Positions 1-64,000 of a stretch of 64,000 nt of DNA are shown in pieces (the stretch's first letter is position 1; each line of letters starts with the position of its first letter). Under the pieces are notes generated by a model that worked only from the letters and a program-made list of their open reading frames with translations, was not told the origin of the DNA and made no database searches. The stretch is taken from the NCBI GenBank assembly GCA_910575005.1, contig CAJTCL010000004.1, positions 124,001 through 188,000 of the forward strand, read 5' to 3'. Source of the stretch: Lachnospiraceae bacterium. GTDB lineage: Bacteria > Bacillota > Clostridia > Lachnospirales > Lachnospiraceae. The translations under genes and the position numbers were made by a program.

Positions 1-3000
1 TACTATTGACGGTAGCATATTTCTTGTTAGAACTACTGTAACTTAAAGTCTTATTGGCAGTTTTTCCAGTAGTGCTGACCGTCGTCTTCAAAGTCACCTT
101 CTTACCAGCGGCAATTCCCTTGGTATTGCTCTTTAAGGTAATCTTTTTCACAGCATGGCTTACCACGGTAATCTTATAAGTTCCCTTTACCTTAGAACCA
201 TCCTGGGCTGTCGCTGTGATAGTCGCTGTTCCTTTACTTTTTCCTGTCACCACACCCTTAGAAGATACGGTGGCAATCTTAGTATTGGAAGATTTCCATT
301 TAACACTCTTATTGGTGGTATTTGATGGTAAAACAGCAGCTTTCAATGTAGCTGTTTTTCCTTTTGCCAGCTTCTTAATGCTTCCACTGACAGATATTGA
401 CTTAACTTTAACCACTGGATTTGGCTGTTCTTCTGCCTTTTTCAATCCTTTTACAGCGGCTGTCAGTGCATCTGCACACTGATCTAATACATCCTGATCA
501 TTTCCAGGTTTCTCGAGCATCGCTTTTGCCTTTTTGTATGCCTGATCAAAGACACTCCAGGATTCCTTGGTGTATTCTTTTTCTTTTCCTTCAAATGCTT
601 TGGCTGCCTTTACTGCCTCAGAAAGTTTTGTGGTATCTGGATTTCCTGTTACAGCCTTGACACTGATGCAGTTGATAATCGGGTCCTGACTGGTACTTGT
701 ACGATTCGGATTGTTTACCAATACATTCAATTCCCCGTCTGTGACTTTCACACGGTATGTCTTAGACACCCATGCATTCTGTCCTAAAGTTAAACCAGAC
801 TCAACTTCCTGTCCCTCCAAAGAGATATTGACATCACGGTCGGACCAAGGATTTTTAAAGGAAAGTGTTACTTCATAGATATTCTTCAATATGCCATCGA
901 AATTGTCTGCTGCTGAGAGTGTCTCAAATGCATAGCGCAGTCCTGACTTCTCTTTATCGAAGGTCACTGTATCTGACATATAGATATAAGATGCTCCTGT
1001 ATCATCTGCGTCATTTCCGCCCTTTACAGCTGCAGAATTTTGATCTGCCGGTGCGCATCCCCATACTGCTCCAGTCTTTGGGTCTGCCCCATATTCCTGA
1101 TCTACATTAGACTGCAGTAATCCCAGTTTTTCTCCTCCAGGAACTTCCAAAGGTTCTGGTGTTCCACAGTTTGCCGTATAGAGTACATAATCATTTTTTA
1201 CTAATTTATCTTTGCTGATCATGACTTGGTAATTGCCAAGCTCATCCTTGCTGTCATCTCCCGCGGAAACTTTTTCTAAGGCTGCTACTGCTTTCTGCAA
1301 ATTAGTAAGAGCTGTTGCCAGTGCAGATGCATTGGAACTTGTATTTCCATATACGGTCTGCGCCTCAGAAAGTTTCGTCTGCATTGCTGCCCAGCTTGCC
1401 TCTGTGTAGAGAATAGAGGTCAGATTCTTAGCTCGGTAAATCCAAACACCAAGTTCTTCTTTCAGTTCCTCCACAGGTTTGTTTTCTGGCTTGATCTGCA
1501 AACCATCCACAGCCTTTAGGAGAGCTTCTCTGACAGCTTCCAGTTCTGTCCTAGAGATACTAGTCTTTTTAAGCAAGTTTTCTGCATCTGTAAGTGCTTT
1601 GCTAAACACTTCTGTTGTCTCAACAGTATAACTTGTAATATCAAGTTTCTTGGCAGCATCCACTTCTTTCTGAAGATTTTCTCTGTTTACCGTGGATACA
1701 TCCAGTTTACCAATTGCATCCTCAATTGCCGCTGCTGCCTGATCTACGCTTGTCTGTGTGGCACCTGCACGGATCAATTGTTCCATGCCGGCTGCCGCTG
1801 CCGTGTCAAGCGCTGCAAAAGACTGTTCCGAATAGTCCGCACGATTTAATACTCCTGCCTGATTCAATTGTTCTTTTAAACTGCTGCGGTCTGCCTCTGA
1901 CTTGCCCTGGATGGCAATCCAACTTAAGATAGGTGCATCTTGATTTCCTCTTTCTACAGACAAGGTAACGTCCGCTTTCTGGCTCACCTTCAAATCCTTT
2001 GTAACATTAAAAGTTTTGGGATCTGATTTTGTACCACAAGTTCCCAACTCGGTAGCGGCATCTCCAATATAAGCTTTCAAAATCATTGGCCGCTTCTCAA
2101 AATCACCATACCACCAATCATGGAAGCCAAAGGTGACAGCATAATCGCCGGCATCCATTGGAATCTTATACTGAATCTTATCTCCCACAGGGTCATACCA
2201 GCCAGATTCATTGGTTGTGGTAGCTCCATATGCGTTAGCTTGCATCAGATAACCCCAGGAACCATTGGTATATTTTTTGTCTGCAGCATCATTCTTAAGT
2301 CCTGCTGCATCTTTTAATCCCGCATATTGTGTGGAGTCTGCCCAGCCGCAGTCAATAAAATACTGCACATTTTCCGGCACAATCTGTACTGTCTGCTTAA
2401 TTTCATATTCTGTGCCGTCAATCACTGCTGTTCCTTTTACAACTGTGGTAGTAAAATCAGCTCCTGTAAACTGAGCAGCTTTCACTGCTTCCCATACCAC
2501 TTCTTTTTCTACCGTAGTTCCTCCCATAGTATCTGCCTTGATTGTTTTGGGAAGATGAGGAATCACACCATTTACAGTACTGATAACCGTCTGTTCTGGG
2601 ATTCCGGTCACAGTAGTGTCTTCTGGGTCAAATTCTGATACCAGAATAAAGCTGATCATTGGATTATTGTTGCTATTTCCAGAACTCTTGACCGCTTTGA
2701 CGCTCAATGTTCCGTCTTCTGCCATGACCGTCTTATAGGTCTTGGAGATTCCATTCCCTGGAACAAGCTTGCTGTCTTTTGTCTCTCCATTGATGATAAG
2801 ATCTGTATATCTTCCACCGTTATTCCAGGGATCTTTCATGGCTACTGTCACCATATAAGTTCCTTGTGGCAGATCGAATTGATACTCCATTCCTTCTGAA
2901 CGCTCACGGACACTCGTCCAGCGGTCATCTGTGGTATAATATGCCTGACTTTCGCCTATGTAACCCCAGTTTTTGCCAGACACGGCATCTTTGCCATATG

Positions 3001-5464
3001 CCTGATCTAAAATACTGTTAAATCGTCCAAACTGCTCGTCTGACGCCGGAGAATAGAGATTGGAAGTACCTGCATCCACAAAATAGAGTACTTTACCCTC
3101 AGGAACCTTTGGTGTTCCAGCTGCCACATTTGACACATTACCAAAGGAATCTTCCACCTGGATATAATATTTTGTACCATTGGTCAGTCCTTTGATCACT
3201 GCTGAATTGGTAACCGTAGTCACAAACTGATCTAAATTCTGCTCAGAAGTTCCATATTTTACGGTATAATTGCCGCTGCCGCTTACTGCATCAAAGGTAA
3301 TGGACAGTGCTCCATCATATGCAGATACTTTACGAATGGTCGCCTTACCAGCTAAGGAGACATCTCCGCTAATAATTTCCGCATGGCTTAAAGTGAGGGA
3401 AGTTCCCTTCATAGTCCCATTATCTGCTGTGACAGATTCATCAATACTCACTTGAATGGTATGCTTTCCTTCTGCTAATTTTCCAGTATCACAGAGAATC
3501 GCTTCTGGCATTTCTGTCTCATCATACAGACTTACCTGCTGCGGTGCCCCGCCATCCACAGAAACATTTACAATTGTACCCTTAGCTCCTTTTGCTGCAT
3601 ATACAACTGCACGAGTTCCCTCAAATGTAAACACTGCTGTGGCATTTTTATCTGTTGTACTCTGATCTTTCCAAGTTCCAGTATAAGTAAACTTATTGAG
3701 ATCAGATACTTCCACACCTGTATCAGATGGCTTGGTCACATCCGCTTCCACAATCTCCTTAAAGTTATTCATATCAGCTTTAACTTCAATCACATAGGTG
3801 GAGACTGAATTTGCAGGCAATGTGACATTTAAGATACCGTCTGCAACGTTTTGGGTATCTACCAGTTCACAATTTTTTTCATCTGATGTACGGTAAACCT
3901 TGGCCTCTCCTCTTTCCTGGAAGGCAGATAAATCTACGGTCGTACTGCACTCTCCAGAAAAATTCTGTGCCACAATCACTAATTCTGTTCCGTCTGGAGA
4001 GAGGGCTGCACACATGTTGTCATCACCAATGTCAATCATGGTATATCCAGCTTTTAGATACTTGCTGTACTGCATCATTGTATAAAACTGCTTAGTCACT
4101 ACCCAGTAACCTTCATCTGGAACGCCCTTTTTCTTGCTTCCATTGCTATTAATCAGGTTGGTATGGTAATCTGGCACAGGGCCGTCAGATTCAAATACAC
4201 AGTGAATCAATCCCCAGTTTTCGTCATGTTTGAGACATTCATATTCACTGTCTGCTACCAGCCATGCCACCCATGCAGAAGGCTGCATATACTTCAAGTC
4301 TGCCATAATGCCCTCGCTCTGGCTCTTGGTCTGCGCTTCGGTCATAGAAGCATGATCATGCTTGCCGCCGCCCTTGGTGATCTCTGACATCCACAATTCT
4401 TTGTCATAAGATTTTGCCAGCTTGCGCAGGGTATGGCGTTCGCTGTCGCTGCCGCTGTAAGTATGAGCTCCGATGGTAGTCATACTGTTCTTAGCTTCAG
4501 CGGTCAACTTTTTAAAAGAATTAATTGCATTACTTAAAGCTGTCTCATCGGTACCTGTAATCTCAATTCCATCCAGAGAACCGCCAAATTCCTGAGCTTC
4601 CAAAGCCCTCTGCATTGCCAACAGCATATTAGACTGTTCTGCACCTGGTTTAAAGACACAGCCCTCCTGCTTGGTGCTGCCATTCCCCCAATAATTGGTA
4701 TCAGGCTCGTTCATTGGTTCAATATAATCCACATGAGCGCCATACTTTTTACTGAGGTCATTGTCAATCCATTTTGCCGCTCTCGCCATATAAAGAGCAA
4801 AATCATCATATTTATCTGTCTTTAAGTTCGAGGTTGCATCTACTCCCCCAGTAGAACTCCCAGATTTTGTCATATAATAGGGCGGAGAATTGGAAAATAC
4901 CTCGTTGATAATATCATTTTCAGTACCATTTTTCTCAGCAGTGTCTTTGCGCCACTTGTTGGCCTGCTCCAACATCCAAAGCTGCCCTGCGTCATTCATA
5001 TCCTCAGTTTTCTTGTTGTAAAATGTTTCTGCATCAAAAGTTCCTGTGCCGTCTGACTTACCTGTCATATCCACCGTCCAGCCTGGAACCAGTCCTTCCA
5101 CACGCTTGATGGAAGTGTCCTCCTTGTCGCCGCCGCCGACATTATAGCGGACAATGTTCAGATTCAAATAGTCAGGTGAAAATGCCAGCTCCGCAATCTC
5201 CTCTCGGTCTGGCTTCCCATTTTCGTTAAAATCCTGATCGCCCCATGAGCCAATCACATTCCCCCACCAGCACAGGGATGAACCCCAGCCTTTCAAGGTT
5301 TGATAATGAATTTGGGGATTGACTGAAATCTCTCCAGCCGCCACATTTTCCCCAGCTGCGTCCACAGTCGCTGCCGGCAATTCGCCGCCAACTGTACCTG
5401 CCAGCATAACGCCTGACAGCATCCCCGCCAGGAAACGTTTCCAACGCTTTTTCCTCTCTCTCAT
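1..5464 (-). CDS. Secreted multidomain GH30 endo-beta-1,6-galactanase-like enzyme (3' end outside window)
   Basis: The reading frame is open from the ATG at 5464 to the left edge, so at least 1821 codons are present and the C-terminus is missing. Residues 1-38 are a signal peptide with a very basic N-terminus. The GH30 domain spans about 45-560. It contains a GWGSSLCWWGN stretch resembling GH30 subfamily 5, the acid/base in EPMNEPD (Glu253) and the nucleophile in LWMSEI (Glu361). Then come a beta-sandwich domain (about 573-690), Fn3 (695-785), malectin-like module 1 (790-938), a Big_4-like domain (946-1033), malectin-like module 2 (1031-1178), FIVAR-type helical repeats (1188-1400), malectin-like module 3 (1421-1600), another FIVAR (1605-1678) and Big_2 domains from 1683 to the edge. 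GH30_5 enzymes cut beta-1,6-galactan side chains of arabinogalactan, so dietary plant arabinogalactan is the inferred substrate. The SD is AGAGGAGAAGC just before the ATG. Cell-wall anchoring cannot be judged because the C-terminus is not in the window. Confidence 0.88.
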   Translation of the reverse strand, partial: MRERKKRWKRFLAGMLSGVMLAGTVGGELPAATVDAAGENVAAGEISVNPQIHYQTLKGWGSSLCWWGNVIGSWGDQDFNENGKPDREEIAELAFSPDYLNLNIVRYNVGGGDKEDTSIKRVEGLVPGWTVDMTGKSDGTGTFDAETFYNKKTEDMNDAGQLWMLEQANKWRKDTAEKNGTENDIINEVFSNSPPYYMTKSGSSTGGVDATSNLKTDKYDDFALYMARAAKWIDNDLSKKYGAHVDYIEPMNEPDTNYWGNGSTKQEGCVFKPGAEQSNMLLAMQRALEAQEFGGSLDGIEITGTDETALSNAINSFKKLTAEAKNSMTTIGAHTYSGSDSERHTLRKLAKSYDKELWMSEITKGGGKHDHASMTEAQTKSQSEGIMADLKYMQPSAWVAWLVADSEYECLKHDENWGLIHCVFESDGPVPDYHTNLINSNGSKKKGVPDEGYWVVTKQFYTMMQYSKYLKAGYTMIDIGDDNMCAALSPDGTELVIVAQNFSGECSTTVDLSAFQERGEAKVYRTSDEKNCELVDTQNVADGILNVTLPANSVSTYVIEVKADMNNFKEIVEADVTKPSDTGVEVSDLNKFTYTGTWKDQSTTDKNATAVFTFEGTRAVVYAAKGAKGTIVNVSVDGGAPQQVSLYDETEMPEAILCDTGKLAEGKHTIQVSIDESVTADNGTMKGTSLTLSHAEIISGDVSLAGKATIRKVSAYDGALSITFDAVSGSGNYTVKYGTSEQNLDQFVTTVTNSAVIKGLTNGTKYYIQVEDSFGNVSNVAAGTPKVPEGKVLYFVDAGTSNLYSPASDEQFGRFNSILDQAYGKDAVSGKNWGYIGESQAYYTTDDRWTSVRERSEGMEYQFDLPQGTYMVTVAMKDPWNNGGRYTDLIINGETKDSKLVPGNGISKTYKTVMAEDGTLSVKAVKSSGNSNNNPMISFILVSEFDPEDTTVTGIPEQTVISTVNGVIPHLPKTIKADTMGGTTVEKEVVWEAVKAAQFTGADFTTTVVKGTAVIDGTEYEIKQTVQIVPENVQYFIDCGWADSTQYAGLKDAAGLKNDAADKKYTNGSWGYLMQANAYGATTTNESGWYDPVGDKIQYKIPMDAGDYAVTFGFHDWWYGDFEKRPMILKAYIGDAATELGTCGTKSDPKTFNVTKDLKVSQKADVTLSVERGNQDAPILSWIAIQGKSEADRSSLKEQLNQAGVLNRADYSEQSFAALDTAAAAGMEQLIRAGATQTSVDQAAAAIEDAIGKLDVSTVNRENLQKEVDAAKKLDITSYTVETTEVFSKALTDAENLLKKTSISRTELEAVREALLKAVDGLQIKPENKPVEELKEELGVWIYRAKNLTSILYTEASWAAMQTKLSEAQTVYGNTSSNASALATALTNLQKAVAALEKVSAGDDSKDELGNYQVMISKDKLVKNDYVLYTANCGTPEPLEVPGGEKLGLLQSNVDQEYGADPKTGAVWGCAPADQNSAAVKGGNDADDTGASYIYMSDTVTFDKEKSGLRYAFETLSAADNFDGILKNIYEVTLSFKNPWSDRDVNISLEGQEVESGLTLGQNAWVSKTYRVKVTDGELNVLVNNPNRTSTSQDPIINCISVKAVTGNPDTTKLSEAVKAAKAFEGKEKEYTKESWSVFDQAYKKAKAMLEKPGNDQDVLDQCADALTAAVKGLKKAEEQPNPVVKVKSISVSGSIKKLAKGKTATLKAAVLPSNTTNKSVKWKSSNTKIATVSSKGVVTGKSKGTATITATAQDGSKVKGTYKITVVSHAVKKITLKSNTKGIAAGKKVTLKTTVSTTGKTANKTLSYSSSNKKYATVNS

Positions 5465-5585
5465 ATGCTTCTCCTCTCTTTTTTATATTTTTTAGGAAGT
5501 TTATCCTATAAAAATCCCATTCCTGTACCAGACCTGCAAGCCATTTGCATTTACTTGTCCATCTAATGGGATCTTCATATACTTA

Positions 5586-5614
5586 ATTTTAGTTTGTTTT
5601 TGTAAAATTTTCAA
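5586..5614 (-). promoter_or_regulatory. Sigma-A-type promoter for the GH30 gene
   Basis: On the minus strand TTGAAA (5609-5614) and TAAAAT (5586-5591) are separated by exactly 17 nt. They lie about 120 nt upstream of the GH30 start codon, between that gene and the palindromic element. Confidence 0.55.
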
Positions 5615-5634
5615 GATATTTTAGTAAATTTTTA

Positions 5635-5810
5635 GTAACAGTTTAGCCATCAGACACATTATGTGTAAATCATGCTTGCATGAATGAACATATAATGTGT
5701 CTGATGAGCGGAGCGCCCATTAAGCCTCAGACAGAAGCTGCATTAGCAGCGAATAGCCTGCTTTGCAGGCGGTCTGTGGCTTGTCTAATGGGCGTGGGCT
5801 AAACTGTTAC
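5635..5810. repeat. 176-bp palindromic, multi-hairpin intergenic element (MITE-like)
   Basis: Perfect 14-bp terminal inverted repeats, GTAACAGTTTAGCC (5635-5648) and its complement (5797-5810), enclose two large nested branches. The first pairs ATCAGACACATTAT (5649-5662) with 5692-5705. The second pairs CGCCCATTA (5714-5722) with 5786-5794 and contains further hairpins (GCTGCATTAGCAGC and GCCTGCTTTGCAGGC). There is no ORF inside. The folding is cloverleaf-like on either strand. It sits between the HSP90/helical operon and the GH30 promoter, so it could also act as a transcriptional insulator. Mobility is inferred from the terminal repeats only. Confidence 0.7.
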
Positions 5811-5816
5811 AAAAAC

Positions 5817-7040
5817 TCATATACGCAAACACTTTTCACTCAAAAAACACTCTTGATAAGTTCTCTTGATTTCCACATATCCAAACCGCTTGCGCGCCTG
5901 ATCCATCTGTTCTCCTATCAGATCCGCCTGTTTTTCAAAATATGCGGCTGCCTCCAGACAAGACCACTCCTTATTTTCATCTTGACTATTCTCTTTTCCC
6001 AACTGCAAGCTCACTTGTTCCACCCCTTTTGCATGCAGCATCTGAAAATAACAATTCCAGCAAAGCGCCCAATACATGGAATCCAGCGGCGTCTGCGTCT
6101 GTTCCCTACAATCTTTATCATCTTTTTGCGCCAAACGCAGACATTCCTGCGGCTTTGACCAGTCTCCAGCCAGAGTATGGAACAAGATGACATGGGTATC
6201 TTCTACATCCTTTTGCTCTGGTCTCGCATAAAAACTTTGCCATTCCCCAAAAAATTTTTTGAACATCTCGCTTTTTCCAAGCCTCAAGCAATCCATAAGC
6301 GCCCGATCCTTCATCTCCCCCTCGTCCGCCTGCTGGCATCTGTCGAAACACCAGCGGTATTTGGCTGGGATTTCACGTCTACAAACCTTTGATACCATGT
6401 CTTGCGCTTCCTCAAATTCATCCATCAGTATATGAAACCCAAGCATTGGTCTTGCATAAGTACAGACATAGCACCAATTGTTAAAATGTGCCTTTTTGAG
6501 TTTTTTCACTGCTTTCTTTGCCAACTCTCGATCTTTATTAAAAAAAGCTAATCTTAAGACTTCCCGATAATTGCCATTGTTCCATTCACTCCCATACTTA
6601 CTTTCCAAATCCAGAAATATGCCCAGCATACGCTCCATCTTCTGATCGTCAATCTGGGGATATTCACAATAAAAATTCAAAATTTCTGCAGCAATATCGA
6701 TCTGCCATTCTCTTGCAAACGATCCTAAATGCCCCCCTAACTGCTGCACACAGTCCTTATGAAACCTTTCTGCTATCTGAAAAGCCAAATGCAATTGATT
6801 GATTTTGGTTCTGCGAACAAACCAAAACAATTTCGACATATTGCAAAAATATACCTGCCAATCCCCTCTCTCTCTGGCAAGAGGCAAAATCCGTTCCAAT
6901 ACCGGAACTAATGCTTCGGCATTGTTATCCCAGTCCTCATAATCTCCCTCTGTCAATTGATTTGCCTGTTCTACCAATTCCCACAGCTTATCATCTGCGA
7001 CATGTTTCCTCTCAAAAGCTCCCAGAATCGCACGACTCAT
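5817..7040 (-). CDS. Helical (TPR-like) partner protein of the HSP90-like ATPase
   Basis: The protein has 407 residues, no signal peptide and no membrane segment, and is predicted almost entirely alpha-helical with a repeating pattern of aromatic and charged residues that suggests a TPR or other helical-hairpin solenoid. I recognise no catalytic motif. Its ATG overlaps the stop of the upstream HSP90-like gene in an ATGA arrangement, so the two are probably translationally coupled and made in fixed proportion. By analogy with HSP90 co-chaperones that use TPR domains, it may be the dedicated partner or client adaptor of that ATPase. This is inference from position and fold only. Several Cys and Trp residues occur in the central part (for example WCYVC) but do not form an obvious metal site. 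Confidence 0.65.
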   Translation of the reverse strand: MSRAILGAFERKHVADDKLWELVEQANQLTEGDYEDWDNNAEALVPVLERILPLARERGDWQVYFCNMSKLFWFVRRTKINQLHLAFQIAERFHKDCVQQLGGHLGSFAREWQIDIAAEILNFYCEYPQIDDQKMERMLGIFLDLESKYGSEWNNGNYREVLRLAFFNKDRELAKKAVKKLKKAHFNNWCYVCTYARPMLGFHILMDEFEEAQDMVSKVCRREIPAKYRWCFDRCQQADEGEMKDRALMDCLRLGKSEMFKKFFGEWQSFYARPEQKDVEDTHVILFHTLAGDWSKPQECLRLAQKDDKDCREQTQTPLDSMYWALCWNCYFQMLHAKGVEQVSLQLGKENSQDENKEWSCLEAAAYFEKQADLIGEQMDQARKRFGYVEIKRTYQECFLSEKCLRI

Positions 7041-8848
7041 ACATTCCCCCCCAATCCATACTCAATGATTTGAATCAATCCTCTATTTAAAATCTCCTTC
7101 TCCTGCTCTCCAAGCGTATAATGGCCAGCCAACATCGCATGTACATACAATACTTGTGCCATATTCTCTGTCATCACTGGATCTTGTATCTGCGCCAGAC
7201 GCCGAACGAGAGGATTCCTAGCATTTAAATACAGCTTTGCCGCATAGCCACAGGAAAACTCACCTAAATCAAACCCCTCCATAAATTCTGAAAATCCGCC
7301 ATTTCCAAAAGAGCTGTTTAAAAAACTATCTGCCCCTGCTACATACAAGGCAGGCACATCTGCTGGCTCAAACTGCTTGAGCACCACAGAACATCGAAGA
7401 GAATCCAGCGCCCATTCTGCCGCTGACACCAGTCCCTCCAGTTCTGTGCTCATTTCGCTGGACGGCTCCTCCAACAACTCTCCATAGGAAGTTTCATCAA
7501 ACATTTCCACGCGAATTCCCTGATAATAATGTCTTAAAAGCTGTAAAAGTTTCGTATCATAGATATATCCAGCGTTGATCATCACCCGGGCAGTGCCAAC
7601 CAATGGCAATACTCTGCGGTAATCATCAATCTGCGCACAGTAATATACAGGTAGTTTTTTGGCCGCCTGCAAAATCTGCAGTCCAGTCAGATCGCCCATA
7701 TTGGTGACAAATGTCAAAAATGGAAAGAACAATTTATAAACCTGCTCATTCTCCACAGCAAGTGATTTAATCGCCGCATTATGTATCAAGGTAAGCCGTT
7801 TTAATTTTTCCACATCATATTGGGAGAGAGAAACAAAATAATCAAACAGCGCCTTCTCAATCTCATTTCTGGTTTTCGCTAATTGGTGATCTGAGACAAA
7901 TCCCTCTCTAGAAGCCATCGGAGTAAGATTTTGTGCGTTAAGAACACAATGAGTAAAAAATGCCCATTTGGGAATTAGCTCTTTGCCATCCTCTGTAATC
8001 AGCATGTCTTTTAAAAATATCTTATGGCGCCCCATTGTCGCGGCGCTGGTCTGATGATCTGAGATAAACGCGTAGCCTCTCAGCCCTTCTCCGACAAGGG
8101 GAACGACGCCAAAAAATTTCTCCTCAAACATTAATTCCCCAAACCGCATAATCTCCTCTCCGCTGCAAAAAGACTGCCGCCAGGGAATAAAAGCGTCATT
8201 GATGCGCCTGTGACCTTCATCCCCCTCAAATTCCACCGGAACCCGAATCAAAAATCCATATTCTTTTAACAGTTCGATTACCCTCTCTTCCCCATAGCGA
8301 GTCCCCATCTTCCTGCTAAGCTTGAGTGTCACCTCTGTTCCTGGTTTTAGCTCTTTGGATTCCTCTGTCACCTGATAAGTTCCGTCGCTGCGCCCCAGCC
8401 ACTGAAAGCCCTGTTGTTCTCTGATCGAACGGCTGCGAACTAAAATCTCATCTGTCACCAAAAAACAGGACAACAGTCCGATTCCAAACTGTCCGATATA
8501 TCCTGTGCGCCGCATCTCTCCGCGCTTAGAGGATTGTCCAATCACAGACAAAAATGTATGAATCTCTTCACAACTGAGTCCGATTCCATTATCAGAAAAA
8601 ATCAGTACCGCCTGCCCGTCTGATTCCCTGTGATAAGCAATCCAAATCTTCCCATTTGTAAAGTCCGGTTCTTGCGCCCGCCGTGCTTCAATGGCATCCA
8701 CTGCATTCTGCAAAAGCTCCCGCAAAAATACATCAGCACTGGAATAAAGGTTTTCACTGAGAAGGCGAATAATTCCTTTTAAATCCACCTGAAAACTAAA
8801 ATCCTCTGCTGCTCCCCCTTTTCCTCTCCCTTTTTTCGTAGTACCCAT
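7037..8848 (-). CDS. HSP90-family (HtpG-like) ATPase
   Basis: The 603-residue protein has the GHKL ATP-binding fold of HSP90: RELLQNAVDAIE (Glu44 and Asn48 for catalysis and Mg2+), DNGIGL (86-91) and the lid motif GQFGIG (119-124). In the middle segment, NLTPMASREGF (around residue 320) corresponds to the HtpG loop carrying the arginine that senses the gamma phosphate. The length is close to E. coli HtpG (624), but the sequence diverges and the first 15 residues are basic and Gly-rich. It is therefore better named an HSP90 family protein than htpG. It is followed, with a 4-nt overlap, by a helical partner gene. The SD is GAAAGGA. I saw no CIRCE element upstream, so heat-shock control by HrcA is not supported. 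Cytosolic. Confidence 0.85.
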   Translation of the reverse strand: MGTTKKGRGKGGAAEDFSFQVDLKGIIRLLSENLYSSADVFLRELLQNAVDAIEARRAQEPDFTNGKIWIAYHRESDGQAVLIFSDNGIGLSCEEIHTFLSVIGQSSKRGEMRRTGYIGQFGIGLLSCFLVTDEILVRSRSIREQQGFQWLGRSDGTYQVTEESKELKPGTEVTLKLSRKMGTRYGEERVIELLKEYGFLIRVPVEFEGDEGHRRINDAFIPWRQSFCSGEEIMRFGELMFEEKFFGVVPLVGEGLRGYAFISDHQTSAATMGRHKIFLKDMLITEDGKELIPKWAFFTHCVLNAQNLTPMASREGFVSDHQLAKTRNEIEKALFDYFVSLSQYDVEKLKRLTLIHNAAIKSLAVENEQVYKLFFPFLTFVTNMGDLTGLQILQAAKKLPVYYCAQIDDYRRVLPLVGTARVMINAGYIYDTKLLQLLRHYYQGIRVEMFDETSYGELLEEPSSEMSTELEGLVSAAEWALDSLRCSVVLKQFEPADVPALYVAGADSFLNSSFGNGGFSEFMEGFDLGEFSCGYAAKLYLNARNPLVRRLAQIQDPVMTENMAQVLYVHAMLAGHYTLGEQEKEILNRGLIQIIEYGLGGNV

Positions 8849-8957
8849 AAATCCAAATCCTTTCTTTACAGCTATAATTACAAATATTTCTTTTCATATT
8901 TTACCATACTAACTTATTTTACTATAATTACCTTTGCGAGACAAGGCTAGTCCCTTA

Positions 8958-9037
8958 GATTCAAGAACGCCATCGGCGTTCTTGCTGCGGGGTGCGAACC
9001 AGCTCTACTGACACAAAAAAATCCGCACCCCTGCAAT
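8958..9037. repeat. Dispersed structured repeat, copy A
   Basis: An 80-bp stretch starts with the hairpin CAAGAACGCC...GGCGTTCTTG. A second stem follows, in which TGCGGGGTGCG pairs with CGCACCCCTGCA and encloses the loop hairpin CAGCTCTACTG. The same layout recurs at 26804-26884 and in shorter form at 9316-9370. There is no coding potential. Confidence 0.65.
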
Positions 9038-9250
9038 CCGCCGAAGGCTTTATCTTAGTTGGAGTTTCAATTTATTCAATGGTTCCTCTAATATCTCTTC
9101 CTTATTTACAGATCTTTCTCCAGATTAATTATATACCTTACATTCTTTTACTACAAGAGTAGACAACAAACGAAACCACTTGTAGAAAGATACCCACACA
9201 TTATTGTTTTTAATATGATCAGATATATACAGGCATTTCCAATCATATAA

Positions 9251-9290
9251 AAACCGTTGTACAAAAATTCTATTCTCTGTACAACGGTTT
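9251..9290. terminator. Hairpin terminator, probably for the cysteine protease gene
   Basis: A perfect 13-bp stem (AAACCGTTGTACA at 9251-9263 with 9278-9290) is followed on the minus strand by TTTTTAT. It lies 100 nt after the protease stop and 400 nt upstream of the HSP90-like gene. Confidence 0.6.
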
Positions 9291-9315
9291 CTTATTTTCT
9301 AACCAATATATATGC

Positions 9316-9370
9316 AAAAACACCAAGGCGTTCTTGTGGTGTTGCAAGGCCAGCTCTGCTGAAAACAACC
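9316..9370. repeat. Dispersed structured repeat, shortened copy C
   Basis: Contains GGCGTTCTTG and CAGCTCTGCTG in the same order as copy A, but the first stem is now ACACCA/TGGTGT and the last third is missing. It lies just downstream of the protease stop codon. Confidence 0.45.
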
Positions 9371-9389
9371 AATTACCAATTCCAGGATC

Positions 9390-12065
9390 CTATTTTAATT
9401 TGACATTCTGTACATTGCTCCATGCACTATAGTAATTCTTTTTTCCTATTTGCTTTAAGCTTCGGATCCGTATATAATAGGTCTTCTTTTTCTGCAAATT
9501 TTTTAAGGTCTTTACAACTGTTTTTCCAGATTTCATATTTGCTTCTTTGGCCTTTTTAAAATTGCGTTTCAGTGCATATTGAATCTGATAACCATCAGCT
9601 TTCTTATTCTGATTCCATTTTATCGCCATTGATCTCGAAGACTTACAGATTGGCGTTGATAACTTAGGCGCTGACAGACGAACCATCATTTTACCGGTTT
9701 TATTGTAACTGCCTACCACACTGCCGCGATAAGCTGCCACAGAATAAGAATAGACAGACCCATTCTTATTGTTTACAGAATAATCGGTAAAATCTGTGCT
9801 GAGTGCCCCAGAAACAGAAGCAATCTTCTTCCATTTTCCGCTGTTTTTCTTGCGATATACATAATATCCATCTGCATTGGAGACCTTTGTCCATTTCACC
9901 AAAATACCTGACGAGACATTAGAGACCTTTGACAATACTGGCGTTTTCGGTTTTTTATCGGCAGTTCTAGCTTTAAAATAATCTGAAAATCCCCCAAACA
10001 AATACTTGTCACCCATCTTGACATAGGCATTTACTACATATGTATAATCTGTCCCACTCTTTAACTTCTTATCTGTATAAGAATTACAATTCTCTCCTTC
10101 CAGATAACCCAACAGCTCCCAGGTTCTTTTGTCTGAGTTATAGCGCTGTAATTGATAGCCGCTGGCTCCCGCCTGTTTGTTCCATTGAAATTGAATGGAA
10201 GATGTGGTGGCCTTCACCACTTTCAGACCAGTGACTTTTTTCAGTTCCCAGACATTGACCGTACAGGATGCATGTTTTCCGTTGGAAGAAGTTGCCGTAA
10301 TCTCACATTTTCCAGGAGAAATGGCTGTCACCGTACCCGAGGAATCTACCTTTGCTACATTCTGATCTGATGAGGTCCAGGTAAGACTGTAATCTGTGGC
10401 ATCCATTGGTGCTAATTCCGCTTCTATCTGCTTTTTATCGGACACCAGAAGTCTCATAGATTTTTGTTTGACCGAAACAGAAGATACTGACACTGGCTTG
10501 GCAGGTAAAGTCAAACCTTTTAACCGCATTGTAAATTTTCCAGTGGAAGCGTCTACCCAACGATTCTTTGGTCCGTTTTTATAAAAACTCTGTCCTGGAA
10601 ATTCTTTTGTCTCAGTTGCACACCACACTTCACCTTTAGAATTCTGAATCTCGTTGGAATAATCCACATGATAACTAATCGGTTCACCCGATTTCTGCGT
10701 TAATGTCACCACAATCGCAAAGGCTTCATTTTTCCCTACTGTAACTGTTTTCTCCAAAGGAATCGTATAGTAACCGCAATAATCTAAAGTTCCCTTTTGT
10801 GGAGATTTCAAGACTGGAATACCACTCTGTGGATCTTTGCTGTCAACGACATTTTTATAAATCTGAATCTCATACTGAACATTTGGCGTTCTCAGTGCAA
10901 AGCCCACTGCATTAATTTTTTCTGCTCCTGTTTCAGATCCAGAAGCATGATAAATATTTGCCATGCCGCCGCCAGTCTCAAGAGCTATCGTACTAACAGA
11001 CGCACTGCCGTCATAATGATAGTTTTTTTGCCCTTCCTTGACAATATCCGCGTCAAAAAATGAAAAATTAGATTTCTTAATCAGAGCATCCTCATAAGAG
11101 AGCCAGAAATATCCGCCGTCTCCCCAGCCATCTCCCCAGCTATTTTTCACCAGCCACGCTCCGTCGGCAGTCGGACGGCATGTACTGTTAAAATTCTCTG
11201 CGGAATATCCATCATTCCAGCCAACAATTGTCACTGCATGATTGGTGCCGCTTTCTGTAAGATCGCAATAATACGCGCCTGTATCATAATTATAATAATC
11301 ATCTGTATCCATAAACACACTGACACTGGCGGCTCCAAGCTCCATCAAAGTATTCTTTATCTGTGTAGTGTCAGAGGGTGCAATCCAATATGCATTTTTC
11401 AGATGTGCGGTGTCCAAGTAAGCCAGGCTCTCATCCAAATCTTCTGGCATATCATTGGGATTATATGGAGCTATTGCTTCATCCGCAAAACCAATATAAT
11501 TTGCCAGCGGAAAAACGGCCAATCGTGCATTTCCGCCCTGCTCCAGATAATTTAGTTTTCCCCTCAGCGCCGTTCGGTCACCAACCGCATTTCCCAGTGG
11601 ATCCTGGGGCGTATGATAAAGAAAATACGCCAAATGAAGCTCTGAGAGATCTGATTTTTCGATTGTCATCATATTTTTGGAAAGTAAGCTGGATTCTGCA
11701 CAGGAAATTAGGGCATGGCTCCAGCAGACACCCCATTTTCCCTGATTTTTTACAGGCGTTACTAATCCCAATTCTCTGGAATCATAAGCGGCTGGAAGCG
11801 GAACAGCCCTTGTCTCGTGTGCCGTTTCCCCTACACTGGGGACTATTTCATCTTCCTCAATTACAGTCTGCGGCAACTCTGGCTCTAAGGCCTTCTGTTG
11901 CTGAATTTCCTCTTCTGTCATTGGTCGTCCAAGAATATAATCTAACTCTTGTTCTTCCTGTACAGGTGCGGCAGATACTATTCGTACCCCAAAGCCGCAA
12001 AAAACTGACACAAACAGACATAATCCTAAGATTATCCTAATTGCCTTATGATTGTTTACTCTCAT
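9390..12065 (-). CDS. Secreted papain-like (C1A) cysteine protease with Ig-like and Fn3 domains
   Basis: The protein has 891 residues from the second ATG (12065), chosen because GAGGGA lies 6 nt before it and only about 1 nt before the first ATG (12071). A signal peptide (about 1-33, ending IVSAA) and an acidic propeptide-like stretch precede the peptidase domain (about 90-330). The domain has Cys114 in NQGKWGVCWSHA, His276 in GTNHAVTIVGW and Asn308 in WLVKNSWGDGWG. The usual Cys preceding the catalytic segment is replaced (GKWGVCW instead of GxCGSCW). It is followed by a lectin-like domain of the type often fused to bacterial C1 peptidases (330-510), a Big_2 domain (about 520-600) and three Fn3-type domains (605-891). 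There is no LPXTG motif. It probably acts extracellularly on proteins or peptides; the substrate is unknown. Monocistronic, with its own promoter and terminator. Confidence 0.9.
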   Translation of the reverse strand: MRVNNHKAIRIILGLCLFVSVFCGFGVRIVSAAPVQEEQELDYILGRPMTEEEIQQQKALEPELPQTVIEEDEIVPSVGETAHETRAVPLPAAYDSRELGLVTPVKNQGKWGVCWSHALISCAESSLLSKNMMTIEKSDLSELHLAYFLYHTPQDPLGNAVGDRTALRGKLNYLEQGGNARLAVFPLANYIGFADEAIAPYNPNDMPEDLDESLAYLDTAHLKNAYWIAPSDTTQIKNTLMELGAASVSVFMDTDDYYNYDTGAYYCDLTESGTNHAVTIVGWNDGYSAENFNSTCRPTADGAWLVKNSWGDGWGDGGYFWLSYEDALIKKSNFSFFDADIVKEGQKNYHYDGSASVSTIALETGGGMANIYHASGSETGAEKINAVGFALRTPNVQYEIQIYKNVVDSKDPQSGIPVLKSPQKGTLDYCGYYTIPLEKTVTVGKNEAFAIVVTLTQKSGEPISYHVDYSNEIQNSKGEVWCATETKEFPGQSFYKNGPKNRWVDASTGKFTMRLKGLTLPAKPVSVSSVSVKQKSMRLLVSDKKQIEAELAPMDATDYSLTWTSSDQNVAKVDSSGTVTAISPGKCEITATSSNGKHASCTVNVWELKKVTGLKVVKATTSSIQFQWNKQAGASGYQLQRYNSDKRTWELLGYLEGENCNSYTDKKLKSGTDYTYVVNAYVKMGDKYLFGGFSDYFKARTADKKPKTPVLSKVSNVSSGILVKWTKVSNADGYYVYRKKNSGKWKKIASVSGALSTDFTDYSVNNKNGSVYSYSVAAYRGSVVGSYNKTGKMMVRLSAPKLSTPICKSSRSMAIKWNQNKKADGYQIQYALKRNFKKAKEANMKSGKTVVKTLKNLQKKKTYYIRIRSLKQIGKKNYYSAWSNVQNVKLK

Positions 12066-12140
12066 CTTCATTCCCTCTTTCCTTTTCCATTGTTTTACAA
12101 TACTTTCCTTTCCATATCACCTGCAAAATATTATCAGATT

Positions 12141-12169
12141 ATTATAATTGATCAACTTTTGATTTGCAA
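12141..12169 (-). promoter_or_regulatory. Promoter of the cysteine protease gene
   Basis: On the minus strand TTGCAA (12164-12169), a 17-nt spacer and a consensus TATAAT (12141-12146) lie about 75 nt upstream of the start codon. Confidence 0.6.
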
Positions 12170-12521
12170 GACAAATGAACTTTGAATTTCCCCATCTTTT
12201 ACAATAGCCGATCTTATAGTGCCAAAGGCTTACTACCTTTGGCAGCATAAACATCTTGATACTATGAATTGCAAAATGAGGAAGCTCAAAAATGAATATG
12301 TATACTCATTATACTACAAATACCAACAGACTTTTTTAATAAGTATATAAAACGATCAGAATAATAGAAATGAGGTTTCCACAGTAATATCTTCACTCGT
12401 TCAAAAGATATTGTTTCTATCGCTCTGCAATTTATACCTTTTGAACGGATCTATAAATTATAATATATGTTAGTGCGACAGCCTCCTTTTGAATCAAAAT
12501 TCATTAGGTAATTGCGAAACG
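12170..12521. other. Gene-free interval with two inverted repeats
   Basis: There is no supported gene. A hairpin GCCAAAGG...CCTTTGGC lies near 12220-12242. A perfect 10-bp inverted repeat CGTTCAAAAG / CTTTTGAACG is spaced 30 nt apart (12398-12407 and 12438-12447). Neither is followed by a clear T-run, so their role is open. Confidence 0.4.
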
Positions 12522-12734
12522 TCACAAGCCGCATAAATACGGCATTTTTTCAAACATCTTTATGTCAACGGACATTTCTGCTATGTCTTTAAGTTTGGCA
12601 TTATTACTAACGGTTTCGGTATTATCCGTCACATTTCCTTTTACAACAGGGATTTTATGGCGGCACATCCCGATGTCAATAAAGGCCGCCAGAAATAGCC
12701 TTTCGCACTGCGGACAAAAAGCTTTTTCTTCCAT
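12522..12734 (-). CDS. Small ORF with CPxC motif, unknown and possibly a remnant
   Basis: The ORF has 70 codons and starts 9 nt after the stop of the SGNH gene. The N-terminus has CPQC followed by a CRH, which could be half of a zinc-binding site; the rest is not recognised. No strong SD lies at the right distance (GGAGAAAG is about 17 nt away). The longer reverse-strand frame over the same DNA (12562-12861) overlaps the SGNH gene and is not credible. This may be a fragment of a transferred element; confidence that it is translated is low. Confidence 0.3.
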   Translation of the reverse strand: MEEKAFCPQCERLFLAAFIDIGMCRHKIPVVKGNVTDNTETVSNNAKLKDIAEMSVDIKMFEKMPYLCGL

Positions 12735-12743
12735 CTTAAATAC

Positions 12744-13987
12744 TCACTGTCTTTCTCCCTTCTCAAACACAGCTATATCTAGAAGACTGCCATTTTTATC
12801 TTCTACAAAAAACACAAATTCTCCTCTGATCTTAGCGCCCATTTTTTGTTCCATTTGCTGACGTGAAATATATGTGATATTTTTCAATTGTGCTAATCCT
12901 TTGGCCAATTGTTCTTTCGGCTTTCTTTTCTGATACATATAACACACATAACTGTCATCGGTCAACCATTGTATATATCTCTTGATCTTTTGACTCTTTC
13001 GCATCTTTTGTAATTTCAACTTGGAATATTGTTTCCATTCATGATTCCATTTTTCTGCTATCTCTGACAATTCTCGATAATCTATTAAATCATATTTCCT
13101 TGACAAATAATCCCCTATATATTGGGTCAATTTTTTTGCACCAAAAAGATTGACATGACTTTCATCTCCAAAATCAACTTTATAATCTATCAATCCTTCC
13201 TCGTATGCCAGATTTAAGAATGTTACATGATATTCCTCAGCTATTTTTGATGTTGCATTGATTGCCTGCTGCTGTTTTTTGTCACTGCAAAAAGGAAGAT
13301 CTATTAAAATCAACTCTATTTTTCGCCTCTGACATTCCTCAATTATTTTTTTTAAGTACTGAAAGCCTACTGTATTTGTATCTGACATATCCTCTTTTGG
13401 TATCTGTTGATAATCGGAACGATCTATCATTTTATTTTTAAATCGAGCGCCTTTTGTAATCGAACGATTAATAATAAAATCAGACTCTTTAAGCTCTTCC
13501 CAACGATTATGATAAATGGAAAATTTGCAGAGATATTCAAACCGCTCCTCCCAAGTTTCAAAAATATCACAAATTCCCTTAACTTTAGTGATGGAAAAGG
13601 GAATTCTGTCCATTCCGCTGTGAGGCACTCTGTCTTGCTGATGTTTGACATCAATATGAAGCTTATAGGTATCTAAGACAATCACTCTGGGCTGGCTGTA
13701 CTGCAAAGCACACATCATAGTCCAATACGTTTGTGGCATCTGACTGCTTGGCGCCGCCAAATCAAACGCACGAATTCCATATTGATTCCATAGTTCCATT
13801 GGTTGTATTGCATAAAAAACATGGCTTGTCCCCATAAACCAGATATCATATTCCTCTGGTTGTTCCCAAAAATCAGAATAATTGTGCGCACTGTTTTTTC
13901 GCTCAAAGACAGTAGCAGATGCATTTAAAACAATGCAAAATATTAAAACAAAGCATAACGATACCGCTATTTTTTTATCTTATTCAT
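12744..13987 (-). CDS. SGNH/DltD-like protein of an MBOAT pair, with an apparent frameshift in an A7 tract
   Basis: The long frame (12744-13835 from its first ATG) encodes a protein like the SGNH/DltD/AlgX-J group that works with MBOAT acyltransferases in O-acylation of envelope polymers: FMGTSHVFYAI near the N-terminus carries the block-I Ser, and GDESHVNLFGA near the C-terminus carries the DxxH pair. The frame is open further upstream into a hydrophobic stretch (IAVSLCFVLIFCIVL) that lacks an ATG. The natural start is clearly the ATG at 13987, preceded by GGGAGG at ideal distance and 20 nt after the MBOAT stop. It reads MNKIKK and then hits a stop because of a 7-A run (13970-13976 on the plus strand). 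One extra A would join the frames into a protein with an N-terminal membrane anchor. The cause may be real mutation, slippage or sequencing error. Confidence 0.72.
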
Positions 13988-14007
13988 TCGTAAACCTCCC
14001 ACACCAT

Positions 14008-15285
14008 TTAAAACTGAAAATATACAAACGCTTGCGCATCATATGTATTTCCCCATATGCCAAATATCAGCACAAACAAAATGCCTGTCAGATAGACGGT
14101 CCAGCGGCACCAGATATTTTGTTCCAGGATCTTGTCCAAAATTTTTATATTTCGATACTTTAACCAATCTGCAACGAACAAAATGGCAATGGAAAATAGT
14201 ACCAAATGAAACTGCTTCTGGCTTAGTCCCAGTTTATATATGGAACCATCCATAAAAATCCAAGGATTATATATGGTAAGAATACTTTTAATCATATGTA
14301 GTGCGTCATGTACACTCTCTGCGCGGAAAAAAATCCATGTAAAATCAACCATTACAAATGTTGCCATTGTTTTAAGGACATGATGCCCAATACTGTCCTC
14401 TTTGACCTGGAGCGCCTCTGCCACTCTTTTGCGCAGGGGCAGCAGGAAACTTCCAATTACTTGGAACAAACCGTTTAGACCTCCCCACACCACATAAGTC
14501 CACTGCGCCCCATGCCATAATCCGCTCACTAAAAATACAATCAAAATATTTATGTACTTTCTTATTGTTCCTTTGCGGTTTCCCCCTAATGGAATATACA
14601 GATAATCTCGAAACCATGAAGTCAAAGAAATATGCCATCTTCTCCAAAACTCTGCCACTGACTGAGCAAAGTACGGACAGTCAAAGTTCTCCATCAATTG
14701 AAATCCCATCACTTTTGCAGCTCCAACCGCAATCAAGGAATACCCTGAAAAATCACAGTAAATCTGTACCGCAAATAAAACACTTGCCAACAGATAATAG
14801 CCTCCCTGATACTGATAGACATCCCCATAAACTGTGTCCACCAAAAAAGCAATCCTATCAGCAATCACTATTTTCTGAAAATATCCCCACAACATCCATA
14901 AAAGTCCTTGACGAAAATTTTCATAAGAAAAACCATGTTCCCTGCCAATCTGTTCTAACAAATTTTTAGAACGCTCAATTGGTCCAGCCACTAACTGTGG
15001 AAAAAAAGATACAAACAACGCATACTTTAAAAAGTTACGTTCTACATAAATCTCTTTTCGGTATACATCCATCGTATAACTGAGCGCCTGAAAGATATAA
15101 AATGAAATCCCCACTGGAAGCAGCAGATCAAATCCAGGTGTGAGCAGTTCTAAATTACATTTGGCCAAGATAACATTGATATTATCAATTGCAAAATCAA
15201 AATATTTAAACAAAAACAGCACGGAAAGATTCAACGTAAAACTCAGTCCCACAAAAATTTTCTTCTTATCGGATTGATTATACAT
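14008..15285 (-). CDS. MBOAT-family O-acyltransferase, N-terminally truncated
   Basis: The 425-residue polytopic membrane protein carries the MBOAT signatures WRRWHISLTSWFRDYLYIPLGG (about 214-235) and the catalytic His258 in SGLWHGAQW. Family members (DltB/AlgI/PatA type) normally start 60-90 residues earlier, with two or three more membrane helices. Here the frame is open upstream to about 15343 but has no ATG and no SD, and it runs straight into the rubredoxin terminator. The 5' end of the gene, with its promoter, therefore seems to have been lost, and translation from the internal ATG at 15285 lacks a recognisable SD. It is followed 20 nt later by the SGNH partner gene. The pair would normally move acetyl or other acyl groups from the cytosol to a surface polymer. 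Probably non-functional. Confidence 0.8.
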   Translation of the reverse strand: MYNQSDKKKIFVGLSFTLNLSVLFLFKYFDFAIDNINVILAKCNLELLTPGFDLLLPVGISFYIFQALSYTMDVYRKEIYVERNFLKYALFVSFFPQLVAGPIERSKNLLEQIGREHGFSYENFRQGLLWMLWGYFQKIVIADRIAFLVDTVYGDVYQYQGGYYLLASVLFAVQIYCDFSGYSLIAVGAAKVMGFQLMENFDCPYFAQSVAEFWRRWHISLTSWFRDYLYIPLGGNRKGTIRKYINILIVFLVSGLWHGAQWTYVVWGGLNGLFQVIGSFLLPLRKRVAEALQVKEDSIGHHVLKTMATFVMVDFTWIFFRAESVHDALHMIKSILTIYNPWIFMDGSIYKLGLSQKQFHLVLFSIAILFVADWLKYRNIKILDKILEQNIWCRWTVYLTGILFVLIFGIWGNTYDAQAFVYFQF

Positions 15286-15313
15286 GATATTTATCTTTTC
15301 GACATGGGAATCT

Positions 15314-15340
15314 AAAAAAGAGGCTGCACAAACCAGCCTC
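15314..15340 (-). terminator. Terminator after the rubredoxin gene
   Basis: On the minus strand the stem GAGGCTG...CAGCCTC (15320-15340) is followed by TTTTTT. It sits only 19 nt after the rubredoxin stop and inside the upstream open frame of the MBOAT gene. Confidence 0.8.
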
Positions 15341-15359
15341 TTCTTAAATCAAAAACGCT

Positions 15360-15518
15360 CTATTCTTTTACAAATACTTCTTTGCCAAGCCCGCACCAAG
15401 GGCATACCCAATCATCTGGTAAATCCTCAAACGCTGTTCCTGGGGCAATATCATGATCAGGATCTCCCACCTTGGGATCATACACATAACCACATGGTTC
15501 ACACAAATATCTGTCCAT
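15360..15518 (-). CDS. Rubredoxin
   Basis: The 52-residue protein has the two rubredoxin CxxC knuckles, CEPC (Cys6, Cys9) and CPWC (Cys39, Cys42), plus the conserved YVYDP and DLPDDWVCP motifs. These four cysteines hold a single Fe(SCys)4 centre used for one-electron transfer, typically to superoxide or peroxide reductases or flavoproteins in anaerobes. The SD is AAGGAG 8 nt before the ATG, and a terminator follows directly, so the gene is monocistronic or ends a unit. It lies beside the ferrous iron uptake genes, which fits an iron/redox neighbourhood, although no electron-accepting partner is encoded nearby. Confidence 0.95.
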
Positions 15519-15574
15519 TTTGCACACTCCTTTTTATTTTTCAGTATGCCCAACTAATCTAAAAATAATCATCT

Positions 15575-15865
15575 TTATCCAACTGTTATACATTTTTCGA
15601 TCAATATTTCCTCCAGAGCGTTTCCGCTGCTGGTATGGCAGCGCACAATATCGGCCTGTACCCGCTCTGCCTCTGACAAGGCGCAGCGCACCATTTTATG
15701 AGACACCGTACTGGTAAAGAGCACCACCAAATCCGGTTTCCCAATCTTCTCTTTTAGATTACCAGACATCTGTGTAAACACTTTGGCTTTACACTGATAA
15801 CTTTTGCAAATCTTTTTATACTGGCAGACCATACGATCATGGCCCCCGATAATCACCACACTCAT
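15575..15865 (-). CDS. DUF2325 family protein
   Basis: The 96-residue protein starts SVVIIGGHDRM and has a Rossmann-like alternation of strands and helices, which is typical of DUF2325 (PF10087). Its start codon overlaps the feoB stop (ATGA), so it is translated from the feo transcript. Cysteines at about 20, 25, 62, 75 and 91 are notable, as DUF2325 proteins are often found beside feoB and may bind metal or redox cofactors, but the biochemical role is not established. Confidence 0.88.
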   Translation of the reverse strand: MSVVIIGGHDRMVCQYKKICKSYQCKAKVFTQMSGNLKEKIGKPDLVVLFTSTVSHKMVRCALSEAERVQADIVRCHTSSGNALEEILIEKCITVG

Positions 15866-18045
15866 ATAGACGCCAACCCTTTCATTTTTACCTTGCTGTG
15901 CTCGCGGCTAGGACGCAGCAACAGATAGAGAAATCCTGCCACCAAGAGCAACGCTGCAACTGTTCCCAATCCAAAACTTCCCACAGTAATCCAGGTTCCA
16001 ATTTGATAAATACACAACGCCACTACATAAGCCAGAAGGCATTGATAACCAATTGCAAACCAAAACCATTTGATATTATTCATCTCCCGCTTAATCGCCC
16101 CCATCGCCGCAAAACAAGGCGCACACAGCAAATTAAATACCAAAAAGGAATATGCTGCAATTGCAGTCATATGTGCGGAAAGTGTTCCCCAAATCTCAGA
16201 ACCATCCTCTGCCACTTCTGCAAATCCGAAAAGAATCCCGAATGTTCCCACTACATTTTCTTTCGCCACCAGTCCGGTGATGGCTGCAACTGCAGATTTC
16301 CAATCTCCCCACCCCAGAGGTGCAAAGATCCAAGCAAATATATTTCCAATTGAGGCCAGAATACTGTGATCAATCTCCATATCTTCAAGCATTCTGAACT
16401 GACCATCTACCCAGCCAAAATAAGTGGTAAACCATACAAAAATTGTGGACAGCAGAATAATTGTCCCTGCCTTCTTGATAAAAGACCAGCCGCGCTCCCA
16501 CATACTCCGAAGCACATTTCCCACGGTCGGCAGATGGTATGCTGGCAGCTCCATAACAAAAGGCGCTGGATCTCCTGCAAACATTTTTGTCTTCTTTAAA
16601 ATAATACCAGAACAAACCACTGCCGCAATCCCTACAAAAAAGGCGCTCCAGGATACCCACCATGCATTTCCGAAAAATGCCCCTGCAATCAGAGCGATAA
16701 TCGGCAGTTTCGCTCCACAGGGAATAAATGTGGTTGTCATAATCGTCATCTTCCGGTCTCTGTCATTTTCAATGGTACGGCTGGCCATCACCCCAGGCAC
16801 ACCGCAGCCTGTTCCGATTAACATTGGGATAAAAGATTTACCAGAAAGCCCAAATTTACGGAAAATTCGATCCATAATAAATGCCACACGTGCCATATAA
16901 CCACAGCCTTCCAAGAAAGCAAGGAAGATAAACAACACTAGCATCTGCGGCACAAATCCCAATACCGCGCCCACACCAGCTACAATTCCGTCAACAATCA
17001 GACCTTGCAGCCACGCCGCACAACCAACTGCTTCCAGGGCGCCTGTGATCAATTCTGGAATGGATGGTATAAACAAACTCTCAATTCCAAATAAATGCCA
17101 ACCCTCGCCAAACACGCCGTCATTCGCCCAATCTGTGGCCCAAGTTCCCACAGTAGTGACAGAGATATAATATACCAACCCCATGACAACTGCAAAGATC
17201 GGCAAGGCAAAGATACGATTGGTGACAATTTTATCAATCTTATCCGATACAGTGACAACACCTTTCCTCTGTGTAGTATAGCACTCTCCAATCACAGAAG
17301 AAATATAGACATAACGTTCATTTGTGATAATACTCTCTGTATCATCATCCAATTCCTTTTCAATGGTATTGATTTCTGCGGTTACATCTGGTACCCGCTG
17401 CATCTGCGCCTGAATTTTACTGTCTTTTTCCAAAAGCTTGATGGCAAAGAAACGCCTCTGTTCCTGCGGTACATCCATGCCAAGCTTATCCTCAATAATA
17501 TTCAGCACACCTTCTACTTCTGGAGAAAATTCATGAACTGGCTCTGCATTCTCTTTATTCTGTGCCAGCTTTACCGCTTGTTCGGTAGCTTCCTTAATCC
17601 CTGTTCCCCGTAAGGCAGAGATTTCCACCACAGGGCACCCCAACTTCTGACTTAATTTTTTAATATGTATCTTGTCGCCATTTTTTTGAACCACATCCAT
17701 CATATTGATTGCCATCACTACTGGAATCCCCAATTCCATCAACTGTGTGGACAAATATAAATTCCGTTCCAGATTAGTTCCATCGACAATATTCAAAATA
17801 ACGTCAGGACGCTCCCCAATCAGGTAATTTCTGGCCACAACCTCCTCTAAGGTATAGGGAGACAGGGAATAAATTCCCGGAAGATCCATAATCACTACAT
17901 CTTTATGCCCTTTGAGCTTCCCCTCTTTTTTCTCAACTGTGACGCCAGGCCAATTTCCCACAAACTGATTGGAACCTGTCAGTGCATTAAACAATGTTGT
18001 CTTGCCACAGTTTGGATTGCCTGCTAATGCTATTTTTATAGACAT
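15862..18045 (-). CDS. feoB: Ferrous iron transport protein B
   Basis: The 727-residue membrane protein has an N-terminal G-protein domain: G1 GNPNCGKT (9-16), switch region GVTVEKKEG, G3 DLPG and G4 NMMD. A helical spacer follows, then a polytopic C-terminal part with the two Gate repeats (AFLEGCGYMARVAF, then IPMLIGTGCGVPG, and PCGAKLP). FeoB imports Fe2+ with GTP hydrolysis. The SD is AGAAAGGAG, 7 nt from the ATG. A palindrome TTAGTT-AC-AACTAA lies 44 nt upstream (18089-18102), suggesting an extra DtxR-type control point within the feo cluster. Two FeoA genes lie upstream and DUF2325 downstream. Confidence 0.97.
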   Translation of the reverse strand: MSIKIALAGNPNCGKTTLFNALTGSNQFVGNWPGVTVEKKEGKLKGHKDVVIMDLPGIYSLSPYTLEEVVARNYLIGERPDVILNIVDGTNLERNLYLSTQLMELGIPVVMAINMMDVVQKNGDKIHIKKLSQKLGCPVVEISALRGTGIKEATEQAVKLAQNKENAEPVHEFSPEVEGVLNIIEDKLGMDVPQEQRRFFAIKLLEKDSKIQAQMQRVPDVTAEINTIEKELDDDTESIITNERYVYISSVIGECYTTQRKGVVTVSDKIDKIVTNRIFALPIFAVVMGLVYYISVTTVGTWATDWANDGVFGEGWHLFGIESLFIPSIPELITGALEAVGCAAWLQGLIVDGIVAGVGAVLGFVPQMLVLFIFLAFLEGCGYMARVAFIMDRIFRKFGLSGKSFIPMLIGTGCGVPGVMASRTIENDRDRKMTIMTTTFIPCGAKLPIIALIAGAFFGNAWWVSWSAFFVGIAAVVCSGIILKKTKMFAGDPAPFVMELPAYHLPTVGNVLRSMWERGWSFIKKAGTIILLSTIFVWFTTYFGWVDGQFRMLEDMEIDHSILASIGNIFAWIFAPLGWGDWKSAVAAITGLVAKENVVGTFGILFGFAEVAEDGSEIWGTLSAHMTAIAAYSFLVFNLLCAPCFAAMGAIKREMNNIKWFWFAIGYQCLLAYVVALCIYQIGTWITVGSFGLGTVAALLLVAGFLYLLLRPSREHSKVKMKGLASI

Positions 18046-18088
18046 TTGAAAACTCCTTTCTGATTATGTTTGTTATCGCTCACTATTA

Positions 18089-18102
18089 TTAGTTACAACT
18101 AA
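18089..18102. promoter_or_regulatory. DtxR-type palindromic operator upstream of feoB
   Basis: TTAGTTACAACTAA has 6-bp half-sites, TTAGTT and AACTAA, around a 2-nt centre. It resembles the half-sites of the two palindromes over the feoA promoter, and lies in the 102-nt gap between the second feoA and feoB. Confidence 0.5.
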
Positions 18103-18147
18103 CCTATGGTCAAAAAAATAAGCGGAATTTCTCCGTATACAAAATAT

Positions 18148-18369
18148 CTATTCCACTTCAATCATTTCCGCATCTGCTTTTCTCAAAGACAACTCATATC
18201 CACGTACTGTCACTTCGAGCGGATCCCCCAGCGGCGCTACTTTTCTCACAAATACTTCCACTCCCTTGGTAATCCCCATATCCATGATACGCCGTTTCAC
18301 CGGTCCTTCTCCGTGCAATTTTGTAACTTTTACGGTTTTCCCACAGGAAATCTGTTTTAATGTCTTCAT
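18148..18369 (-). CDS. feoA: FeoA family protein (second copy)
   Basis: The 73-residue SH3-like protein has MKTLKQISCGKTVKVTKL at the start and RIMDMGITKG and LSLRKADAEMIEVE further on, matching FeoA. FeoA is a small cytosolic partner thought to bind and modulate FeoB. The SD is GGAAGGAAAG. It follows another FeoA gene after 14 nt, so it is in the same transcript, and precedes feoB with a 102-nt gap that holds a separate operator-like palindrome and a weak stem with a T-run on the minus strand. Confidence 0.93.
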   Translation of the reverse strand: MKTLKQISCGKTVKVTKLHGEGPVKRRIMDMGITKGVEVFVRKVAPLGDPLEVTVRGYELSLRKADAEMIEVE

Positions 18370-18383
18370 ACTGCTTTCCTTCC

Positions 18384-18593
18384 TTAAATCATTATTTTAT
18401 TAGCCATCTCCTTATTGATGGCCACTCTTGACTCTTTTACATTGACAATCATGTTGCCGCCAATCTCTGATACCACGGTAACACAACCTCCAATCACAAA
18501 CCCTAGACTTTCCAAAAATCTTTTGGTTTCTTCTTTTCCTCCAACCTTTTTAATGGTGTTGGATTCGCCCGTTTTTGCCATCGTCAGCGGCAT
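18384..18593 (-). CDS. feoA: FeoA family protein (first copy)
   Basis: A 69-residue FeoA-like protein (MPLTMAKTGES, then RFLESLGFVIGG and RVAINKEMANKIMI). Three in-frame ATG codons occur (18608, 18599, 18593). I prefer 18593 because GAGG lies about 9 nt upstream and because homologous FeoA proteins begin with a MPL/MTL-type sequence. It is the first gene of the feoA-feoA-feoB-DUF2325 unit, directly behind a promoter covered by two palindromes. Two different FeoA copies in one operon are common in clostridia; the division of labour between them is not known. Confidence 0.9.
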   Translation of the reverse strand: MPLTMAKTGESNTIKKVGGKEETKRFLESLGFVIGGCVTVVSEIGGNMIVNVKESRVAINKEMANKIMI

Positions 18594-18633
18594 CTTCATC
18601 AACCTCATTTCATTTTATCTTTTTTCTAAGGTT

Positions 18634-18667
18634 AGTATACACTAACATAAATTAGTTGTCAACAACT
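18634..18667 (-). promoter_or_regulatory. feo promoter covered by two palindromic operators
   Basis: On the minus strand a perfect TTGACA (18657-18662), a 17-nt spacer and TATACT (18634-18639) form a near-consensus promoter. The palindrome AGTTGT-TG-ACAACT (18654-18667) covers the -35 and GTTAGT-GTAT-ACTAAC (18631-18646) covers the -10. This geometry fits repression by the metal-bound DtxR-family protein encoded next door (18948-19310). Confidence 0.75.
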
Positions 18668-18833
18668 TTTTTTGGAAATTTTTGTTACAGTTTACTTATC
18701 AGCCGATATAGAAATAGTCAAATGACTGCATATGGTATAGACGTGGACTATAACAATTGTTCTACTAGGAATCGGGTATCAAAAGCGCTTTTGGCACTCA
18801 AATCCGATCATAAAAAAAGATATTCAAAACTAT

Positions 18834-18862
18834 TTGCTATTTTACAGTTCTTTCAGTATACT
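18834..18862 (+). promoter_or_regulatory. Promoter of the DtxR-type regulator, with a half-operator
   Basis: TTGCTA (18834-18839), a 17-nt spacer and TATACT (18857-18862). The -10 lies within AGTATACTAA, which matches the right half of the feo -10 operator and suggests autoregulation. Confidence 0.5.
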
Positions 18863-18947
18863 AATTCTTAAGTCACAACTTATATTTGACAGGAGATCTC
18901 TCCTGATCAGCATCGACCTAACACATAGATACAAAGGGGTTTTTCAA

Positions 18948-19310
18948 ATGAAAAGTAATGAATCTGCTGAAAATTATCTGGAAACAATTCTAATCTTAAG
19001 CCAAAGGCTTCCAGTTGTCCGCTCTATAGATGTCGCAGTTGAGATGGGTTTCAAGAAATCCAGTGTCAGTGTGGCCATGAAAAACTTAAGAGAAAAGGGA
19101 CACATTGTCGTCTCGGAAGCTGGATATATCACGCTCACAGAATCTGGAAAGGAAATCGCTGACATGATCTACGAACGTCACAATTTTCTCTCTTCCTGGC
19201 TGATAGAACTTGGTGTAGATGAGAATATCGCTACGGCGGACGCTTGCCGTATTGAACATGTGATCAGTCCAGAAAGCTTTGCTGCCATAAAAAAATATGT
19301 GCAGAACTGA
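18948..19310 (+). CDS. DtxR/MntR-family metal-dependent regulator
   Basis: The 120-residue protein has an N-terminal winged helix (SAENYLETIL, then FKKSSVSVAMKNLREKGHI) followed by the metal-binding and dimerisation segment (ERHNFLSSWLIELGVDE, ADACRIEHVISPESF) typical of DtxR-family repressors. It lacks the C-terminal SH3-like domain of long DtxR/IdeR, as MntR does. The ATG at 18948 has AAAGGGG upstream; the frame runs further upstream but that part is unrelated. Whether it senses iron or manganese cannot be read from sequence, but the adjacent divergent feo operon argues for iron. It probably represses feoA by binding the palindromes at 18631-18667. Confidence 0.88.
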   Translation: MKSNESAENYLETILILSQRLPVVRSIDVAVEMGFKKSSVSVAMKNLREKGHIVVSEAGYITLTESGKEIADMIYERHNFLSSWLIELGVDENIATADACRIEHVISPESFAAIKKYVQN

Positions 19311-19346
19311 TTTTAGATACTGTAATGCATTTCTATCTAAAAAATT

Positions 19347-19519
19347 GTAACAATTCAGAACCTCCGCGCCACAGAATGCCAGCCAAATTGTCATACAACT
19401 CTAAAAAGTTTTTCACCTGTGCCTTCGGATTATCATCTCTAATAAAAATAGGAAATCAGGTTTTCTCAAAGAATTTAAAGATCCTGATTTCCCATTTTTA
19501 TAAAGTTCTGAATAGTTAC
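19347..19519. repeat. 173-bp intergenic element with GTAAC-type inverted ends
   Basis: The ends GTAACAATTCAGAAC (19347-19361) and GTTCTGAATAGTTAC (19505-19519) are inverted repeats with one mismatch. The overall size and GTAACARTTYAG-like ends resemble the element at 5635-5810. Inside is a hairpin, GGAAATCAGG (19451-19460) with CCTGATTTCC (19483-19492), followed by CATTTTTA, which probably also ends dtxR transcription. There is no ORF. Confidence 0.5.
19451..19500. terminator. Terminator between convergent dtxR and macro-PAS genes
   Basis: A 10-bp perfect stem (GGAAATCAGG / CCTGATTTCC) is followed by CATTTTTA on the plus strand, and by TATTTTTATT on the minus strand, so it can serve both convergent genes. 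Confidence 0.65.
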
Positions 19520-19543
19520 AAAAAATCACACAAGAAATTCGGT

Positions 19544-20476
19544 TTACCATAAATCATAAAACTTCATGGTCTCCGCATTTCGATATTCATGTTTCTCATA
19601 ATAGCCAATTAATCTATCCTGGTCTCTGAGCGCCACCATATAGACATCTTTGTTCTGCTTTTGATTATAAAAAGTATACACCATATTATGCTCTTTAGAT
19701 GTCTTAAACCACTCAATGACCTTCTCTATTTTATCCCTTGATTGCTGATTATGGCAATTTAAAAGACTTTGACCGAGTAATTCCCTTCCGCCCCATTTTC
19801 GATAGTTCTCAATGGCAGAAGGATTCATATAGATAATCTCATGTTCTAAGTTACAGATTACCACAGCACTTCGATCCTGCTCTATTACACTTTGAAAAAA
19901 ACAAGCGAACACTTGTAAATCTGTTTGTCTTGATTCTGTCACACTATCTGCTAAATCGAGATTTTTCTCAATCAGATCAACTTCTTTTTGATAGGATTCT
20001 TTTGTATTTTTATCGAACAACACCCACAAAACGCGATCAAAGCACCCTGGATGCTCCTTTAAAAATTGGTCTACGGTATGAACAGCAATTTTAGCCGCTC
20101 TTGCCACCGGAAAAGAATAAATTCCTGTTGAAATTGAGGGAAAAGCAATGGTTCGAATCTGATTCTCTATCGCCAATTTCAGTGAATTGATATAACAATC
20201 TGCCAGCAACTGATCTTCATTATGGCTGCCTCCATTCCATACGGGCCCAACAGTATGAATAATACGTTTACAGGGAAGCTTATATGCCTTTGTAATCTTC
20301 GCCTGTCCTGTCTTACAACCGCCCAGCAGACGACATTCAAACAATAATTCTTCTCCTGCCGCCCTGTGAATTGCGCCATCCACGCCCCCTCCACCCAGCA
20401 AACTGCTGTTAGCTGCGTTTACAATAGCGTCTATCTGTTCTACCTTTGTGATATCACCTTGCACTAACTCAATCAT
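19544..20476 (-). CDS. Macrodomain-PAS fusion protein
   Basis: The protein has 310 residues. Residues 1-175 are a macrodomain with NAANSSLLGGGGVDGAIHRA (20-39) and PSISTGIYSFPV, the ADP-ribose-binding loops of the MacroD/YmdB group, which remove O-acetyl or ADP-ribosyl groups. A linker is followed by a PAS-like domain (about 190-300: VIEQDRSAVVICNLEHEII, YMNPSAIENY, RKWGGRELLGQSLLNCH), which in other proteins senses small ligands, redox state or FMN. The gene lies 31 nt downstream of an HD-GYP gene on the same strand. The combination suggests a deacylase or ADP-ribosylhydrolase controlled by a bound ligand; the substrate is unknown. Confidence 0.85.
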   Translation of the reverse strand: MIELVQGDITKVEQIDAIVNAANSSLLGGGGVDGAIHRAAGEELLFECRLLGGCKTGQAKITKAYKLPCKRIIHTVGPVWNGGSHNEDQLLADCYINSLKLAIENQIRTIAFPSISTGIYSFPVARAAKIAVHTVDQFLKEHPGCFDRVLWVLFDKNTKESYQKEVDLIEKNLDLADSVTESRQTDLQVFACFFQSVIEQDRSAVVICNLEHEIIYMNPSAIENYRKWGGRELLGQSLLNCHNQQSRDKIEKVIEWFKTSKEHNMVYTFYNQKQNKDVYMVALRDQDRLIGYYEKHEYRNAETMKFYDLW

Positions 20477-20507
20477 ATTCTTATTTCTTTCCCCTTTCCT
20501 AACGCAA

Positions 20508-21599
20508 TTATAAGATAATAATATTATTACATTTCATATCCTTTCCCAAATTATAGATCTTACCTGATTCAATTCCCACCACAGTAGGCCTTAAAATATA
20601 ACCTGGATTATTCTCCACTACCTTGGCTTTTTCCCCATTGCTGAGCTGGACAATGGAATCCACTGGATATAATATCATGCTCTCTAAAAAGCTTTTCATC
20701 ACATCTAAATCCAATTCCTGGGTCATGGACATAATCATTTCCACAGCATCCCTCTGTGAAAATGCTTTCTTATAAGAACGCTCTGTCACCAGGGCATCAT
20801 AAATATCCACCACTGACAAAATCTTAGCATACAGATGCATCTGATCCGCCGATACTCCCATCGGATATCCCTTGCCATTCATCTTCTCATGATGCTGCAG
20901 CACCCCCATAAGTACATGTTTGGAAATATTCTCCTTTTCCTTTAAAATCCCATAGCCATACACAGAATGCTGTTTCATAATCTCAAATTCTTCATCTGTC
21001 AGCCTTCCAGGTTTATTCAATACCTCATTTGGGATCTTGGATTTACCCAAATCATGGAGCAGCCCAGACATTCCAATCTCATATAACTGCTTCTTATCCA
21101 GACCATGCTGCTTGGCAACGATCATCGCCATAGTAGCGACATCTACACTGTGCTTAAAAGTATATTCATCGCTGACCTTCAAGGCGCCAATATCCACAGC
21201 AATGGCATCATTATCTGTGATCGCTCGCATCAATTCATTGCCAATATTATTGGCGGCATCTGTAAAATCCTTTGTCTCTGTATTATTGTACAGATATTGG
21301 ATTCCCTCTGAGACACGCTTTTTGACACTCTCTTTGAGCTTAACCTTTGTTCGGTCCTCAACTCGGCGTTTCTCAATTACAGACTGCGCCAGCGGAGATA
21401 TTTTTTCTTCCTCTGGATCTTCTTCCCCTTCACGGATATAGACGCTCGTAACTCCTAACTTTAGCAGAGAATCAATCAGATAACCATCCAGCACAGCTCC
21501 CCGGGCAATTAAAATCCTGCCTCGTCGGTCTACAATTGCCTGATCTATTTTCATTCCTTCTTTTAAGGATCTGGTTCTTACGTAAATTCTCTTAATCAC
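20508..21599 (-). CDS. HD-GYP domain cyclic-di-GMP phosphodiesterase-like protein
   Basis: The 363-residue protein starts with GTG at 21599, 6 nt after AGAGGG. An N-terminal region without a receiver (1-130) leads into the HD-GYP domain: His150, the HD pair in LLHDLGKSKIP (182-183), HHEKMNGKGYP (HH 236-237, GYP 244-246) and a DxYDAL motif. HD-GYP enzymes hydrolyse cyclic di-GMP (or cGAMP) with a di- or trinuclear iron centre. The N-terminal part may be a sensory module of the DUF3391 type often found in such proteins (inference). It is co-oriented with the macro-PAS gene 31 nt downstream and may share its transcript. I saw no GGDEF protein in the window. Confidence 0.9.
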   Translation of the reverse strand: MIKRIYVRTRSLKEGMKIDQAIVDRRGRILIARGAVLDGYLIDSLLKLGVTSVYIREGEEDPEEEKISPLAQSVIEKRRVEDRTKVKLKESVKKRVSEGIQYLYNNTETKDFTDAANNIGNELMRAITDNDAIAVDIGALKVSDEYTFKHSVDVATMAMIVAKQHGLDKKQLYEIGMSGLLHDLGKSKIPNEVLNKPGRLTDEEFEIMKQHSVYGYGILKEKENISKHVLMGVLQHHEKMNGKGYPMGVSADQMHLYAKILSVVDIYDALVTERSYKKAFSQRDAVEMIMSMTQELDLDVMKSFLESMILYPVDSIVQLSNGEKAKVVENNPGYILRPTVVGIESGKIYNLGKDMKCNNIIIL

Positions 21600-21753
21600 A
21601 ACTATCCCTCTACATTCTTACCAATGCAGGCATTAGTCGAAGCCTAAAATAACCATATCTGTCAATATTATACTCTATTTTTTAAATGAATCCAACCAAA
21701 AAATGCAAAAATCTGTAAAGAGATACCATATTTTTAGATATATCAGACAAAAT

Positions 21754-21784
21754 AAGTTACTGCCCCCTAAAGGGACAGTAACTT
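21754..21784. terminator. Terminator after the LRR protein gene
   Basis: The stem AAGTTACTG(TCCC) / (GGGG)CAGTAACTT lies 13 nt after the stop and is followed on the minus strand by ATTTTG. Confidence 0.7.
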
Positions 21785-21796
21785 GCCTAAATTCAT

Positions 21797-24700
21797 CTAT
21801 TTACATACTTTTACTTTAGAACCAATCCCCTTGGCCTTCAATAATTTCCGATAAGCTTTGACTTTACTCTTAGGTACTTTAACCGTTGCCTTGGCATAAA
21901 TTCCCTTAAATGCCTTAGTGCCCACATTCTTACTGGTAAGCTTTGCAGTCTTAATGGTGATTGTTTTCAGCTTCTTGCAGCCCTGTAATGCCTGTTTTCC
22001 AATTTTATTCACCTTTGCAGGAATCGTAATCTTAGTGAGTGCAGTACACTGATAAAATGCCTTTTCATTGATTGTAGTCACATTTGCTCCCATTTTCAAG
22101 GTCTTTAAATTAATGCAGCCACTGAAAGCATTCTTGCCAATGGTTTTTACCTTCTTGCCCAAAGTAACAGTAGTCAATTTCTTACAACCGCTGAAAGCAT
22201 CACTGCAGATTGTAGTTACATTATTGCCAATTATTAATTCTTCGATATGATTATTGCCTTTAATATTCTTTGCAGAAATAGATGTTACTTTGTATTTTGC
22301 ACCATCTATGTCTATAACATCTGGAATATCCAATTTTTTACTCAGATTATCATTCCACTGAATATGTTCCACAGTGCCTTTCTTGTCATCAGATATTATA
22401 ACCCTATAAGTTGATCTACCCCACTTTATTATACTGCCTTTCTTTGGCTTAGGAGGCTTTGGTATTGATTTGGTATAGGAATCCTTACAGCGAGTACAAG
22501 TATATGTTCTGATCCCCTCCTCAAACCTTGTTGCTTTTTTTGTCTCTTTGCTGGTATAGATATGACCAAGTTCTTTTATACTTTCCCCTGATTCCATCTT
22601 AAGATCACAGGCAATACAAAAATAATCGCCTGTATAGCCTTTTCTTGTACAAGTAGCCGCTTTCTGCCCCCTAAGCTCCCACTGTGGATGATCAAGCGCT
22701 GGTTCAATTTCTGTATAGCGATCTCCACAAGAACAATAATAGGTTCTTATTCCTTCTTCAGTACAAGTCGGTTTTTTTGTTATATTACTAGCATAATGAT
22801 GCCCTACCGCTTTCTTGACAGTTCCTTGAGCTATCTTTGTATCACAATCCTTACAATAAGTATCACCGGTATAACCATCTTTGACACAAGTTGCTATAAC
22901 TTTATCTCTGATTTTAGTATGTTGATGACCTGTAGCCGCAATAGATTCGCTATAATTATCTCCACAAGAACAGCTAAACACTCTCTCCCCTGCTTCTGTA
23001 CAGGATGGTTCTCTTACTACTTCGCTGCTATAATCATGCCCCTGTGCTTTTATAATTGTACCTGTAACAGTCTTATTCCCACAATCGTTACAATAGGTAT
23101 CACCAGTATAACCGTCTTGTGTACAAGTAACTGCCTTCACATTCCTAACCTCAGTATGATTATGGTTATTGTCAAGTTCTCCATATTCCTGTCCACATAC
23201 ATCACACACCGCCCGATGTGCGCAAGTAGCAGTTCCTCCTTTATGACCTAGAGAGACGATAATTGTTCCTCTCGACACTACTTCTCCACATGCAGTGCAA
23301 CAGACATCTCCTGTATAACCTTCTTGAGTACAGGTAGCTTCCTGTACATTTCTAACCTCAGTTTCACCATGATTGTCACTGTCAAGAGAACCATATTCCT
23401 GCCCACACAAATCACATACTGCATGAGTTATACAAGTAGCTGTACCTCCTTCATGATTGCATGCTGATCTTGTAACAGCAATTTCCACAGACTCTATCTC
23501 ATAATTTCCTCTATCTGCACCGCTATATTCAGCCGTTGCCATAAGCGGAATAGCTGTCTCTAACTCTTTCTCTGCATCTGATAACTGCCATGTCCACCCT
23601 TCCGGCAGAAGCACATCACTTACTTTGGTACAATCCTTAGACACATTCATGGCGGTCTTTGGCATACCTGGTGCACTTGGCGCCTTATTTACTGTGATTT
23701 TCACTGTAGTTTCTGCTTCTTGATATCTTGTTGAATCTGTCGGCTGAAAAATCACACGATATTCTGCCTGATTACTATCAGCCACAAAAGGCCTTTTCTC
23801 TGTCTCCTCGCTACTCCATACAAAATTTCCTTCCACCGGAGTATCAAAACCTTCCACGTTGCTGTCACTGCTGTACTGCACTTTTCCACCCTCAAGTACA
23901 CTGTCACCTATTTTTTGACCATAAGTGATGGCAGCCACCGTAGGTCTTTCCATAATATATGGCATTGCTTTTCCAATGATCAATTCTGATTCCTCTGACA
24001 GTTTTGAATAAGTTAAAAGAATTTCTGGTAACTCAATGGTCATAGCACAACGATATTTACCAGTATCTGCTTGCACTACTGAGGCTATTTGATAAGATTC
24101 ACTATTGGCGCCAGGTATATCCTGCCAACTTCCATCACTCTCCTGCTTTTGCCATTGATAACCCAAAGGTTTGTTCTCTTCTCCAATACTGCCTTCTGCG
24201 ACAACAGAAAAACTAACACGATTCCCTAATATAGTATCTTGGCTTGTAGGCTGAGCTTTAATATCCACACCATACAATGAAATCGTTATATTTTTATTTC
24301 CATAACCAGACAATTTATCATAACCAGTAGAATCTTTGCACACATAGGCTGTCAAATCACTAGCTGTGTTACTAAACATATTATAACCAGTAGGAATTTT
24401 AATTCCTTTATATATTATCTTATTTAACTTTTTACAATCATTAAATTGATAACTTCCGACTCTTGTGACATTCTCAGGTAATATCACAGTTGTAAGACTG
24501 CTACAATTTGCGAACGCACTGTCTCCAAAATCTGTAACGCTATCTGGAATCTCTACGGAACCAAGATTTATACAATCCTTAAATGTCTCGCTACCAATCA
24601 TAGTAATACCTTCTGGTATCTTCATTGAGGTAAGACTGCTGCAGCCTGAAAATGCACTTTCTCCAATACTTGTAACATCTTTTGGCATCTCTAGAGATAC

Positions 24701-25534
24701 AAGATTACTGCAATCTTTAAACGTATAATTTCCAATACTTGTAACACTATCTGGCAATTCCACAGATGTAAGGCTGGAACAATTCTCAAATGTACGATCA
24801 AAAATATCTGTCACTCCTTCTGGTATTTTTATAGAAGTAAGACTTTCACACCATGCAAATGCTCCCTCTCCTATATTTTTTACCCCTTCCGGAATCTCTA
24901 TGGATGTAAGATCAAGACTATAAGCAAATGCATACTCAGCTATATTTGTTATACTTTTGGGCAACTTTACAGATTTAAGAGCAGTGCCATGAAAAGCACA
25001 ATTTTCAATAGTTGTCACACCCTCTGGGATCTCTATTGATGTAATACGAGTGCCATAAAAAGCAGACTCCCCAATTCTTTTAACTCCAGCAGGAATTCTT
25101 AAATGAGTAATACTACACATAAATGCTCCAGCACCAATACTTGTAAGACTCTCTGGTAATGTGATAGATGAGACACTCATAAACTCCTGAAATGCTCCAT
25201 CTATTATTGTTGTTACTCCTTCTTCCACTACAACAGCATTAATTGTCTCACGATATTTTTCCCAAGGCAATGGTACATTCTGCATAGCAGGAGGATCCCA
25301 AACACGCTCTCCCATCGACCCTTCTCCGCTGATTATCATTAAATCACCTGTCTCATCACCATTTGAATCATAGACAGCCCATTGGCACTCTCCTGTCTCT
25401 CCGCCCTCGATCAAAGTACCATAATTTTCTGCTGCATTGACTGAAAATGCGGATAAATCCACTGCTCCCAAAATTAGTGTTAAGGTGAGCAGTATTGCTG
25501 CTATCTTTTTTACGCGGTATTTCCATTTTTCCAT
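21797..25534 (-). CDS. Giant secreted LRR_5 (BspA-like) protein with Cys-rich repeats
   Basis: The 1245-residue protein has a signal peptide (1-34, ending VNAA). It has about 14 BspA-type leucine-rich repeats (about 95-400; units such as SLTSIEIPEGVTTI-GESAF), an Ig-like domain (about 415-510), a MBG/Ig-like region (530-690), seven to eight Cys-rich repeats of alternating CTQEGYTGDxYCxxC and CTExGxRxYxCxCG types (690-1010), a basic linker and a second set of LRR_5 units to the end. The Cys pairs suggest small zinc-ribbon or disulphide modules. BspA-like proteins bind host or bacterial surfaces. There is no LPXTG motif, so surface retention would have to be through another route. A related but single Cys repeat occurs in the CHAP protein at 55566. 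Confidence 0.88.
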   Translation of the reverse strand: MEKWKYRVKKIAAILLTLTLILGAVDLSAFSVNAAENYGTLIEGGETGECQWAVYDSNGDETGDLMIISGEGSMGERVWDPPAMQNVPLPWEKYRETINAVVVEEGVTTIIDGAFQEFMSVSSITLPESLTSIGAGAFMCSITHLRIPAGVKRIGESAFYGTRITSIEIPEGVTTIENCAFHGTALKSVKLPKSITNIAEYAFAYSLDLTSIEIPEGVKNIGEGAFAWCESLTSIKIPEGVTDIFDRTFENCSSLTSVELPDSVTSIGNYTFKDCSNLVSLEMPKDVTSIGESAFSGCSSLTSMKIPEGITMIGSETFKDCINLGSVEIPDSVTDFGDSAFANCSSLTTVILPENVTRVGSYQFNDCKKLNKIIYKGIKIPTGYNMFSNTASDLTAYVCKDSTGYDKLSGYGNKNITISLYGVDIKAQPTSQDTILGNRVSFSVVAEGSIGEENKPLGYQWQKQESDGSWQDIPGANSESYQIASVVQADTGKYRCAMTIELPEILLTYSKLSEESELIIGKAMPYIMERPTVAAITYGQKIGDSVLEGGKVQYSSDSNVEGFDTPVEGNFVWSSEETEKRPFVADSNQAEYRVIFQPTDSTRYQEAETTVKITVNKAPSAPGMPKTAMNVSKDCTKVSDVLLPEGWTWQLSDAEKELETAIPLMATAEYSGADRGNYEIESVEIAVTRSACNHEGGTATCITHAVCDLCGQEYGSLDSDNHGETEVRNVQEATCTQEGYTGDVCCTACGEVVSRGTIIVSLGHKGGTATCAHRAVCDVCGQEYGELDNNHNHTEVRNVKAVTCTQDGYTGDTYCNDCGNKTVTGTIIKAQGHDYSSEVVREPSCTEAGERVFSCSCGDNYSESIAATGHQHTKIRDKVIATCVKDGYTGDTYCKDCDTKIAQGTVKKAVGHHYASNITKKPTCTEEGIRTYYCSCGDRYTEIEPALDHPQWELRGQKAATCTRKGYTGDYFCIACDLKMESGESIKELGHIYTSKETKKATRFEEGIRTYTCTRCKDSYTKSIPKPPKPKKGSIIKWGRSTYRVIISDDKKGTVEHIQWNDNLSKKLDIPDVIDIDGAKYKVTSISAKNIKGNNHIEELIIGNNVTTICSDAFSGCKKLTTVTLGKKVKTIGKNAFSGCINLKTLKMGANVTTINEKAFYQCTALTKITIPAKVNKIGKQALQGCKKLKTITIKTAKLTSKNVGTKAFKGIYAKATVKVPKSKVKAYRKLLKAKGIGSKVKVCK

Positions 25535-25673
25535 AACCTCTTTACTCCTTTCAGATTGGCTTTATCTTTATATGCCATCCTCCCCTTCCAAGTGGTTAAA
25601 TCCTTATTATATCTACTATATCAGAGTTAAAAGAAAAAGGAAAGACTATAATTGGAATATTCTGACATTATTT

Positions 25674-26531
25674 CTATCTATAATAATCACGCAGCACATG
25701 TTCTGGTTTCGTCTGTGTCGGCAGATACATCATATTCAACCCTTCTGTCTGATAAAGAATAATCTTGCCAGAGTATGCGAGCTGTTTCAAAATATCCATA
25801 AAAACGGCAGGTTTAAGATTTAAAATCCTTCCAGGAGCATTATCTGCTGTCATCAATTCTTCGATAGAGAACCATCCCCCATGCGGCATACGCTCCGCCA
25901 AAAGATATAAGATAACCTCTGCTGGAAGATTCTGCAAAGCAGGTTGATTTTTAGCAAAACCAAACTCTGTCTCCCTGACCAGCCCAAGATTCCAAAAGGG
26001 GCTGCAATTTCTTTCTTCCTGACTGTCAGACAGTGGCTGTCTCCCAGCATACATACACAAAATTGCATCACAATCATGCCCAACAGAACGTGCAGAGATC
26101 TTCTCTCCTTCTGCTGCCTCCTCTGCTAATTTCAGCATTTTATACTTCATTTCCTGACGGGTAAATTCCCCATCCCCAAATTCATTGAAAAAGAGCTGCC
26201 ATGCTGTAGCCAGTCTCCGATTACGGGCAATATTACAGTGAAGCATCCACAGAGAAAATGTTTTTTCAAAATAAGGATCTTTACTCAGTATCATTCCTCC
26301 CAAATCTGTAAGCCGTATCACAGTGCGCACACTCTCATCTGTCATACCACTGCATTTCAGCCAATAGCGAATGGATTGTGCCATCTTTGGTTCTACTCCT
26401 AAGGCATCAGCTCCATAGTTTTCAAAGAAAACTCTTGGATTATGTTTTACCTCCCGCAAACCTCTATCCAGCCATCCTTCCCTAGGCACATATCTCCCAT
26501 GTCCCTTAAAACAAACATAATGATTCATCAT
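25674..26531 (-). CDS. DUF4007 family protein, orphan
   Basis: A 285-residue cytosolic protein. The pattern GHGRYVPREGWLDRGL, ALGVEPKMAQSIRYWL and RLTDLG, followed by DPYFEKTFSLWMLHCNIA and TAWQLFFNEF, is that of DUF4007 (PF13182). I chose ATG 26531 (or 26528) because GAGAGG lies just upstream; the frame also has a TTG at 26570. DUF4007 proteins are frequently encoded near PAPS-reductase-like and DndB/DndC-type genes linked to DNA phosphorothioation (family knowledge). None of those is in this window, so the gene is an orphan here or has another partner. A 64-residue protein with a helix-turn-helix-like sequence is encoded directly upstream and is very likely co-transcribed. Confidence 0.82.
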   Translation of the reverse strand: MMNHYVCFKGHGRYVPREGWLDRGLREVKHNPRVFFENYGADALGVEPKMAQSIRYWLKCSGMTDESVRTVIRLTDLGGMILSKDPYFEKTFSLWMLHCNIARNRRLATAWQLFFNEFGDGEFTRQEMKYKMLKLAEEAAEGEKISARSVGHDCDAILCMYAGRQPLSDSQEERNCSPFWNLGLVRETEFGFAKNQPALQNLPAEVILYLLAERMPHGGWFSIEELMTADNAPGRILNLKPAVFMDILKQLAYSGKIILYQTEGLNMMYLPTQTKPEHVLRDYYR

Positions 26532-26566
26532 TTGTACCTCTCTATTCCTTCTGCCGCAGAGCACTG

Positions 26567-26761
26567 TCAATCAATCGAGATATTCTCTGGCCTGATGTGC
26601 AGATAGGCACAAACCCGCAAAAACTCATCTGCCTCCAGAACTCTGCCTGTCCCTATACGCAGCTTCTCTACCGGAATCTCTAAAACATTTGCGATTACCT
26701 CTGCTGAAATATGGTTCTGTTCCATCTGGTCTGCCAACCACCTTTTCGCCTGCTCCCTCAT
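26567..26761 (-). CDS. Small HTH-like protein upstream of the DUF4007 gene
   Basis: The 64-residue protein has an internal sequence like a Cro/XRE helix-turn-helix (HISAEVIANVLEIPVEKLRIG, then LEADEFLRVCAYLHIRPENI). GGAGG lies 5 nt before the ATG, a strong SD. It ends 36 nt before the DUF4007 start. It may regulate this pair or assist DUF4007 in binding DNA; both are inference. Confidence 0.65.
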   Translation of the reverse strand: MREQAKRWLADQMEQNHISAEVIANVLEIPVEKLRIGTGRVLEADEFLRVCAYLHIRPENISID

Positions 26762-26803
26762 ATTTTCCTCCGCCTTCTTGCATTATCGAAATGTTGATTC
26801 CCT

Positions 26804-26884
26804 GATTCAAGAACGTCACTGGCATTCTTGTGGCAGCGTGCGGGTCAGTCTTGCTGACAAAATACAAATCCGCATAACCGCAGC
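26804..26884. repeat. Dispersed structured repeat, copy B
   Basis: Starts GATTCAAGAACG as copy A does (8958), with hairpin CAAGAACG...CATTCTTG, then GTGCGGGTCAG...CTGAC and the closing CCGCA. It sits upstream of the DUF4007 pair, in the divergent gap with the XRE gene. Confidence 0.6.
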
Positions 26885-27010
26885 ATATGATTTATTATAT
26901 TCTTTTCTGTCAAGAATTTCAACACTACTTTTTGCTGATTCGCGAGAATTATTTTTAAATGGATTGACGCATATTTTGGGGTAGTCTATGATAAGAAAAG
27001 AGGTGAGACA

Positions 27011-27343
27011 ATGAAAAATCCAAACATTGCCAAGGTTTTAAAGGCATACCGAAAATTAAACCATTATTCTGTGGAAGATTTGGTGCTAAAACTGGAAAAC
27101 CATAACCTTTCAGTTGCTCCAAAAACAATTTATGGATGGGAAGGCGGTCAAGCTCAGCCTGATGCAGATACCTTGTTAATTCTCTGCAAAATTTACCATA
27201 TTGAAAACATTCTCGGAACTTTTGGCTACAACACTCCTGCAGATGAGCTTTTTCTCTCAGAAGAAGAACGTAATCTAGTTTTACAGTATCGAAATCATCC
27301 TAATATGCAGGATGCTGTGAAAAAACTTTTGGAAATCGTATAA
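27011..27343 (+). CDS. XRE-family helix-turn-helix regulator
   Basis: The 110-residue protein has an N-terminal Cro/CI-type HTH (MKNPNIAKVLKAYRKLNHYS, then PKTIYGWEGGQAQPDADTLL) and a C-terminal helical segment (SEEERNLVLQYRNHPNMQDAVKKLL) typical of small phage-like repressors. The SD is AGAGGTGAG, 6 nt from the ATG. It is divergent from the DUF4007 pair across a 250-nt gap that holds repeat copy B, so it may control that pair. It is closed by a strong terminator. Confidence 0.88.
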   Translation: MKNPNIAKVLKAYRKLNHYSVEDLVLKLENHNLSVAPKTIYGWEGGQAQPDADTLLILCKIYHIENILGTFGYNTPADELFLSEEERNLVLQYRNHPNMQDAVKKLLEIV

Positions 27344-27353
27344 TTTTATCTAT

Positions 27354-27427
27354 AAATCAGCCTTCCTGACACTTTTACTTCGTATCTTTTTCACTTGTAT
27401 TGGCTGTCAGGAGGCTGATTTATTTTC
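27354..27427 (+). terminator. Long terminator after the XRE gene
   Basis: AAATCAGCC(TT)CCTGACA at 27354-27370 pairs with TGTCAGG(A)GGCTGATTT ending at 27421, followed by ATTTTCC. The stem is long and the loop about 35 nt. Confidence 0.7.
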
Positions 27428-27605
27428 CTGTCTGTCTTAAACCTAGTTAAAAAATTCATATACTGAATATTCATTTTCATTCATACTGGTTATGAAAACT
27501 TTTCAATGCATTCTTGAATTCAAACTCTAAAACCTATTGCATGATCTTCCAGTATAAAAGACAACATAAAATCAGAATTCACATAAATAATATTCATCAG
27601 TAATA
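27428..27605. other. Short AT-rich gap between convergent units
   Basis: No gene, repeat or RNA is visible between the XRE terminator and the rpsU terminator. Confidence 0.4.
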
Positions 27606-27650
27606 CAAAAAAACTCCGTATCTTCTGATTCATCAGAAAACACGGAATTC
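27606..27650 (-). terminator. rpsU terminator
   Basis: On the minus strand TCCGTG...TCTGA pairs with TCAGA...TACGGA, followed by GTTTTTTTG. It lies directly after the rpsU stop. Confidence 0.75.
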
Positions 27651-27662
27651 TTTTACACAATT

Positions 27663-27839
27663 TTAATTATATTTACGTTTTCTTGCTGCTTCGGACTTCT
27701 TCTTACGTCTTACGCTTGGCTTCTCGTAATGCTCTCTCTTACGAATTTCCTGCTGAATTCCAGCCTTCGCGCAGTTTCGTTTGAATCTGCGTAAGGCGCT
27801 GTCCAAAGTTTCGTTTTCTTTCACGATTACATTTGACAT
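27663..27839 (-). CDS. rpsU: Small ribosomal subunit protein bS21
   Basis: The 58-residue, strongly basic protein begins [20 protein letters not shown] and ends [13 protein letters not shown], as bacterial S21 does. S21 sits near the anti-Shine-Dalgarno end of 16S rRNA and helps initiation. An AGGTGTGAG sequence lies just before the ATG, with a further GGAGG upstream. It is a single-gene unit with its own terminator; a remnant of an acetyltransferase gene lies upstream. Confidence 0.96.
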
Positions 27840-27944
27840 AGTCTCACACCTAACCTCCCTCCAGTTGCGTATTGTGCATATTCAACTGTTTGGGTAATTT
27901 TATTGCACTACTGATAATTATAACAGATTTTTATCGTAAGTCAA

Positions 27945-28121
27945 CTACTTTTTAAGGAAAACTAAAAAAATTTTAAATATTTTCATGACAATCCAAATCG
28001 ACATTTTAATTGTAACTCCAGGTAAAATGATAGCTCCGCCGCCAATCCAACAGCCATTGCCAATTATAACAGGCAAAGCATACGTACGACAAAAATATGC
28101 TTCGCTTTCAAGTTCGTCCAT
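27945..28121 (-). pseudogene. Remnant of a hexapeptide-repeat (maltose/galactoside-type) O-acetyltransferase
   Basis: The 58-codon frame contains ALPVIIGNGCWIGGGAIILPGVTI, which matches the left-handed beta-helix end of maltose/galactoside O-acetyltransferases. The normal N-terminal 100 or more residues are absent and the sequence after GVTI runs into an unrelated hydrophobic/Lys-rich tail. A good SD (GGAGAG) still stands before the ATG, so the 5' signals survive while the gene body has been deleted internally and truncated at the 3' end. Not expected to make an active enzyme. Confidence 0.65.
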
Positions 28122-28305
28122 CCTATCATCTCTCCTTTATTATTTATTTTTGCTTTTATTTCTGATATAACTGTCCATAAAAACACTTCTTCAAGATATA
28201 TCTTTACACGTTCTCCTTCTCATCTGAACAGAAGATCGCATTCAAAAAAAGCTGCCCATTCTTCGCAAAGGAATTTCATTTACCGACTTCCGTTCCTTTT
28301 CGCCC

Positions 28306-28785
28306 TTACTTGTGATATGGCTCTTTCATCATAATTCGATAACTCCGATAAATCTGTTCTAATAAAATAACACGCATCAATTGATGAGGAAATGTCATTT
28401 TAGAAAAACTCAGCTTATAATCAGCACACTGCAACACGGAATGGCAAAGTCCCAGGGAACCGCCAATTACAAATTGAATATGACTAACTCCTCCAACTCC
28501 AAGTTTCTCAATTTTTTCCGCTAATTCTATCGAATCCAGCATTTTTCCATTAACAGCTAAAGCACACACCCAGGCATCCTCTTTGATATATTTTAAGAGA
28601 CGTTCTCCCTCTTTTTGTAGAATCTTGTTTTTCTCTGTCTCACTGGCATGATCTGGCGTTTTCTCATCAGCCACTTCTAAGATCTCTAGTCTACAATAGC
28701 GCTGCAGCCGTTTTTCAAATTCACCAATCGCCTGTCGATAGAATGCCTCTTTCACTTTTCCCACTGATAATATGGTAACTTTCAT
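28306..28785 (-). CDS. rlmH: 23S rRNA (pseudouridine1915-N3)-methyltransferase RlmH
   Basis: The 159-residue SPOUT methyltransferase has MKVTILSVGKVKE at the start and FVIGGSLGLC, then LSFSKMTFPHQLMRVILLEQIYR at the C-terminal trefoil knot that binds S-adenosylmethionine. The length equals the usual RlmH length (155-160). The enzyme methylates pseudouridine 1915 in helix 69 of 23S rRNA, after ribosome assembly. Single gene, cytosolic. Confidence 0.97.
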   Translation of the reverse strand: MKVTILSVGKVKEAFYRQAIGEFEKRLQRYCRLEILEVADEKTPDHASETEKNKILQKEGERLLKYIKEDAWVCALAVNGKMLDSIELAEKIEKLGVGGVSHIQFVIGGSLGLCHSVLQCADYKLSFSKMTFPHQLMRVILLEQIYRSYRIMMKEPYHK

Positions 28786-28886
28786 CGCTTTAGCTCCCTT
28801 CTAACATGAAATGATTCAGTAATTGTTGTAATATTGTCCTATTTCCATTATAATAAATATATTGACACAAACTGGAGGTAGAAACA

Positions 28887-29381
28887 ATGTCAAATACAGA
28901 ACATAAAACGCCGCACACTTATGTGGATGCAGGAAAAAAACTAGAAGACGCCGCTTCTACCGCCTGGTCATTCACTTTTCTTGGTTTATTTGGGTTTGGA
29001 ATCCTAATCTTGATCTGGACTGGAATACTTCCCTTGAACATTTCCTATGGCACATTATTGTTTGGGACAATCATTATAGGAATCTTATTTCTAATTTTTA
29101 TCCTTGTCGGTATTCGGGCATTTTTTGAGAGGAACAAATTACGCTCTGTCAAGGCAGAGGAAGACACCAGTATCTGCCAGATTCGTCAATGGTTTCAAGA
29201 ATATTACTCTGCAGATGCCATCTCCAATGGAATGGATGAGGAGGATATTTCCATTGAACAATTATATTTTCTACGTTCTGAGAATATCGGCCGTCTGTTG
29301 TCAGAAGAATTTCCTGAACTTGAAGAATCTTTTGCTGAATATATGATAGAAAACATATATCAAATGTATTTTCCCGACTGA
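28887..29381 (+). CDS. Two-TM membrane protein of unknown function
   Basis: The 164-residue protein has a soluble N-terminus (1-25), two membrane helices (about 27-48 and 54-77) and an acidic C-terminal cytosolic domain (80-164, rich in Glu, with HTH-like spacing but no recognised motif). The SD is ACTGGAGG before the ATG. It precedes xpt by 90 nt on the same strand, which hints at a shared transcript but not function. Not recognised. Confidence 0.75.
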   Translation: MSNTEHKTPHTYVDAGKKLEDAASTAWSFTFLGLFGFGILILIWTGILPLNISYGTLLFGTIIIGILFLIFILVGIRAFFERNKLRSVKAEEDTSICQIRQWFQEYYSADAISNGMDEEDISIEQLYFLRSENIGRLLSEEFPELEESFAEYMIENIYQMYFPD

Positions 29382-29471
29382 TCTGATTGGATTAAAACTG
29401 CAGATCCGCTTTTACTTTTGCAGATAACATGCAATAACAATACAATTAATTATTTATAGAGGTGAAGTAAT

Positions 29472-30044
29472 ATGGAATTATTAAAAGAAAAAATTAAACA
29501 AGAAGGCATTGCAGTAAATGAACATATTTTAAAAGTGGACAGCTTTATCAACCATCAAATAGAACCAGGCTTGATGCAGGAAATAGGAAAGAATATTGCT
29601 GACCATTTTAGAGACAGAGGCATTACCAAGATCGCTGCTATTGAAAGTTCTGGCATTGCCCCAGCACTCATGACTTCTGTTGCATTGGATGTGCCCTTAA
29701 TCATCTTAAAAAAGCAGCCCTCCAAAATCCTCAATCAAGATTTGTACCAGACAGTAGTTACTTCCTTTACCAAAGAGACAAATTATGAGCTGACACTTTC
29801 TAAAAAATATATCAGTGCCGAAGATCATGTTTTGATTGTAGATGATTTCCTTGCAAATGGAGAAGCAGCTACAGCAGCTCTGCGATTACTAAGGATGTCC
29901 CACGCCACCATTGCAGGACTTGCCGTTTTGATTGAGAAATCTTTCCAACCTGGTCATGACAAACTGGTATCACAAGGTGTTGAAGTATACGCTTTGGCAC
30001 AGATCACTGAAATGGCAGAAAACTTTATTTTGTTCAAAGAATAG
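29472..30044 (+). CDS. xpt: Xanthine phosphoribosyltransferase
   Basis: The 190-residue protein is a type I phosphoribosyltransferase with the PRPP loop VLIVDDFLANGEA (about 121-133) and the family sequence IESSGIAPALMTSVALDVPL. It converts xanthine and PRPP to XMP in purine salvage. The length matches B. subtilis Xpt (194). The SD is AGAGGTG. I looked for a purine riboswitch in the 90-nt upstream gap and found none, unlike B. subtilis xpt. Confidence 0.95.
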   Translation: MELLKEKIKQEGIAVNEHILKVDSFINHQIEPGLMQEIGKNIADHFRDRGITKIAAIESSGIAPALMTSVALDVPLIILKKQPSKILNQDLYQTVVTSFTKETNYELTLSKKYISAEDHVLIVDDFLANGEAATAALRLLRMSHATIAGLAVLIEKSFQPGHDKLVSQGVEVYALAQITEMAENFILFKE

Positions 30045-30078
30045 ACCGGACTCCAATTTGTATGATCCTATCATATAT

Positions 30079-30112
30079 AAGGATCCAGGTGGAAAACTGA
30101 CACCTGGATCCT
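30079..30112. terminator. Hairpin between convergent xpt and polC units
   Basis: The stem AGGATCCAGGT / ACCTGGATCCT (11 bp, perfect) has an 11-nt loop. Neither side has a strong T-run (TTATAT on the minus strand), so termination may be factor-assisted. Confidence 0.5.
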
Positions 30113-30156
30113 GTTGGGAACTGCCGTATCAAAATAACTGCTCATCAACAAAATTA

Positions 30157-30489
30157 CTATTTTTCTTTGCTCTTGAGCAATGTTTTCAGCTTCAAAGCCT
30201 TATCAATATTTCCATCTACTTTAAGTTTCTGCAATGTAACTGCCACAAGCGGATCCAATTTTCCTTTCGCAATCTTTTTCAAAGTTTTGGCAGAACAAGT
30301 AAAAATCACATCTCTGTCATAGTATTCATATGGTTCTACATACAACTTGCCTTCCTTAACCTCCACATAAAAAATGCCTGCCGCTTCACCCGTAATGTTA
30401 AACTGATATGCCAGGTGATCTGTAATTTGGCTGGCATCAGCGCCCATCAAAGTTTCTTTCACTTCTGCAAAAAATGTTTCATATGTCAT
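30157..30489 (-). CDS. SCP2 sterol-binding-like domain protein
   Basis: The 110-residue protein starts at ATG 30489 (MTYETFFAEVKE), preceded by GGAGGAAGG. The sequence (YQFNITGEAAGIFYVEVKEGKLYVEPYEY, then KIAKGKLDPLVAVTLQKLKVDGN) matches the SCP2/SCPx fold, a hydrophobic-pocket domain binding lipids or fatty acyl groups. It lies 13 nt after the polC stop and is probably co-transcribed; its role in that operon is unknown. It is a stand-alone SCP2 domain, typical for Firmicutes. Confidence 0.82.
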   Translation of the reverse strand: MTYETFFAEVKETLMGADASQITDHLAYQFNITGEAAGIFYVEVKEGKLYVEPYEYYDRDVIFTCSAKTLKKIAKGKLDPLVAVTLQKLKVDGNIDKALKLKTLLKSKEK

Positions 30490-30502
30490 AATTCCTTCCT
30501 CC

Positions 30503-33500
30503 TTAAAAATCAAACAATGATAACTGGTTGGACTCTGGCAGTTCCCCCAAAATCCCCAAATCATCCATCAAATCAATAACTGTCTTAGATACCTTGGTCC
30601 GTTGACGGAAATCATCTTTAGACAAAAACGGCCCATCCTTTGCTGCTTCCACCACTGCTTCTGCTGCTTTGTCTCCTAGACCTTCTATCGTGTCCAAGGC
30701 AGGCATCAACTTGCCATCAATAATCTGAAAGGCATGTGCCTGTGCAATAAACAAATCCATTGGCATAAAAGTAAATCCTCTGGCATACATCTCCTGAACA
30801 ATCTTCATATCTTTAATGGTATCTTGCTCTTTCTTAGTCAGGGTTTCCTTTCTGCGCTCATAGTCAGCAAGCGCATAATTTAATTTTTCTTTGCCCTGAC
30901 ACATCAGCTCATAGCTGAAGGATGTGGCACGAATGCTGAAAAATGCTGCATAATAGGCCAGTGGATGAAAAACCTTACAATAAGCGATACGCCACGCCAT
31001 CATTACGTAGGCAGCTGCATGAGCCTTCGGGAACATGTACTTAATCTTTTTACAGGACCAAATATACCAATCAGGTACTTGATGTTCTGTCATCGCCTGC
31101 TCCCATTCCGGTTTTAGTCCTTTTCCTTTGCGGACACTCTCCATAATCGTAAAACTCAGTTCACTCTCCATACCCATGCCGATTAAATAGGTCATAATAT
31201 CATCACGGGTACAGATTGCGGTGGAAATAGTAGCCTTCCCTTCCTGAATCAATGTCTGTGCATTGCCAAGCCATACATCTGTTCCATGAGAAAGCCCGGA
31301 TATACGCACCAGATCTGAAAAGGACTGGGGATTGGTATCAATTAACATCTGAATTACAAAATCTGTGCCAAACTCTGGAATTCCCAAAGAACCCAATTTA
31401 CAGCCTCCAATATCTTCTGGCTCAATCCCTAATGCCTTTGTGCTCTGAAACAGAGACATTACATCCTGATCATCCAATGGAATTTTCTGGGCATCAATCC
31501 CAGTCAAATCTTCTAACATACGAATCATGGTAGGATCGTCGTGCCCGAGAATATCCAGCTTTAACAAGTTGTGGTCAATGGAGTGGTAATCAAAATGTGT
31601 TGTGACAATATCCGTGGACATATCATTTGCCGGATGCTGAATCGGGGTAAAGGAATGGATTTCCTCACCAATGGGAAGCACAATAATTCCCCCCGGATGT
31701 TGTCCAGTAGTGCGCCGAACACCGACACATCCCTGTACAATACGTTCAATCTCACATTTACGCTTACGAATGCCCCGCTCCTCATAATAATTTTTGATAT
31801 ACCCAAAAGCAGTCTTATCTGCCAGTGTACCAATCGTCCCAGCACGATAAGTCTGTCCATAACCAAAGATTACTTCACAGTAAGCATGTGCTTTACTTTG
31901 ATATTCTCCTGAGAAATTTAAGTCGATATCTGGCTCTTTATTGCCCTTAAAGCCCAAAAAGGTTTCAAATGGAATATCAAATCCTTCTTTGACCAGAGGT
32001 TCCCCACATACTGGACAATTTTTATCTGGCATATCACATCCTGCACGCCCTGCAAAAGCTCTCACTTCCTCTGAATCAAAATCGCTGTAATGGCACTTCT
32101 TACAATAATAATGCGGCGCCAGCGGATTGACTTCTGTGATACCAGACATAGTTGCCACAAACGAGGAACCAACCGAACCACGGGAACCGACAAGATAGCC
32201 ATCCTCATTGGATTTCCATACCAGTTTTTGTGCAATAATATACATTACAGCATAACCGTTGGATATAATGGAATTTAATTCCCGCTCCAGCCGTTCTTGT
32301 ACTACTTTAGGCAGATCATTTCCATAAATCTCATGTGCTTTATTATAACAGATATCCCGCAGCATTTGATCAGAATTTTCAATCACTGGCGGACATTTGT
32401 CTGGACGTACAGGAGAAATCCGCTCACACATATCTGCAATCTTATTGGTATTCGTGATCACAATCTCCTCCGCCTTCTCACTGCCCAGATAAGCAAATTC
32501 CTCTAGCATTTCCTCTGTGGTACGCAAATACAAGGGGGCTTGATCGTCCGCATCTTTAAAGCCCTTTCCGGCCATAATAATTCGGCGGTATACCTCATCC
32601 TCTGGATCCAAAAAATGAACGTCACAGGTGGCCACCACCAATTTACCAAAATCTTCTCCAAGTTTCACAATCTTGCGATTAATCTCTTTTAATTCCTCCT
32701 CGGATGCCATAGCAGGATTATCCCCCCGCAGCATAAAAGCATTATTGCCCAATGGCTGGATCTCCAAATAATCGTAAAAACGCACCAGCCTGGCAATTTC
32801 CTGCTCCGAATTTCCACGCAAAATCGCCTGATACAGCTCCCCTGCCTCACATGCTGAACCAATCAAAAGTCCTTCCCTATATTTTATAAATTCGCTCTTG
32901 GGAATTTTCGGCTGCCTATGAAAATAAGTCAAATGCGCTTCTGATACCAAGCGATATAAATTGATACGTCCAGTATCATTTGTAGCCAGAATAATTGCAT
33001 GATGGCTGGGAAGCTTTTTTATATTCTCTACAGAAGATTCGCCAAGTTCATTGACCTGCTCTAAGCTATCTATGCCCCTTTCTTTCAGCATTGTAATAAA
33101 TTTGACAAAAATCTCTGCGGTACAGGCTGCATCATCTACCGCCCGATGATGATTCTCCAAAGAAATTTTTAAAGCCTTAGCTACAGTATCTAACTTAAAG
33201 CGATTGAGCTGCGGCATCAATACTCTGGCAAGTGCCACAGTATCAATCACCGTATATTTACAAGGTAATCCCTGCCGCTCACAATTTTTGCTGATAAAGC
33301 TCATATCAAATCCAGCATTATGTGCTACCATGATAGCACCTTCACAGAATTTTAGAAATTCTGGTAAAATCTCTTCAATCTTAGGCGCTCCAAGCACCAT
33401 ATCATCCCGAATACTGGTAAGTTCTTCAATCTTAAACGGAATTGGCACTTCTGGATTGACAAATGTGGAAAAACGTTCTGTAATTCTTCCATTACATACT

Positions 33501-35098
33501 TTTACTGCACCAATCTCAATAATTTTGTTGTTGACAGGAGAAAAACCCGTTGTCTCAAGATCAAAAACCACATAAGTATCATCTAAACTCTGACCATTTG
33601 GATTTTCGATAATATTTTTCAGATCATCCACTAAATATGCTTCCACACCATAGAGAATTTTAAAATTATCATCTGGCGAAACGGCATGATTAGCATCTGG
33701 AAATGCCTGTACATCTCCATGATCTGTGACTGCAATTGCCGGATGTCCCCATTGGATGGCACGCTTAATCAAATCCTTTACTTCTGAGACTCCGTCCATA
33801 TCACTCATCTTTGTGTGACAATGAAGTTCCACACGTTTGCGAGGACTGGTGTCTATTCTGCTGCTGGTAAAATTTTGGATTTTCTTAATTCCAGTCACAG
33901 AACCTATGGTAAGTTCCCCATCAAATTTGTCAATCGTGGTAACACCTTTGATTTTTAGAAACGCTCCCTTTTTGACTTCCGCGATAATATCCGCCACAAA
34001 TTCATTTTTGGCAAACATTTTTATCATAATAGTGTCTGTAAAATCTGTGACAGAAAACATAATAATGGTTTTCTCATTGCGGATCTCTCTGGTTTCCAGG
34101 CTTAAAACTTTGCCTCGAATCACCACTTCTCCCATCTCTCCCACAATCTGCTCAATTAAAATGGTATCATCCTCAAAATCCCGCCCAAAGACAACATCTG
34201 GATTGTCCGAACGTTTAAAACCACCAGAAAAACCACCTTTTCCTCTGCCGCCAAAACTTCCTTTTTTCCCCTTGTTGTCTGTTAGTGCTTTTTTAGAAGC
34301 TGTGACTTGATTTTGATTTGTATTTATCTGGTCTTTCGCTTTTAAATTGGAACCATCTACTGACTGTTCTGTCAATTCTTCCTGGGGAATGCCTGCCGCT
34401 AGTAACACAGAATCTGGCGAAAATGGTGCGGCAGTTTGTCCATAATTTACAACTCCCACATCCAATGGCTCTCCTGCCTCTAAAAATTCCTGTTCTTCCT
34501 TATTTTTGGTATTTCCAAAAGAGGATTGCGCAATAATGCTATGTACTTCATTCTGTAGACGCAGATCACTGTCCTTTTGATGTTTTTTCTCTTTTGGTTC
34601 TGTATACTCCACCCGAATATCGACATCCAATCCGCACCGTTCGCAGATAATCTTTTCTAAAATTTGTACCATTTCTTCAGATTTTTGTCTTGCCACCACC
34701 GAATCTTCCAAGTTAAGCATAAGTTTTCTCTCATCTGGAAATTCAATCTTTGCCATCTTTAAGACACTGTATTCCAAAAGACTATAGGTGCGAAATTCCT
34801 CCAATACACTGTCCTTATATATATGCAACAATTTTTGCGGATTATATTGTTCAGAAAGCTTAAATTTTTCAATAATCTTTACAGAAAGTTCGTGATCTGG
34901 AAAGAGCTGCTTTTTAATATCACTCTCCAGCCGAAAAATGCGATTTTTTTCAATCAGCCTGGAACTCAGCAAATAGACCCTGAGATGATCTTTCTGGTGG
35001 TTAGTAGAAACCTTTGTAACTTCTACATCTGCCATCAGTCGTTCCATCTCTGATGGCACCTTTAAATCTGGAAAAACATCAAAAAACAGCTTGCTCAT
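30503..35098 (-). CDS. polC: DNA polymerase III alpha subunit, Gram-positive type
   Basis: The 1531-residue protein has the full PolC order: N-terminal domains, OB-fold (about 310-415), PHP domain (VELHCHTKMSDMDG), an inserted DEDDh 3'-5' exonuclease (VVFDLETTGFSP, then AHNAGFD), the rest of PHP, palm (PDIDLNFSGE), fingers and a C-terminal beta-clamp motif QLSLFDF at the very end. I place the start at ATG 35098 (MSKLFFDVFPDL), because GGAGTG lies 9 nt upstream; a longer frame adds ten unlikely residues overlapping ispG. A basic Gly/Lys-rich insert (about 265-300) follows the N-terminal part. PolC is the main replicative polymerase. The gene follows ispG after 4 nt. Confidence 0.97.
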   Translation of the reverse strand: MSKLFFDVFPDLKVPSEMERLMADVEVTKVSTNHQKDHLRVYLLSSRLIEKNRIFRLESDIKKQLFPDHELSVKIIEKFKLSEQYNPQKLLHIYKDSVLEEFRTYSLLEYSVLKMAKIEFPDERKLMLNLEDSVVARQKSEEMVQILEKIICERCGLDVDIRVEYTEPKEKKHQKDSDLRLQNEVHSIIAQSSFGNTKNKEEQEFLEAGEPLDVGVVNYGQTAAPFSPDSVLLAAGIPQEELTEQSVDGSNLKAKDQINTNQNQVTASKKALTDNKGKKGSFGGRGKGGFSGGFKRSDNPDVVFGRDFEDDTILIEQIVGEMGEVVIRGKVLSLETREIRNEKTIIMFSVTDFTDTIMIKMFAKNEFVADIIAEVKKGAFLKIKGVTTIDKFDGELTIGSVTGIKKIQNFTSSRIDTSPRKRVELHCHTKMSDMDGVSEVKDLIKRAIQWGHPAIAVTDHGDVQAFPDANHAVSPDDNFKILYGVEAYLVDDLKNIIENPNGQSLDDTYVVFDLETTGFSPVNNKIIEIGAVKVCNGRITERFSTFVNPEVPIPFKIEELTSIRDDMVLGAPKIEEILPEFLKFCEGAIMVAHNAGFDMSFISKNCERQGLPCKYTVIDTVALARVLMPQLNRFKLDTVAKALKISLENHHRAVDDAACTAEIFVKFITMLKERGIDSLEQVNELGESSVENIKKLPSHHAIILATNDTGRINLYRLVSEAHLTYFHRQPKIPKSEFIKYREGLLIGSACEAGELYQAILRGNSEQEIARLVRFYDYLEIQPLGNNAFMLRGDNPAMASEEELKEINRKIVKLGEDFGKLVVATCDVHFLDPEDEVYRRIIMAGKGFKDADDQAPLYLRTTEEMLEEFAYLGSEKAEEIVITNTNKIADMCERISPVRPDKCPPVIENSDQMLRDICYNKAHEIYGNDLPKVVQERLERELNSIISNGYAVMYIIAQKLVWKSNEDGYLVGSRGSVGSSFVATMSGITEVNPLAPHYYCKKCHYSDFDSEEVRAFAGRAGCDMPDKNCPVCGEPLVKEGFDIPFETFLGFKGNKEPDIDLNFSGEYQSKAHAYCEVIFGYGQTYRAGTIGTLADKTAFGYIKNYYEERGIRKRKCEIERIVQGCVGVRRTTGQHPGGIIVLPIGEEIHSFTPIQHPANDMSTDIVTTHFDYHSIDHNLLKLDILGHDDPTMIRMLEDLTGIDAQKIPLDDQDVMSLFQSTKALGIEPEDIGGCKLGSLGIPEFGTDFVIQMLIDTNPQSFSDLVRISGLSHGTDVWLGNAQTLIQEGKATISTAICTRDDIMTYLIGMGMESELSFTIMESVRKGKGLKPEWEQAMTEHQVPDWYIWSCKKIKYMFPKAHAAAYVMMAWRIAYCKVFHPLAYYAAFFSIRATSFSYELMCQGKEKLNYALADYERRKETLTKKEQDTIKDMKIVQEMYARGFTFMPMDLFIAQAHAFQIIDGKLMPALDTIEGLGDKAAEAVVEAAKDGPFLSKDDFRQRTKVSKTVIDLMDDLGILGELPESNQLSLFDF

Positions 35099-35102
35099 AG
35101 TT

Positions 35103-36170
35103 TCATTCACTCCAATGCAACAATTCATAGCGAAGAGCTTCTAACAACTCCTCTTCTTTGACCTTCTTATAGACTTCTCCATGCTTGATAATCAGACCTT
35201 CGCCAATTCCCCCAGCAATACCAATATCTGCCTCTTTCGCCTCACCTGGACCATTTACCACACACCCCATCACAGCAACCTTTAAATCCAGCGGAATATC
35301 ACTGACCATCGTCTCCACCTGATTTGCAAGACCAATCAAATCAATCTGCGTTCTGCCGCAAGTAGGACAGGACACCACCTCAATTCCACCCTTGCGAATG
35401 CCAAGTGTCCGCAAAATAATTTTCGCGGATTTGATCTCTTCCAGAGGATCTCCTGTCAGCGAAACACGGATGGTATCTCCAATCCCCTGTCTTAAGATCA
35501 TCCCTAACCCCATTGCCGACTTAATATTGCCGCTGGTAAGCGTACCAGATTCTGTAATTCCCACATGCAGCGGATAATCTGTCTGATCTGCGATCAGCTC
35601 ATGTGCTCTGACGCACATCATCACATCGGAAGATTTTATACTGATTACCAAATTATCATAGTTCAACTCTTCTATCATATGAACTTTATCTAAGGCGCTT
35701 TCCACAATTCCTTCTGCTGTGACTCCATGATATTTTTCCACCAGCTCCCGTTCCAAAGAACCACTGTTTACTCCTACACGAATCGGAATCTTTCTATCTC
35801 TTGCTACATCAATCACTGCCCGAATCCGATCTTTGGAACCAATATTTCCCGGATTGATACGAATCTTATCTGCACCATACTCCATAGCGGCAATCGCAAG
35901 CCGATAATCAAAATGGATATCTGCCACCAGAGGGATAGTGATTCCTTTTTTGATCTCCGCCAATGCTTCCGCCGCCTCCATCGTTGGAACCGCACAGCGG
36001 ATAATCTCACAGCCAGCCGAGGTAAGCTGCTGAATCTGTGCAATCGTACCCTTGATATCCTCTGTATGTGTATTCGTCATAGATTGTATGAGAATTGGAT
36101 TTTTACCGCCAATTCTACGGCTGCCAATCTGTACTTCCCTGGTAGTTTTCCTGATAATTTGATTTTCCAT
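35103..36170 (-). CDS. ispG: 4-hydroxy-3-methylbut-2-enyl-diphosphate synthase
   Basis: The 355-residue protein has the TIM-barrel part (KNPILIQSMTNTHTEDI) and the Fe-S domain with CPTCGRTQIDL and GCVVNGPGEAKEADIG, which supply the three Cys ligands of the [4Fe-4S] cluster. IspG converts MEcPP to HMBPP in the MEP isoprenoid pathway. It follows rseP after a 183-nt gap with a duplicated 36-nt repeat, and precedes polC. The start ATG 36170 has GAGAGGAAA upstream. The pathway enzyme Dxr is encoded three genes earlier in the same block. Confidence 0.97.
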   Translation of the reverse strand: MENQIIRKTTREVQIGSRRIGGKNPILIQSMTNTHTEDIKGTIAQIQQLTSAGCEIIRCAVPTMEAAEALAEIKKGITIPLVADIHFDYRLAIAAMEYGADKIRINPGNIGSKDRIRAVIDVARDRKIPIRVGVNSGSLERELVEKYHGVTAEGIVESALDKVHMIEELNYDNLVISIKSSDVMMCVRAHELIADQTDYPLHVGITESGTLTSGNIKSAMGLGMILRQGIGDTIRVSLTGDPLEEIKSAKIILRTLGIRKGGIEVVSCPTCGRTQIDLIGLANQVETMVSDIPLDLKVAVMGCVVNGPGEAKEADIGIAGGIGEGLIIKHGEVYKKVKEEELLEALRYELLHWSE

Positions 36171-36259
36171 AATTTATTTCCTCTCACTAGGTAACATCGC
36201 GATTTGACTTCTCACCACTGAACAAAAAATCCTGTAAAGCGAGAATTCCTTTCCGCCGT

Positions 36260-36357
36260 ATGGTTCCAGACATGTTTAACTGGCCAAACCTCTATCATGC
36301 AATAGGTACTTGCCCACTTACATGGTTCCAAACGTTTAAACTGTCCCAAACCTCTAT
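36260..36357. repeat. Imperfect 36-nt direct repeat overlapping the rseP stop
   Basis: ATGGTTCCAGACATGTTTAA... (36260-36295) and ATGGTTCCAAACGTTTAAAC... (36322-36357) are imperfect copies 62 nt apart, and both end CAAACCTCTAT. The second copy includes the rseP stop codon (36354-36356), so part of the rseP 3' end appears duplicated into the gap before ispG. Confidence 0.6.
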
Positions 36358-37397
36358 AAAATATTTCGTATATCATTAAACATTACAAAAACCATCAGCG
36401 CCATCAACGCCATCAGACCCACAAAATGTACCATGCCTTCCTTTTCTGGATCAATCTTTTTCCGACGCACTGCTTCAATCAAGAGAAATACCAGCCGCCC
36501 GCCGTCCAATGCCGGAATTGGTAAAAGATTCATAATTCCCAAGTTTGCGGAAAGGAAAATAGAAAAATTGACCATGCTAAGGATTGCAAATCCTGTCCCT
36601 CCTGTAGATTGACTGTTATCATAAGTGTCTCCCATAACTTTTACAATTCCCACTGGTCCAGACAAATCTTTCAGTCCGACCTTACCTGTAACCAGCATCC
36701 GCAGACTCTCCATTGTATTGCAAATCCAATATCTCACCTCATAAAAACTTCCAGAAAGTGTCTCCAACATATTTCCTTTTTCCCGATAAGGACTGCCGTT
36801 CATACCGAGTAATTCCCTGCCGCTCTCCTGATCTAACTTCGGTGTCAATGTGGCTGTATACCGTTTACCATCCCTTTTATATACTACCTCTACCGTTTCA
36901 CCCGGATGAAACAGGGAATATTGGCTGACTTCACGGAAAAAATGGGTGCTAGAACCATTCATGGAGATAATCTCATCGCCCTGCAAAAGTCCTGCCTGCT
37001 CTGCAGGAAATCCTTCTCTGACACTTGTCAATACTGGACGATCATAACCCACACTGGCAATCACAATCAACGCAAACAACCAGGCCATAATAAAATTAAA
37101 AATAGGTCCTGCCGCAACTACGCTGATACGCGCCCATACAGATTTACTGTTAAATGCACGATCATCCTGGCTTTCTCCATCCTCGCCCTCCATCATACAG
37201 GCACCGCCAAACGGCAGCAATTTAAGAGAATATTTTGTCTCTCCTTTGGTAACTCCCACCAACGTTGGTCCAAGTCCCAGACAAAATTCATTGACTTTAA
37301 TGCCATTTTTCTTCGCCAGAAGAAAATGTCCTAATTCATGAAATAAAATAATGATACTAAAAATAATAAGTGCAATTATAATATTCAAACTTACCAC
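36354..37397 (-). CDS. rseP: RIP metalloprotease RseP (site-2 protease)
   Basis: The 347-residue M50 membrane protease has the zinc motif HELGH in LFHELGHFLLAKK (residues 20-24), a PDZ domain (about 120-195, ASVGYDRPVL to EVVYKRDG) and the second metal-binding motif in NLLPIPALDGGRL (around 290-302). It cuts transmembrane segments of anti-sigma factors and signal-peptide remnants. In this position, between dxr and ispG, it is a conserved member of the Firmicute envelope block. Its start overlaps the dxr stop by 7 nt. Confidence 0.96.
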   Translation of the reverse strand: MVSLNIIIALIIFSIIILFHELGHFLLAKKNGIKVNEFCLGLGPTLVGVTKGETKYSLKLLPFGGACMMEGEDGESQDDRAFNSKSVWARISVVAAGPIFNFIMAWLFALIVIASVGYDRPVLTSVREGFPAEQAGLLQGDEIISMNGSSTHFFREVSQYSLFHPGETVEVVYKRDGKRYTATLTPKLDQESGRELLGMNGSPYREKGNMLETLSGSFYEVRYWICNTMESLRMLVTGKVGLKDLSGPVGIVKVMGDTYDNSQSTGGTGFAILSMVNFSIFLSANLGIMNLLPIPALDGGRLVFLLIEAVRRKKIDPEKEGMVHFVGLMALMALMVFVMFNDIRNIL

Positions 37398-38533
37398 CTG
37401 CTCTCTATAAAAGAATAAACCTCTGCCTCTGTCTCAAGAATTTTATCTACATTAGGCTGTTTCTCAAAGCTGCACTGTTCCATACTAGCCTGGATTATCT
37501 CAGGAATCTCCAAAAAAGAAATTTGTCTTTCCAAAAACAATGACACAGCTTTTTCATTGGCAGCATTGTATGCTGTTGGTATATTTCCACCTTGCTTCAT
37601 AGCCGCAAAAGCAAGTGCAAGCCCCTGAAAAGTAGTGTAATCAGGTTCCTCAAACGTTAAATTAGCAAGTTGATAGAAATCCAGACGCTTTCCAGAGAGA
37701 CTGCGCCGCTTTGGATAATACAGGGCATATTGAATGGGGAGACGCATATCCGGCGTGCCAAGCTGGGCGATCACTGCCCCATCCTCATATTCTACCATAG
37801 AATGTATCACACTCTGTGGATGCACCACTACCTCAATCTGCTCTAGTCCCACATCAAAGAGCCATCTGGCCTCCATCACCTCAAGCCCCTTATTTACCAT
37901 TGTCGCAGAATCAATGGTAATCTTCTTTCCCATTGACCAATTTGGGTGACGCAAGGCATCTTCTACCTGAACTTCCTGTAACTGCTCTCGTTTCTTCCCA
38001 CGAAAAGGACCACCAGAGGCAGTGAGTAAAATCTTATGAATAGAATTTCCTTTCTCTCCATTCAGAGATTGAAAAATAGCGCTGTGTTCACTGTCCACTG
38101 GAAGAATATCCACATGATTGGCTTTTGCCAAAGGCATAATGATATGCCCCGCTGTCACCAAGGTCTCCTTATTGGCAAGAGCAATCGTCTTTCCAGCTTC
38201 AACAGCAGCAATTGTGGGCCTAATTCCCAGCATTCCCACAATCGCTGTCACTAATATCTCAGACTCGGGCATCACAGCAATCTCCAGAAGTCCTTCCATA
38301 CCATATAATACTTTGATTGGAAGATCCTGAACTCTGTTTCTCAGATCAGAAGCGGCTTTTTCCTCCCAGAGAACTGCAAGCTTGGGGTGAAATTCCCGAA
38401 TTTGTTTTTCCAAAAGTAACAGATTACTGCCCGCCGCCAATGCCACCACTTCCAAATCCTTTTGTTCCCTGACAATATCCAATGTCTGAGTCCCAATGGA
38501 ACCAGTAGAGCCTAATAATGCAATTTTCTTCAT
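37391..38533 (-). CDS. dxr: 1-deoxy-D-xylulose 5-phosphate reductoisomerase
   Basis: The 380-residue protein starts with the NADPH site MKKIALLGSTGSIGTQTLDI and contains LPVDSEHSAIFQ (metal-binding Glu/Asp region), GGPFRGK, MGKKITIDSATMVNKGLE and WLFDV. Dxr makes MEP from DXP, the committed step of the MEP pathway. It lies 9 nt downstream of cdsA and overlaps rseP. Length and motifs are normal. Confidence 0.97.
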   Translation of the reverse strand: MKKIALLGSTGSIGTQTLDIVREQKDLEVVALAAGSNLLLLEKQIREFHPKLAVLWEEKAASDLRNRVQDLPIKVLYGMEGLLEIAVMPESEILVTAIVGMLGIRPTIAAVEAGKTIALANKETLVTAGHIIMPLAKANHVDILPVDSEHSAIFQSLNGEKGNSIHKILLTASGGPFRGKKREQLQEVQVEDALRHPNWSMGKKITIDSATMVNKGLEVMEARWLFDVGLEQIEVVVHPQSVIHSMVEYEDGAVIAQLGTPDMRLPIQYALYYPKRRSLSGKRLDFYQLANLTFEEPDYTTFQGLALAFAAMKQGGNIPTAYNAANEKAVSLFLERQISFLEIPEIIQASMEQCSFEKQPNVDKILETEAEVYSFIESRW

Positions 38534-38542
38534 AATCTTCTC

Positions 38543-39346
38543 CTATCTTATCAGAAATCTTGCCAGATAATAGAGCATAGGCGCGGTAAAAATAACACTG
38601 TCAAAGCGGTCTAGAATCCCACCATGTCCTGGAATTATCTTTCCGTAATCCTTGATAGCATAATTCCGTTTCACTGCAGAAGCCGCCAAATCACCAATCA
38701 TGGAAATTATGGCTCCGATGGCACTGATTGCAGCCAAAATAAAAATGTCCTCGGTGGCCAGATTCATCTGTTCCCGAAAGATCCAGCCATACAGCATGGT
38801 AAGAAGGGCTGCTCCCAGCACTCCTCCAAAAGCTCCCTCCACAGATTTCTTGGGACTTAATTTGGGCGCCATCTTATGTTTACCAATTAAGACTCCCACA
38901 CAATAAGCACACGTATCACTACCCCAAGAAGCCAAGAAAATCAACCAAACAATATAGGCGCCTACCGCCATAATCCTTGTCTGGTAGATACATGACAACA
39001 TTACCGCCACATAAAACACACCCGTAAATCCAGCAAATACTTGATCTGCTTTGTACTGTGGAAATTTCAGTACATAGACTGCCATAGTCAGAATTAAAAA
39101 TCCCAATACAAAAATTTCTTTCTCTGGAATAAAAGGAATGCCCAAATTTATATAATAGACCAACACTGCCAGATATCCCACCATACCTAGCAGAGATTTT
39201 TCTATATGAAACACACGGTATAATTCAAACAAACCTATTACAGATACCGCAAAAAGTCCTGCCAGCAATAGATACCCGCCAGAAATAATCAGCACAAGCG
39301 CTGCTGCTACCAATACAATTCCGCTTAACAATCGTGTTCGGAACAC
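38543..39346 (-). CDS. cdsA: Phosphatidate cytidylyltransferase
   Basis: The 267-residue polytopic membrane protein has the CDP-diglyceride synthase signature KRNYAIKDYGKIIPGHGG-LDRFDS near the C-terminus and seven to eight membrane helices. I prefer the GTG start at 39346, because AGGAGG lies at proper distance from it, while the ATG at 39352 is only about 1 nt from the SD. CdsA makes CDP-diacylglycerol for phospholipid synthesis. It is in the uppS-cdsA-dxr-rseP order. Confidence 0.94.
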   Translation of the reverse strand: MFRTRLLSGIVLVAAALVLIISGGYLLLAGLFAVSVIGLFELYRVFHIEKSLLGMVGYLAVLVYYINLGIPFIPEKEIFVLGFLILTMAVYVLKFPQYKADQVFAGFTGVFYVAVMLSCIYQTRIMAVGAYIVWLIFLASWGSDTCAYCVGVLIGKHKMAPKLSPKKSVEGAFGGVLGAALLTMLYGWIFREQMNLATEDIFILAAISAIGAIISMIGDLAASAVKRNYAIKDYGKIIPGHGGILDRFDSVIFTAPMLYYLARFLIR

Positions 39347-39377
39347 TCCCATTCCTCCTTATAAGTTTGATACTCTG

Positions 39378-40094
39378 TCATCTTGATGCAGAAGTATCTA
39401 CTCCGCCATAGCGTCTGTCTCTTTTATTATAGTCTTCAATAGCTTTTACTAATTCCTCTTTTGTAAAATCCGGCCAGAGAACTTCTGTAAAATACAATTC
39501 ACTGTAAGCAAGCTGCCACAATAAATAATTCGACAGACGCTGTTCCCCGCTGGTGCGGATCAACAGATCTGGTGAAGGAATTTCTTTTGTATCTAAATAA
39601 GATTCAAATTTTGAACAATCTAATTCATCCAACGTAAACGTACCTTCTTTGTAATCTACAAGCATCTGCTTCATAGCACGAAGCATTTCATCCTGACTGC
39701 CATAATTGATGGCAATCTGAAAATTCAAGCCATCCTGATCTTTGGAAAATTCTTCCAGTCTATGAATGCTCTCCTGGATATCCTGGTCTAATTTCGATAT
39801 ATCTCCAATAACCCGAACACGCATATGATTTTTTTCTGCTGTTTTCATGCAATTTTTCATATAATTACGTAAAAGCTTCATTAAGGCGTTGACTTCATCT
39901 CGAGGCCGCGCCCAATTTTCTGTGGAAAAAGCATAGACAGTCAGATATTTAATTCCCAGATTCCATGCCTCCCGACAGATCGTCTCCACATTTTTGGCTC
40001 CTTGCGTATGCCCATAATTTCTTGGCAAACCACGTTTTTTGGCCCATCTGCCATTTCCATCTAATATAATCGCTACATGTTGTGGAATTATCAT
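39378..40094 (-). CDS. uppS: Isoprenyl transferase (undecaprenyl diphosphate synthase)
   Basis: The 238-residue protein begins MIIPQHVAIILDGNGRWAKKRG, with the catalytic Asp in LDGNGRWA, and includes YAFSTENWARP and the C-terminal LLIRTSGEQRLSNYLLWQLAYSELYF. It builds the C55 lipid carrier for peptidoglycan. ATG 40094 has TGGAGG just before it; a longer frame upstream is not needed. A terminator separates it from frr, so uppS starts a new unit that runs to polC. Confidence 0.96.
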   Translation of the reverse strand: MIIPQHVAIILDGNGRWAKKRGLPRNYGHTQGAKNVETICREAWNLGIKYLTVYAFSTENWARPRDEVNALMKLLRNYMKNCMKTAEKNHMRVRVIGDISKLDQDIQESIHRLEEFSKDQDGLNFQIAINYGSQDEMLRAMKQMLVDYKEGTFTLDELDCSKFESYLDTKEIPSPDLLIRTSGEQRLSNYLLWQLAYSELYFTEVLWPDFTKEELVKAIEDYNKRDRRYGGVDTSASR

Positions 40095-40208
40095 ATTTAC
40101 CTCCATCATATAGAAACAAAGCGGATAGAATAAAGTGGTCAGACCCTGCACATAATATTATTCATATATTAGAAAAGTTCCACAAACCCCATTAATAATT
40201 AATATATG

Positions 40209-40238
40209 AAAAAAGGGACAGGCAAACGCCAGTCCCCT
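40209..40238 (-). terminator. Terminator after frr
   Basis: On the minus strand GGGACTGGC GTTT GCCTGTCCC is followed by TTTTTTC. It separates the bactofilin-pyrH-frr unit from uppS. Confidence 0.8.
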
Positions 40239-40262
40239 ATGCACCCTTCAAACAGGCTTTCC

Positions 40263-40817
40263 CTATACGGTAAGAATTTCTTTTGATTTTTCTTCTACTG
40301 CCTTATCTACATTTGCAATATATTTATCGGTTAATTTCTGCACTTGTTCCTCAAGCTGTTTGATCTCATCCTCAGAAATATCATTGGATTTACCCATTTT
40401 TTTCAATGCATCATTGGCATCTCTGCGGATATTACGAACCGCCACTTTAGCATTCTCGCCTTTTTTCTTGACATCTTTTGCCAATTCTTTTCTGCGCTCT
40501 TCTGTCAATTCTGGGAAAACCAGGCGGATTACTTTTCCATCATTCGTAGGGTTGATACCCAAATCAGAGGTCAGAATTGCCTTCTCAATCTCACGAACCA
40601 TGTTTGCTTCCCAAGGCTGAATCAAAATCATACGCGGTTCTGGTACAGAAATATTAGCCACCTGCTGAAGTCCGGTCGGTGTTCCGTAATAATCTACCTT
40701 AAGTTTGTCCAATACATGCGGATTGGCACGTCCTGCACGAATAGAGCCAAACTCTCCCAACAAATTGTCATATGATTTCTGCATCTTATTATTATATTGC
40801 TGTAACCTCTCATCCAT
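40263..40817 (-). CDS. frr: Ribosome recycling factor
   Basis: The 184-residue protein has the RRF sequence features GRANPHVLDKLKVDYYG, PLxQVANISVPEPRM and IRLVFPELTEERRKELAK. It splits post-termination ribosomes together with EF-G. It lies 21 nt downstream of pyrH, as in most Firmicutes, and is followed by a strong terminator. Confidence 0.98.
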   Translation of the reverse strand: MDERLQQYNNKMQKSYDNLLGEFGSIRAGRANPHVLDKLKVDYYGTPTGLQQVANISVPEPRMILIQPWEANMVREIEKAILTSDLGINPTNDGKVIRLVFPELTEERRKELAKDVKKKGENAKVAVRNIRRDANDALKKMGKSNDISEDEIKQLEEQVQKLTDKYIANVDKAVEEKSKEILTV

Positions 40818-40838
40818 AAATGATTCCTCCGATATAAT

Positions 40839-41534
40839 CTACACTGTCACCCTTGTTCCAGAGAATTGTCCACTTATTGCTTTCACAATGCTGTTCTCTT
40901 CATTCAAGCCAAACACAAACATAGGCATTTTATTTTCCAAACACATAATAGAAGCTGTCAAATCCACTACGGCAAGTTTCTTATCAATGACTTCCTGAAT
41001 GGACACCTCATCATATTTCATTGCAGAAGGATTTGACTTGGGATCACTGTCATAAACGCCATCTATCGCTTTAGCCAATAAGATACCCTCTGCCTCCACT
41101 TCCACTGCGCGCAGCACGGTCGCTGTATCTGTGGAAAAATAAGGATGCCCTGTTCCTCCAGCAAAGAAACAAACAATTCCCTTATTAAAATATTTGTTGA
41201 CACGATCTTTGGAATACAGCTTTGTAAATGCTCCGCACTCAAACGGAGTTAAGATCTGCGTCATCATCCCCACAGAACGAAAAATCTCTGAGACATAAAT
41301 ACAGTTCATCACTGTGGCAAGCATTCCAATCTGGTCTGCTTTGGTACGGTCAATCGTCTCACTGGTTCTTCCACGCCAAAAATTACCGCCGCCAATCACA
41401 ATTCCAACTTCTATTCCCTGATCAACCAATTGTTTTACCTGTTTGGCAACTACTGTCACGGTAGGTTCGTCAAACCCTGTATGCTTCTCTCCCGCCAGCG
41501 CCTCTCCACTTAATTTTAATAATATTCTTTTCAT
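40839..41534 (-). CDS. pyrH: UMP kinase
   Basis: The 231-residue amino-acid-kinase fold protein begins MKRILLKLSGEALAG, with GIVIGGGNFWRG for the phosphate site and TAxVLRAVEVEAEGILLAK in the nucleotide region. It phosphorylates UMP to UDP. ATG 41534 is chosen, as GGAAGG lies upstream and the longer frame adds a non-homologous, Cys/Arg-containing extension. It follows the bactofilin gene after 11 nt. Confidence 0.97.
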   Translation of the reverse strand: MKRILLKLSGEALAGEKHTGFDEPTVTVVAKQVKQLVDQGIEVGIVIGGGNFWRGRTSETIDRTKADQIGMLATVMNCIYVSEIFRSVGMMTQILTPFECGAFTKLYSKDRVNKYFNKGIVCFFAGGTGHPYFSTDTATVLRAVEVEAEGILLAKAIDGVYDSDPKSNPSAMKYDEVSIQEVIDKKLAVVDLTASIMCLENKMPMFVFGLNEENSIVKAISGQFSGTRVTV

Positions 41535-41545
41535 ACTATGCCTTC

Positions 41546-42388
41546 CTATTTTGTTCCAAACAGGGTATCCATATCTACCTCTGCATAACACTGAGAACAG
41601 AAGCCTTCAATCACTGCACCATTGTTGATCTGTACAGAACGTGATTTGATATTACCCATAACAACTGCGGAAGTATCTACTACTACTGGCCCCTGCACAT
41701 CAATATCACCTTTGATTGCACCTGCAATCACTGCACTGGTTGCAGAAATATTACCAATCACCACGGAACCAAGTCCGATTTTTACTGTTCCACTGGTAGA
41801 AATTTCACCCTCAATCTTTGCAGAATCAGCAAAGAACTCTGCGGACTGAGTATTTCCCACAATACTGCCTGTCACGGTCATCTTGCCATTACAGGTTACA
41901 TTTCCATCAATCTTACCCCGAAGCTCAAAAGAACCAGTGGATTCCAGATCACCTCTCAAACAAGTTCCCTCTGTGATAATAGTCACTTCATCAGATACTT
42001 CCTGAGGCAGACTGAATTGTTTTTCTGTGTTTTCTGCATTTGCGATATTTTCTGTGCTCAAATTATTTTCCTCCTTTGGGTTCATTTCGTCTGTATCAAT
42101 CGTAGTTTCTTTCTCATTCTCCTGGATCACATCCTCCAGCTTGATTTCTGGAAGATCTGGCTCTTCCGGTGTCAAAATCACAGGCTCCTCCATTGGCGGA
42201 TTCTTCTCCACTTTTTCAAAAAGACCTTCCAATTTTTTCAACTCGGATTCCACATCCACTTCTTGTTCTAACGTATTTACAAGCAGATCGGATTGTCCTG
42301 GTTGTACATTTTCTGTCATTTCTTCTCCTGGAAGCAGTTCATTCACCGCCTGAGACAAGTCTTCCTTGAAATCTTTAAAAAAGCTCAT
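41546..42388 (-). CDS. Bactofilin-family cytoskeletal protein with acidic N-terminal extension
   Basis: The 280-residue protein starts at ATG 42388 (MSFFKDFKED; GGAGGT upstream). The first 135 residues are acidic and low in complexity (Glu/Asn-rich). Residues about 140-265 are the bactofilin beta-helix (GTCLRGDLESTGSFELRGKI, then repeats of about 18 residues with Gly and Val), and the end carries CSQCYAEVDMD. Bactofilins polymerise without nucleotide and scaffold envelope enzymes. A polysaccharide deacetylase lies directly upstream, a plausible envelope partner, and pyrH follows after 11 nt. The extension may serve as an interaction region (inference). Confidence 0.9.
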   Translation of the reverse strand: MSFFKDFKEDLSQAVNELLPGEEMTENVQPGQSDLLVNTLEQEVDVESELKKLEGLFEKVEKNPPMEEPVILTPEEPDLPEIKLEDVIQENEKETTIDTDEMNPKEENNLSTENIANAENTEKQFSLPQEVSDEVTIITEGTCLRGDLESTGSFELRGKIDGNVTCNGKMTVTGSIVGNTQSAEFFADSAKIEGEISTSGTVKIGLGSVVIGNISATSAVIAGAIKGDIDVQGPVVVDTSAVVMGNIKSRSVQINNGAVIEGFCSQCYAEVDMDTLFGTK

Positions 42389-42441
42389 ATATGTAACCTC
42401 CATAAATTATTTTCCATAATGAGTCATACGCGGGCACAGTG

Positions 42442-43413
42442 TTATTCCACACTGTCCACTGGTATATGCTGTATCAATTTTGTTGTTTCATCAATGGGCA
42501 AAAGTTCTGCCCCTATTTCCTGCAGCTGGTCAATCATTGGCACCAGCGCCTCTACTGTAGCTGCCTTTGCAGATGTATCATGCATCAACACAACAGATGT
42601 ATCATATTTTACTACTTCGGTCATTACATTTTGTACCAGTTCATCAGAGGTATATGCCTGACTAGTCGCATCGCCGCTTTCTATATTCCAGTCAAAATAA
42701 GTGAGTCCTTCTCCCTCCACATAGCGAATCAGCTCTTTCATATCCACATTGCTTACTTGATTACTGCTTCCTCCTGGGAATCGCATAATTGTAGGTGTTA
42801 CACCTGTCACTTCCTCCAAATAAGCTTGCAGATGACTCATATCCTCTTTGAAGGCATCCAGAGATTGATAGATCATGTCATATTTATGAGAATAAGAATG
42901 CATTCCAAGTGTATGTCCCTCCGCTACAATGCGCTGATAAAGTTCCCTGGAAGCTTCATCATCAAATCCCACCACAAAAAAGGTTGCTTTGATGTTGCGC
43001 TCTTTTAAAATATCCAAAATCTTGGAGGTATTTTCACTGGGTCCATCATCAAATGTAAGATACACTTTACGAGACTGCTCCGTCTCTACTGGCATGTTCC
43101 CTGCCTGCCCATCTTCCTGTGCCACAGAGCCTGCGGCCGCATCACTGTCCGATATGGATTCCTTCTCTCCCTCTTGTGAAGAGCCTGCCGCTTTCTTCTG
43201 CTCCTCCACAACCCGTTGCACGGAGATTATAGATTCCTCGAGTCTTTCTAATTTATTCTCCAGAAAAACTAATTTTACAAACATGGCCACCATCAGCACA
43301 GATAATATGATAATCCAAACCCCAGCCCCTGTGAGAATAGACATTTTCATTTTATTGACTCGTCTGCGTCTCATCTGCTGTTCACTAAATCCATTTTCTG
43401 TCTTTTCTTCCAT
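42442..43413 (-). CDS. Membrane-anchored polysaccharide deacetylase (NodB domain)
   Basis: The 323-residue protein has a short basic cytosolic N-terminus, one membrane helix (about 26-50), an Asp/Glu/Gly-rich linker and a NodB domain (about 115-310). The domain contains YLTFDDGPSENT (motif 1, catalytic Asp pair), HSYSHKY (motif 2, zinc His pair) and RFPGGSSN (motif 3). These enzymes remove acetyl groups from N-acetylglucosamine in peptidoglycan or exopolysaccharide, which can block lysozyme. The SD is GGGGAGG. It stands upstream of the bactofilin gene. Confidence 0.92.
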   Translation of the reverse strand: MEEKTENGFSEQQMRRRRVNKMKMSILTGAGVWIIILSVLMVAMFVKLVFLENKLERLEESIISVQRVVEEQKKAAGSSQEGEKESISDSDAAAGSVAQEDGQAGNMPVETEQSRKVYLTFDDGPSENTSKILDILKERNIKATFFVVGFDDEASRELYQRIVAEGHTLGMHSYSHKYDMIYQSLDAFKEDMSHLQAYLEEVTGVTPTIMRFPGGSSNQVSNVDMKELIRYVEGEGLTYFDWNIESGDATSQAYTSDELVQNVMTEVVKYDTSVVLMHDTSAKAATVEALVPMIDQLQEIGAELLPIDETTKLIQHIPVDSVE

Positions 43414-44049
43414 GTACGGACCTCCCCGGTCTTTTAAGCACTACTCTAGATTATTGTATCACATTTTTCAGAAAACGCATTAAAAATATTTCAAAAAACA
43501 TGTACTATTTTTTTGTAATATTCCCAATTTTATCTGTTTTTATTAACATATATTTACAACTTTTCAGAATAAAAACATATTTTTATTTTATTTTTTAGTT
43601 TTCAATGTAATTGGAAATATTTCATTTTACCGCCCTGTTTTGTAAAATATTATAAAAATTTTCTCTTAATTTGGAAATCTCTTCCTGTGCTTTATCATTA
43701 TATACCTCTTAATTATTTCCATTTTCTAGTCTATTATTCCTAGAAAGATTAGAAGGCAAAAGACACAATTGTAAATCTTTGTATTTTTTACTAACATTAG
43801 AATTAGAGATTGTTTCATATTAGGAAAACGCAGTTTCAAGGGCCTTCCATGCTTTGGCGAGGAGCAACCCACCTCAGCGGTGTCAGTGGTGTTGATTTCA
43901 ATGTGAAATGGTCAAACTTTAGGAACGGTTATTCTTGGAATATGATAATTGCCCAACGCTTGGCATTTTTTGACATCAAACTCGCTGAATGCATATCAAC
44001 TTAATATGAAAAGGAAAAGCTAAGAAAAACTCTCCCATCCGATACAAAT
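43414..44049. other. AT-rich gap with one GC-richer unexplained block
   Basis: There is no supported gene in 636 bp. The first 390 bp are very AT-rich, probably the deacetylase promoter zone, including an extended -10 TGATACAAT on the minus strand near 43454-43462. A GC-richer block at about 43830-44000 contains a 64-codon plus-strand frame (43810-44004) without SD or recognisable similarity; it could be an eroded gene or element. Confidence 0.4.
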
Positions 44050-44829
44050 TTAAGAAGAAGCATTTAATATTTTATCAATCTCCACCAACAGCTTATCTTT
44101 AACTGCAGGTTTCAGAAAATAGCCTGCTGGCTTTAATTTCAACACTGCCTCAATATTGGCCCGATCATTGATTGCAGTCAGAAAAACCACTGGAATGTCC
44201 TTCATTTCCTCATCTGCACGTATCATTTCCAATGTCATTCTCCCATCGCAAATCGGCATTTCATAGTCCAGCAAAATCAAGTCTGGACGTTTTTTGCCTA
44301 TCGAAGTCATCGCTTGTGCTCCAGAAATGGCCACAGCAATTTCATAATACTCCTCCAACATAGCCTTCATTGTTCGCAGTGTAGTTCCATTATCATCCAC
44401 CACTAAAATTCGCTTTCGGTCAGCCGTCCCCTTTTTCTCTTCTGCGGCATCTTGTTCCACTTTTTCCTTGTCCAAACCAAGCCTTCTGCACACTGCGTCC
44501 ATAATGATAGTATTTTCTACTGGACGGATTAAATTTTCAAACTGCCCATCTTCATAATATTGAAAAAAGGTTTTACTCTCCTCTTTTGTGCCGATCGTCA
44601 ACACTGGAATATTAGAATATTGATCACTTAACATAAAAAAGATGGAAGTATCAATATCATATGCGCCGATCAAACTAATCAACACTAAATCGGGATTGAC
44701 AATTTTTAACATCCCCTCCAAAACACTAGCGTTTTCTGAACAAAGCTGTACATGAAAAAACTGCGCCAAAAAGGTATTAGTCTCCTTTACTACACTATTA
44801 AGCTTTCCTATCAATAATATTTTTTTCAT
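44050..44829 (-). CDS. Response regulator with pseudo-receiver and receiver domains
   Basis: The 259-residue protein contains two receiver folds. Residues 1-120 are receiver-like (MKKILLIGK..., PDLVLISL) but lack the acceptor Asp, so this is a pseudo-receiver. Residues 139-255 are a full receiver with DD (145-146), phospho-acceptor Asp188 in LILLDYEMP, and Lys in GYFLKP. There is no output domain, which suggests a role as phospho-relay or stand-alone modulator. It lies 43 nt downstream of a hybrid histidine kinase and should be its partner. Its second receiver is clearly paralogous to that of the hemerythrin protein at 61060. Confidence 0.88.
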   Translation of the reverse strand: MKKILLIGKLNSVVKETNTFLAQFFHVQLCSENASVLEGMLKIVNPDLVLISLIGAYDIDTSIFFMLSDQYSNIPVLTIGTKEESKTFFQYYEDGQFENLIRPVENTIIMDAVCRRLGLDKEKVEQDAAEEKKGTADRKRILVVDDNGTTLRTMKAMLEEYYEIAVAISGAQAMTSIGKKRPDLILLDYEMPICDGRMTLEMIRADEEMKDIPVVFLTAINDRANIEAVLKLKPAGYFLKPAVKDKLLVEIDKILNASS

Positions 44830-44872
44830 CTTTTCCTCCTCTTTTGCATTTGCTGTGGTTTAAATGAATCAT

Positions 44873-47800
44873 TTATTTTTCCATCTGTCCAATCAGTAAA
44901 TCTGCAAGTCGGTCTGCTTCCTCTGAATCTAAATTTGTCACTGCCTCTGCCAATTTTTCAATATTTTCTGCCATTTTCTCTGGATAGTCATATTCTCGCA
45001 ATTGGCCAACCACCTGGTCTGCCTGATCAATATCCATCTCCTGCATACTAAATCGCACCATTTCCACAAGAGCCTGTAGCACAGAATAATCTGTCACTTC
45101 TTTTCTGGCTACATCTTCTATGCCAAAGACACCTTGTAATTTCTGCTGATAGCTGCGCCACTCCTCTAAAAATGGTGTGGTGACTGACAAAACTACATCT
45201 ATTTTACCATCTCTCGCCGCATATTCCAATATCTTTGCAACTCCCGCCAGCGGCAAAATTCCTATGGTTGCCGCCAAACTTTTCATCGCATGTACTTGAA
45301 TCCGATACTGATCTAACTGTCCAGGCTCTGCAAGCTGCTGATATGCCTGTTCTAAACGATTTGCAGCCGAATTAATCTGAGCATAAAACTCTTTGACAGT
45401 GTACTCCAATAACTCCAAATCTGGTAAATGCATCCAGGCATACTGCCAGTCTAAGCCATCCACCTGCGGAAGCGTCTCTGCAATATCCTCTGGAACCCCC
45501 ATTCCAGTCTGTTGTACCGCTGACTGAGAATCACCTGTTGCAGCTTCTTGCAATAATTCCTGTGGCAACATTCTTTTCATCATATTCTCCAATTTTTCTG
45601 GTACAATCGGCTTTGAAAGAAACTCATCAAACCCTTCGGCAAGATATTTTTCTTTTGCCCCTGATACGGCATTGGCTGTCAATACAACAATTGGCGTATT
45701 CTGACATGGGAAATCAGATAACTCTTTGATATGATGGAGTGTCTCTACACCATCCATCTCAGGCATCATATGATCAAGAAAAATCAAATCAAAATGATTC
45801 TCCTGTACTAATTCTAAACACTCTGCGCCGCCCTCTGCGTCTGTCACCTGAATTTGCGTCTCCTTTAGCAAGTTGCGAAATACTTTGCGATTGACCGCAT
45901 TATCATCCACCACCAAAACTTTGGCATCTGGTGCACAAAATCTTGTATCATAAGTGTAATTTTCTGCAATCTGATGTACACGTGACTCAAAATCTCCGAT
46001 TGGTGTCTGATCAACAATCTTTTGTTCCAGTTCAAAATAAAATTTAGAACCTTTTCCATAAGCGCTCTCAACTTGTAATTTGCTGCCCAAAAGCGCCAAA
46101 AGCTGAATGGTGATACTCATACCAAGTCCAGTACCTTCTATATTACGATTCCGATCTTCCTCAATCCGCTCAAACTCTGCAGACAATTTTGGCAAATCCT
46201 CCTCTTTGATACCAATACCTGTATCTTCCACTTCAAATTCAAGTACTACGATCTCTTCTGTTTTACGGCTCTTCACACGCAGACATACCGTTCCCTCATG
46301 TGTATATTTCACTGCATTGGTAAGAATATTTGTCAATACCTGGCGAATCCGCACATCATCTCCATAGAGTCTGGAAGGAATCTCATGATCCACTTCCACA
46401 ACAAACTCAATCTCTTTGTCTTTCACCCGCTGTAATGTCATGTTTGCCAAATCATGAATCATACTGCTGACATCATACTCCACTGGAACGATCTCCATTT
46501 TCCCAGAATCAATCTTGGAGAAATCTAAGATATCATTGATCAAAGACAGCAGTGTCTGGCCCGCCATATAAATATCCATCGCATAGTCTTTTATGTTTTG
46601 CTCTTTTGATTCCCGCAAAATCATCTCATCCATGCCCAACACGGCGTTAATCGGCGTACGGATTTCATGGGACATACGTGCCAAAAACATACCCTTTGCC
46701 TCATTTGCTGCCAACGCTTCATGCCTTGCTGCATCAGCCTCTTGTTTCGCCTGTGCCAACTGGATATTTTGCTGTTCTGCCGCTTTTACTTTCTCCGCTA
46801 AAAGAGATGCATTTTCTTCCGCACTTGCCCGATACTCTTTGGAAATCTGCAAAGTATGCAAAGCGGCCATCATAATACTAAATACTGTCATACTATACTG
46901 CCCTGCAATATTGCCGCGTGGATTTTGGAAGAATACACTCATAATCATATTTGCGATTCCTCCGGCCAACAATATCAACATGGACAAAACCGCTGGCAAT
47001 GTCTGATAGCGTTTGTTATTGTAATCATATTGCACTAGGCTTACAATAGCTGTGACACACACTACCCCGACTCCCATTGCAGAAATATTTATCATTTCTT
47101 CCAGACTTCGTATCTTTGATATCTGCAATAAAATCTGCACGGCTGCATTGCCGCTGACCACCCACAACAGCACGGAAAAACGATGAGGATATACTGTATG
47201 TAGATTTCTATCAAAATATAATGTTAAAAACAACGGCAGAAGCAGCACCAAATACTCCTGCATTTCATATGCTTCCTGGACATTATAAAAGATATTCAGA
47301 GTATCTGTCCCAATAAAACAATAAATGCCTGCTGCCAATCCGGTGAGCCCTAAAAATACTTCTCCTCTTGCTGGCTGACGCGTATACTGCCGTATGATCG
47401 CAAGTATAAACATAATAATTGCCATGAACACAATCAACAGACAGCAGCCAATATCTGCAATATTGTTATTAACCACTCCAATTACTACGGTATCACGCGT
47501 TTCAATCTTAATATCACCAAGAGCTGCCGCTGCATTCTCAGAAGGTGATAACAATTCAATCCACAATTCCCCCTCTGTAAACACATTGGGAAGATTTACA
47601 AAGTTATTATTATCCCCAGGCGATTGACCGAATTCTTTTTCAAATCCATACTCATAAATCACTTTACCATCCAAAACCACACGAACCATACTGTTTGTGG
47701 AAGTAAAATTCAGGGTCAAACCTGCATAGTCTTCTGGCAATACATTTTGAAAAACAATTAGTTCTAATACTTTGCTCTCTCCCGTATATGGCAAAGTTAC

Positions 47801-48058
47801 TTTCTTATATTTCTCTTCTGCCAGCTCCTTTTCAATTAGCTCTCTCAATTTCTCATGATCTCTTAATTCTGTCTCTGATAACTTTGCATGATCCACAGAA
47901 ACCATAATCCAGTCCTCATTAAAATAATACTCAATCTGATCAGGAAGCAGAGGGATACTTTCATTTTCCTCTTTTCTTTCAAACTGAAATAGTGCAATCA
48001 CCATAAAAACAAGAATAAAGAAAATACAAACACCTGCTAATTTTCGTAAATTTTTCAT
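44873..48058 (-). CDS. Hybrid sensor histidine kinase (7TM, HisKA, HATPase, REC, HPt)
   Basis: The 1061-residue protein has a N-terminal membrane helix (7-24), an extracytoplasmic beta-rich sensor (about 30-190), seven membrane helices (about 197-405, in the style of 7TMR-DISM), a coiled coil (410-455), HisKA with His464 in MSHEIRTP, HATPase with the G boxes DTGIGI and EGTGLGMSI, a receiver with acceptor Asp in LIFLDHMMPEMDG, and a C-terminal HPt with His in VHAMKSLAATIG. The full phosphorelay is therefore in one protein. The SD is AGGAG. It is followed by a double receiver gene. The DISM-type sensor often binds carbohydrates or small molecules; the ligand is unknown. Confidence 0.92.
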   Translation of the reverse strand: MKNLRKLAGVCIFFILVFMVIALFQFERKEENESIPLLPDQIEYYFNEDWIMVSVDHAKLSETELRDHEKLRELIEKELAEEKYKKVTLPYTGESKVLELIVFQNVLPEDYAGLTLNFTSTNSMVRVVLDGKVIYEYGFEKEFGQSPGDNNNFVNLPNVFTEGELWIELLSPSENAAAALGDIKIETRDTVVIGVVNNNIADIGCCLLIVFMAIIMFILAIIRQYTRQPARGEVFLGLTGLAAGIYCFIGTDTLNIFYNVQEAYEMQEYLVLLLPLFLTLYFDRNLHTVYPHRFSVLLWVVSGNAAVQILLQISKIRSLEEMINISAMGVGVVCVTAIVSLVQYDYNNKRYQTLPAVLSMLILLAGGIANMIMSVFFQNPRGNIAGQYSMTVFSIMMAALHTLQISKEYRASAEENASLLAEKVKAAEQQNIQLAQAKQEADAARHEALAANEAKGMFLARMSHEIRTPINAVLGMDEMILRESKEQNIKDYAMDIYMAGQTLLSLINDILDFSKIDSGKMEIVPVEYDVSSMIHDLANMTLQRVKDKEIEFVVEVDHEIPSRLYGDDVRIRQVLTNILTNAVKYTHEGTVCLRVKSRKTEEIVVLEFEVEDTGIGIKEEDLPKLSAEFERIEEDRNRNIEGTGLGMSITIQLLALLGSKLQVESAYGKGSKFYFELEQKIVDQTPIGDFESRVHQIAENYTYDTRFCAPDAKVLVVDDNAVNRKVFRNLLKETQIQVTDAEGGAECLELVQENHFDLIFLDHMMPEMDGVETLHHIKELSDFPCQNTPIVVLTANAVSGAKEKYLAEGFDEFLSKPIVPEKLENMMKRMLPQELLQEAATGDSQSAVQQTGMGVPEDIAETLPQVDGLDWQYAWMHLPDLELLEYTVKEFYAQINSAANRLEQAYQQLAEPGQLDQYRIQVHAMKSLAATIGILPLAGVAKILEYAARDGKIDVVLSVTTPFLEEWRSYQQKLQGVFGIEDVARKEVTDYSVLQALVEMVRFSMQEMDIDQADQVVGQLREYDYPEKMAENIEKLAEAVTNLDSEEADRLADLLIGQMEK

Positions 48059-48170
48059 AATTAACTCCTACTTAATCTCATAGTTCCACTTATCTCTCAC
48101 ACGTACATTTTCCTATCAATTTCTACTTATGTATATTTTTCTTTGATAATCACATATATTCTTAATATTA

Positions 48171-51100
48171 TCATAATTCCTTGGATTCCTCAACATTTCC
48201 TGCCGTTTTCCCACGCTCTAAAAATTCTCTTGCTTTTTCAATAATATCTTCTTCTGTATATCTTTTTATCTTTCCAACTTCTTCCCACTCATCATGTATC
48301 CTTTGGTCCTTTTCCGTTGTAAACTGCTGGGTGACAAATCGGAGGCTGTCATCCTCTGGATTATACTGATCAAAATCTTGCATCTCACATAATATGCCAA
48401 AAGATTCCTCTGGTATATGGAGTATGTAACTATGATCAAAATTGATGCCAGACAAAATAACTGTATCAGAATCTACCAGATACCAACTAAGATTATCAGA
48501 TTCACCACCGACAATATCATCTCCAAAGGCGTCTGTTTCCACGAGTTTTTCTGATTCTATCGTATATCTGGCTGCCTTCTTTTCAAAACAAATCAGAAAT
48601 CCTGAGGAATCTGGAAGAAAAAACAGGCTCAGCGGTGTCTCTTCAAAAGAAAGTGATTGTATAATATTCCCTTCGCCATCCTTAAGGATAACCGCATGTT
48701 CCTCTAAGGCAGCGGCATAGCGCCAATCCGCACTGACTGCTTCCCGATCACCTGAAAACATTGCCACTGTTTCTCCCTCCTGCCTTTTTTGCGTAGACGA
48801 AGCCCCTCTCACGCTTCCTCCACTGCAAACAGTATACCTTTCATCATATACCTCATATTGATATTTGATAATCTGATTCTCTGCATTATGACCTTCCTCT
48901 TGCCGCGGAAGAATATAGTAATCTGTACCATAAACATAAAATGATTTTAATTTAGTCGGAAAATATTCATACCCATCTACCTCGCCATTTTGACGAGAAA
49001 AATACAATAAATCTCCATTTTCCAACACAAGCTCCATCTCATTTTCCAAAACACGGATATTTATCACTGGTTCGCCAGTATCACAAAAATTCAACACAGT
49101 TCCATCCGCAAGATTCAAAAAATCACATCTGTTTCCATAGACAACACATAAAACTTCTTTCCCATCATATGTGGTATTCAATGCAAATAAATCTCCACCA
49201 GACTGATATTCCCTGTTTTCTTTCCAAACCTGCCTGCAGCTTTGCGCATCAAACAGTTCCATCTCTATGGACATCTTTTCAGAAGTAAAATGATAAACCT
49301 TTCCTGTTGTGATCATGTTCAATCCTTTTAAATTATGGATTAGAAATAACTGGCCATCATCCGTAAAATGCAATAATGTGTTTATTATGCTAGGAGAACT
49401 TTCATTCTCAAACTTTGAAAGCAGATTCCATTTGCCGCTTTTCAAATCATACAATAAAAAACGATAGGAATATTTCTCACTAGCGGCATTCTCTTGTAAT
49501 TCATCTTTCTCTTTTACAACAGTACATGTGATCTGGTTGTTATCTGGAGAAATCACAATATTCGCATCTTTAAACACAAGATCCTTCTCCTCTTCCAGTT
49601 CCAATGCTATCTTCTCCAACACAGCTCCTGTCTTCGCATCCAACACATACAATTTCTTGGGATTTGCCACTACGACCAGCGACTGATCCTCAGAAACTGC
49701 AGTCCCTTCTACAAGTTCATTCTCTTCCCCCTGAAATTCCCACATTATACTTTCTTTTTCGTAGTCAAAACAGGTAACTGCGCGAGAACTGACGGCCAGA
49801 ATCCCGCTCTGATTTTCCAGCAGACAGTTCTCATCAAACCCTTCCACGAAATCAGAAGTTTCTATCGTCTTTTTTTCCTGAAAAGTCTCTGTGTCCCATA
49901 TGTGAATCAAAGTGCTCGCTGCGGCAAACAAGTATCTCCCCTTGCTGTCTGTAAAAATTTTTCCAAGAACTTTTTTTCCCTCCTCCAGATGGAAAATCCC
50001 CTCCGGACTAACAGTTTTTTCAACATTGGATGGCAGCATATACAATCCCAGGTTTTCCGACAGCAAATGATAAAGCTGTGGAAGAAAAATCTTGGAATCC
50101 TGCAAAAGCTCATGGGCTTTCAGACATTGTTCGATAGATGCAAACCGGTCATTTTGCTCAAAACTCTTTTTGGCCTGTTCAAGCAGATACCGTGCCTGAT
50201 TTTCCAGGGCTTTCCTTTGCTGCTTAGTAATCTCGAGTGTCTGTTCGGCAATTTGCTGCGATTTTATCGCTGCATACCCTGAAAAAAGCGTCAACATCAG
50301 AAATCCTAGACAGATTACTACTGCATTACGTTTCCAGCAGTACAATTTATCCCTCTGCTTTAGGTCATCATACGTCATATTTAAAATTGGTGCTGCTATT
50401 TTCAGTTTCACATCACTTTGTATCTTCTTACGGATTTCCTTCAGATTATTTCCATGCGCATTGGCGGCCAGAAGAGTTTCTGCATTTATTCCATTTTTTA
50501 TCATAATGTCAGGATAAACGTGTTTCGGCTCCCCTTCTACCACTACCGCCAGCACATGGGAAGAAGGATGAAATTCCAGGAATGTTTTAATCTCTTGCGT
50601 AACCCAATGGGATTCTTTCGTTTCCTTAGAACAAAGCACAATCAGCCACTTTGCATGTTTCAAAGCGTCTCGGATTCTTTCTCCAAAATCCGCACAGGAG
50701 GCGAGCTCCCCCTCATCCAGAAAAACCCGACGTATAGGGTGGCTGCGCATAAATACGCCTCTTCCATACCGCTCCAAGGCATTTCTTAATTCCTTGGCTG
50801 CAAAAGTGTCCACCGGTTCATGCTTATAACAGATAAACGCATCATATTCCATGCCAGACAATGGATTTCGGAAAGGTTCCAGCAACGCCAAAAACTCTTT
50901 TACATCCGCAAGCATTTCATCTGCGCTTTGATAGCGGTCTTGCACCTGGTTCGCCAACGCCTTTGCCAGAATCTTCTGCATCCGCTCCACAAGATGGCGG
51001 GGACAGTGAGTTTTCCTGACAGAAAACCTTGGCAGATATCGTCCAGTAGTATTTGTATATAACTCCCTGGCAGTAAACCTGTGGCCGCTCAGCAATAGAA

Positions 51101-51911
51101 GCAGCAAACAGCCAATACTATAGATATCCGCCCCTGGGCCTAGACGAAGCGTGCCATCGTTTTCATAAAGGATCTCCACAGCGGAAAATCCTGGGGTAGT
51201 ATATATAACGCGGTCTTGTATCACATCACTGAGCCCATCTTCCCCCCGTTTCCTGGAAATACCAAAATCCAACAGGGAAACCATGCCGCTGTTATCATCC
51301 AGTCGTCCCTTCACAAAGATATTCCCATCCTGGATGTCCAGATGCAGATAGCCTGCATTATGCACTTCCCGCACCGCATAAAGCACCTGCTCAATAATGC
51401 GAAATGCAATATCTGCTGTCAGGTGTTTATTTTCTCTTAAACAAGTTTTTAAAGACTGCCCCTTATCAGACAGTGATTCCATGATTGAAATAACATTATG
51501 TACTGGATAAAAGTTCTGTCCTCCATCTGTGGAAATTTCCAGTTCCCGAAATGTCTCCAAAACTGGGGTCAGGCGAAACCCTGTGCTGTATATCTGTCCA
51601 GTGATTTTACTTTCCGCAAGCTGATGTTCTTTAATCTGAGACAGGTATTGAACTGCTTTCGGATTTGCATCGTCTGAGACAATCTCACCATAATCATTTC
51701 TGGTGAATACATACTCAGGCGACACTGGATAACATTCTTTCAAAACATACAAAAAATAACCTGCAGTGCTGCCTGTTTTCTCATCGGGCAGATGTCTTCT
51801 CACTGGATAAATAATGCTGCCCCCACCTTCTCCAATCGGTGTGCCGACAATCTCATAGAGAATTCCTCCGGCCACCCGTAACTGTGTTCCTTTTTCTAAA
51901 ATTATTCTCAT
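48171..51911 (-). CDS. Ser/Thr kinase-TIR-TM-beta-propeller signalling protein
   Basis: The 1246-residue protein has an eukaryotic-type kinase (about 20-345): Gly-rich IGEGGGS, Lys58 in VLKE, catalytic loop HLDIQDGN (Asp192, Asn197), DFG (215-217) and an APE-like segment. A TIR domain follows (355-480: YDAFICYKHEPVD, RRVFLDEGEL, and CSKETKESHWVTQE with the putative NADase Glu440). One membrane helix (529-548) with basic residues on its N-side places kinase and TIR in the cytosol. Behind it are a coiled coil (550-595) and a C-terminal beta-propeller-like domain (about 625-1200) that would be outside. The layout resembles M. tuberculosis PknD (kinase-TM-propeller sensor) with a TIR inserted between kinase and membrane. 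The SD is AGGAAG. Divergent from the helical protein at 52061. Confidence 0.88.
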   Translation of the reverse strand: MRIILEKGTQLRVAGGILYEIVGTPIGEGGGSIIYPVRRHLPDEKTGSTAGYFLYVLKECYPVSPEYVFTRNDYGEIVSDDANPKAVQYLSQIKEHQLAESKITGQIYSTGFRLTPVLETFRELEISTDGGQNFYPVHNVISIMESLSDKGQSLKTCLRENKHLTADIAFRIIEQVLYAVREVHNAGYLHLDIQDGNIFVKGRLDDNSGMVSLLDFGISRKRGEDGLSDVIQDRVIYTTPGFSAVEILYENDGTLRLGPGADIYSIGCLLLLLLSGHRFTARELYTNTTGRYLPRFSVRKTHCPRHLVERMQKILAKALANQVQDRYQSADEMLADVKEFLALLEPFRNPLSGMEYDAFICYKHEPVDTFAAKELRNALERYGRGVFMRSHPIRRVFLDEGELASCADFGERIRDALKHAKWLIVLCSKETKESHWVTQEIKTFLEFHPSSHVLAVVVEGEPKHVYPDIMIKNGINAETLLAANAHGNNLKEIRKKIQSDVKLKIAAPILNMTYDDLKQRDKLYCWKRNAVVICLGFLMLTLFSGYAAIKSQQIAEQTLEITKQQRKALENQARYLLEQAKKSFEQNDRFASIEQCLKAHELLQDSKIFLPQLYHLLSENLGLYMLPSNVEKTVSPEGIFHLEEGKKVLGKIFTDSKGRYLFAAASTLIHIWDTETFQEKKTIETSDFVEGFDENCLLENQSGILAVSSRAVTCFDYEKESIMWEFQGEENELVEGTAVSEDQSLVVVANPKKLYVLDAKTGAVLEKIALELEEEKDLVFKDANIVISPDNNQITCTVVKEKDELQENAASEKYSYRFLLYDLKSGKWNLLSKFENESSPSIINTLLHFTDDGQLFLIHNLKGLNMITTGKVYHFTSEKMSIEMELFDAQSCRQVWKENREYQSGGDLFALNTTYDGKEVLCVVYGNRCDFLNLADGTVLNFCDTGEPVINIRVLENEMELVLENGDLLYFSRQNGEVDGYEYFPTKLKSFYVYGTDYYILPRQEEGHNAENQIIKYQYEVYDERYTVCSGGSVRGASSTQKRQEGETVAMFSGDREAVSADWRYAAALEEHAVILKDGEGNIIQSLSFEETPLSLFFLPDSSGFLICFEKKAARYTIESEKLVETDAFGDDIVGGESDNLSWYLVDSDTVILSGINFDHSYILHIPEESFGILCEMQDFDQYNPEDDSLRFVTQQFTTEKDQRIHDEWEEVGKIKRYTEEDIIEKAREFLERGKTAGNVEESKEL

Positions 51912-51939
51912 TTTCTTCCTATCTTATCTATATTTGTGT

Positions 51940-51945
51940 TATAAT
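51940..51945 (+). promoter_or_regulatory. Possible -10 element for the 52061 gene
   Basis: TATAAT lies in the 149-nt divergent gap, 116 nt before the start codon. No good -35 is visible at 17 nt. Confidence 0.3.
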
Positions 51946-52060
51946 TTATTGTATTTATTCAGAATTCATAAAAGGCAAGACATGCTTATTTGATTCTGAA
52001 TGGCTACGATTTATCTTAATATTTTTAAATCTATATTTCAATCAAAACAGGAGGTTTATT

Positions 52061-53209
52061 ATGTTAAATCCATCGGATTACACCTCGCCGCAAAATATTT
52101 GGAATGGCATTTCTCACTATGCGCAAGATCACTTTGATAAATATCAGGATCATCTTCCCGCATCTTTTACAGATGATGATCTGTTGAAAGCTTTAAAAAA
52201 AAGCGCTGACAAACGCCTTTTGCCCAAAGAATATGATACTTTCCGCAAAGCCGTCACCGCCCTCAGAAATGGAACCGCCGCAACGCTGAAACATGAAAAC
52301 TTATATCGGCTCTGTTTCGTGCTGAATCTGGATTCAGATAGCGAAGCACAAAGTCTGTTCTCATATTATCTGCATTGCAATGAACTGTCTGCCCGTTCCC
52401 TGGATGAATTTATCATCCTCTCATCCTTGAAGCTTCAACTGAGTTGGGAAGAAACCTGCAAAATCCGCAGAAAGTATCATGAACAAATCCAGGAACAGCC
52501 AATTTCCCCTTCCAATCTCTGTGAAGGGCAGACAGCAAAAATTTATCAGCAGATCATCCATGATAAAATCCAGACCATAAACGATCTTTGGGACTTTCTG
52601 AATGCTCCAGAAAACATGAATTTTTTTGCAACGACCAGAAATACGCAATATTTGGCACTTTTTGATGATGTGGAGCTTGAGATTTTATACAATGGGAATT
52701 ACGAGCAAATCATCCGGCTTGTCACCAACTATGGAAATCTTGAAAAGGAACCTATCTTGGAATATTACCATTCCCTGTTTGGCCTGCAGTGGGGAGATAA
52801 CGACCGGTTGACAGATAAGGAAATCTCCTCTTTAAGCTCCATCTTTGAAAATGTATTCATGAACTATAATAATTTCCTGCTGTTAGTCCAGCGCAAACGG
52901 CTGACAGATATTTCCTCTGGCACCTTCATGCTGAGCCTTCTAAAAAAGCTGCTGACGGAAGACTCCGAAAAGGACAATGATTTTTACATGAATTTTTTGG
53001 AGGAAGATGAATTTATAGAAATCTGCGATGATATTCGGATTGCTTTCGGCTTCCCAACATTAAATCCAGAATGTGACAATTTTGACCGGCTGCTTTTGGA
53101 CGTCTATCAAGAAACGCTAAAAGAACATTCCGATCTATCAAACTGTGATTTTCAGAATGTGTACATCCACTCCTTGAGAAACTATCTTCGTCTGATTGCA
53201 AATCTCTAG
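52061..53209 (+). CDS. Helical protein of unknown function, divergent from the kinase-TIR gene
   Basis: The 382-residue protein starts at ATG 52061 (GGAGG 7 nt upstream; the frame is open further upstream but runs into the kinase gene). It is predicted alpha-helical, acidic and cytosolic. The N-terminal third (FTDDDLLKALKKSADKRLLP, then FRKAVTALRNG, then LNLDSDSEAQSLFSYYLHC) has the spacing of a small all-helical domain that I cannot name; the C-terminal part is TPR-like without a clear repeat. Its position makes it a likely regulator, adaptor or substrate of the kinase-TIR protein (inference). It ends at a strong terminator. Confidence 0.7.
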   Translation: MLNPSDYTSPQNIWNGISHYAQDHFDKYQDHLPASFTDDDLLKALKKSADKRLLPKEYDTFRKAVTALRNGTAATLKHENLYRLCFVLNLDSDSEAQSLFSYYLHCNELSARSLDEFIILSSLKLQLSWEETCKIRRKYHEQIQEQPISPSNLCEGQTAKIYQQIIHDKIQTINDLWDFLNAPENMNFFATTRNTQYLALFDDVELEILYNGNYEQIIRLVTNYGNLEKEPILEYYHSLFGLQWGDNDRLTDKEISSLSSIFENVFMNYNNFLLLVQRKRLTDISSGTFMLSLLKKLLTEDSEKDNDFYMNFLEEDEFIEICDDIRIAFGFPTLNPECDNFDRLLLDVYQETLKEHSDLSNCDFQNVYIHSLRNYLRLIANL

Positions 53210-53256
53210 TGTATGACATGGCTGATAATAAAGCAGAATGAATTTTTAGAAAACAA

Positions 53257-53306
53257 CAGGACGGGAAAACAGAAAAATTTCCTCCACGTTTTCCCGCCCT
53301 GCTTTT
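53257..53306. terminator. Strong bidirectional terminator
   Basis: CAGGACGGGAAAAC pairs with GTTTTCCCGCCCTG (one mismatch) and is followed by CTTTTTG on the plus strand and TTGTTTTC on the minus strand. It separates the 52061 gene from the convergent lipoprotein gene. Confidence 0.75.
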
Positions 53307-53393
53307 TGAAGTTGAAAGACACTCTGATATTACGAAGATAATGAAATATCAAACGGATTTTAACCGCTTTCGTAATACTCACACTTATCCTCT

Positions 53394-54539
53394 TCACCCA
53401 CTGGACAAGCGAACACTGTTGAATGCTGTGTCAACCTCCTTCGTCATGCCTTGGGCGATTTCTTCACTTGCTGTATATATTACCATAAATGTGGGCGTCA
53501 TGTCTTCCTCTGCTGTTTCAAAAATCACATACATAAACTTTATCAGGCTTTCTCCATTTCTGGATGCCTGAATTCCTATTTCATATCCATCATATCCACT
53601 AATTCGGATTACTTCATGATGTATCACACTGACATCTGTAATTCCTTGGCTCTCAAGCTCCTCTTTCCACAGATTTTCTACATATGTCTGATCAGACATC
53701 AACTGATAGGAGCCTTCTGTAAACCTTAGTTGAAACGAAGAACCGTCGGCGCGGGAAAATACAGGAGATTTTTCAGCATTATCTTCCACAGCATATCCAT
53801 CCGGCAATTCTATCACAAGGGGATCGTAAAAGACATAATTCTTAGTAGTGTGAAGGGGACTAACAGATGATCTAGACTTAAAATAAAATATACGCTGCCA
53901 ATCCGATTCACTCTTACTCATGTCTGTCCTTAAACTTACAGATTCCAAACACGCCTCAAAATCAGACAAATGCTCTGTATCGCTCTCTAATCCTTTATAA
54001 TTAATACAGACAACTGTTCCTTCCGTGCCAACCTTCTCATATATGCAATAGGATTCCTCCACCAATGGCTTCCCATAAACAACTTCCTTCTTCCGGTCTT
54101 TTATTACCTTATAGCCGCCAATCTCTGTCTCTTCATAAGAAACCACTTCCTTAAATTCAGAGTCTTCCATGATACTGAAGATTTCCTTGGTATCGGCAAT
54201 GAGATTCTCTTTGTTTACATCTGCATTGGAAGTAATAGTCTTATAATTTGTAAGAAAACGAATATTAGGCCTATATTCTGCCCCTTCACTCTCACGATCC
54301 ATTGCATAATAGATGGGGTGATTGGGGTATTTTTCTTTTACCACGTATTCCTCTGGCAACGTGATCGTAATCGGTCCATAGGTCACAATCGGCCCATCCA
54401 TTTTCTTAGATGTGTCTTTTGTATCTGCACAATTGGAAGCCGTAGTCTGGGAACTTGAAGAATCGCTGTTTCCACAACCAGTACACAACAGCAACAACGC
54501 TGTGATGATTAAGATTGCACATTTTTTATTTTTTTTCAT
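53394..54539 (-). CDS. Lipoprotein of unknown function
   Basis: The 381-residue protein has a lipoprotein signal peptide (LLLLCTGC, modified Cys22) followed by a Ser-rich linker. Two similar halves are visible: IVTYGPITITLPEEYVVKE... (about 50-200) and YVFYDPLVIELPDGYAVEDN... (about 235-375). Both have a PG/VE-strand pattern, so this is a tandem duplication of one beta-rich domain (possibly related to DUF domains with the motif ITLPEGY). The SD is AGGGAGG. It should sit on the outer face of the membrane. Ligand unknown. It lies 72 nt downstream of a cytosolic helical protein gene on the same strand. Confidence 0.8.
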   Translation of the reverse strand: MKKNKKCAILIITALLLLCTGCGNSDSSSSQTTASNCADTKDTSKKMDGPIVTYGPITITLPEEYVVKEKYPNHPIYYAMDRESEGAEYRPNIRFLTNYKTITSNADVNKENLIADTKEIFSIMEDSEFKEVVSYEETEIGGYKVIKDRKKEVVYGKPLVEESYCIYEKVGTEGTVVCINYKGLESDTEHLSDFEACLESVSLRTDMSKSESDWQRIFYFKSRSSVSPLHTTKNYVFYDPLVIELPDGYAVEDNAEKSPVFSRADGSSFQLRFTEGSYQLMSDQTYVENLWKEELESQGITDVSVIHHEVIRISGYDGYEIGIQASRNGESLIKFMYVIFETAEEDMTPTFMVIYTASEEIAQGMTKEVDTAFNSVRLSSG

Positions 54540-54611
54540 TTCATTTCCTCCCTTTATCCACGGTCCAATAACTATAAATTCAGATAATTCTCTGTACTTA
54601 ATGGTATTATA

Positions 54612-55400
54612 CTATTTTCGAGATGCCATATCAAGGGAGTTCATCTCTTCTACCAAAGGGCTATAACCAATTTTTAAAGCCTTCTTTATGTATTCATTGT
54701 ATTCTTCGTCCGAATTTGCTGTACGGCTCAATGCCTCCCATACTGCTGCATTCCACGGACTGATTTCTTTCGCAATAAATAATAACTCTTTTTTCTGTTC
54801 GTTTCTAAAGCCCATTTCCTCCTTTATATTGCATAAAATACTATCCAAAATTTTACAATATAAAACGATAAAATAAGTATAATTATCCTTAGTCTTAGGC
54901 AAATCTTTTAATGCGCTAAACTCATGTAATAATAGATACGCTTCCTTCTTATTCTGACAACAAATTTGTTTTCCAATCATATCATTTTTCATCGAAACCA
55001 CATATGAAACATAAGGATCCGCAATTACTTTAGCCTTAACAACATCCCCAAGCTCCAATAGATTTTCGCAAGTAAAAATAATTGGCGAGATATCATCTAC
55101 GATTGTTCGGAATTCAGAAAAATTTTCAACATAAGATTCCGTTAAATTTGTCAATACATTTTCTATCAATGCATCTATTTTGTGTCTTTCAATACCTGAT
55201 TTTTTTAAATAGACAATTTTTTCCATAACATAATTCCAAGCAGTTTGATAATTTCCGAATGGTCTTATACATGTTTGCAAATACACATTTATATACTCTT
55301 CATCAAGTAATGAATTGGATTGATCCATAGATTTCTCCACATCAATAAATTTATCCATACTATTGTTTTTCACTTTATTACGTTTAAAAATTTTAAACAT
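54612..55400 (-). CDS. Helical cytosolic protein of unknown function
   Basis: The 262-residue protein begins with a basic MFKIFKRNKVKNN and is then acidic and alpha-helical; the last part (ISPWNAAVWEALSRTANSDE, then YIKKALKIGYSP) looks like a TPR unit. SD GGGAGA, 7 nt from the ATG. It lies upstream of the lipoprotein gene and may be co-transcribed. I do not recognise the family. The GC content is lower than for neighbours, and its codons are A/T-rich, which may suggest separate acquisition. Confidence 0.7.
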   Translation of the reverse strand: MFKIFKRNKVKNNSMDKFIDVEKSMDQSNSLLDEEYINVYLQTCIRPFGNYQTAWNYVMEKIVYLKKSGIERHKIDALIENVLTNLTESYVENFSEFRTIVDDISPIIFTCENLLELGDVVKAKVIADPYVSYVVSMKNDMIGKQICCQNKKEAYLLLHEFSALKDLPKTKDNYTYFIVLYCKILDSILCNIKEEMGFRNEQKKELLFIAKEISPWNAAVWEALSRTANSDEEYNEYIKKALKIGYSPLVEEMNSLDMASRK

Positions 55401-55484
55401 TTGTTTTCTCCCATCGACTCTACATTACTTTTCATCCCTTTTCTAATAAATTTAAACGTTTTGAATTGCTATTTTCAGGGGGGG

Positions 55485-55496
55485 TCTGAATAGTTA
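55485..55496. repeat. Single GTAAC-type repeat end
   Basis: CTGAATAGTTAC is the same end sequence found at 19508-19519, but no matching left end is visible within 200 nt. It is probably a degenerate or truncated copy. Confidence 0.35.
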
Positions 55497-55503
55497 CACT
55501 TAA

Positions 55504-55542
55504 ATCAGGCATCCTGATATGTCATATATCAGAATGCCTGAT
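55504..55542 (-). terminator. Terminator after the CHAP gene
   Basis: ATCAGGCATTCTGATAT and its complement (one mismatch) form a 17-bp stem, 23 nt after the stop. The minus-strand tail is TTTAAG, a weak T-run. Confidence 0.6.
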
Positions 55543-55565
55543 CCTTTTATACCTATATCACAAAA

Positions 55566-57863
55566 TCATTTCTTCACTTTGATTTTCAGGACTTTACTCC
55601 AGTTTCCGTATACCTTTTTTCCTTTCGTCGTTTTATAGGCGCGGACCTTGTAATAGTATATCTTCTTCGCAGTCAGGCCCTTATTCGTGTAGGAAGTCTT
55701 CTTTGTAGATGTTATTTTCTTATAACCGTATGACTTTGATCTGCTGCGATAGATTTGATAGCCGGAAGCTCCCTTGACTTTGGAAATCTTAATCTGCACA
55801 GTTCTTTTCTTTGTTGTCAATTTGATGGTTGGCGCCTTCGGCTTTGTAACTTTTGTCAATTTTGGCACGGTTCTTTGTGCTTCCAATACCTTTCCGCAGA
55901 CACTGCAGTGACTTCCCTTCGTCAATCCGGTAGAGGATGTGGTAGCCGCAACCGCTTTATCTATTACAACAGTATGCCCCAATGCAGTTGTCGTCTTTGT
56001 CTCTGTCTCACCACAGTTCTCGCAGGTGTGCTGCCGCTTTCCGGCATTTACACAGTCTGCCTCCTGGATCGTCTTCCAGCCGCCCCAATGATGGCCGCAG
56101 GTAATATCGAAGGTCACGGCTAATATTTCACCACTCTCGTTATTTATATATGCAAGACTGTAACGGCCAGGCTTTTCCATAGTATAAGTGCCGTTCTGGT
56201 AATCCGCCGCGCCTTCTGTCTTAGAACCCTCTGTAAAAGAGACAAAATCTGTAGTTTGATAACGGTACAGTGTCCATTCGTTCGGAGTAATATTGGGCTT
56301 ACCCCCCTTTTCAAACAATGTCTTCTCGTCAATCGTCTCCCCTGTCTTCATCGGGATCTGTAGGCCGCCTGGAAGTTTGAATGGAATGAAAATACCAACA
56401 TCCATTCCACTGTCATCATATGCTGCAACACTAATCGCATGCTCATCACCCACTAATTTGTCACGATACAATGGAATTTCTACCTCACCGGCAAAAGATT
56501 TGCTTCCAATATCTTTTTCAGTAGATCCTGCATCACTATCCGCAAAACTTTCGTCAGTCTCTGGGTTATAACAGCCCAAGACTGTGAACCGAAGGTGAGT
56601 TATGTATCTATCATCTTCTGCCTCTACATATATAACAATGCTTTTCTCTTTTATTTCTCTTATCTCTGCCTTGATTGTCGGATGAGTATTTGACACATTG
56701 ACATTAACGGTGCATTTTATTTTGTCGCTGTAGGCAGAAGTAATGGTAAGTGTCGTTGTTCCCTGTGCAACTGCTGTAAGCTTGCCGTCTTTTACAGTGG
56801 CAATCGCTGGATCTGCAACGAAATAATTTAAGTCCCTATAATGACTGTCCGCTGGCTCCACAGTCGCAGTGATCGGGCATGTCTCTCCCACTTCCAGAAA
56901 ATAATTAGCTTTATCATCTACACGCTTAGGCATCTTATTTTCAATTTCATAAATACTGAACACCTGCGCCTCAGACTGATTCCATTCAAAAATCTGAATA
57001 TTTGTTCCAGCCGCCGCACTGCCAGTGGCACAGTCCAGACACTTATCTGGCGCATTTTTGGGGACAAGGCGCCTGGCAGCCTGATTCCCATAAATATACC
57101 ATTTCTGAGCACCATTATCCGTTCCCCATTTTTGACAAAGCCCTACATTTGTTCCATTGGCAGTTCCTGCCCCTGAAACATCAAGCGCCCTGCCGTCATA
57201 GAGACTGGTAATAATATAGGAACCGTCGCTCTGCCGTTCAAAATGCCAATGCTGTTTTGCAGCTCCTTTGTTTTCTGAGGACAGTTCCACATTATCACCA
57301 TTTACCGTAACATGCTTCCAAACATCTGTACGGATAATGATAGCGTCAAAGGACTGCCCATAATCCAGATAACCACTTGGTATTGTTGGAGAGGTATCTC
57401 CCAGATAGATATATCCAATCATTGTCAAAAGATTAGATGAGTAATACTTTGTCTGGCCGTAAGCATTCTCCCAACCTTCATGGTATGCCCCATTGTAGCC
57501 GCCTTCCTGGATATAAATCTGATCTCCTCTGACTTCTGTAACATATGCAACATGCCCATATCCGCTTGGTCCGCCGCTCCATACCGCAATGGATTTCGCC
57601 CGTGGTACGGTTGAAACCGTATATCCAGCGTTTCGGGCAGAATCATACCATGTATGAGCATTCCCCCAGCCTGGAAGCTGAATGCCAGTATTGGCATAGG
57701 CAAGCCGCCAAGCCGTATAGGTACAGTTGCCATCACCTCCGCCATAAGGATTGGCATAAACCTTCACTGGCGTGGTAAATATCCCAAATACCAACACAAG
57801 CGCCAACCAAATGGCTGTCCATCTGTGAAATCTGCTATTGTTCAATTTCATTTTCTTTTTCAT
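55566..57863 (-). CDS. Secreted CHAP hydrolase with ricin-B lectin, Big_2 and Fn3 domains
   Basis: The 765-residue protein starts at ATG 57863 (GGAGGAG upstream). It has a signal peptide (1-37, ending VYA), a CHAP domain (about 38-160; Cys47 in GNCTYTAW, His104 in GYGHVAYV, Glu120), a ricin-type trefoil lectin (about 170-315, with the QxW repeats QHWHF, QKWYI), a Big_2 domain (320-395), an Ig-like domain (400-510), a beta-rich region, one Cys-rich repeat (CGHHWGGW, CENCGETETK) and a Fn3 domain at the C-terminus (about 680-765). CHAP domains cleave peptidoglycan peptides or amide bonds. The lectin may bind glycans on its own wall or on other bacteria. The Cys repeat is related to those in the LRR protein (21797). 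Confidence 0.9.
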   Translation of the reverse strand: MKKKMKLNNSRFHRWTAIWLALVLVFGIFTTPVKVYANPYGGGDGNCTYTAWRLAYANTGIQLPGWGNAHTWYDSARNAGYTVSTVPRAKSIAVWSGGPSGYGHVAYVTEVRGDQIYIQEGGYNGAYHEGWENAYGQTKYYSSNLLTMIGYIYLGDTSPTIPSGYLDYGQSFDAIIIRTDVWKHVTVNGDNVELSSENKGAAKQHWHFERQSDGSYIITSLYDGRALDVSGAGTANGTNVGLCQKWGTDNGAQKWYIYGNQAARRLVPKNAPDKCLDCATGSAAAGTNIQIFEWNQSEAQVFSIYEIENKMPKRVDDKANYFLEVGETCPITATVEPADSHYRDLNYFVADPAIATVKDGKLTAVAQGTTTLTITSAYSDKIKCTVNVNVSNTHPTIKAEIREIKEKSIVIYVEAEDDRYITHLRFTVLGCYNPETDESFADSDAGSTEKDIGSKSFAGEVEIPLYRDKLVGDEHAISVAAYDDSGMDVGIFIPFKLPGGLQIPMKTGETIDEKTLFEKGGKPNITPNEWTLYRYQTTDFVSFTEGSKTEGAADYQNGTYTMEKPGRYSLAYINNESGEILAVTFDITCGHHWGGWKTIQEADCVNAGKRQHTCENCGETETKTTTALGHTVVIDKAVAATTSSTGLTKGSHCSVCGKVLEAQRTVPKLTKVTKPKAPTIKLTTKKRTVQIKISKVKGASGYQIYRSRSKSYGYKKITSTKKTSYTNKGLTAKKIYYYKVRAYKTTKGKKVYGNWSKVLKIKVKK

Positions 57864-57923
57864 TCTAAACTCCTCCTTCCTTTGATAAACCTGCAAGTGT
57901 ATTTTTTTGTAATCTTCCTGTCT

Positions 57924-59012
57924 TTAGTTCCACTTAATAGAATAACATCCTGATGAACTTGATGGGAAAATCTCTAAATAATAGGTACCCGCTTTTAATT
58001 TTTTCTTGAACTGCTTTTTGCCGACGGGTAAGCTGTTACTGGCCATCTGTTTCCCTTTACTGTCTTTGATTGCATAGGAAAATCCATTTTTATTGGTGCT
58101 GGCGTTAAATGTCAGCTTAACCGTCTGCGTTTTTTTCAGCGTCATTTTGTACCAACGGCTCTTTTTTTCTTTTAATATAAAAAGCCCTTTCTCCGTTTTT
58201 TTCTGTTTTAGGCTGACTGCCTTTTTCTTTGTTGTATTTTTCTTGTCGGCAGCGCTTTCAAATGTATAACGAATTTTATAGACAGCATTTGTGTCAACCT
58301 TGACATAATAAGTTCCTCTATTTATTCCATAATAAGAGACAGTTCCCATCCCCTGTGCTAAGCTTTTCTTCTTACTGTTTGTAAATTTAGTACTAATGCC
58401 ATCCTCGTATTTGCTGATCGTCTTAGTTTCTACCTTGATACAACCTGAAGAAGGCACAATAATTTTAAAATATGCTGGTTTCTCATACAGACCACTTGCA
58501 CCTACCCATTTTCCTTTGGAAAGCGTCCCTGCATTGCCAACAGTGATTGACGTCTCATATGCCTTTATATTTAAGGTTGCCTGCACTTCCGATGTACTTA
58601 CATGCATGTAGTAGGTACCTGGCGTCTCGACATAAGCGCTTATTGTCCTTGGTGGAAACCCGACACCAATAAAATCTTCCTGTGACTTTGGATCTGGACT
58701 TTTTGAAAAATTCACGCGCAAGTACCCTTCGAAAGCATCTGTAGTCGCCTCAAGACATACTTTACCCGCTTGGGAAACAGAAACAGGAACGGTAAGTGTC
58801 TGATCGGCCGTGACCTCAAATTGATATGACTTAGCCCCGCTTGTGCTGCCAACCTTTAGCATTGGCGGGGTAATGGTTGTCTGTGCATACGCCACCTTTC
58901 CAGCTCCCATACACAGCATGAGCAGCATTACCATTCCCGCCAGTTTTAACATTATTTTCTTTGTTCCTTTGATCGTTTTTTCCTTTTTTATTTGCTCACA
59001 TTTCATATCCAT
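57924..59012 (-). CDS. Secreted PPC-like beta-sandwich protein (larger paralogue)
   Basis: The 362-residue protein has a signal peptide (about 1-43, ending AYA) after a basic start. The mature part shows about three repeats with the pattern YFKIIVPSSGCIKVET, GTYYVKVDT and RWYKMTLKKTQTVKLTF, GTYYLEIFPSSSSG. This is the outline of bacterial pre-peptidase C-terminal (PPC)-type beta-sandwich domains. The gene directly follows its paralogue at 59048 after a 35-nt gap, so both arose by duplication and are probably co-transcribed. Function unknown; surface or protease accessory role is possible. Confidence 0.7.
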   Translation of the reverse strand: MDMKCEQIKKEKTIKGTKKIMLKLAGMVMLLMLCMGAGKVAYAQTTITPPMLKVGSTSGAKSYQFEVTADQTLTVPVSVSQAGKVCLEATTDAFEGYLRVNFSKSPDPKSQEDFIGVGFPPRTISAYVETPGTYYMHVSTSEVQATLNIKAYETSITVGNAGTLSKGKWVGASGLYEKPAYFKIIVPSSGCIKVETKTISKYEDGISTKFTNSKKKSLAQGMGTVSYYGINRGTYYVKVDTNAVYKIRYTFESAADKKNTTKKKAVSLKQKKTEKGLFILKEKKSRWYKMTLKKTQTVKLTFNASTNKNGFSYAIKDSKGKQMASNSLPVGKKQFKKKLKAGTYYLEIFPSSSSGCYSIKWN

Positions 59013-59047
59013 AACCTATCTTTCCCGCTTCGTTCCATCTGTTATTT

Positions 59048-59893
59048 TCATTTTATGGTATAATAACCGCTGCCCAAAGCAAATGTCCGCAGATAATAAG
59101 TTCCTTTTGGAAGCGTATATGTTATGGTTTTTTTACCTTCTACATCAAACCCATAAGTCGAATTTTTAGAAAGTATCTTTCCTTTTGTATTGACCTGTCT
59201 GTAATCCTTTCCCTTTTTCGTCCAAATCTGTACTGTCATTTCTTCATAATCACCACCAATAATTTTCGAATCACATACCAATACAACTTTTGTCTTTTTG
59301 TTTAGCTGGAATTTGTAGTAATTCTGATAATTATCATCAAACAACAAATTTTTTATCGCAGTGCCTTTTTTTATTGTGGCAGCCTTTTCAATCGTTTGGC
59401 CTGCTTTGCTTACTTTTGGCACAGGTGTAAACGTATAACGAAGCTTATAAGTTACATCCCCCGTTACTGCCAGATAATAGGTTCCCTTCTTTACTGCCCA
59501 GGAAAACTTTTGATTACTCTCCTCCATACGATAACCTGCAAGATCCTTCTTTTTTGCATTCAAAAGTTTTACATACAAGCCATCTGGATCGTCTTCTTCT
59601 GGATCGTTACACTCAAGATATTCCTGCCAGCCAGGAAGTGGCGATTGCTTTACGTCTACCATAATGTAACCCTGCTTTGGAATCTGGATCTTATAATATT
59701 GCGTATCATACAATCTCAATGCTTCCTTTTTTCCGTCATTATCTTCATCCTGGCATACCCCGCCTTTTCCAGATATCCATTTCTTATTTTTCATGGTCTT
59801 AGCTCCGGCAGCGAATGTTGTCATGCCCAATACTATAGTACATAACAAGACCATCATACATCCTATCACTAATCTCTTTTTCATCTCAATCAT
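59048..59893 (-). CDS. Secreted PPC-like beta-sandwich protein (smaller paralogue)
   Basis: The 281-residue protein has a signal peptide (1-28, ending TFAA). Two PPC-type repeats follow: YYKIQIPKQGYIMVDV with GTYYLAVTGDVTYKLRYTF, and YYKFQLNKKTKVVLVC with GTYYLRTFALGSGYY. It is clearly related to the next gene (57924), including the YxxRYTF block between repeats. ATG 59893 has GGAAGAG upstream; ATG 59884 is a weaker alternative. Divergent from an XRE regulator at 60135. Confidence 0.7.
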   Translation of the reverse strand: MIEMKKRLVIGCMMVLLCTIVLGMTTFAAGAKTMKNKKWISGKGGVCQDEDNDGKKEALRLYDTQYYKIQIPKQGYIMVDVKQSPLPGWQEYLECNDPEEDDPDGLYVKLLNAKKKDLAGYRMEESNQKFSWAVKKGTYYLAVTGDVTYKLRYTFTPVPKVSKAGQTIEKAATIKKGTAIKNLLFDDNYQNYYKFQLNKKTKVVLVCDSKIIGGDYEEMTVQIWTKKGKDYRQVNTKGKILSKNSTYGFDVEGKKTITYTLPKGTYYLRTFALGSGYYTIK

Positions 59894-60134
59894 TTCTTTC
59901 TCTTCCTTTCATAAAAACTACAGCTTATTGAAGCATGTGTATCGCCGATCTTACCGCCTCCTTTCAACCGACGATTTTTCTTGTACTTTGTTACTTTTTC
60001 ATGTCTTAGTATATCATCTTTCCGCAATATTTTCAATGCTATAAGCATACTTTTATTAACCCAATGACATCCTACAGATTGTAAAATTATAGTATGTAAA
60101 ATATTTAGGTTCTAATTCTATATGGAGGTGCTTT

Positions 60135-60425
60135 ATGGTTCGTGGTCTTGGTGAAAAACTGCAATCCCAACGTATGCTGCATAAACTGTCACAGAAAGAA
60201 GTTGCTTCTGTGCTTGGTGTGTCCCCTGCTGTTATCTCTAACTATGAGAATGGAGAACGCACGCCAAGCGTTGAAATACTCATGTCACTCGCCAGCCTTT
60301 ATCATTGTTCTACGGATTATCTTCTTGGCCTCAGCAAAGACAAAAACGACAAGCTAATTGACTGCTCCATGCTCTCTGACAAACAGATGCTTTTATTGGA
60401 GAACTTCCTCGCCTCCTTCCAATAA
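60135..60425 (+). CDS. XRE-family helix-turn-helix regulator
   Basis: The 96-residue protein has a Cro/CI-type HTH at its N-terminus (LGEKLQSQRMLHKLSQKEVA, then VSPAVISNYENGERTPSVEI, then YHCSTDYLLGLS). SD GGAGG, 6 nt before the ATG. It is divergent from the two PPC-like genes and could control them. Its 3' end overlaps, on the opposite strand, a small coiled-coil protein gene. Confidence 0.9.
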   Translation: MVRGLGEKLQSQRMLHKLSQKEVASVLGVSPAVISNYENGERTPSVEILMSLASLYHCSTDYLLGLSKDKNDKLIDCSMLSDKQMLLLENFLASFQ

Positions 60426-60605
60426 ATCTTGCATTTCTTTCAGAAGCCGATGCAGCGTTCTTACTGTATAGAATGTGTTCTGTTCCTCCTTTGCCATTTC
60501 CAGATTTTCCTCAAGTAACACAGTGATGCAGCACGCTTCCCGTAACAATTCTTTGAGGTTTTCTTCGTGATTCTCAATATCCTTTTTTTGCTGTTCCATT
60601 GTCAT
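60393..60605 (-). CDS. Small coiled-coil protein
   Basis: The 70-residue protein is strongly acidic and helical with heptad Leu/Glu spacing. SD AGAAGGAG lies 4 nt before the ATG. It is convergent with and overlaps the XRE gene by 33 nt at the 3' ends. Not recognised; a real small gene is favoured by the SD. Confidence 0.5.
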   Translation of the reverse strand: MTMEQQKKDIENHEENLKELLREACCITVLLEENLEMAKEEQNTFYTVRTLHRLLKEMQDLLEGGEEVLQ

Positions 60606-60626
60606 TTTTCTCCTTCTGATACAACA

Positions 60627-60914
60627 TCATATTTTTTCCTTGACTTTCATCCATTTTTCGTATAAACTTCTTTTAATAGAAAAATTCTTTATCACAGATA
60701 TCTGATTCTGATAACCCGACAGCGCCAGAATTTTCTTTACATATAAATGATAGCACACATATTTTTCATTTCTGATATGAGTTTCCAAATTTGCTGCAAA
60801 TGACTGGATATTACAATTTTTATTGAACAAAGTGCGTAATCCCCTCATGAATGAGGGGATTACGTACTTTGACGTGCCAGATGCATATTGCGAAGCAATA
60901 AATTCCTCTTTCAT
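60627..60914 (-). CDS. Doubtful small ORF
   Basis: A 95-codon frame without a good SD. It includes the 42-bp palindrome at 60829-60870, which would encode an unnatural stretch (VIPSFMRGLRTLF). The C-terminal part (YHLYVKKILALSGYQNQ) looks protein-like. It may be the 3' part of a decayed gene. Confidence 0.25.
   Translation of the reverse strand: MKEEFIASQYASGTSKYVIPSFMRGLRTLFNKNCNIQSFAANLETHIRNEKYVCYHLYVKKILALSGYQNQISVIKNFSIKRSLYEKWMKVKEKI
60829..60870. repeat. 42-bp near-perfect palindrome
   Basis: AAAGTGCGTAATCCCCTCAT (60829-60848), then GA, then its inverted copy (60851-60870) with one mismatch. Hairpin with a 2-nt loop; no T-run. Confidence 0.7.
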
Positions 60915-60993
60915 CCGTGCGCATAATTGTTTTTTGTCTTATAGGAAAGACAAAAAAGACGAGCCATTACTGACCCGCCTAGATATCTTGACT

Positions 60994-61032
60994 AAGAAAA
61001 ACAGGCCAGAAATCTTTTTACGATTCCTGGCC
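60994..61032 (-). terminator. Terminator after the hemerythrin-receiver gene
   Basis: On the minus strand GGCCAGGAATC...GATTTCTGGCC (one mismatch) is followed by TGTTTTTCTT, 28 nt after the stop. Confidence 0.75.
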
Positions 61033-61059
61033 CGCATGCAACAATATCTTTGTGCTATG

Positions 61060-62427
61060 CTATCCATCTCCCATTTTCTTTTCAAAGAAATGATCTATTT
61101 CCTTTTTCACAGATTCCGAGGGTAACGATTTAGACAGATAGCCCACTGGTTTCAATGCAATTACCTTTTTAATACTCTCTTTGTCGGTATGACTGGTCAA
61201 AAAGATCACTGGAATATCTGTAAATTCCTTTTCAGACCGAATCATTTCCAATACCTGCTTCCCATTGCAGACAGGCATCTCATAATCCAAGAGAATCAAA
61301 TCTGGTCTATCAAGTGTAATGCCCATGATTGCAGATAAACCTGATTTGGCTGTTATTACTTCATAATCATGGTCAAGTAACTCCTGCATCATCTTTAATA
61401 TAAAACTCGAATCATCCACTACAAGCAATTTCTTTTTCTGGTTAAGAACCGTTTTTTCAACTTTGTTCTGGTTTAAATATTTCTCTACTTCTGTCATGGC
61501 ATTCTCTGTAATGATCGAAACTCCGCCCTCACTTTGCAGCATCTCTGTTGAAGTCATGCAATATGCAAAATACCCTTTTCCGGTATCAAACAGCAGACTA
61601 TATTGTGGACTTCGCTTCTCAAATACTTTTTGAAACTGCTCATAGGTCAATAATTGTTCTTCCCTAATCTCAAATTTCTCTGAAGATGGAAAATGCCGCT
61701 TAACCCGCTCCACAAGCTGCCTCGCCACATATCTTGCTGCATTCATCAACATTACATTTACTGCCTCAGATTTCGAATCCATCACACTGCCAATGGTATT
61801 GACAATCAACTGTTCCTCAAAAATCAAGAAAAACTCCCAGCTTTTTTTCTCTTTGGTACTATAAATCAAACGATAATAAATTCCATCACCGAATTTCTCA
61901 CCACCATAACAGTTACTGATCAGCCGCGACTCCAACTGAAACATATTGTACAACAGACTGACAATCGTCTGTCCCATCACCGTCTGCTCCTCCTCTGACA
62001 TGAGGTTTTTCCAATGCTTCGCACTATCACCGCTGACTATCATATGGTCTTCTAACAAAGTATGTCCGACCAACCATCCTGCACACACACCAAGAAAATG
62101 ATTGATGGAAGTTTTGGAATAGTTTGTCTGCTTCAATTCCTGTTCAAGTGCAGGAAGGGTTCTCTCACGAAACTCTTTATGAATGCGTTTATGCATCTTC
62201 AATCCAGCATAATTGATAGACTCCATATAAGCTTCCTCATCTGCAAAATGCTGAAACGTGTGATCTTTAAAGTACTTTACTGCCTCCTGACACACCCACT
62301 GGCTTTTCTCGTCCTGCCGTCCAAAATGAAACAATTTATTAAGAATATGGAACAACTTTTGATGTTCCTTATCAATAATATCAACTCCTATATTATATCT
62401 TTCATTCCATACTAATTGATTTCCCAT
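61060..62427 (-). CDS. Bacteriohemerythrin-receiver fusion protein
   Basis: The 455-residue protein has a hemerythrin-like di-iron domain (1-135) with His22, His56/60, Glu64, His79, His83 and HTLLEDH near 126-132. A central domain (about 145-315) resembles CheX-type phosphatase or DUF modules with WEFFLIFEEQ and AVNVMLMNAARYVA. A C-terminal receiver (about 327-450) has DDSS and acceptor Asp in LILLDYEMPVCNG. This could couple O2 or NO sensing at the di-iron centre to a phosphorelay. Its receiver is closely related to that of the protein at 44050, so both may be fed by the same kinase (44873). Ends at a terminator. No SD conflict at ATG 62427. Confidence 0.85.
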   Translation of the reverse strand: MGNQLVWNERYNIGVDIIDKEHQKLFHILNKLFHFGRQDEKSQWVCQEAVKYFKDHTFQHFADEEAYMESINYAGLKMHKRIHKEFRERTLPALEQELKQTNYSKTSINHFLGVCAGWLVGHTLLEDHMIVSGDSAKHWKNLMSEEEQTVMGQTIVSLLYNMFQLESRLISNCYGGEKFGDGIYYRLIYSTKEKKSWEFFLIFEEQLIVNTIGSVMDSKSEAVNVMLMNAARYVARQLVERVKRHFPSSEKFEIREEQLLTYEQFQKVFEKRSPQYSLLFDTGKGYFAYCMTSTEMLQSEGGVSIITENAMTEVEKYLNQNKVEKTVLNQKKKLLVVDDSSFILKMMQELLDHDYEVITAKSGLSAIMGITLDRPDLILLDYEMPVCNGKQVLEMIRSEKEFTDIPVIFLTSHTDKESIKKVIALKPVGYLSKSLPSESVKKEIDHFFEKKMGDG

Positions 62428-62830
62428 ACGTCTTCTCCTTTGCCACTATACAACTACAATTGGACTATCACTATAAATGATATGTCTCTATATCTTATTC
62501 CGTAATCCGCAAATATTTCCCTTAATGCTACTTTTTTCTGCATTTTTTGTGTAAAATTTATTTTTGATCTTCCATAATTAATAATCATCATCAAAGAATT
62601 AAACTACAATCATATAAACGGTTACATTTCATCTGTTTTAAGCTGGTATACCGTTTATATCATTGGGTGAATAGAAAAAATGTACCTAAAAAAGCTCACA
62701 CAAACAAAATTGTTTGTATGAGCTGAAACATTATATCATTTTTGAATGTATATCATGTTTTTTGATTGCAATTATAAATGCAAGATTTTCACCCAATGGA
62801 AACTCCTTTGACAAGACATAAGATAATATC
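62428..62830. other. Gene-free interval with one hairpin
   Basis: Upstream region of the hemerythrin-receiver gene and the remains of the region behind a decayed response-regulator gene. Except for the hairpin at 62693-62724, I see no gene or RNA. Confidence 0.4.
62688..62724 (-). terminator. Terminator-like hairpin
   Basis: AGCTCA(C)ACAAAC...GTTTGT(A)TGAGCT with one mismatch, followed on the minus strand by TTTTTT. It may be the old terminator of the decayed regulator gene upstream, or end transcription from the NUDIX operon. Confidence 0.65.
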
Positions 62831-63059
62831 AATCATATGCCTGCTATTTTTGAAAGCATAACAATTTTCTTTCGCACAGTCCGTAAAGAAACCATTTTCT
62901 CAATATTATAATCAACAGTTCGGGTGTTCCCCTCAAAATCATATCCCAAATTCGATTTGAAAGCTGTTCACGACTGAATACTTATCCTGTATTGGTATGT
63001 TACTCGCAATAGTATAATAATTCAGAAATGACAGGCTTCTTGTCTTTCACCACTTCCAT
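62831..63059 (-). pseudogene. Fragment of an OmpR-type response regulator with frameshift and stops
   Basis: The minus-strand translation contains VFSREQLSNRIWD followed, after a +1 frame change, by GNTRTVDYNIEKM and SLRTVRKKI. These are the recognition helix and wing of OmpR/PhoB-type DNA-binding domains. Two stop codons interrupt the part before VFSREQ, and the receiver domain is absent. It is thus a decayed 3' remnant. It stands directly behind the NUDIX gene. Confidence 0.7.
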
Positions 63060-63067
63060 TTTTTATT

Positions 63068-63469
63068 TTAATTCATTTTATTTCTAATTTCTTCAATCAA
63101 AGAAAGGTCTGCTGGAAGCCACCTAACAGAATCCAGCTCCTCTTTCCTTAACCATTTAGCTGCCTGTGCTTCCTTCAAAATTAGATCACCTGTTACAACC
63201 TCACATAGAAAACAATCCATTGAGAGGTGAAAATCTGGATAGTCATACTCAATAGTAGTAAGCAAATCATATATGGCAATTTCTGTGTCCAGTTCTTCCT
63301 GAATTTCACGCCTGAGTGCTTGTTTCGGCGTCTCATCCTTCTCAATCTTACCGCCTGGAAATTCCCATTGCCCTTTAAAATCCCCATAACCTCTCGCAGT
63401 AGCATATACTTTTGTTATATCTTTCACAGAATCGCATATGATTGCTGCTGCAACATGCACCTTTTTCAT
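63068..63469 (-). CDS. NUDIX hydrolase (MutT-like)
   Basis: The 133-residue protein has a NUDIX box, Gly40-x5-Glu46-x7-REIQEE (54-59), and the MutT-type surroundings GYGDFKGQWEFPGG and DFHLSMDCFLCEV. MutT-like enzymes remove oxidised dNTPs (8-oxo-dGTP) or other NTP derivatives. Its start overlaps the stop of the upstream DUF2075 gene in ATGA, so they are translationally coupled. The pairing of a nucleotide pyrophosphohydrolase with a DUF2075 helicase suggests a joint nucleic-acid or nucleotide-related function. Confidence 0.9.
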   Translation of the reverse strand: MKKVHVAAAIICDSVKDITKVYATARGYGDFKGQWEFPGGKIEKDETPKQALRREIQEELDTEIAIYDLLTTIEYDYPDFHLSMDCFLCEVVTGDLILKEAQAAKWLRKEELDSVRWLPADLSLIEEIRNKMN

Positions 63470-64000
63470 AAGCTTTCAAATCCCATTGACTCGAGAACAT
63501 CATACGTTTTGTCAAATTCCTTTCTTGGCGGTACAAAAATTACTATGCCGTCTCTGCCCCTTGTGAGCAATACCCGATATGTATTTTTTCTATATTGCTC
63601 TGCCATCCCTTTTGGAGAATATTCACGATGATCGAATTTTGATTTTAACTCCCAGTCTGTACCATTCCACAGAAAATCTTTTTCCCAACATACAATTGGC
63701 AGATCTATTTCTAGTCCTTGACAACCAAATTCTGTAACTGGTTTTATCAATGCACAACATGATAAGGAATCATTCACAGGAGCATTAAACCACCTTGCTG
63801 GAAATGTCCGTGTCTGTTTTGTATTATCATATGTATTATCTACGCCATATTTTGGAAGTACAAATGATTGTGAAGATGCAAGCAATCCATATCTCTTTTC
63901 CTTATCACCTTGATAATGTTCTCTACAAAATTTTTTTGCTCGCTCTATATCTCGCGTAATATATACACCATAGAGTTGTTTACAATCTTTATAAAGTTTT
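63466..64000 (-). CDS. DUF2075 (Schlafen-group-3-type helicase) protein, 5' part outside window
   Basis: The frame is open to the right edge, with at least 177 codons present and no start. The C-terminal sequence (KKFCREHYQGDKEKRYGLLA, DVVWFNAP-like RWFNAPVNDSLSCC, TEFGCQGLEID, RKNTYRVLLTRGRDGIVIF) matches the end of DUF2075 proteins, SF1-type helicases now grouped with Schlafen-type enzymes. Motif VI is TYRVLLTRGRDG. The N-terminal Walker motifs must lie outside. Coupled to a NUDIX gene downstream by a 4-nt overlap. Such helicases are often found in defence-related islands (family knowledge), but no restriction gene is seen here. Confidence 0.8.
   Translation of the reverse strand, partial: KLYKDCKQLYGVYITRDIERAKKFCREHYQGDKEKRYGLLASSQSFVLPKYGVDNTYDNTKQTRTFPARWFNAPVNDSLSCCALIKPVTEFGCQGLEIDLPIVCWEKDFLWNGTDWELKSKFDHREYSPKGMAEQYRKNTYRVLLTRGRDGIVIFVPPRKEFDKTYDVLESMGFESL

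Follow-up and report, generated by a model that had tools for sequence, protein, structure and literature searches.

In the genome of a gut-type bacterium of the Lachnospiraceae, one protein chain combines a protein kinase, an immune-type TIR domain, a transmembrane (TM) helix, and a large sensor-like domain, and its gene is divergent from that of a helical partner. With a probability of about one half, we read the pair as a membrane sensor-kinase signalling module with a regulator-like partner, in which the TIR domain is an added output. Both genes lie in the window, that is, the whole 64,000-nt stretch of DNA that was analysed (contig CAJTCL010000004.1, positions 124,001 to 188,000), and their features are collected in Table 1. 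The layout is new as a combination of known parts. A literature search, judged by titles and the starts of abstracts, found no bacterial kinase–TIR–TM–propeller protein and no paper on a kinase–helical gene pair.

Table 1. Features of the kinase–TIR/partner locus (positions in the window).
Feature	Position	Strand	Basis
Kinase–TIR–TM–propeller protein, 1246 aa	48171..51911	-	ORF; Pfam; comparison with 10 further distinct kinase–TIR proteins
Protein kinase domain, residues 1–345	50877..51911	-	Pfam PF00069
TIR domain, residues about 355–510	50382..50849	-	PF08937, PF13676; alpha/beta in model
E440 codon (WxxxE glutamate)	50592..50594	-	Position checked
Single membrane helix, residues 529–550	50262..50327	-	Hydropathy peak
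Beta-propeller, residues 634–1019	48855..50012	-	
Divergent intergenic region, 149 bp	51912..52060	.	Sequence
Helical partner (382 aa) of the kinase-linked helical superfamily	52061..53209	+	A5 alignment (n=13), hhalign, A7 profile
XRE/lambda-repressor-like N-terminal part, residues 9–111 of the partner	52085..52393	+	
Lipoprotein-like neighbour, 381 aa	53394..54539	-	No Pfam match

Architecture of the kinase–TIR protein

The initial annotation had described a complete kinase core, a TIR domain with an NADase-type glutamate, one membrane helix, and a large C-terminal propeller, and each of these elements was recovered. Pfam model PF00069 matched residues 143–334 (E 3.7e-18), and the core residues K58, E100, H190-L191-D192, N197, and D215FG are present, with positions checked for all except E100. 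The catalytic loop reads HLD for HRD, with leucine at the arginine position (non-RD type). K58, D192, N197, and D215 are invariant in the alignments of kinase–TIR proteins (9/9 rows of A6 and 6/6 rows of A2). These comparisons drew on 11 distinct kinase–TIR proteins, a twelfth (L129) being left out, and loss of the TIR glutamate or of the kinase lysine or aspartate as a rule was not seen among the 11.

The TIR domain matched PF08937 (E 3.3e-10) and PF13676 (E 7.6e-10) over residues 359–465, and its best Pfam TIR model was ThsB_TIR. Its WxxxE motif is formed by W436 and E440, and the glutamate is present in all 11 distinct kinase–TIR proteins, that of the window included. Both residues are also kept in 54/54 kinase-less TIR reads that cover the motif; some of these reads overlap on one gene, and one cut fragment without the motif columns was set aside. 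Because the glutamate and tryptophan are kept in every TIR read covering them, catalysis is favored, and the domain is probably an NADase-type enzyme domain, as judged from its sequence. The membrane helix falls within a longer helix of the structure model (residues 514–585). In structure comparison the propeller resembles WD40/BamB folds, and it is followed by more beta-rich sequence until about residue 1192 (48336). A charge rule puts the propeller outside in 7/10 kinase–TIR proteins and 39/40 kinase-less proteins; cysteine content was uninformative. Between the two genes, a repeat scan found imperfect inverted repeats only and no clear operator, and promoter and repeat scans gave nothing usable (18 promoter-like elements vs 14.5 expected, 7 terminator-like elements vs 3.6).

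Receptors of the PknD type have an N-terminal Ser/Thr kinase, one membrane helix, and a C-terminal propeller, and the kinase–TIR protein has all three. It differs from them in placing a TIR domain between kinase and TM helix, an order rightly described at the outset as unusual (6/299 family genomes), as well as in its WD40/BamB-like propeller and its linked helical partner. The TIR domain recalls Thoeris ThsB, whose model it fits best, whereas the kinase–TIR protein is a membrane receptor with a fused kinase; no ThsA-like gene was found with Pfam among the five neighbours scanned (44050–57896). According to the accessible text of PMC6040629, kinase and TIR share one chain in the Kinase TLRs and Kinase TIRs of choanoflagellates, the Kinase TLRs being membrane receptors. 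These proteins are eukaryotic, and in the Kinase TLRs it is the kinase that occupies the middle position, flanked by TM and TIR (PMC6040629); in the protein of the window the middle position is taken by the TIR, flanked by kinase and TM helix. The likeness is one of domain combination. In bacterial STAND and conflict systems, kinase and TIR are alternative effector domains, as far as the accessible portions of PMC7159879, PMC8195603, and PMC10907252 go. There they sit in MoxR/vWA, STAND, or death-domain systems, whereas in the Clostridia examined here they share one membrane chain.

The partner and the kinase-linked helical superfamily

The partner is neither a one-off nor an orphan. Profile comparison places it, as a divergent member, in a large superfamily of kinase-linked helical proteins whose N-terminal part is XRE-like. 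Against the superfamily profile A7, hhalign gave 97.9% (E 3.8e-13) with homology across columns 62–348, compared with 0.3% for an unrelated control (n=1), and A7 matched the partner in its own genome (E 7.5e-9). The strong scores came only from this broader profile: direct comparison of the partner with helA (three proteins) was weak (42%, E 2.6e-4), and with helB (507/532/527 aa) it was negative (0.3%). The N-terminal fold resembles XRE/lambda-repressor domains with a modest Z, a weak fold match, and the best PDB sequence match of A7 was 3omt (E 0.041). The superfamily is common, A7 matching 98/392 order genomes at 1e-5. No member scanned was above a curated Pfam or NCBIfam cut-off or in PADLOC; for short members, one each was scanned (L096, without a Pfam match, and L204, without a PADLOC match).

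Members of the superfamily lie next to kinases. Taking one best A7 match per genome other than our own gave 97 genomes or regions, many of them ending at contig ends, and the ORF was recovered in 94. A kinase was the next gene for 55/94 superfamily genes vs 5/188 control genes from the same regions, three or more genes away (Fisher p 5.6e-27). Long members had a kinase within three genes in 28/31 cases and as the next gene in 15/31; for short members, it was the next gene in 40/63 (the 63 falling among L133–L227). In the family, a search of 200 genomes with three superfamily proteins gave 14 matches in 13 genomes, with a kinase as the next gene in 12/14; of the other two, L090 is at a contig edge and L092 has no kinase.

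Whether the partner regulates a promoter or holds the kinase is the point at which a further reading, compatible with the others, has to be weighed: the partner could be an adaptor or pseudosubstrate that keeps the kinase inactive, its HTH fold being a relic. The partner is acidic and its fold match is weak, and D59, F61, R62, and K63, invariant in 13/13 sequences of alignment A5, could form a protein-binding surface. However, short superfamily members (mostly about 145 aa) hardly extend beyond the HTH-like part, and of the 40 short members next to a kinase, 31 are oriented divergently to it, an arrangement often seen with regulators (7 are on the same strand and 2 convergent). We consider this adaptor role rather unlikely.

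The kinases themselves are related. A tree built from 38 kinase domains has one clade (support 98/97) that contains all 11 kinase–TIR kinases together with 11 partnered ones whose C-termini differ; within it the kinase–TIR kinases group weakly (66/80). The other C-termini include NACHT (L056), NB-ARC (L088, represented by L076 in the tree, and L093, with TPR), and Big_2 (L058, L061, L085), and L055 has a sub-threshold Sel1 match. Eight more partnered kinases, outside the tree sample, have NACHT or NB-ARC above cut-off in four cases (L140, L157, L170, L186), NPCBM in one (L189), and no further domain above cut-off in three (L149, L155, L190). For 16 kinases, inspected after a search on kinase similarity only, a helical neighbour was present for 10/10 in the clade and 2/6 outside it, the latter count being 0/6 with the first HMMs and 2/6 with A7; of the 11 kinase-only genomes of the family search, 10 were inspected and G279 was left out. 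As a separate observation, the kinase–NACHT/NB-ARC proteins beside a helical XRE-like gene (L056, L088, L093, L140, L157, L170, L186) amount to NLR-like kinases of Clostridia, and TPR accompanies three of them (L093, L140, L170).

Distribution, origin, and genomic setting

The kinase–TIR protein matched 52 of 299 family genomes at 1e-10, and the fusion itself is rare, being present in six (G000, G183, G136, G167, G202, G025). In samples of the order (344 genomes) and phylum (348), own genome included, matches at 1e-20 outside that genome span the TIR part only. The partner gene is conserved, as had been expected: it occurs in 4/299 family genomes, all four carrying the kinase–TIR gene. Every one of the six kinase–TIR loci contains a helical-superfamily gene, the partner itself in four and a longer cousin in two; it is the next gene in 5/6, and two genes intervene in G167. 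A partner search of genome contigs gave 12 loci, of which three correspond to contigs from G136, G183, and G167. Adding the window brings the number of partner loci to 13, and the kinase–TIR gene is in the same stretch in nine (window, L044, L045, L046, L047, L050, L051, L053, L054), always on the opposite strand with at most two genes between. The proposed association of the two genes stands for these nine and does not extend to L043 and L048, in whose genomes a whole-genome check found no kinase–TIR gene; the same check placed it on another contig for L049 and gave just a C-terminal match for L052.

Clostridia also have kinase-less TIR–TM–propeller proteins, found in 35/299 family genomes at 1e-10 and in more across the order. 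They align with the kinase–TIR protein over the TIR, the juxtamembrane stretch up to about residue 529, the TM helix, and the propeller; residues about 354 to 529 are common to both, and many matches extend into part of the propeller. Since the TIR-to-propeller region is common to these proteins, the kinase–TIR protein looks like a common TIR–membrane–propeller protein with a kinase put in front.

The kinase-less genes also differ in a neighbour, in that a DHH–DHHA1 phosphoesterase-like gene (Pfam) often adjoins them (e.g., L063–L067; L064:1272-2807, 4462-7494). A full-length DHH gene was present in 24/35 kinase-less family genomes, within 5 kb on the same contig in 20/24, in 4/10 TIR genomes from the order and phylum, and in 2/14 genomes without a match in the family search for the kinase–TIR protein. 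No full-length DHH–DHHA1 match was found in the 6 kinase–TIR genomes. This neighbour suggests that a TIR product may be made and then degraded as a nucleotide signal; a literature search found no paper combining both the TIR and DHH terms.

Around the module itself, the closer neighbours are often secreted-type or lipoprotein-like (by eye; CHAP matches in the window and L047). The lipoprotein-like neighbour of the partner may belong to the module, although this is uncertain; a relative 34% identical lies in partner locus L043. Beyond it, the window has a CHAP/ricin-lectin/Big_2 protein followed by two secreted-type proteins (55566-59893), and relatives of one lie beside the kinase–TIR gene in L047 (by eye). 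Such neighbours and the PknD-like layout fit a housekeeping sensor of the cell envelope, in which propeller and secreted proteins watch the wall and the TIR is an assembly scaffold and no enzyme. Against this, the catalytic glutamate and tryptophan are kept in every covering TIR read, and we regard such a sensor as improbable.

Several other genes were recorded near the module or its relatives. A conserved protein of 127–159 aa, here called small157, lies beside the partner in 8/13 partner loci (L038:3433-3906, where L038 = L045, and L043, L044, L046, L049, L050, L051, L054), and was not found in our own genome in a search run without a positive control. L043:10001-21066 is a possible type VII secretion cluster: after a partner without kinase–TIR come a relative of small157, a DUF6273-bearing kinase, a PP2C, a gene of lipoprotein-like type, and an ATPase gene of the FtsK/SpoIIIE family. 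A link of the module to type VII secretion was dropped: no EssC match above the family cut-off was found in the genome of the window, and FtsK/SpoIIIE occurs in one locus (L043). In L038:1-2569 (G183), a kinase (cut by the contig end), a VWA protein, and a PP2C stand in a row just upstream of the module, an arrangement that we take to be TerY-P-like; such a triad was rejected as a general part of the module, lying beside it in G183 only. Elsewhere in the window are an HSP90/HATPase-type protein with weak PADLOC TmtA matches (7037-8848) and a macro–PAS protein (19544-20476).

On a defence role, the other possibility raised at the outset, the findings point both ways: candidate defence genes occur in L038, L049, and the window, and no mobile copies of the fusion turned up. 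At the window edge (63.1–64.0 kb; 63071-63999), about 10 kb from the kinase–TIR/partner pair, a Nudix protein matches PDC-S07 (E 2.6e-46) and adjoins part of a Schlafen-type helicase, for which the match is PDC-S41 (E 7e-41). A split helicase of the Schlafen type occurs in L038 together with a phage-type integrase, and in L049 a type IIG restriction enzyme is matched by a fragment (E 2.4e-18). These genes lend some support to a defence setting. An origin in a mobile element was rejected: viral contigs yielded no relative of either the partner or the kinase–TIR protein, and plasmid and phage matches are to TIR or kinase parts only, covering at most 21% of the query among the 23 of 27 records listed.

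These data bear on the possibility that the protein is an abortive-infection or immune receptor, which senses phage or envelope attack and whose TIR kills or arrests the cell through NAD+ loss, with the partner as inhibitor. The NADase-type glutamate, the patchy distribution, and the candidate defence genes are consistent with it, as is fusion to NACHT or NB-ARC, both in the same kinase clade (L056, L088, L093) and in half of the eight further partnered kinases from outside the tree. However, the candidates in the window are distant and the defence-family scan was an unsystematic one of ten hand-picked neighbours; no viral, phage, or plasmid copies of the fusion were found; and in relatives the genes nearest the module often encode proteins of secreted type. 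PADLOC matches were only via the kinase among the 25 of 40 listed, and among these no match to the PD-T4-6 defence kinase beyond the kinase domain was found (all within residues 143–360). We therefore weigh an immune receptor as a minority reading.

Proposed function

For the preferred reading, a sensor-kinase signalling module, we propose the following course. The propeller, probably extracellular, would sense a ligand or the state of the envelope, and the single helix would relay the signal to the cytosolic TIR and the cytosolic Ser/Thr kinase. The kinase may phosphorylate the divergently encoded XRE-like helical partner, and the partner could act as the dedicated regulator, either at its own divergent locus or at another promoter; alternatively, it might serve as an adaptor restraining the kinase. 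Once the receptor is on, the TIR would cleave NAD+ or make an NAD-derived messenger. We hypothesize that phosphorylation controls the TIR.

A broader proposal is more tentative. Clostridia may share a receptor core, a Hanks kinase with a dedicated XRE-like helical partner, to which immune-type outputs are swapped: TIR–TM–propeller here, whereas relatives have NB-ARC/NACHT, often joined to TPR. The kinase–TIR protein would then be a bacterial counterpart of the kinase TLRs, an outside sensor that uses phosphorylation to switch an NADase; the partner would be its switchable brake or transcription arm. An exchange of TIR and STAND modules within one kinase clade would be expected of immune-like receptors, and it is no proof of defence.

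If the kinase gates the TIR NADase within one membrane chain, the protein would be a simple system for phosphorylation control of TIR catalysis. Because the kinase-linked helical superfamily is common and its scanned members had no family match above cut-off and none in PADLOC, it gives a first way into the targets of these Clostridial kinases.
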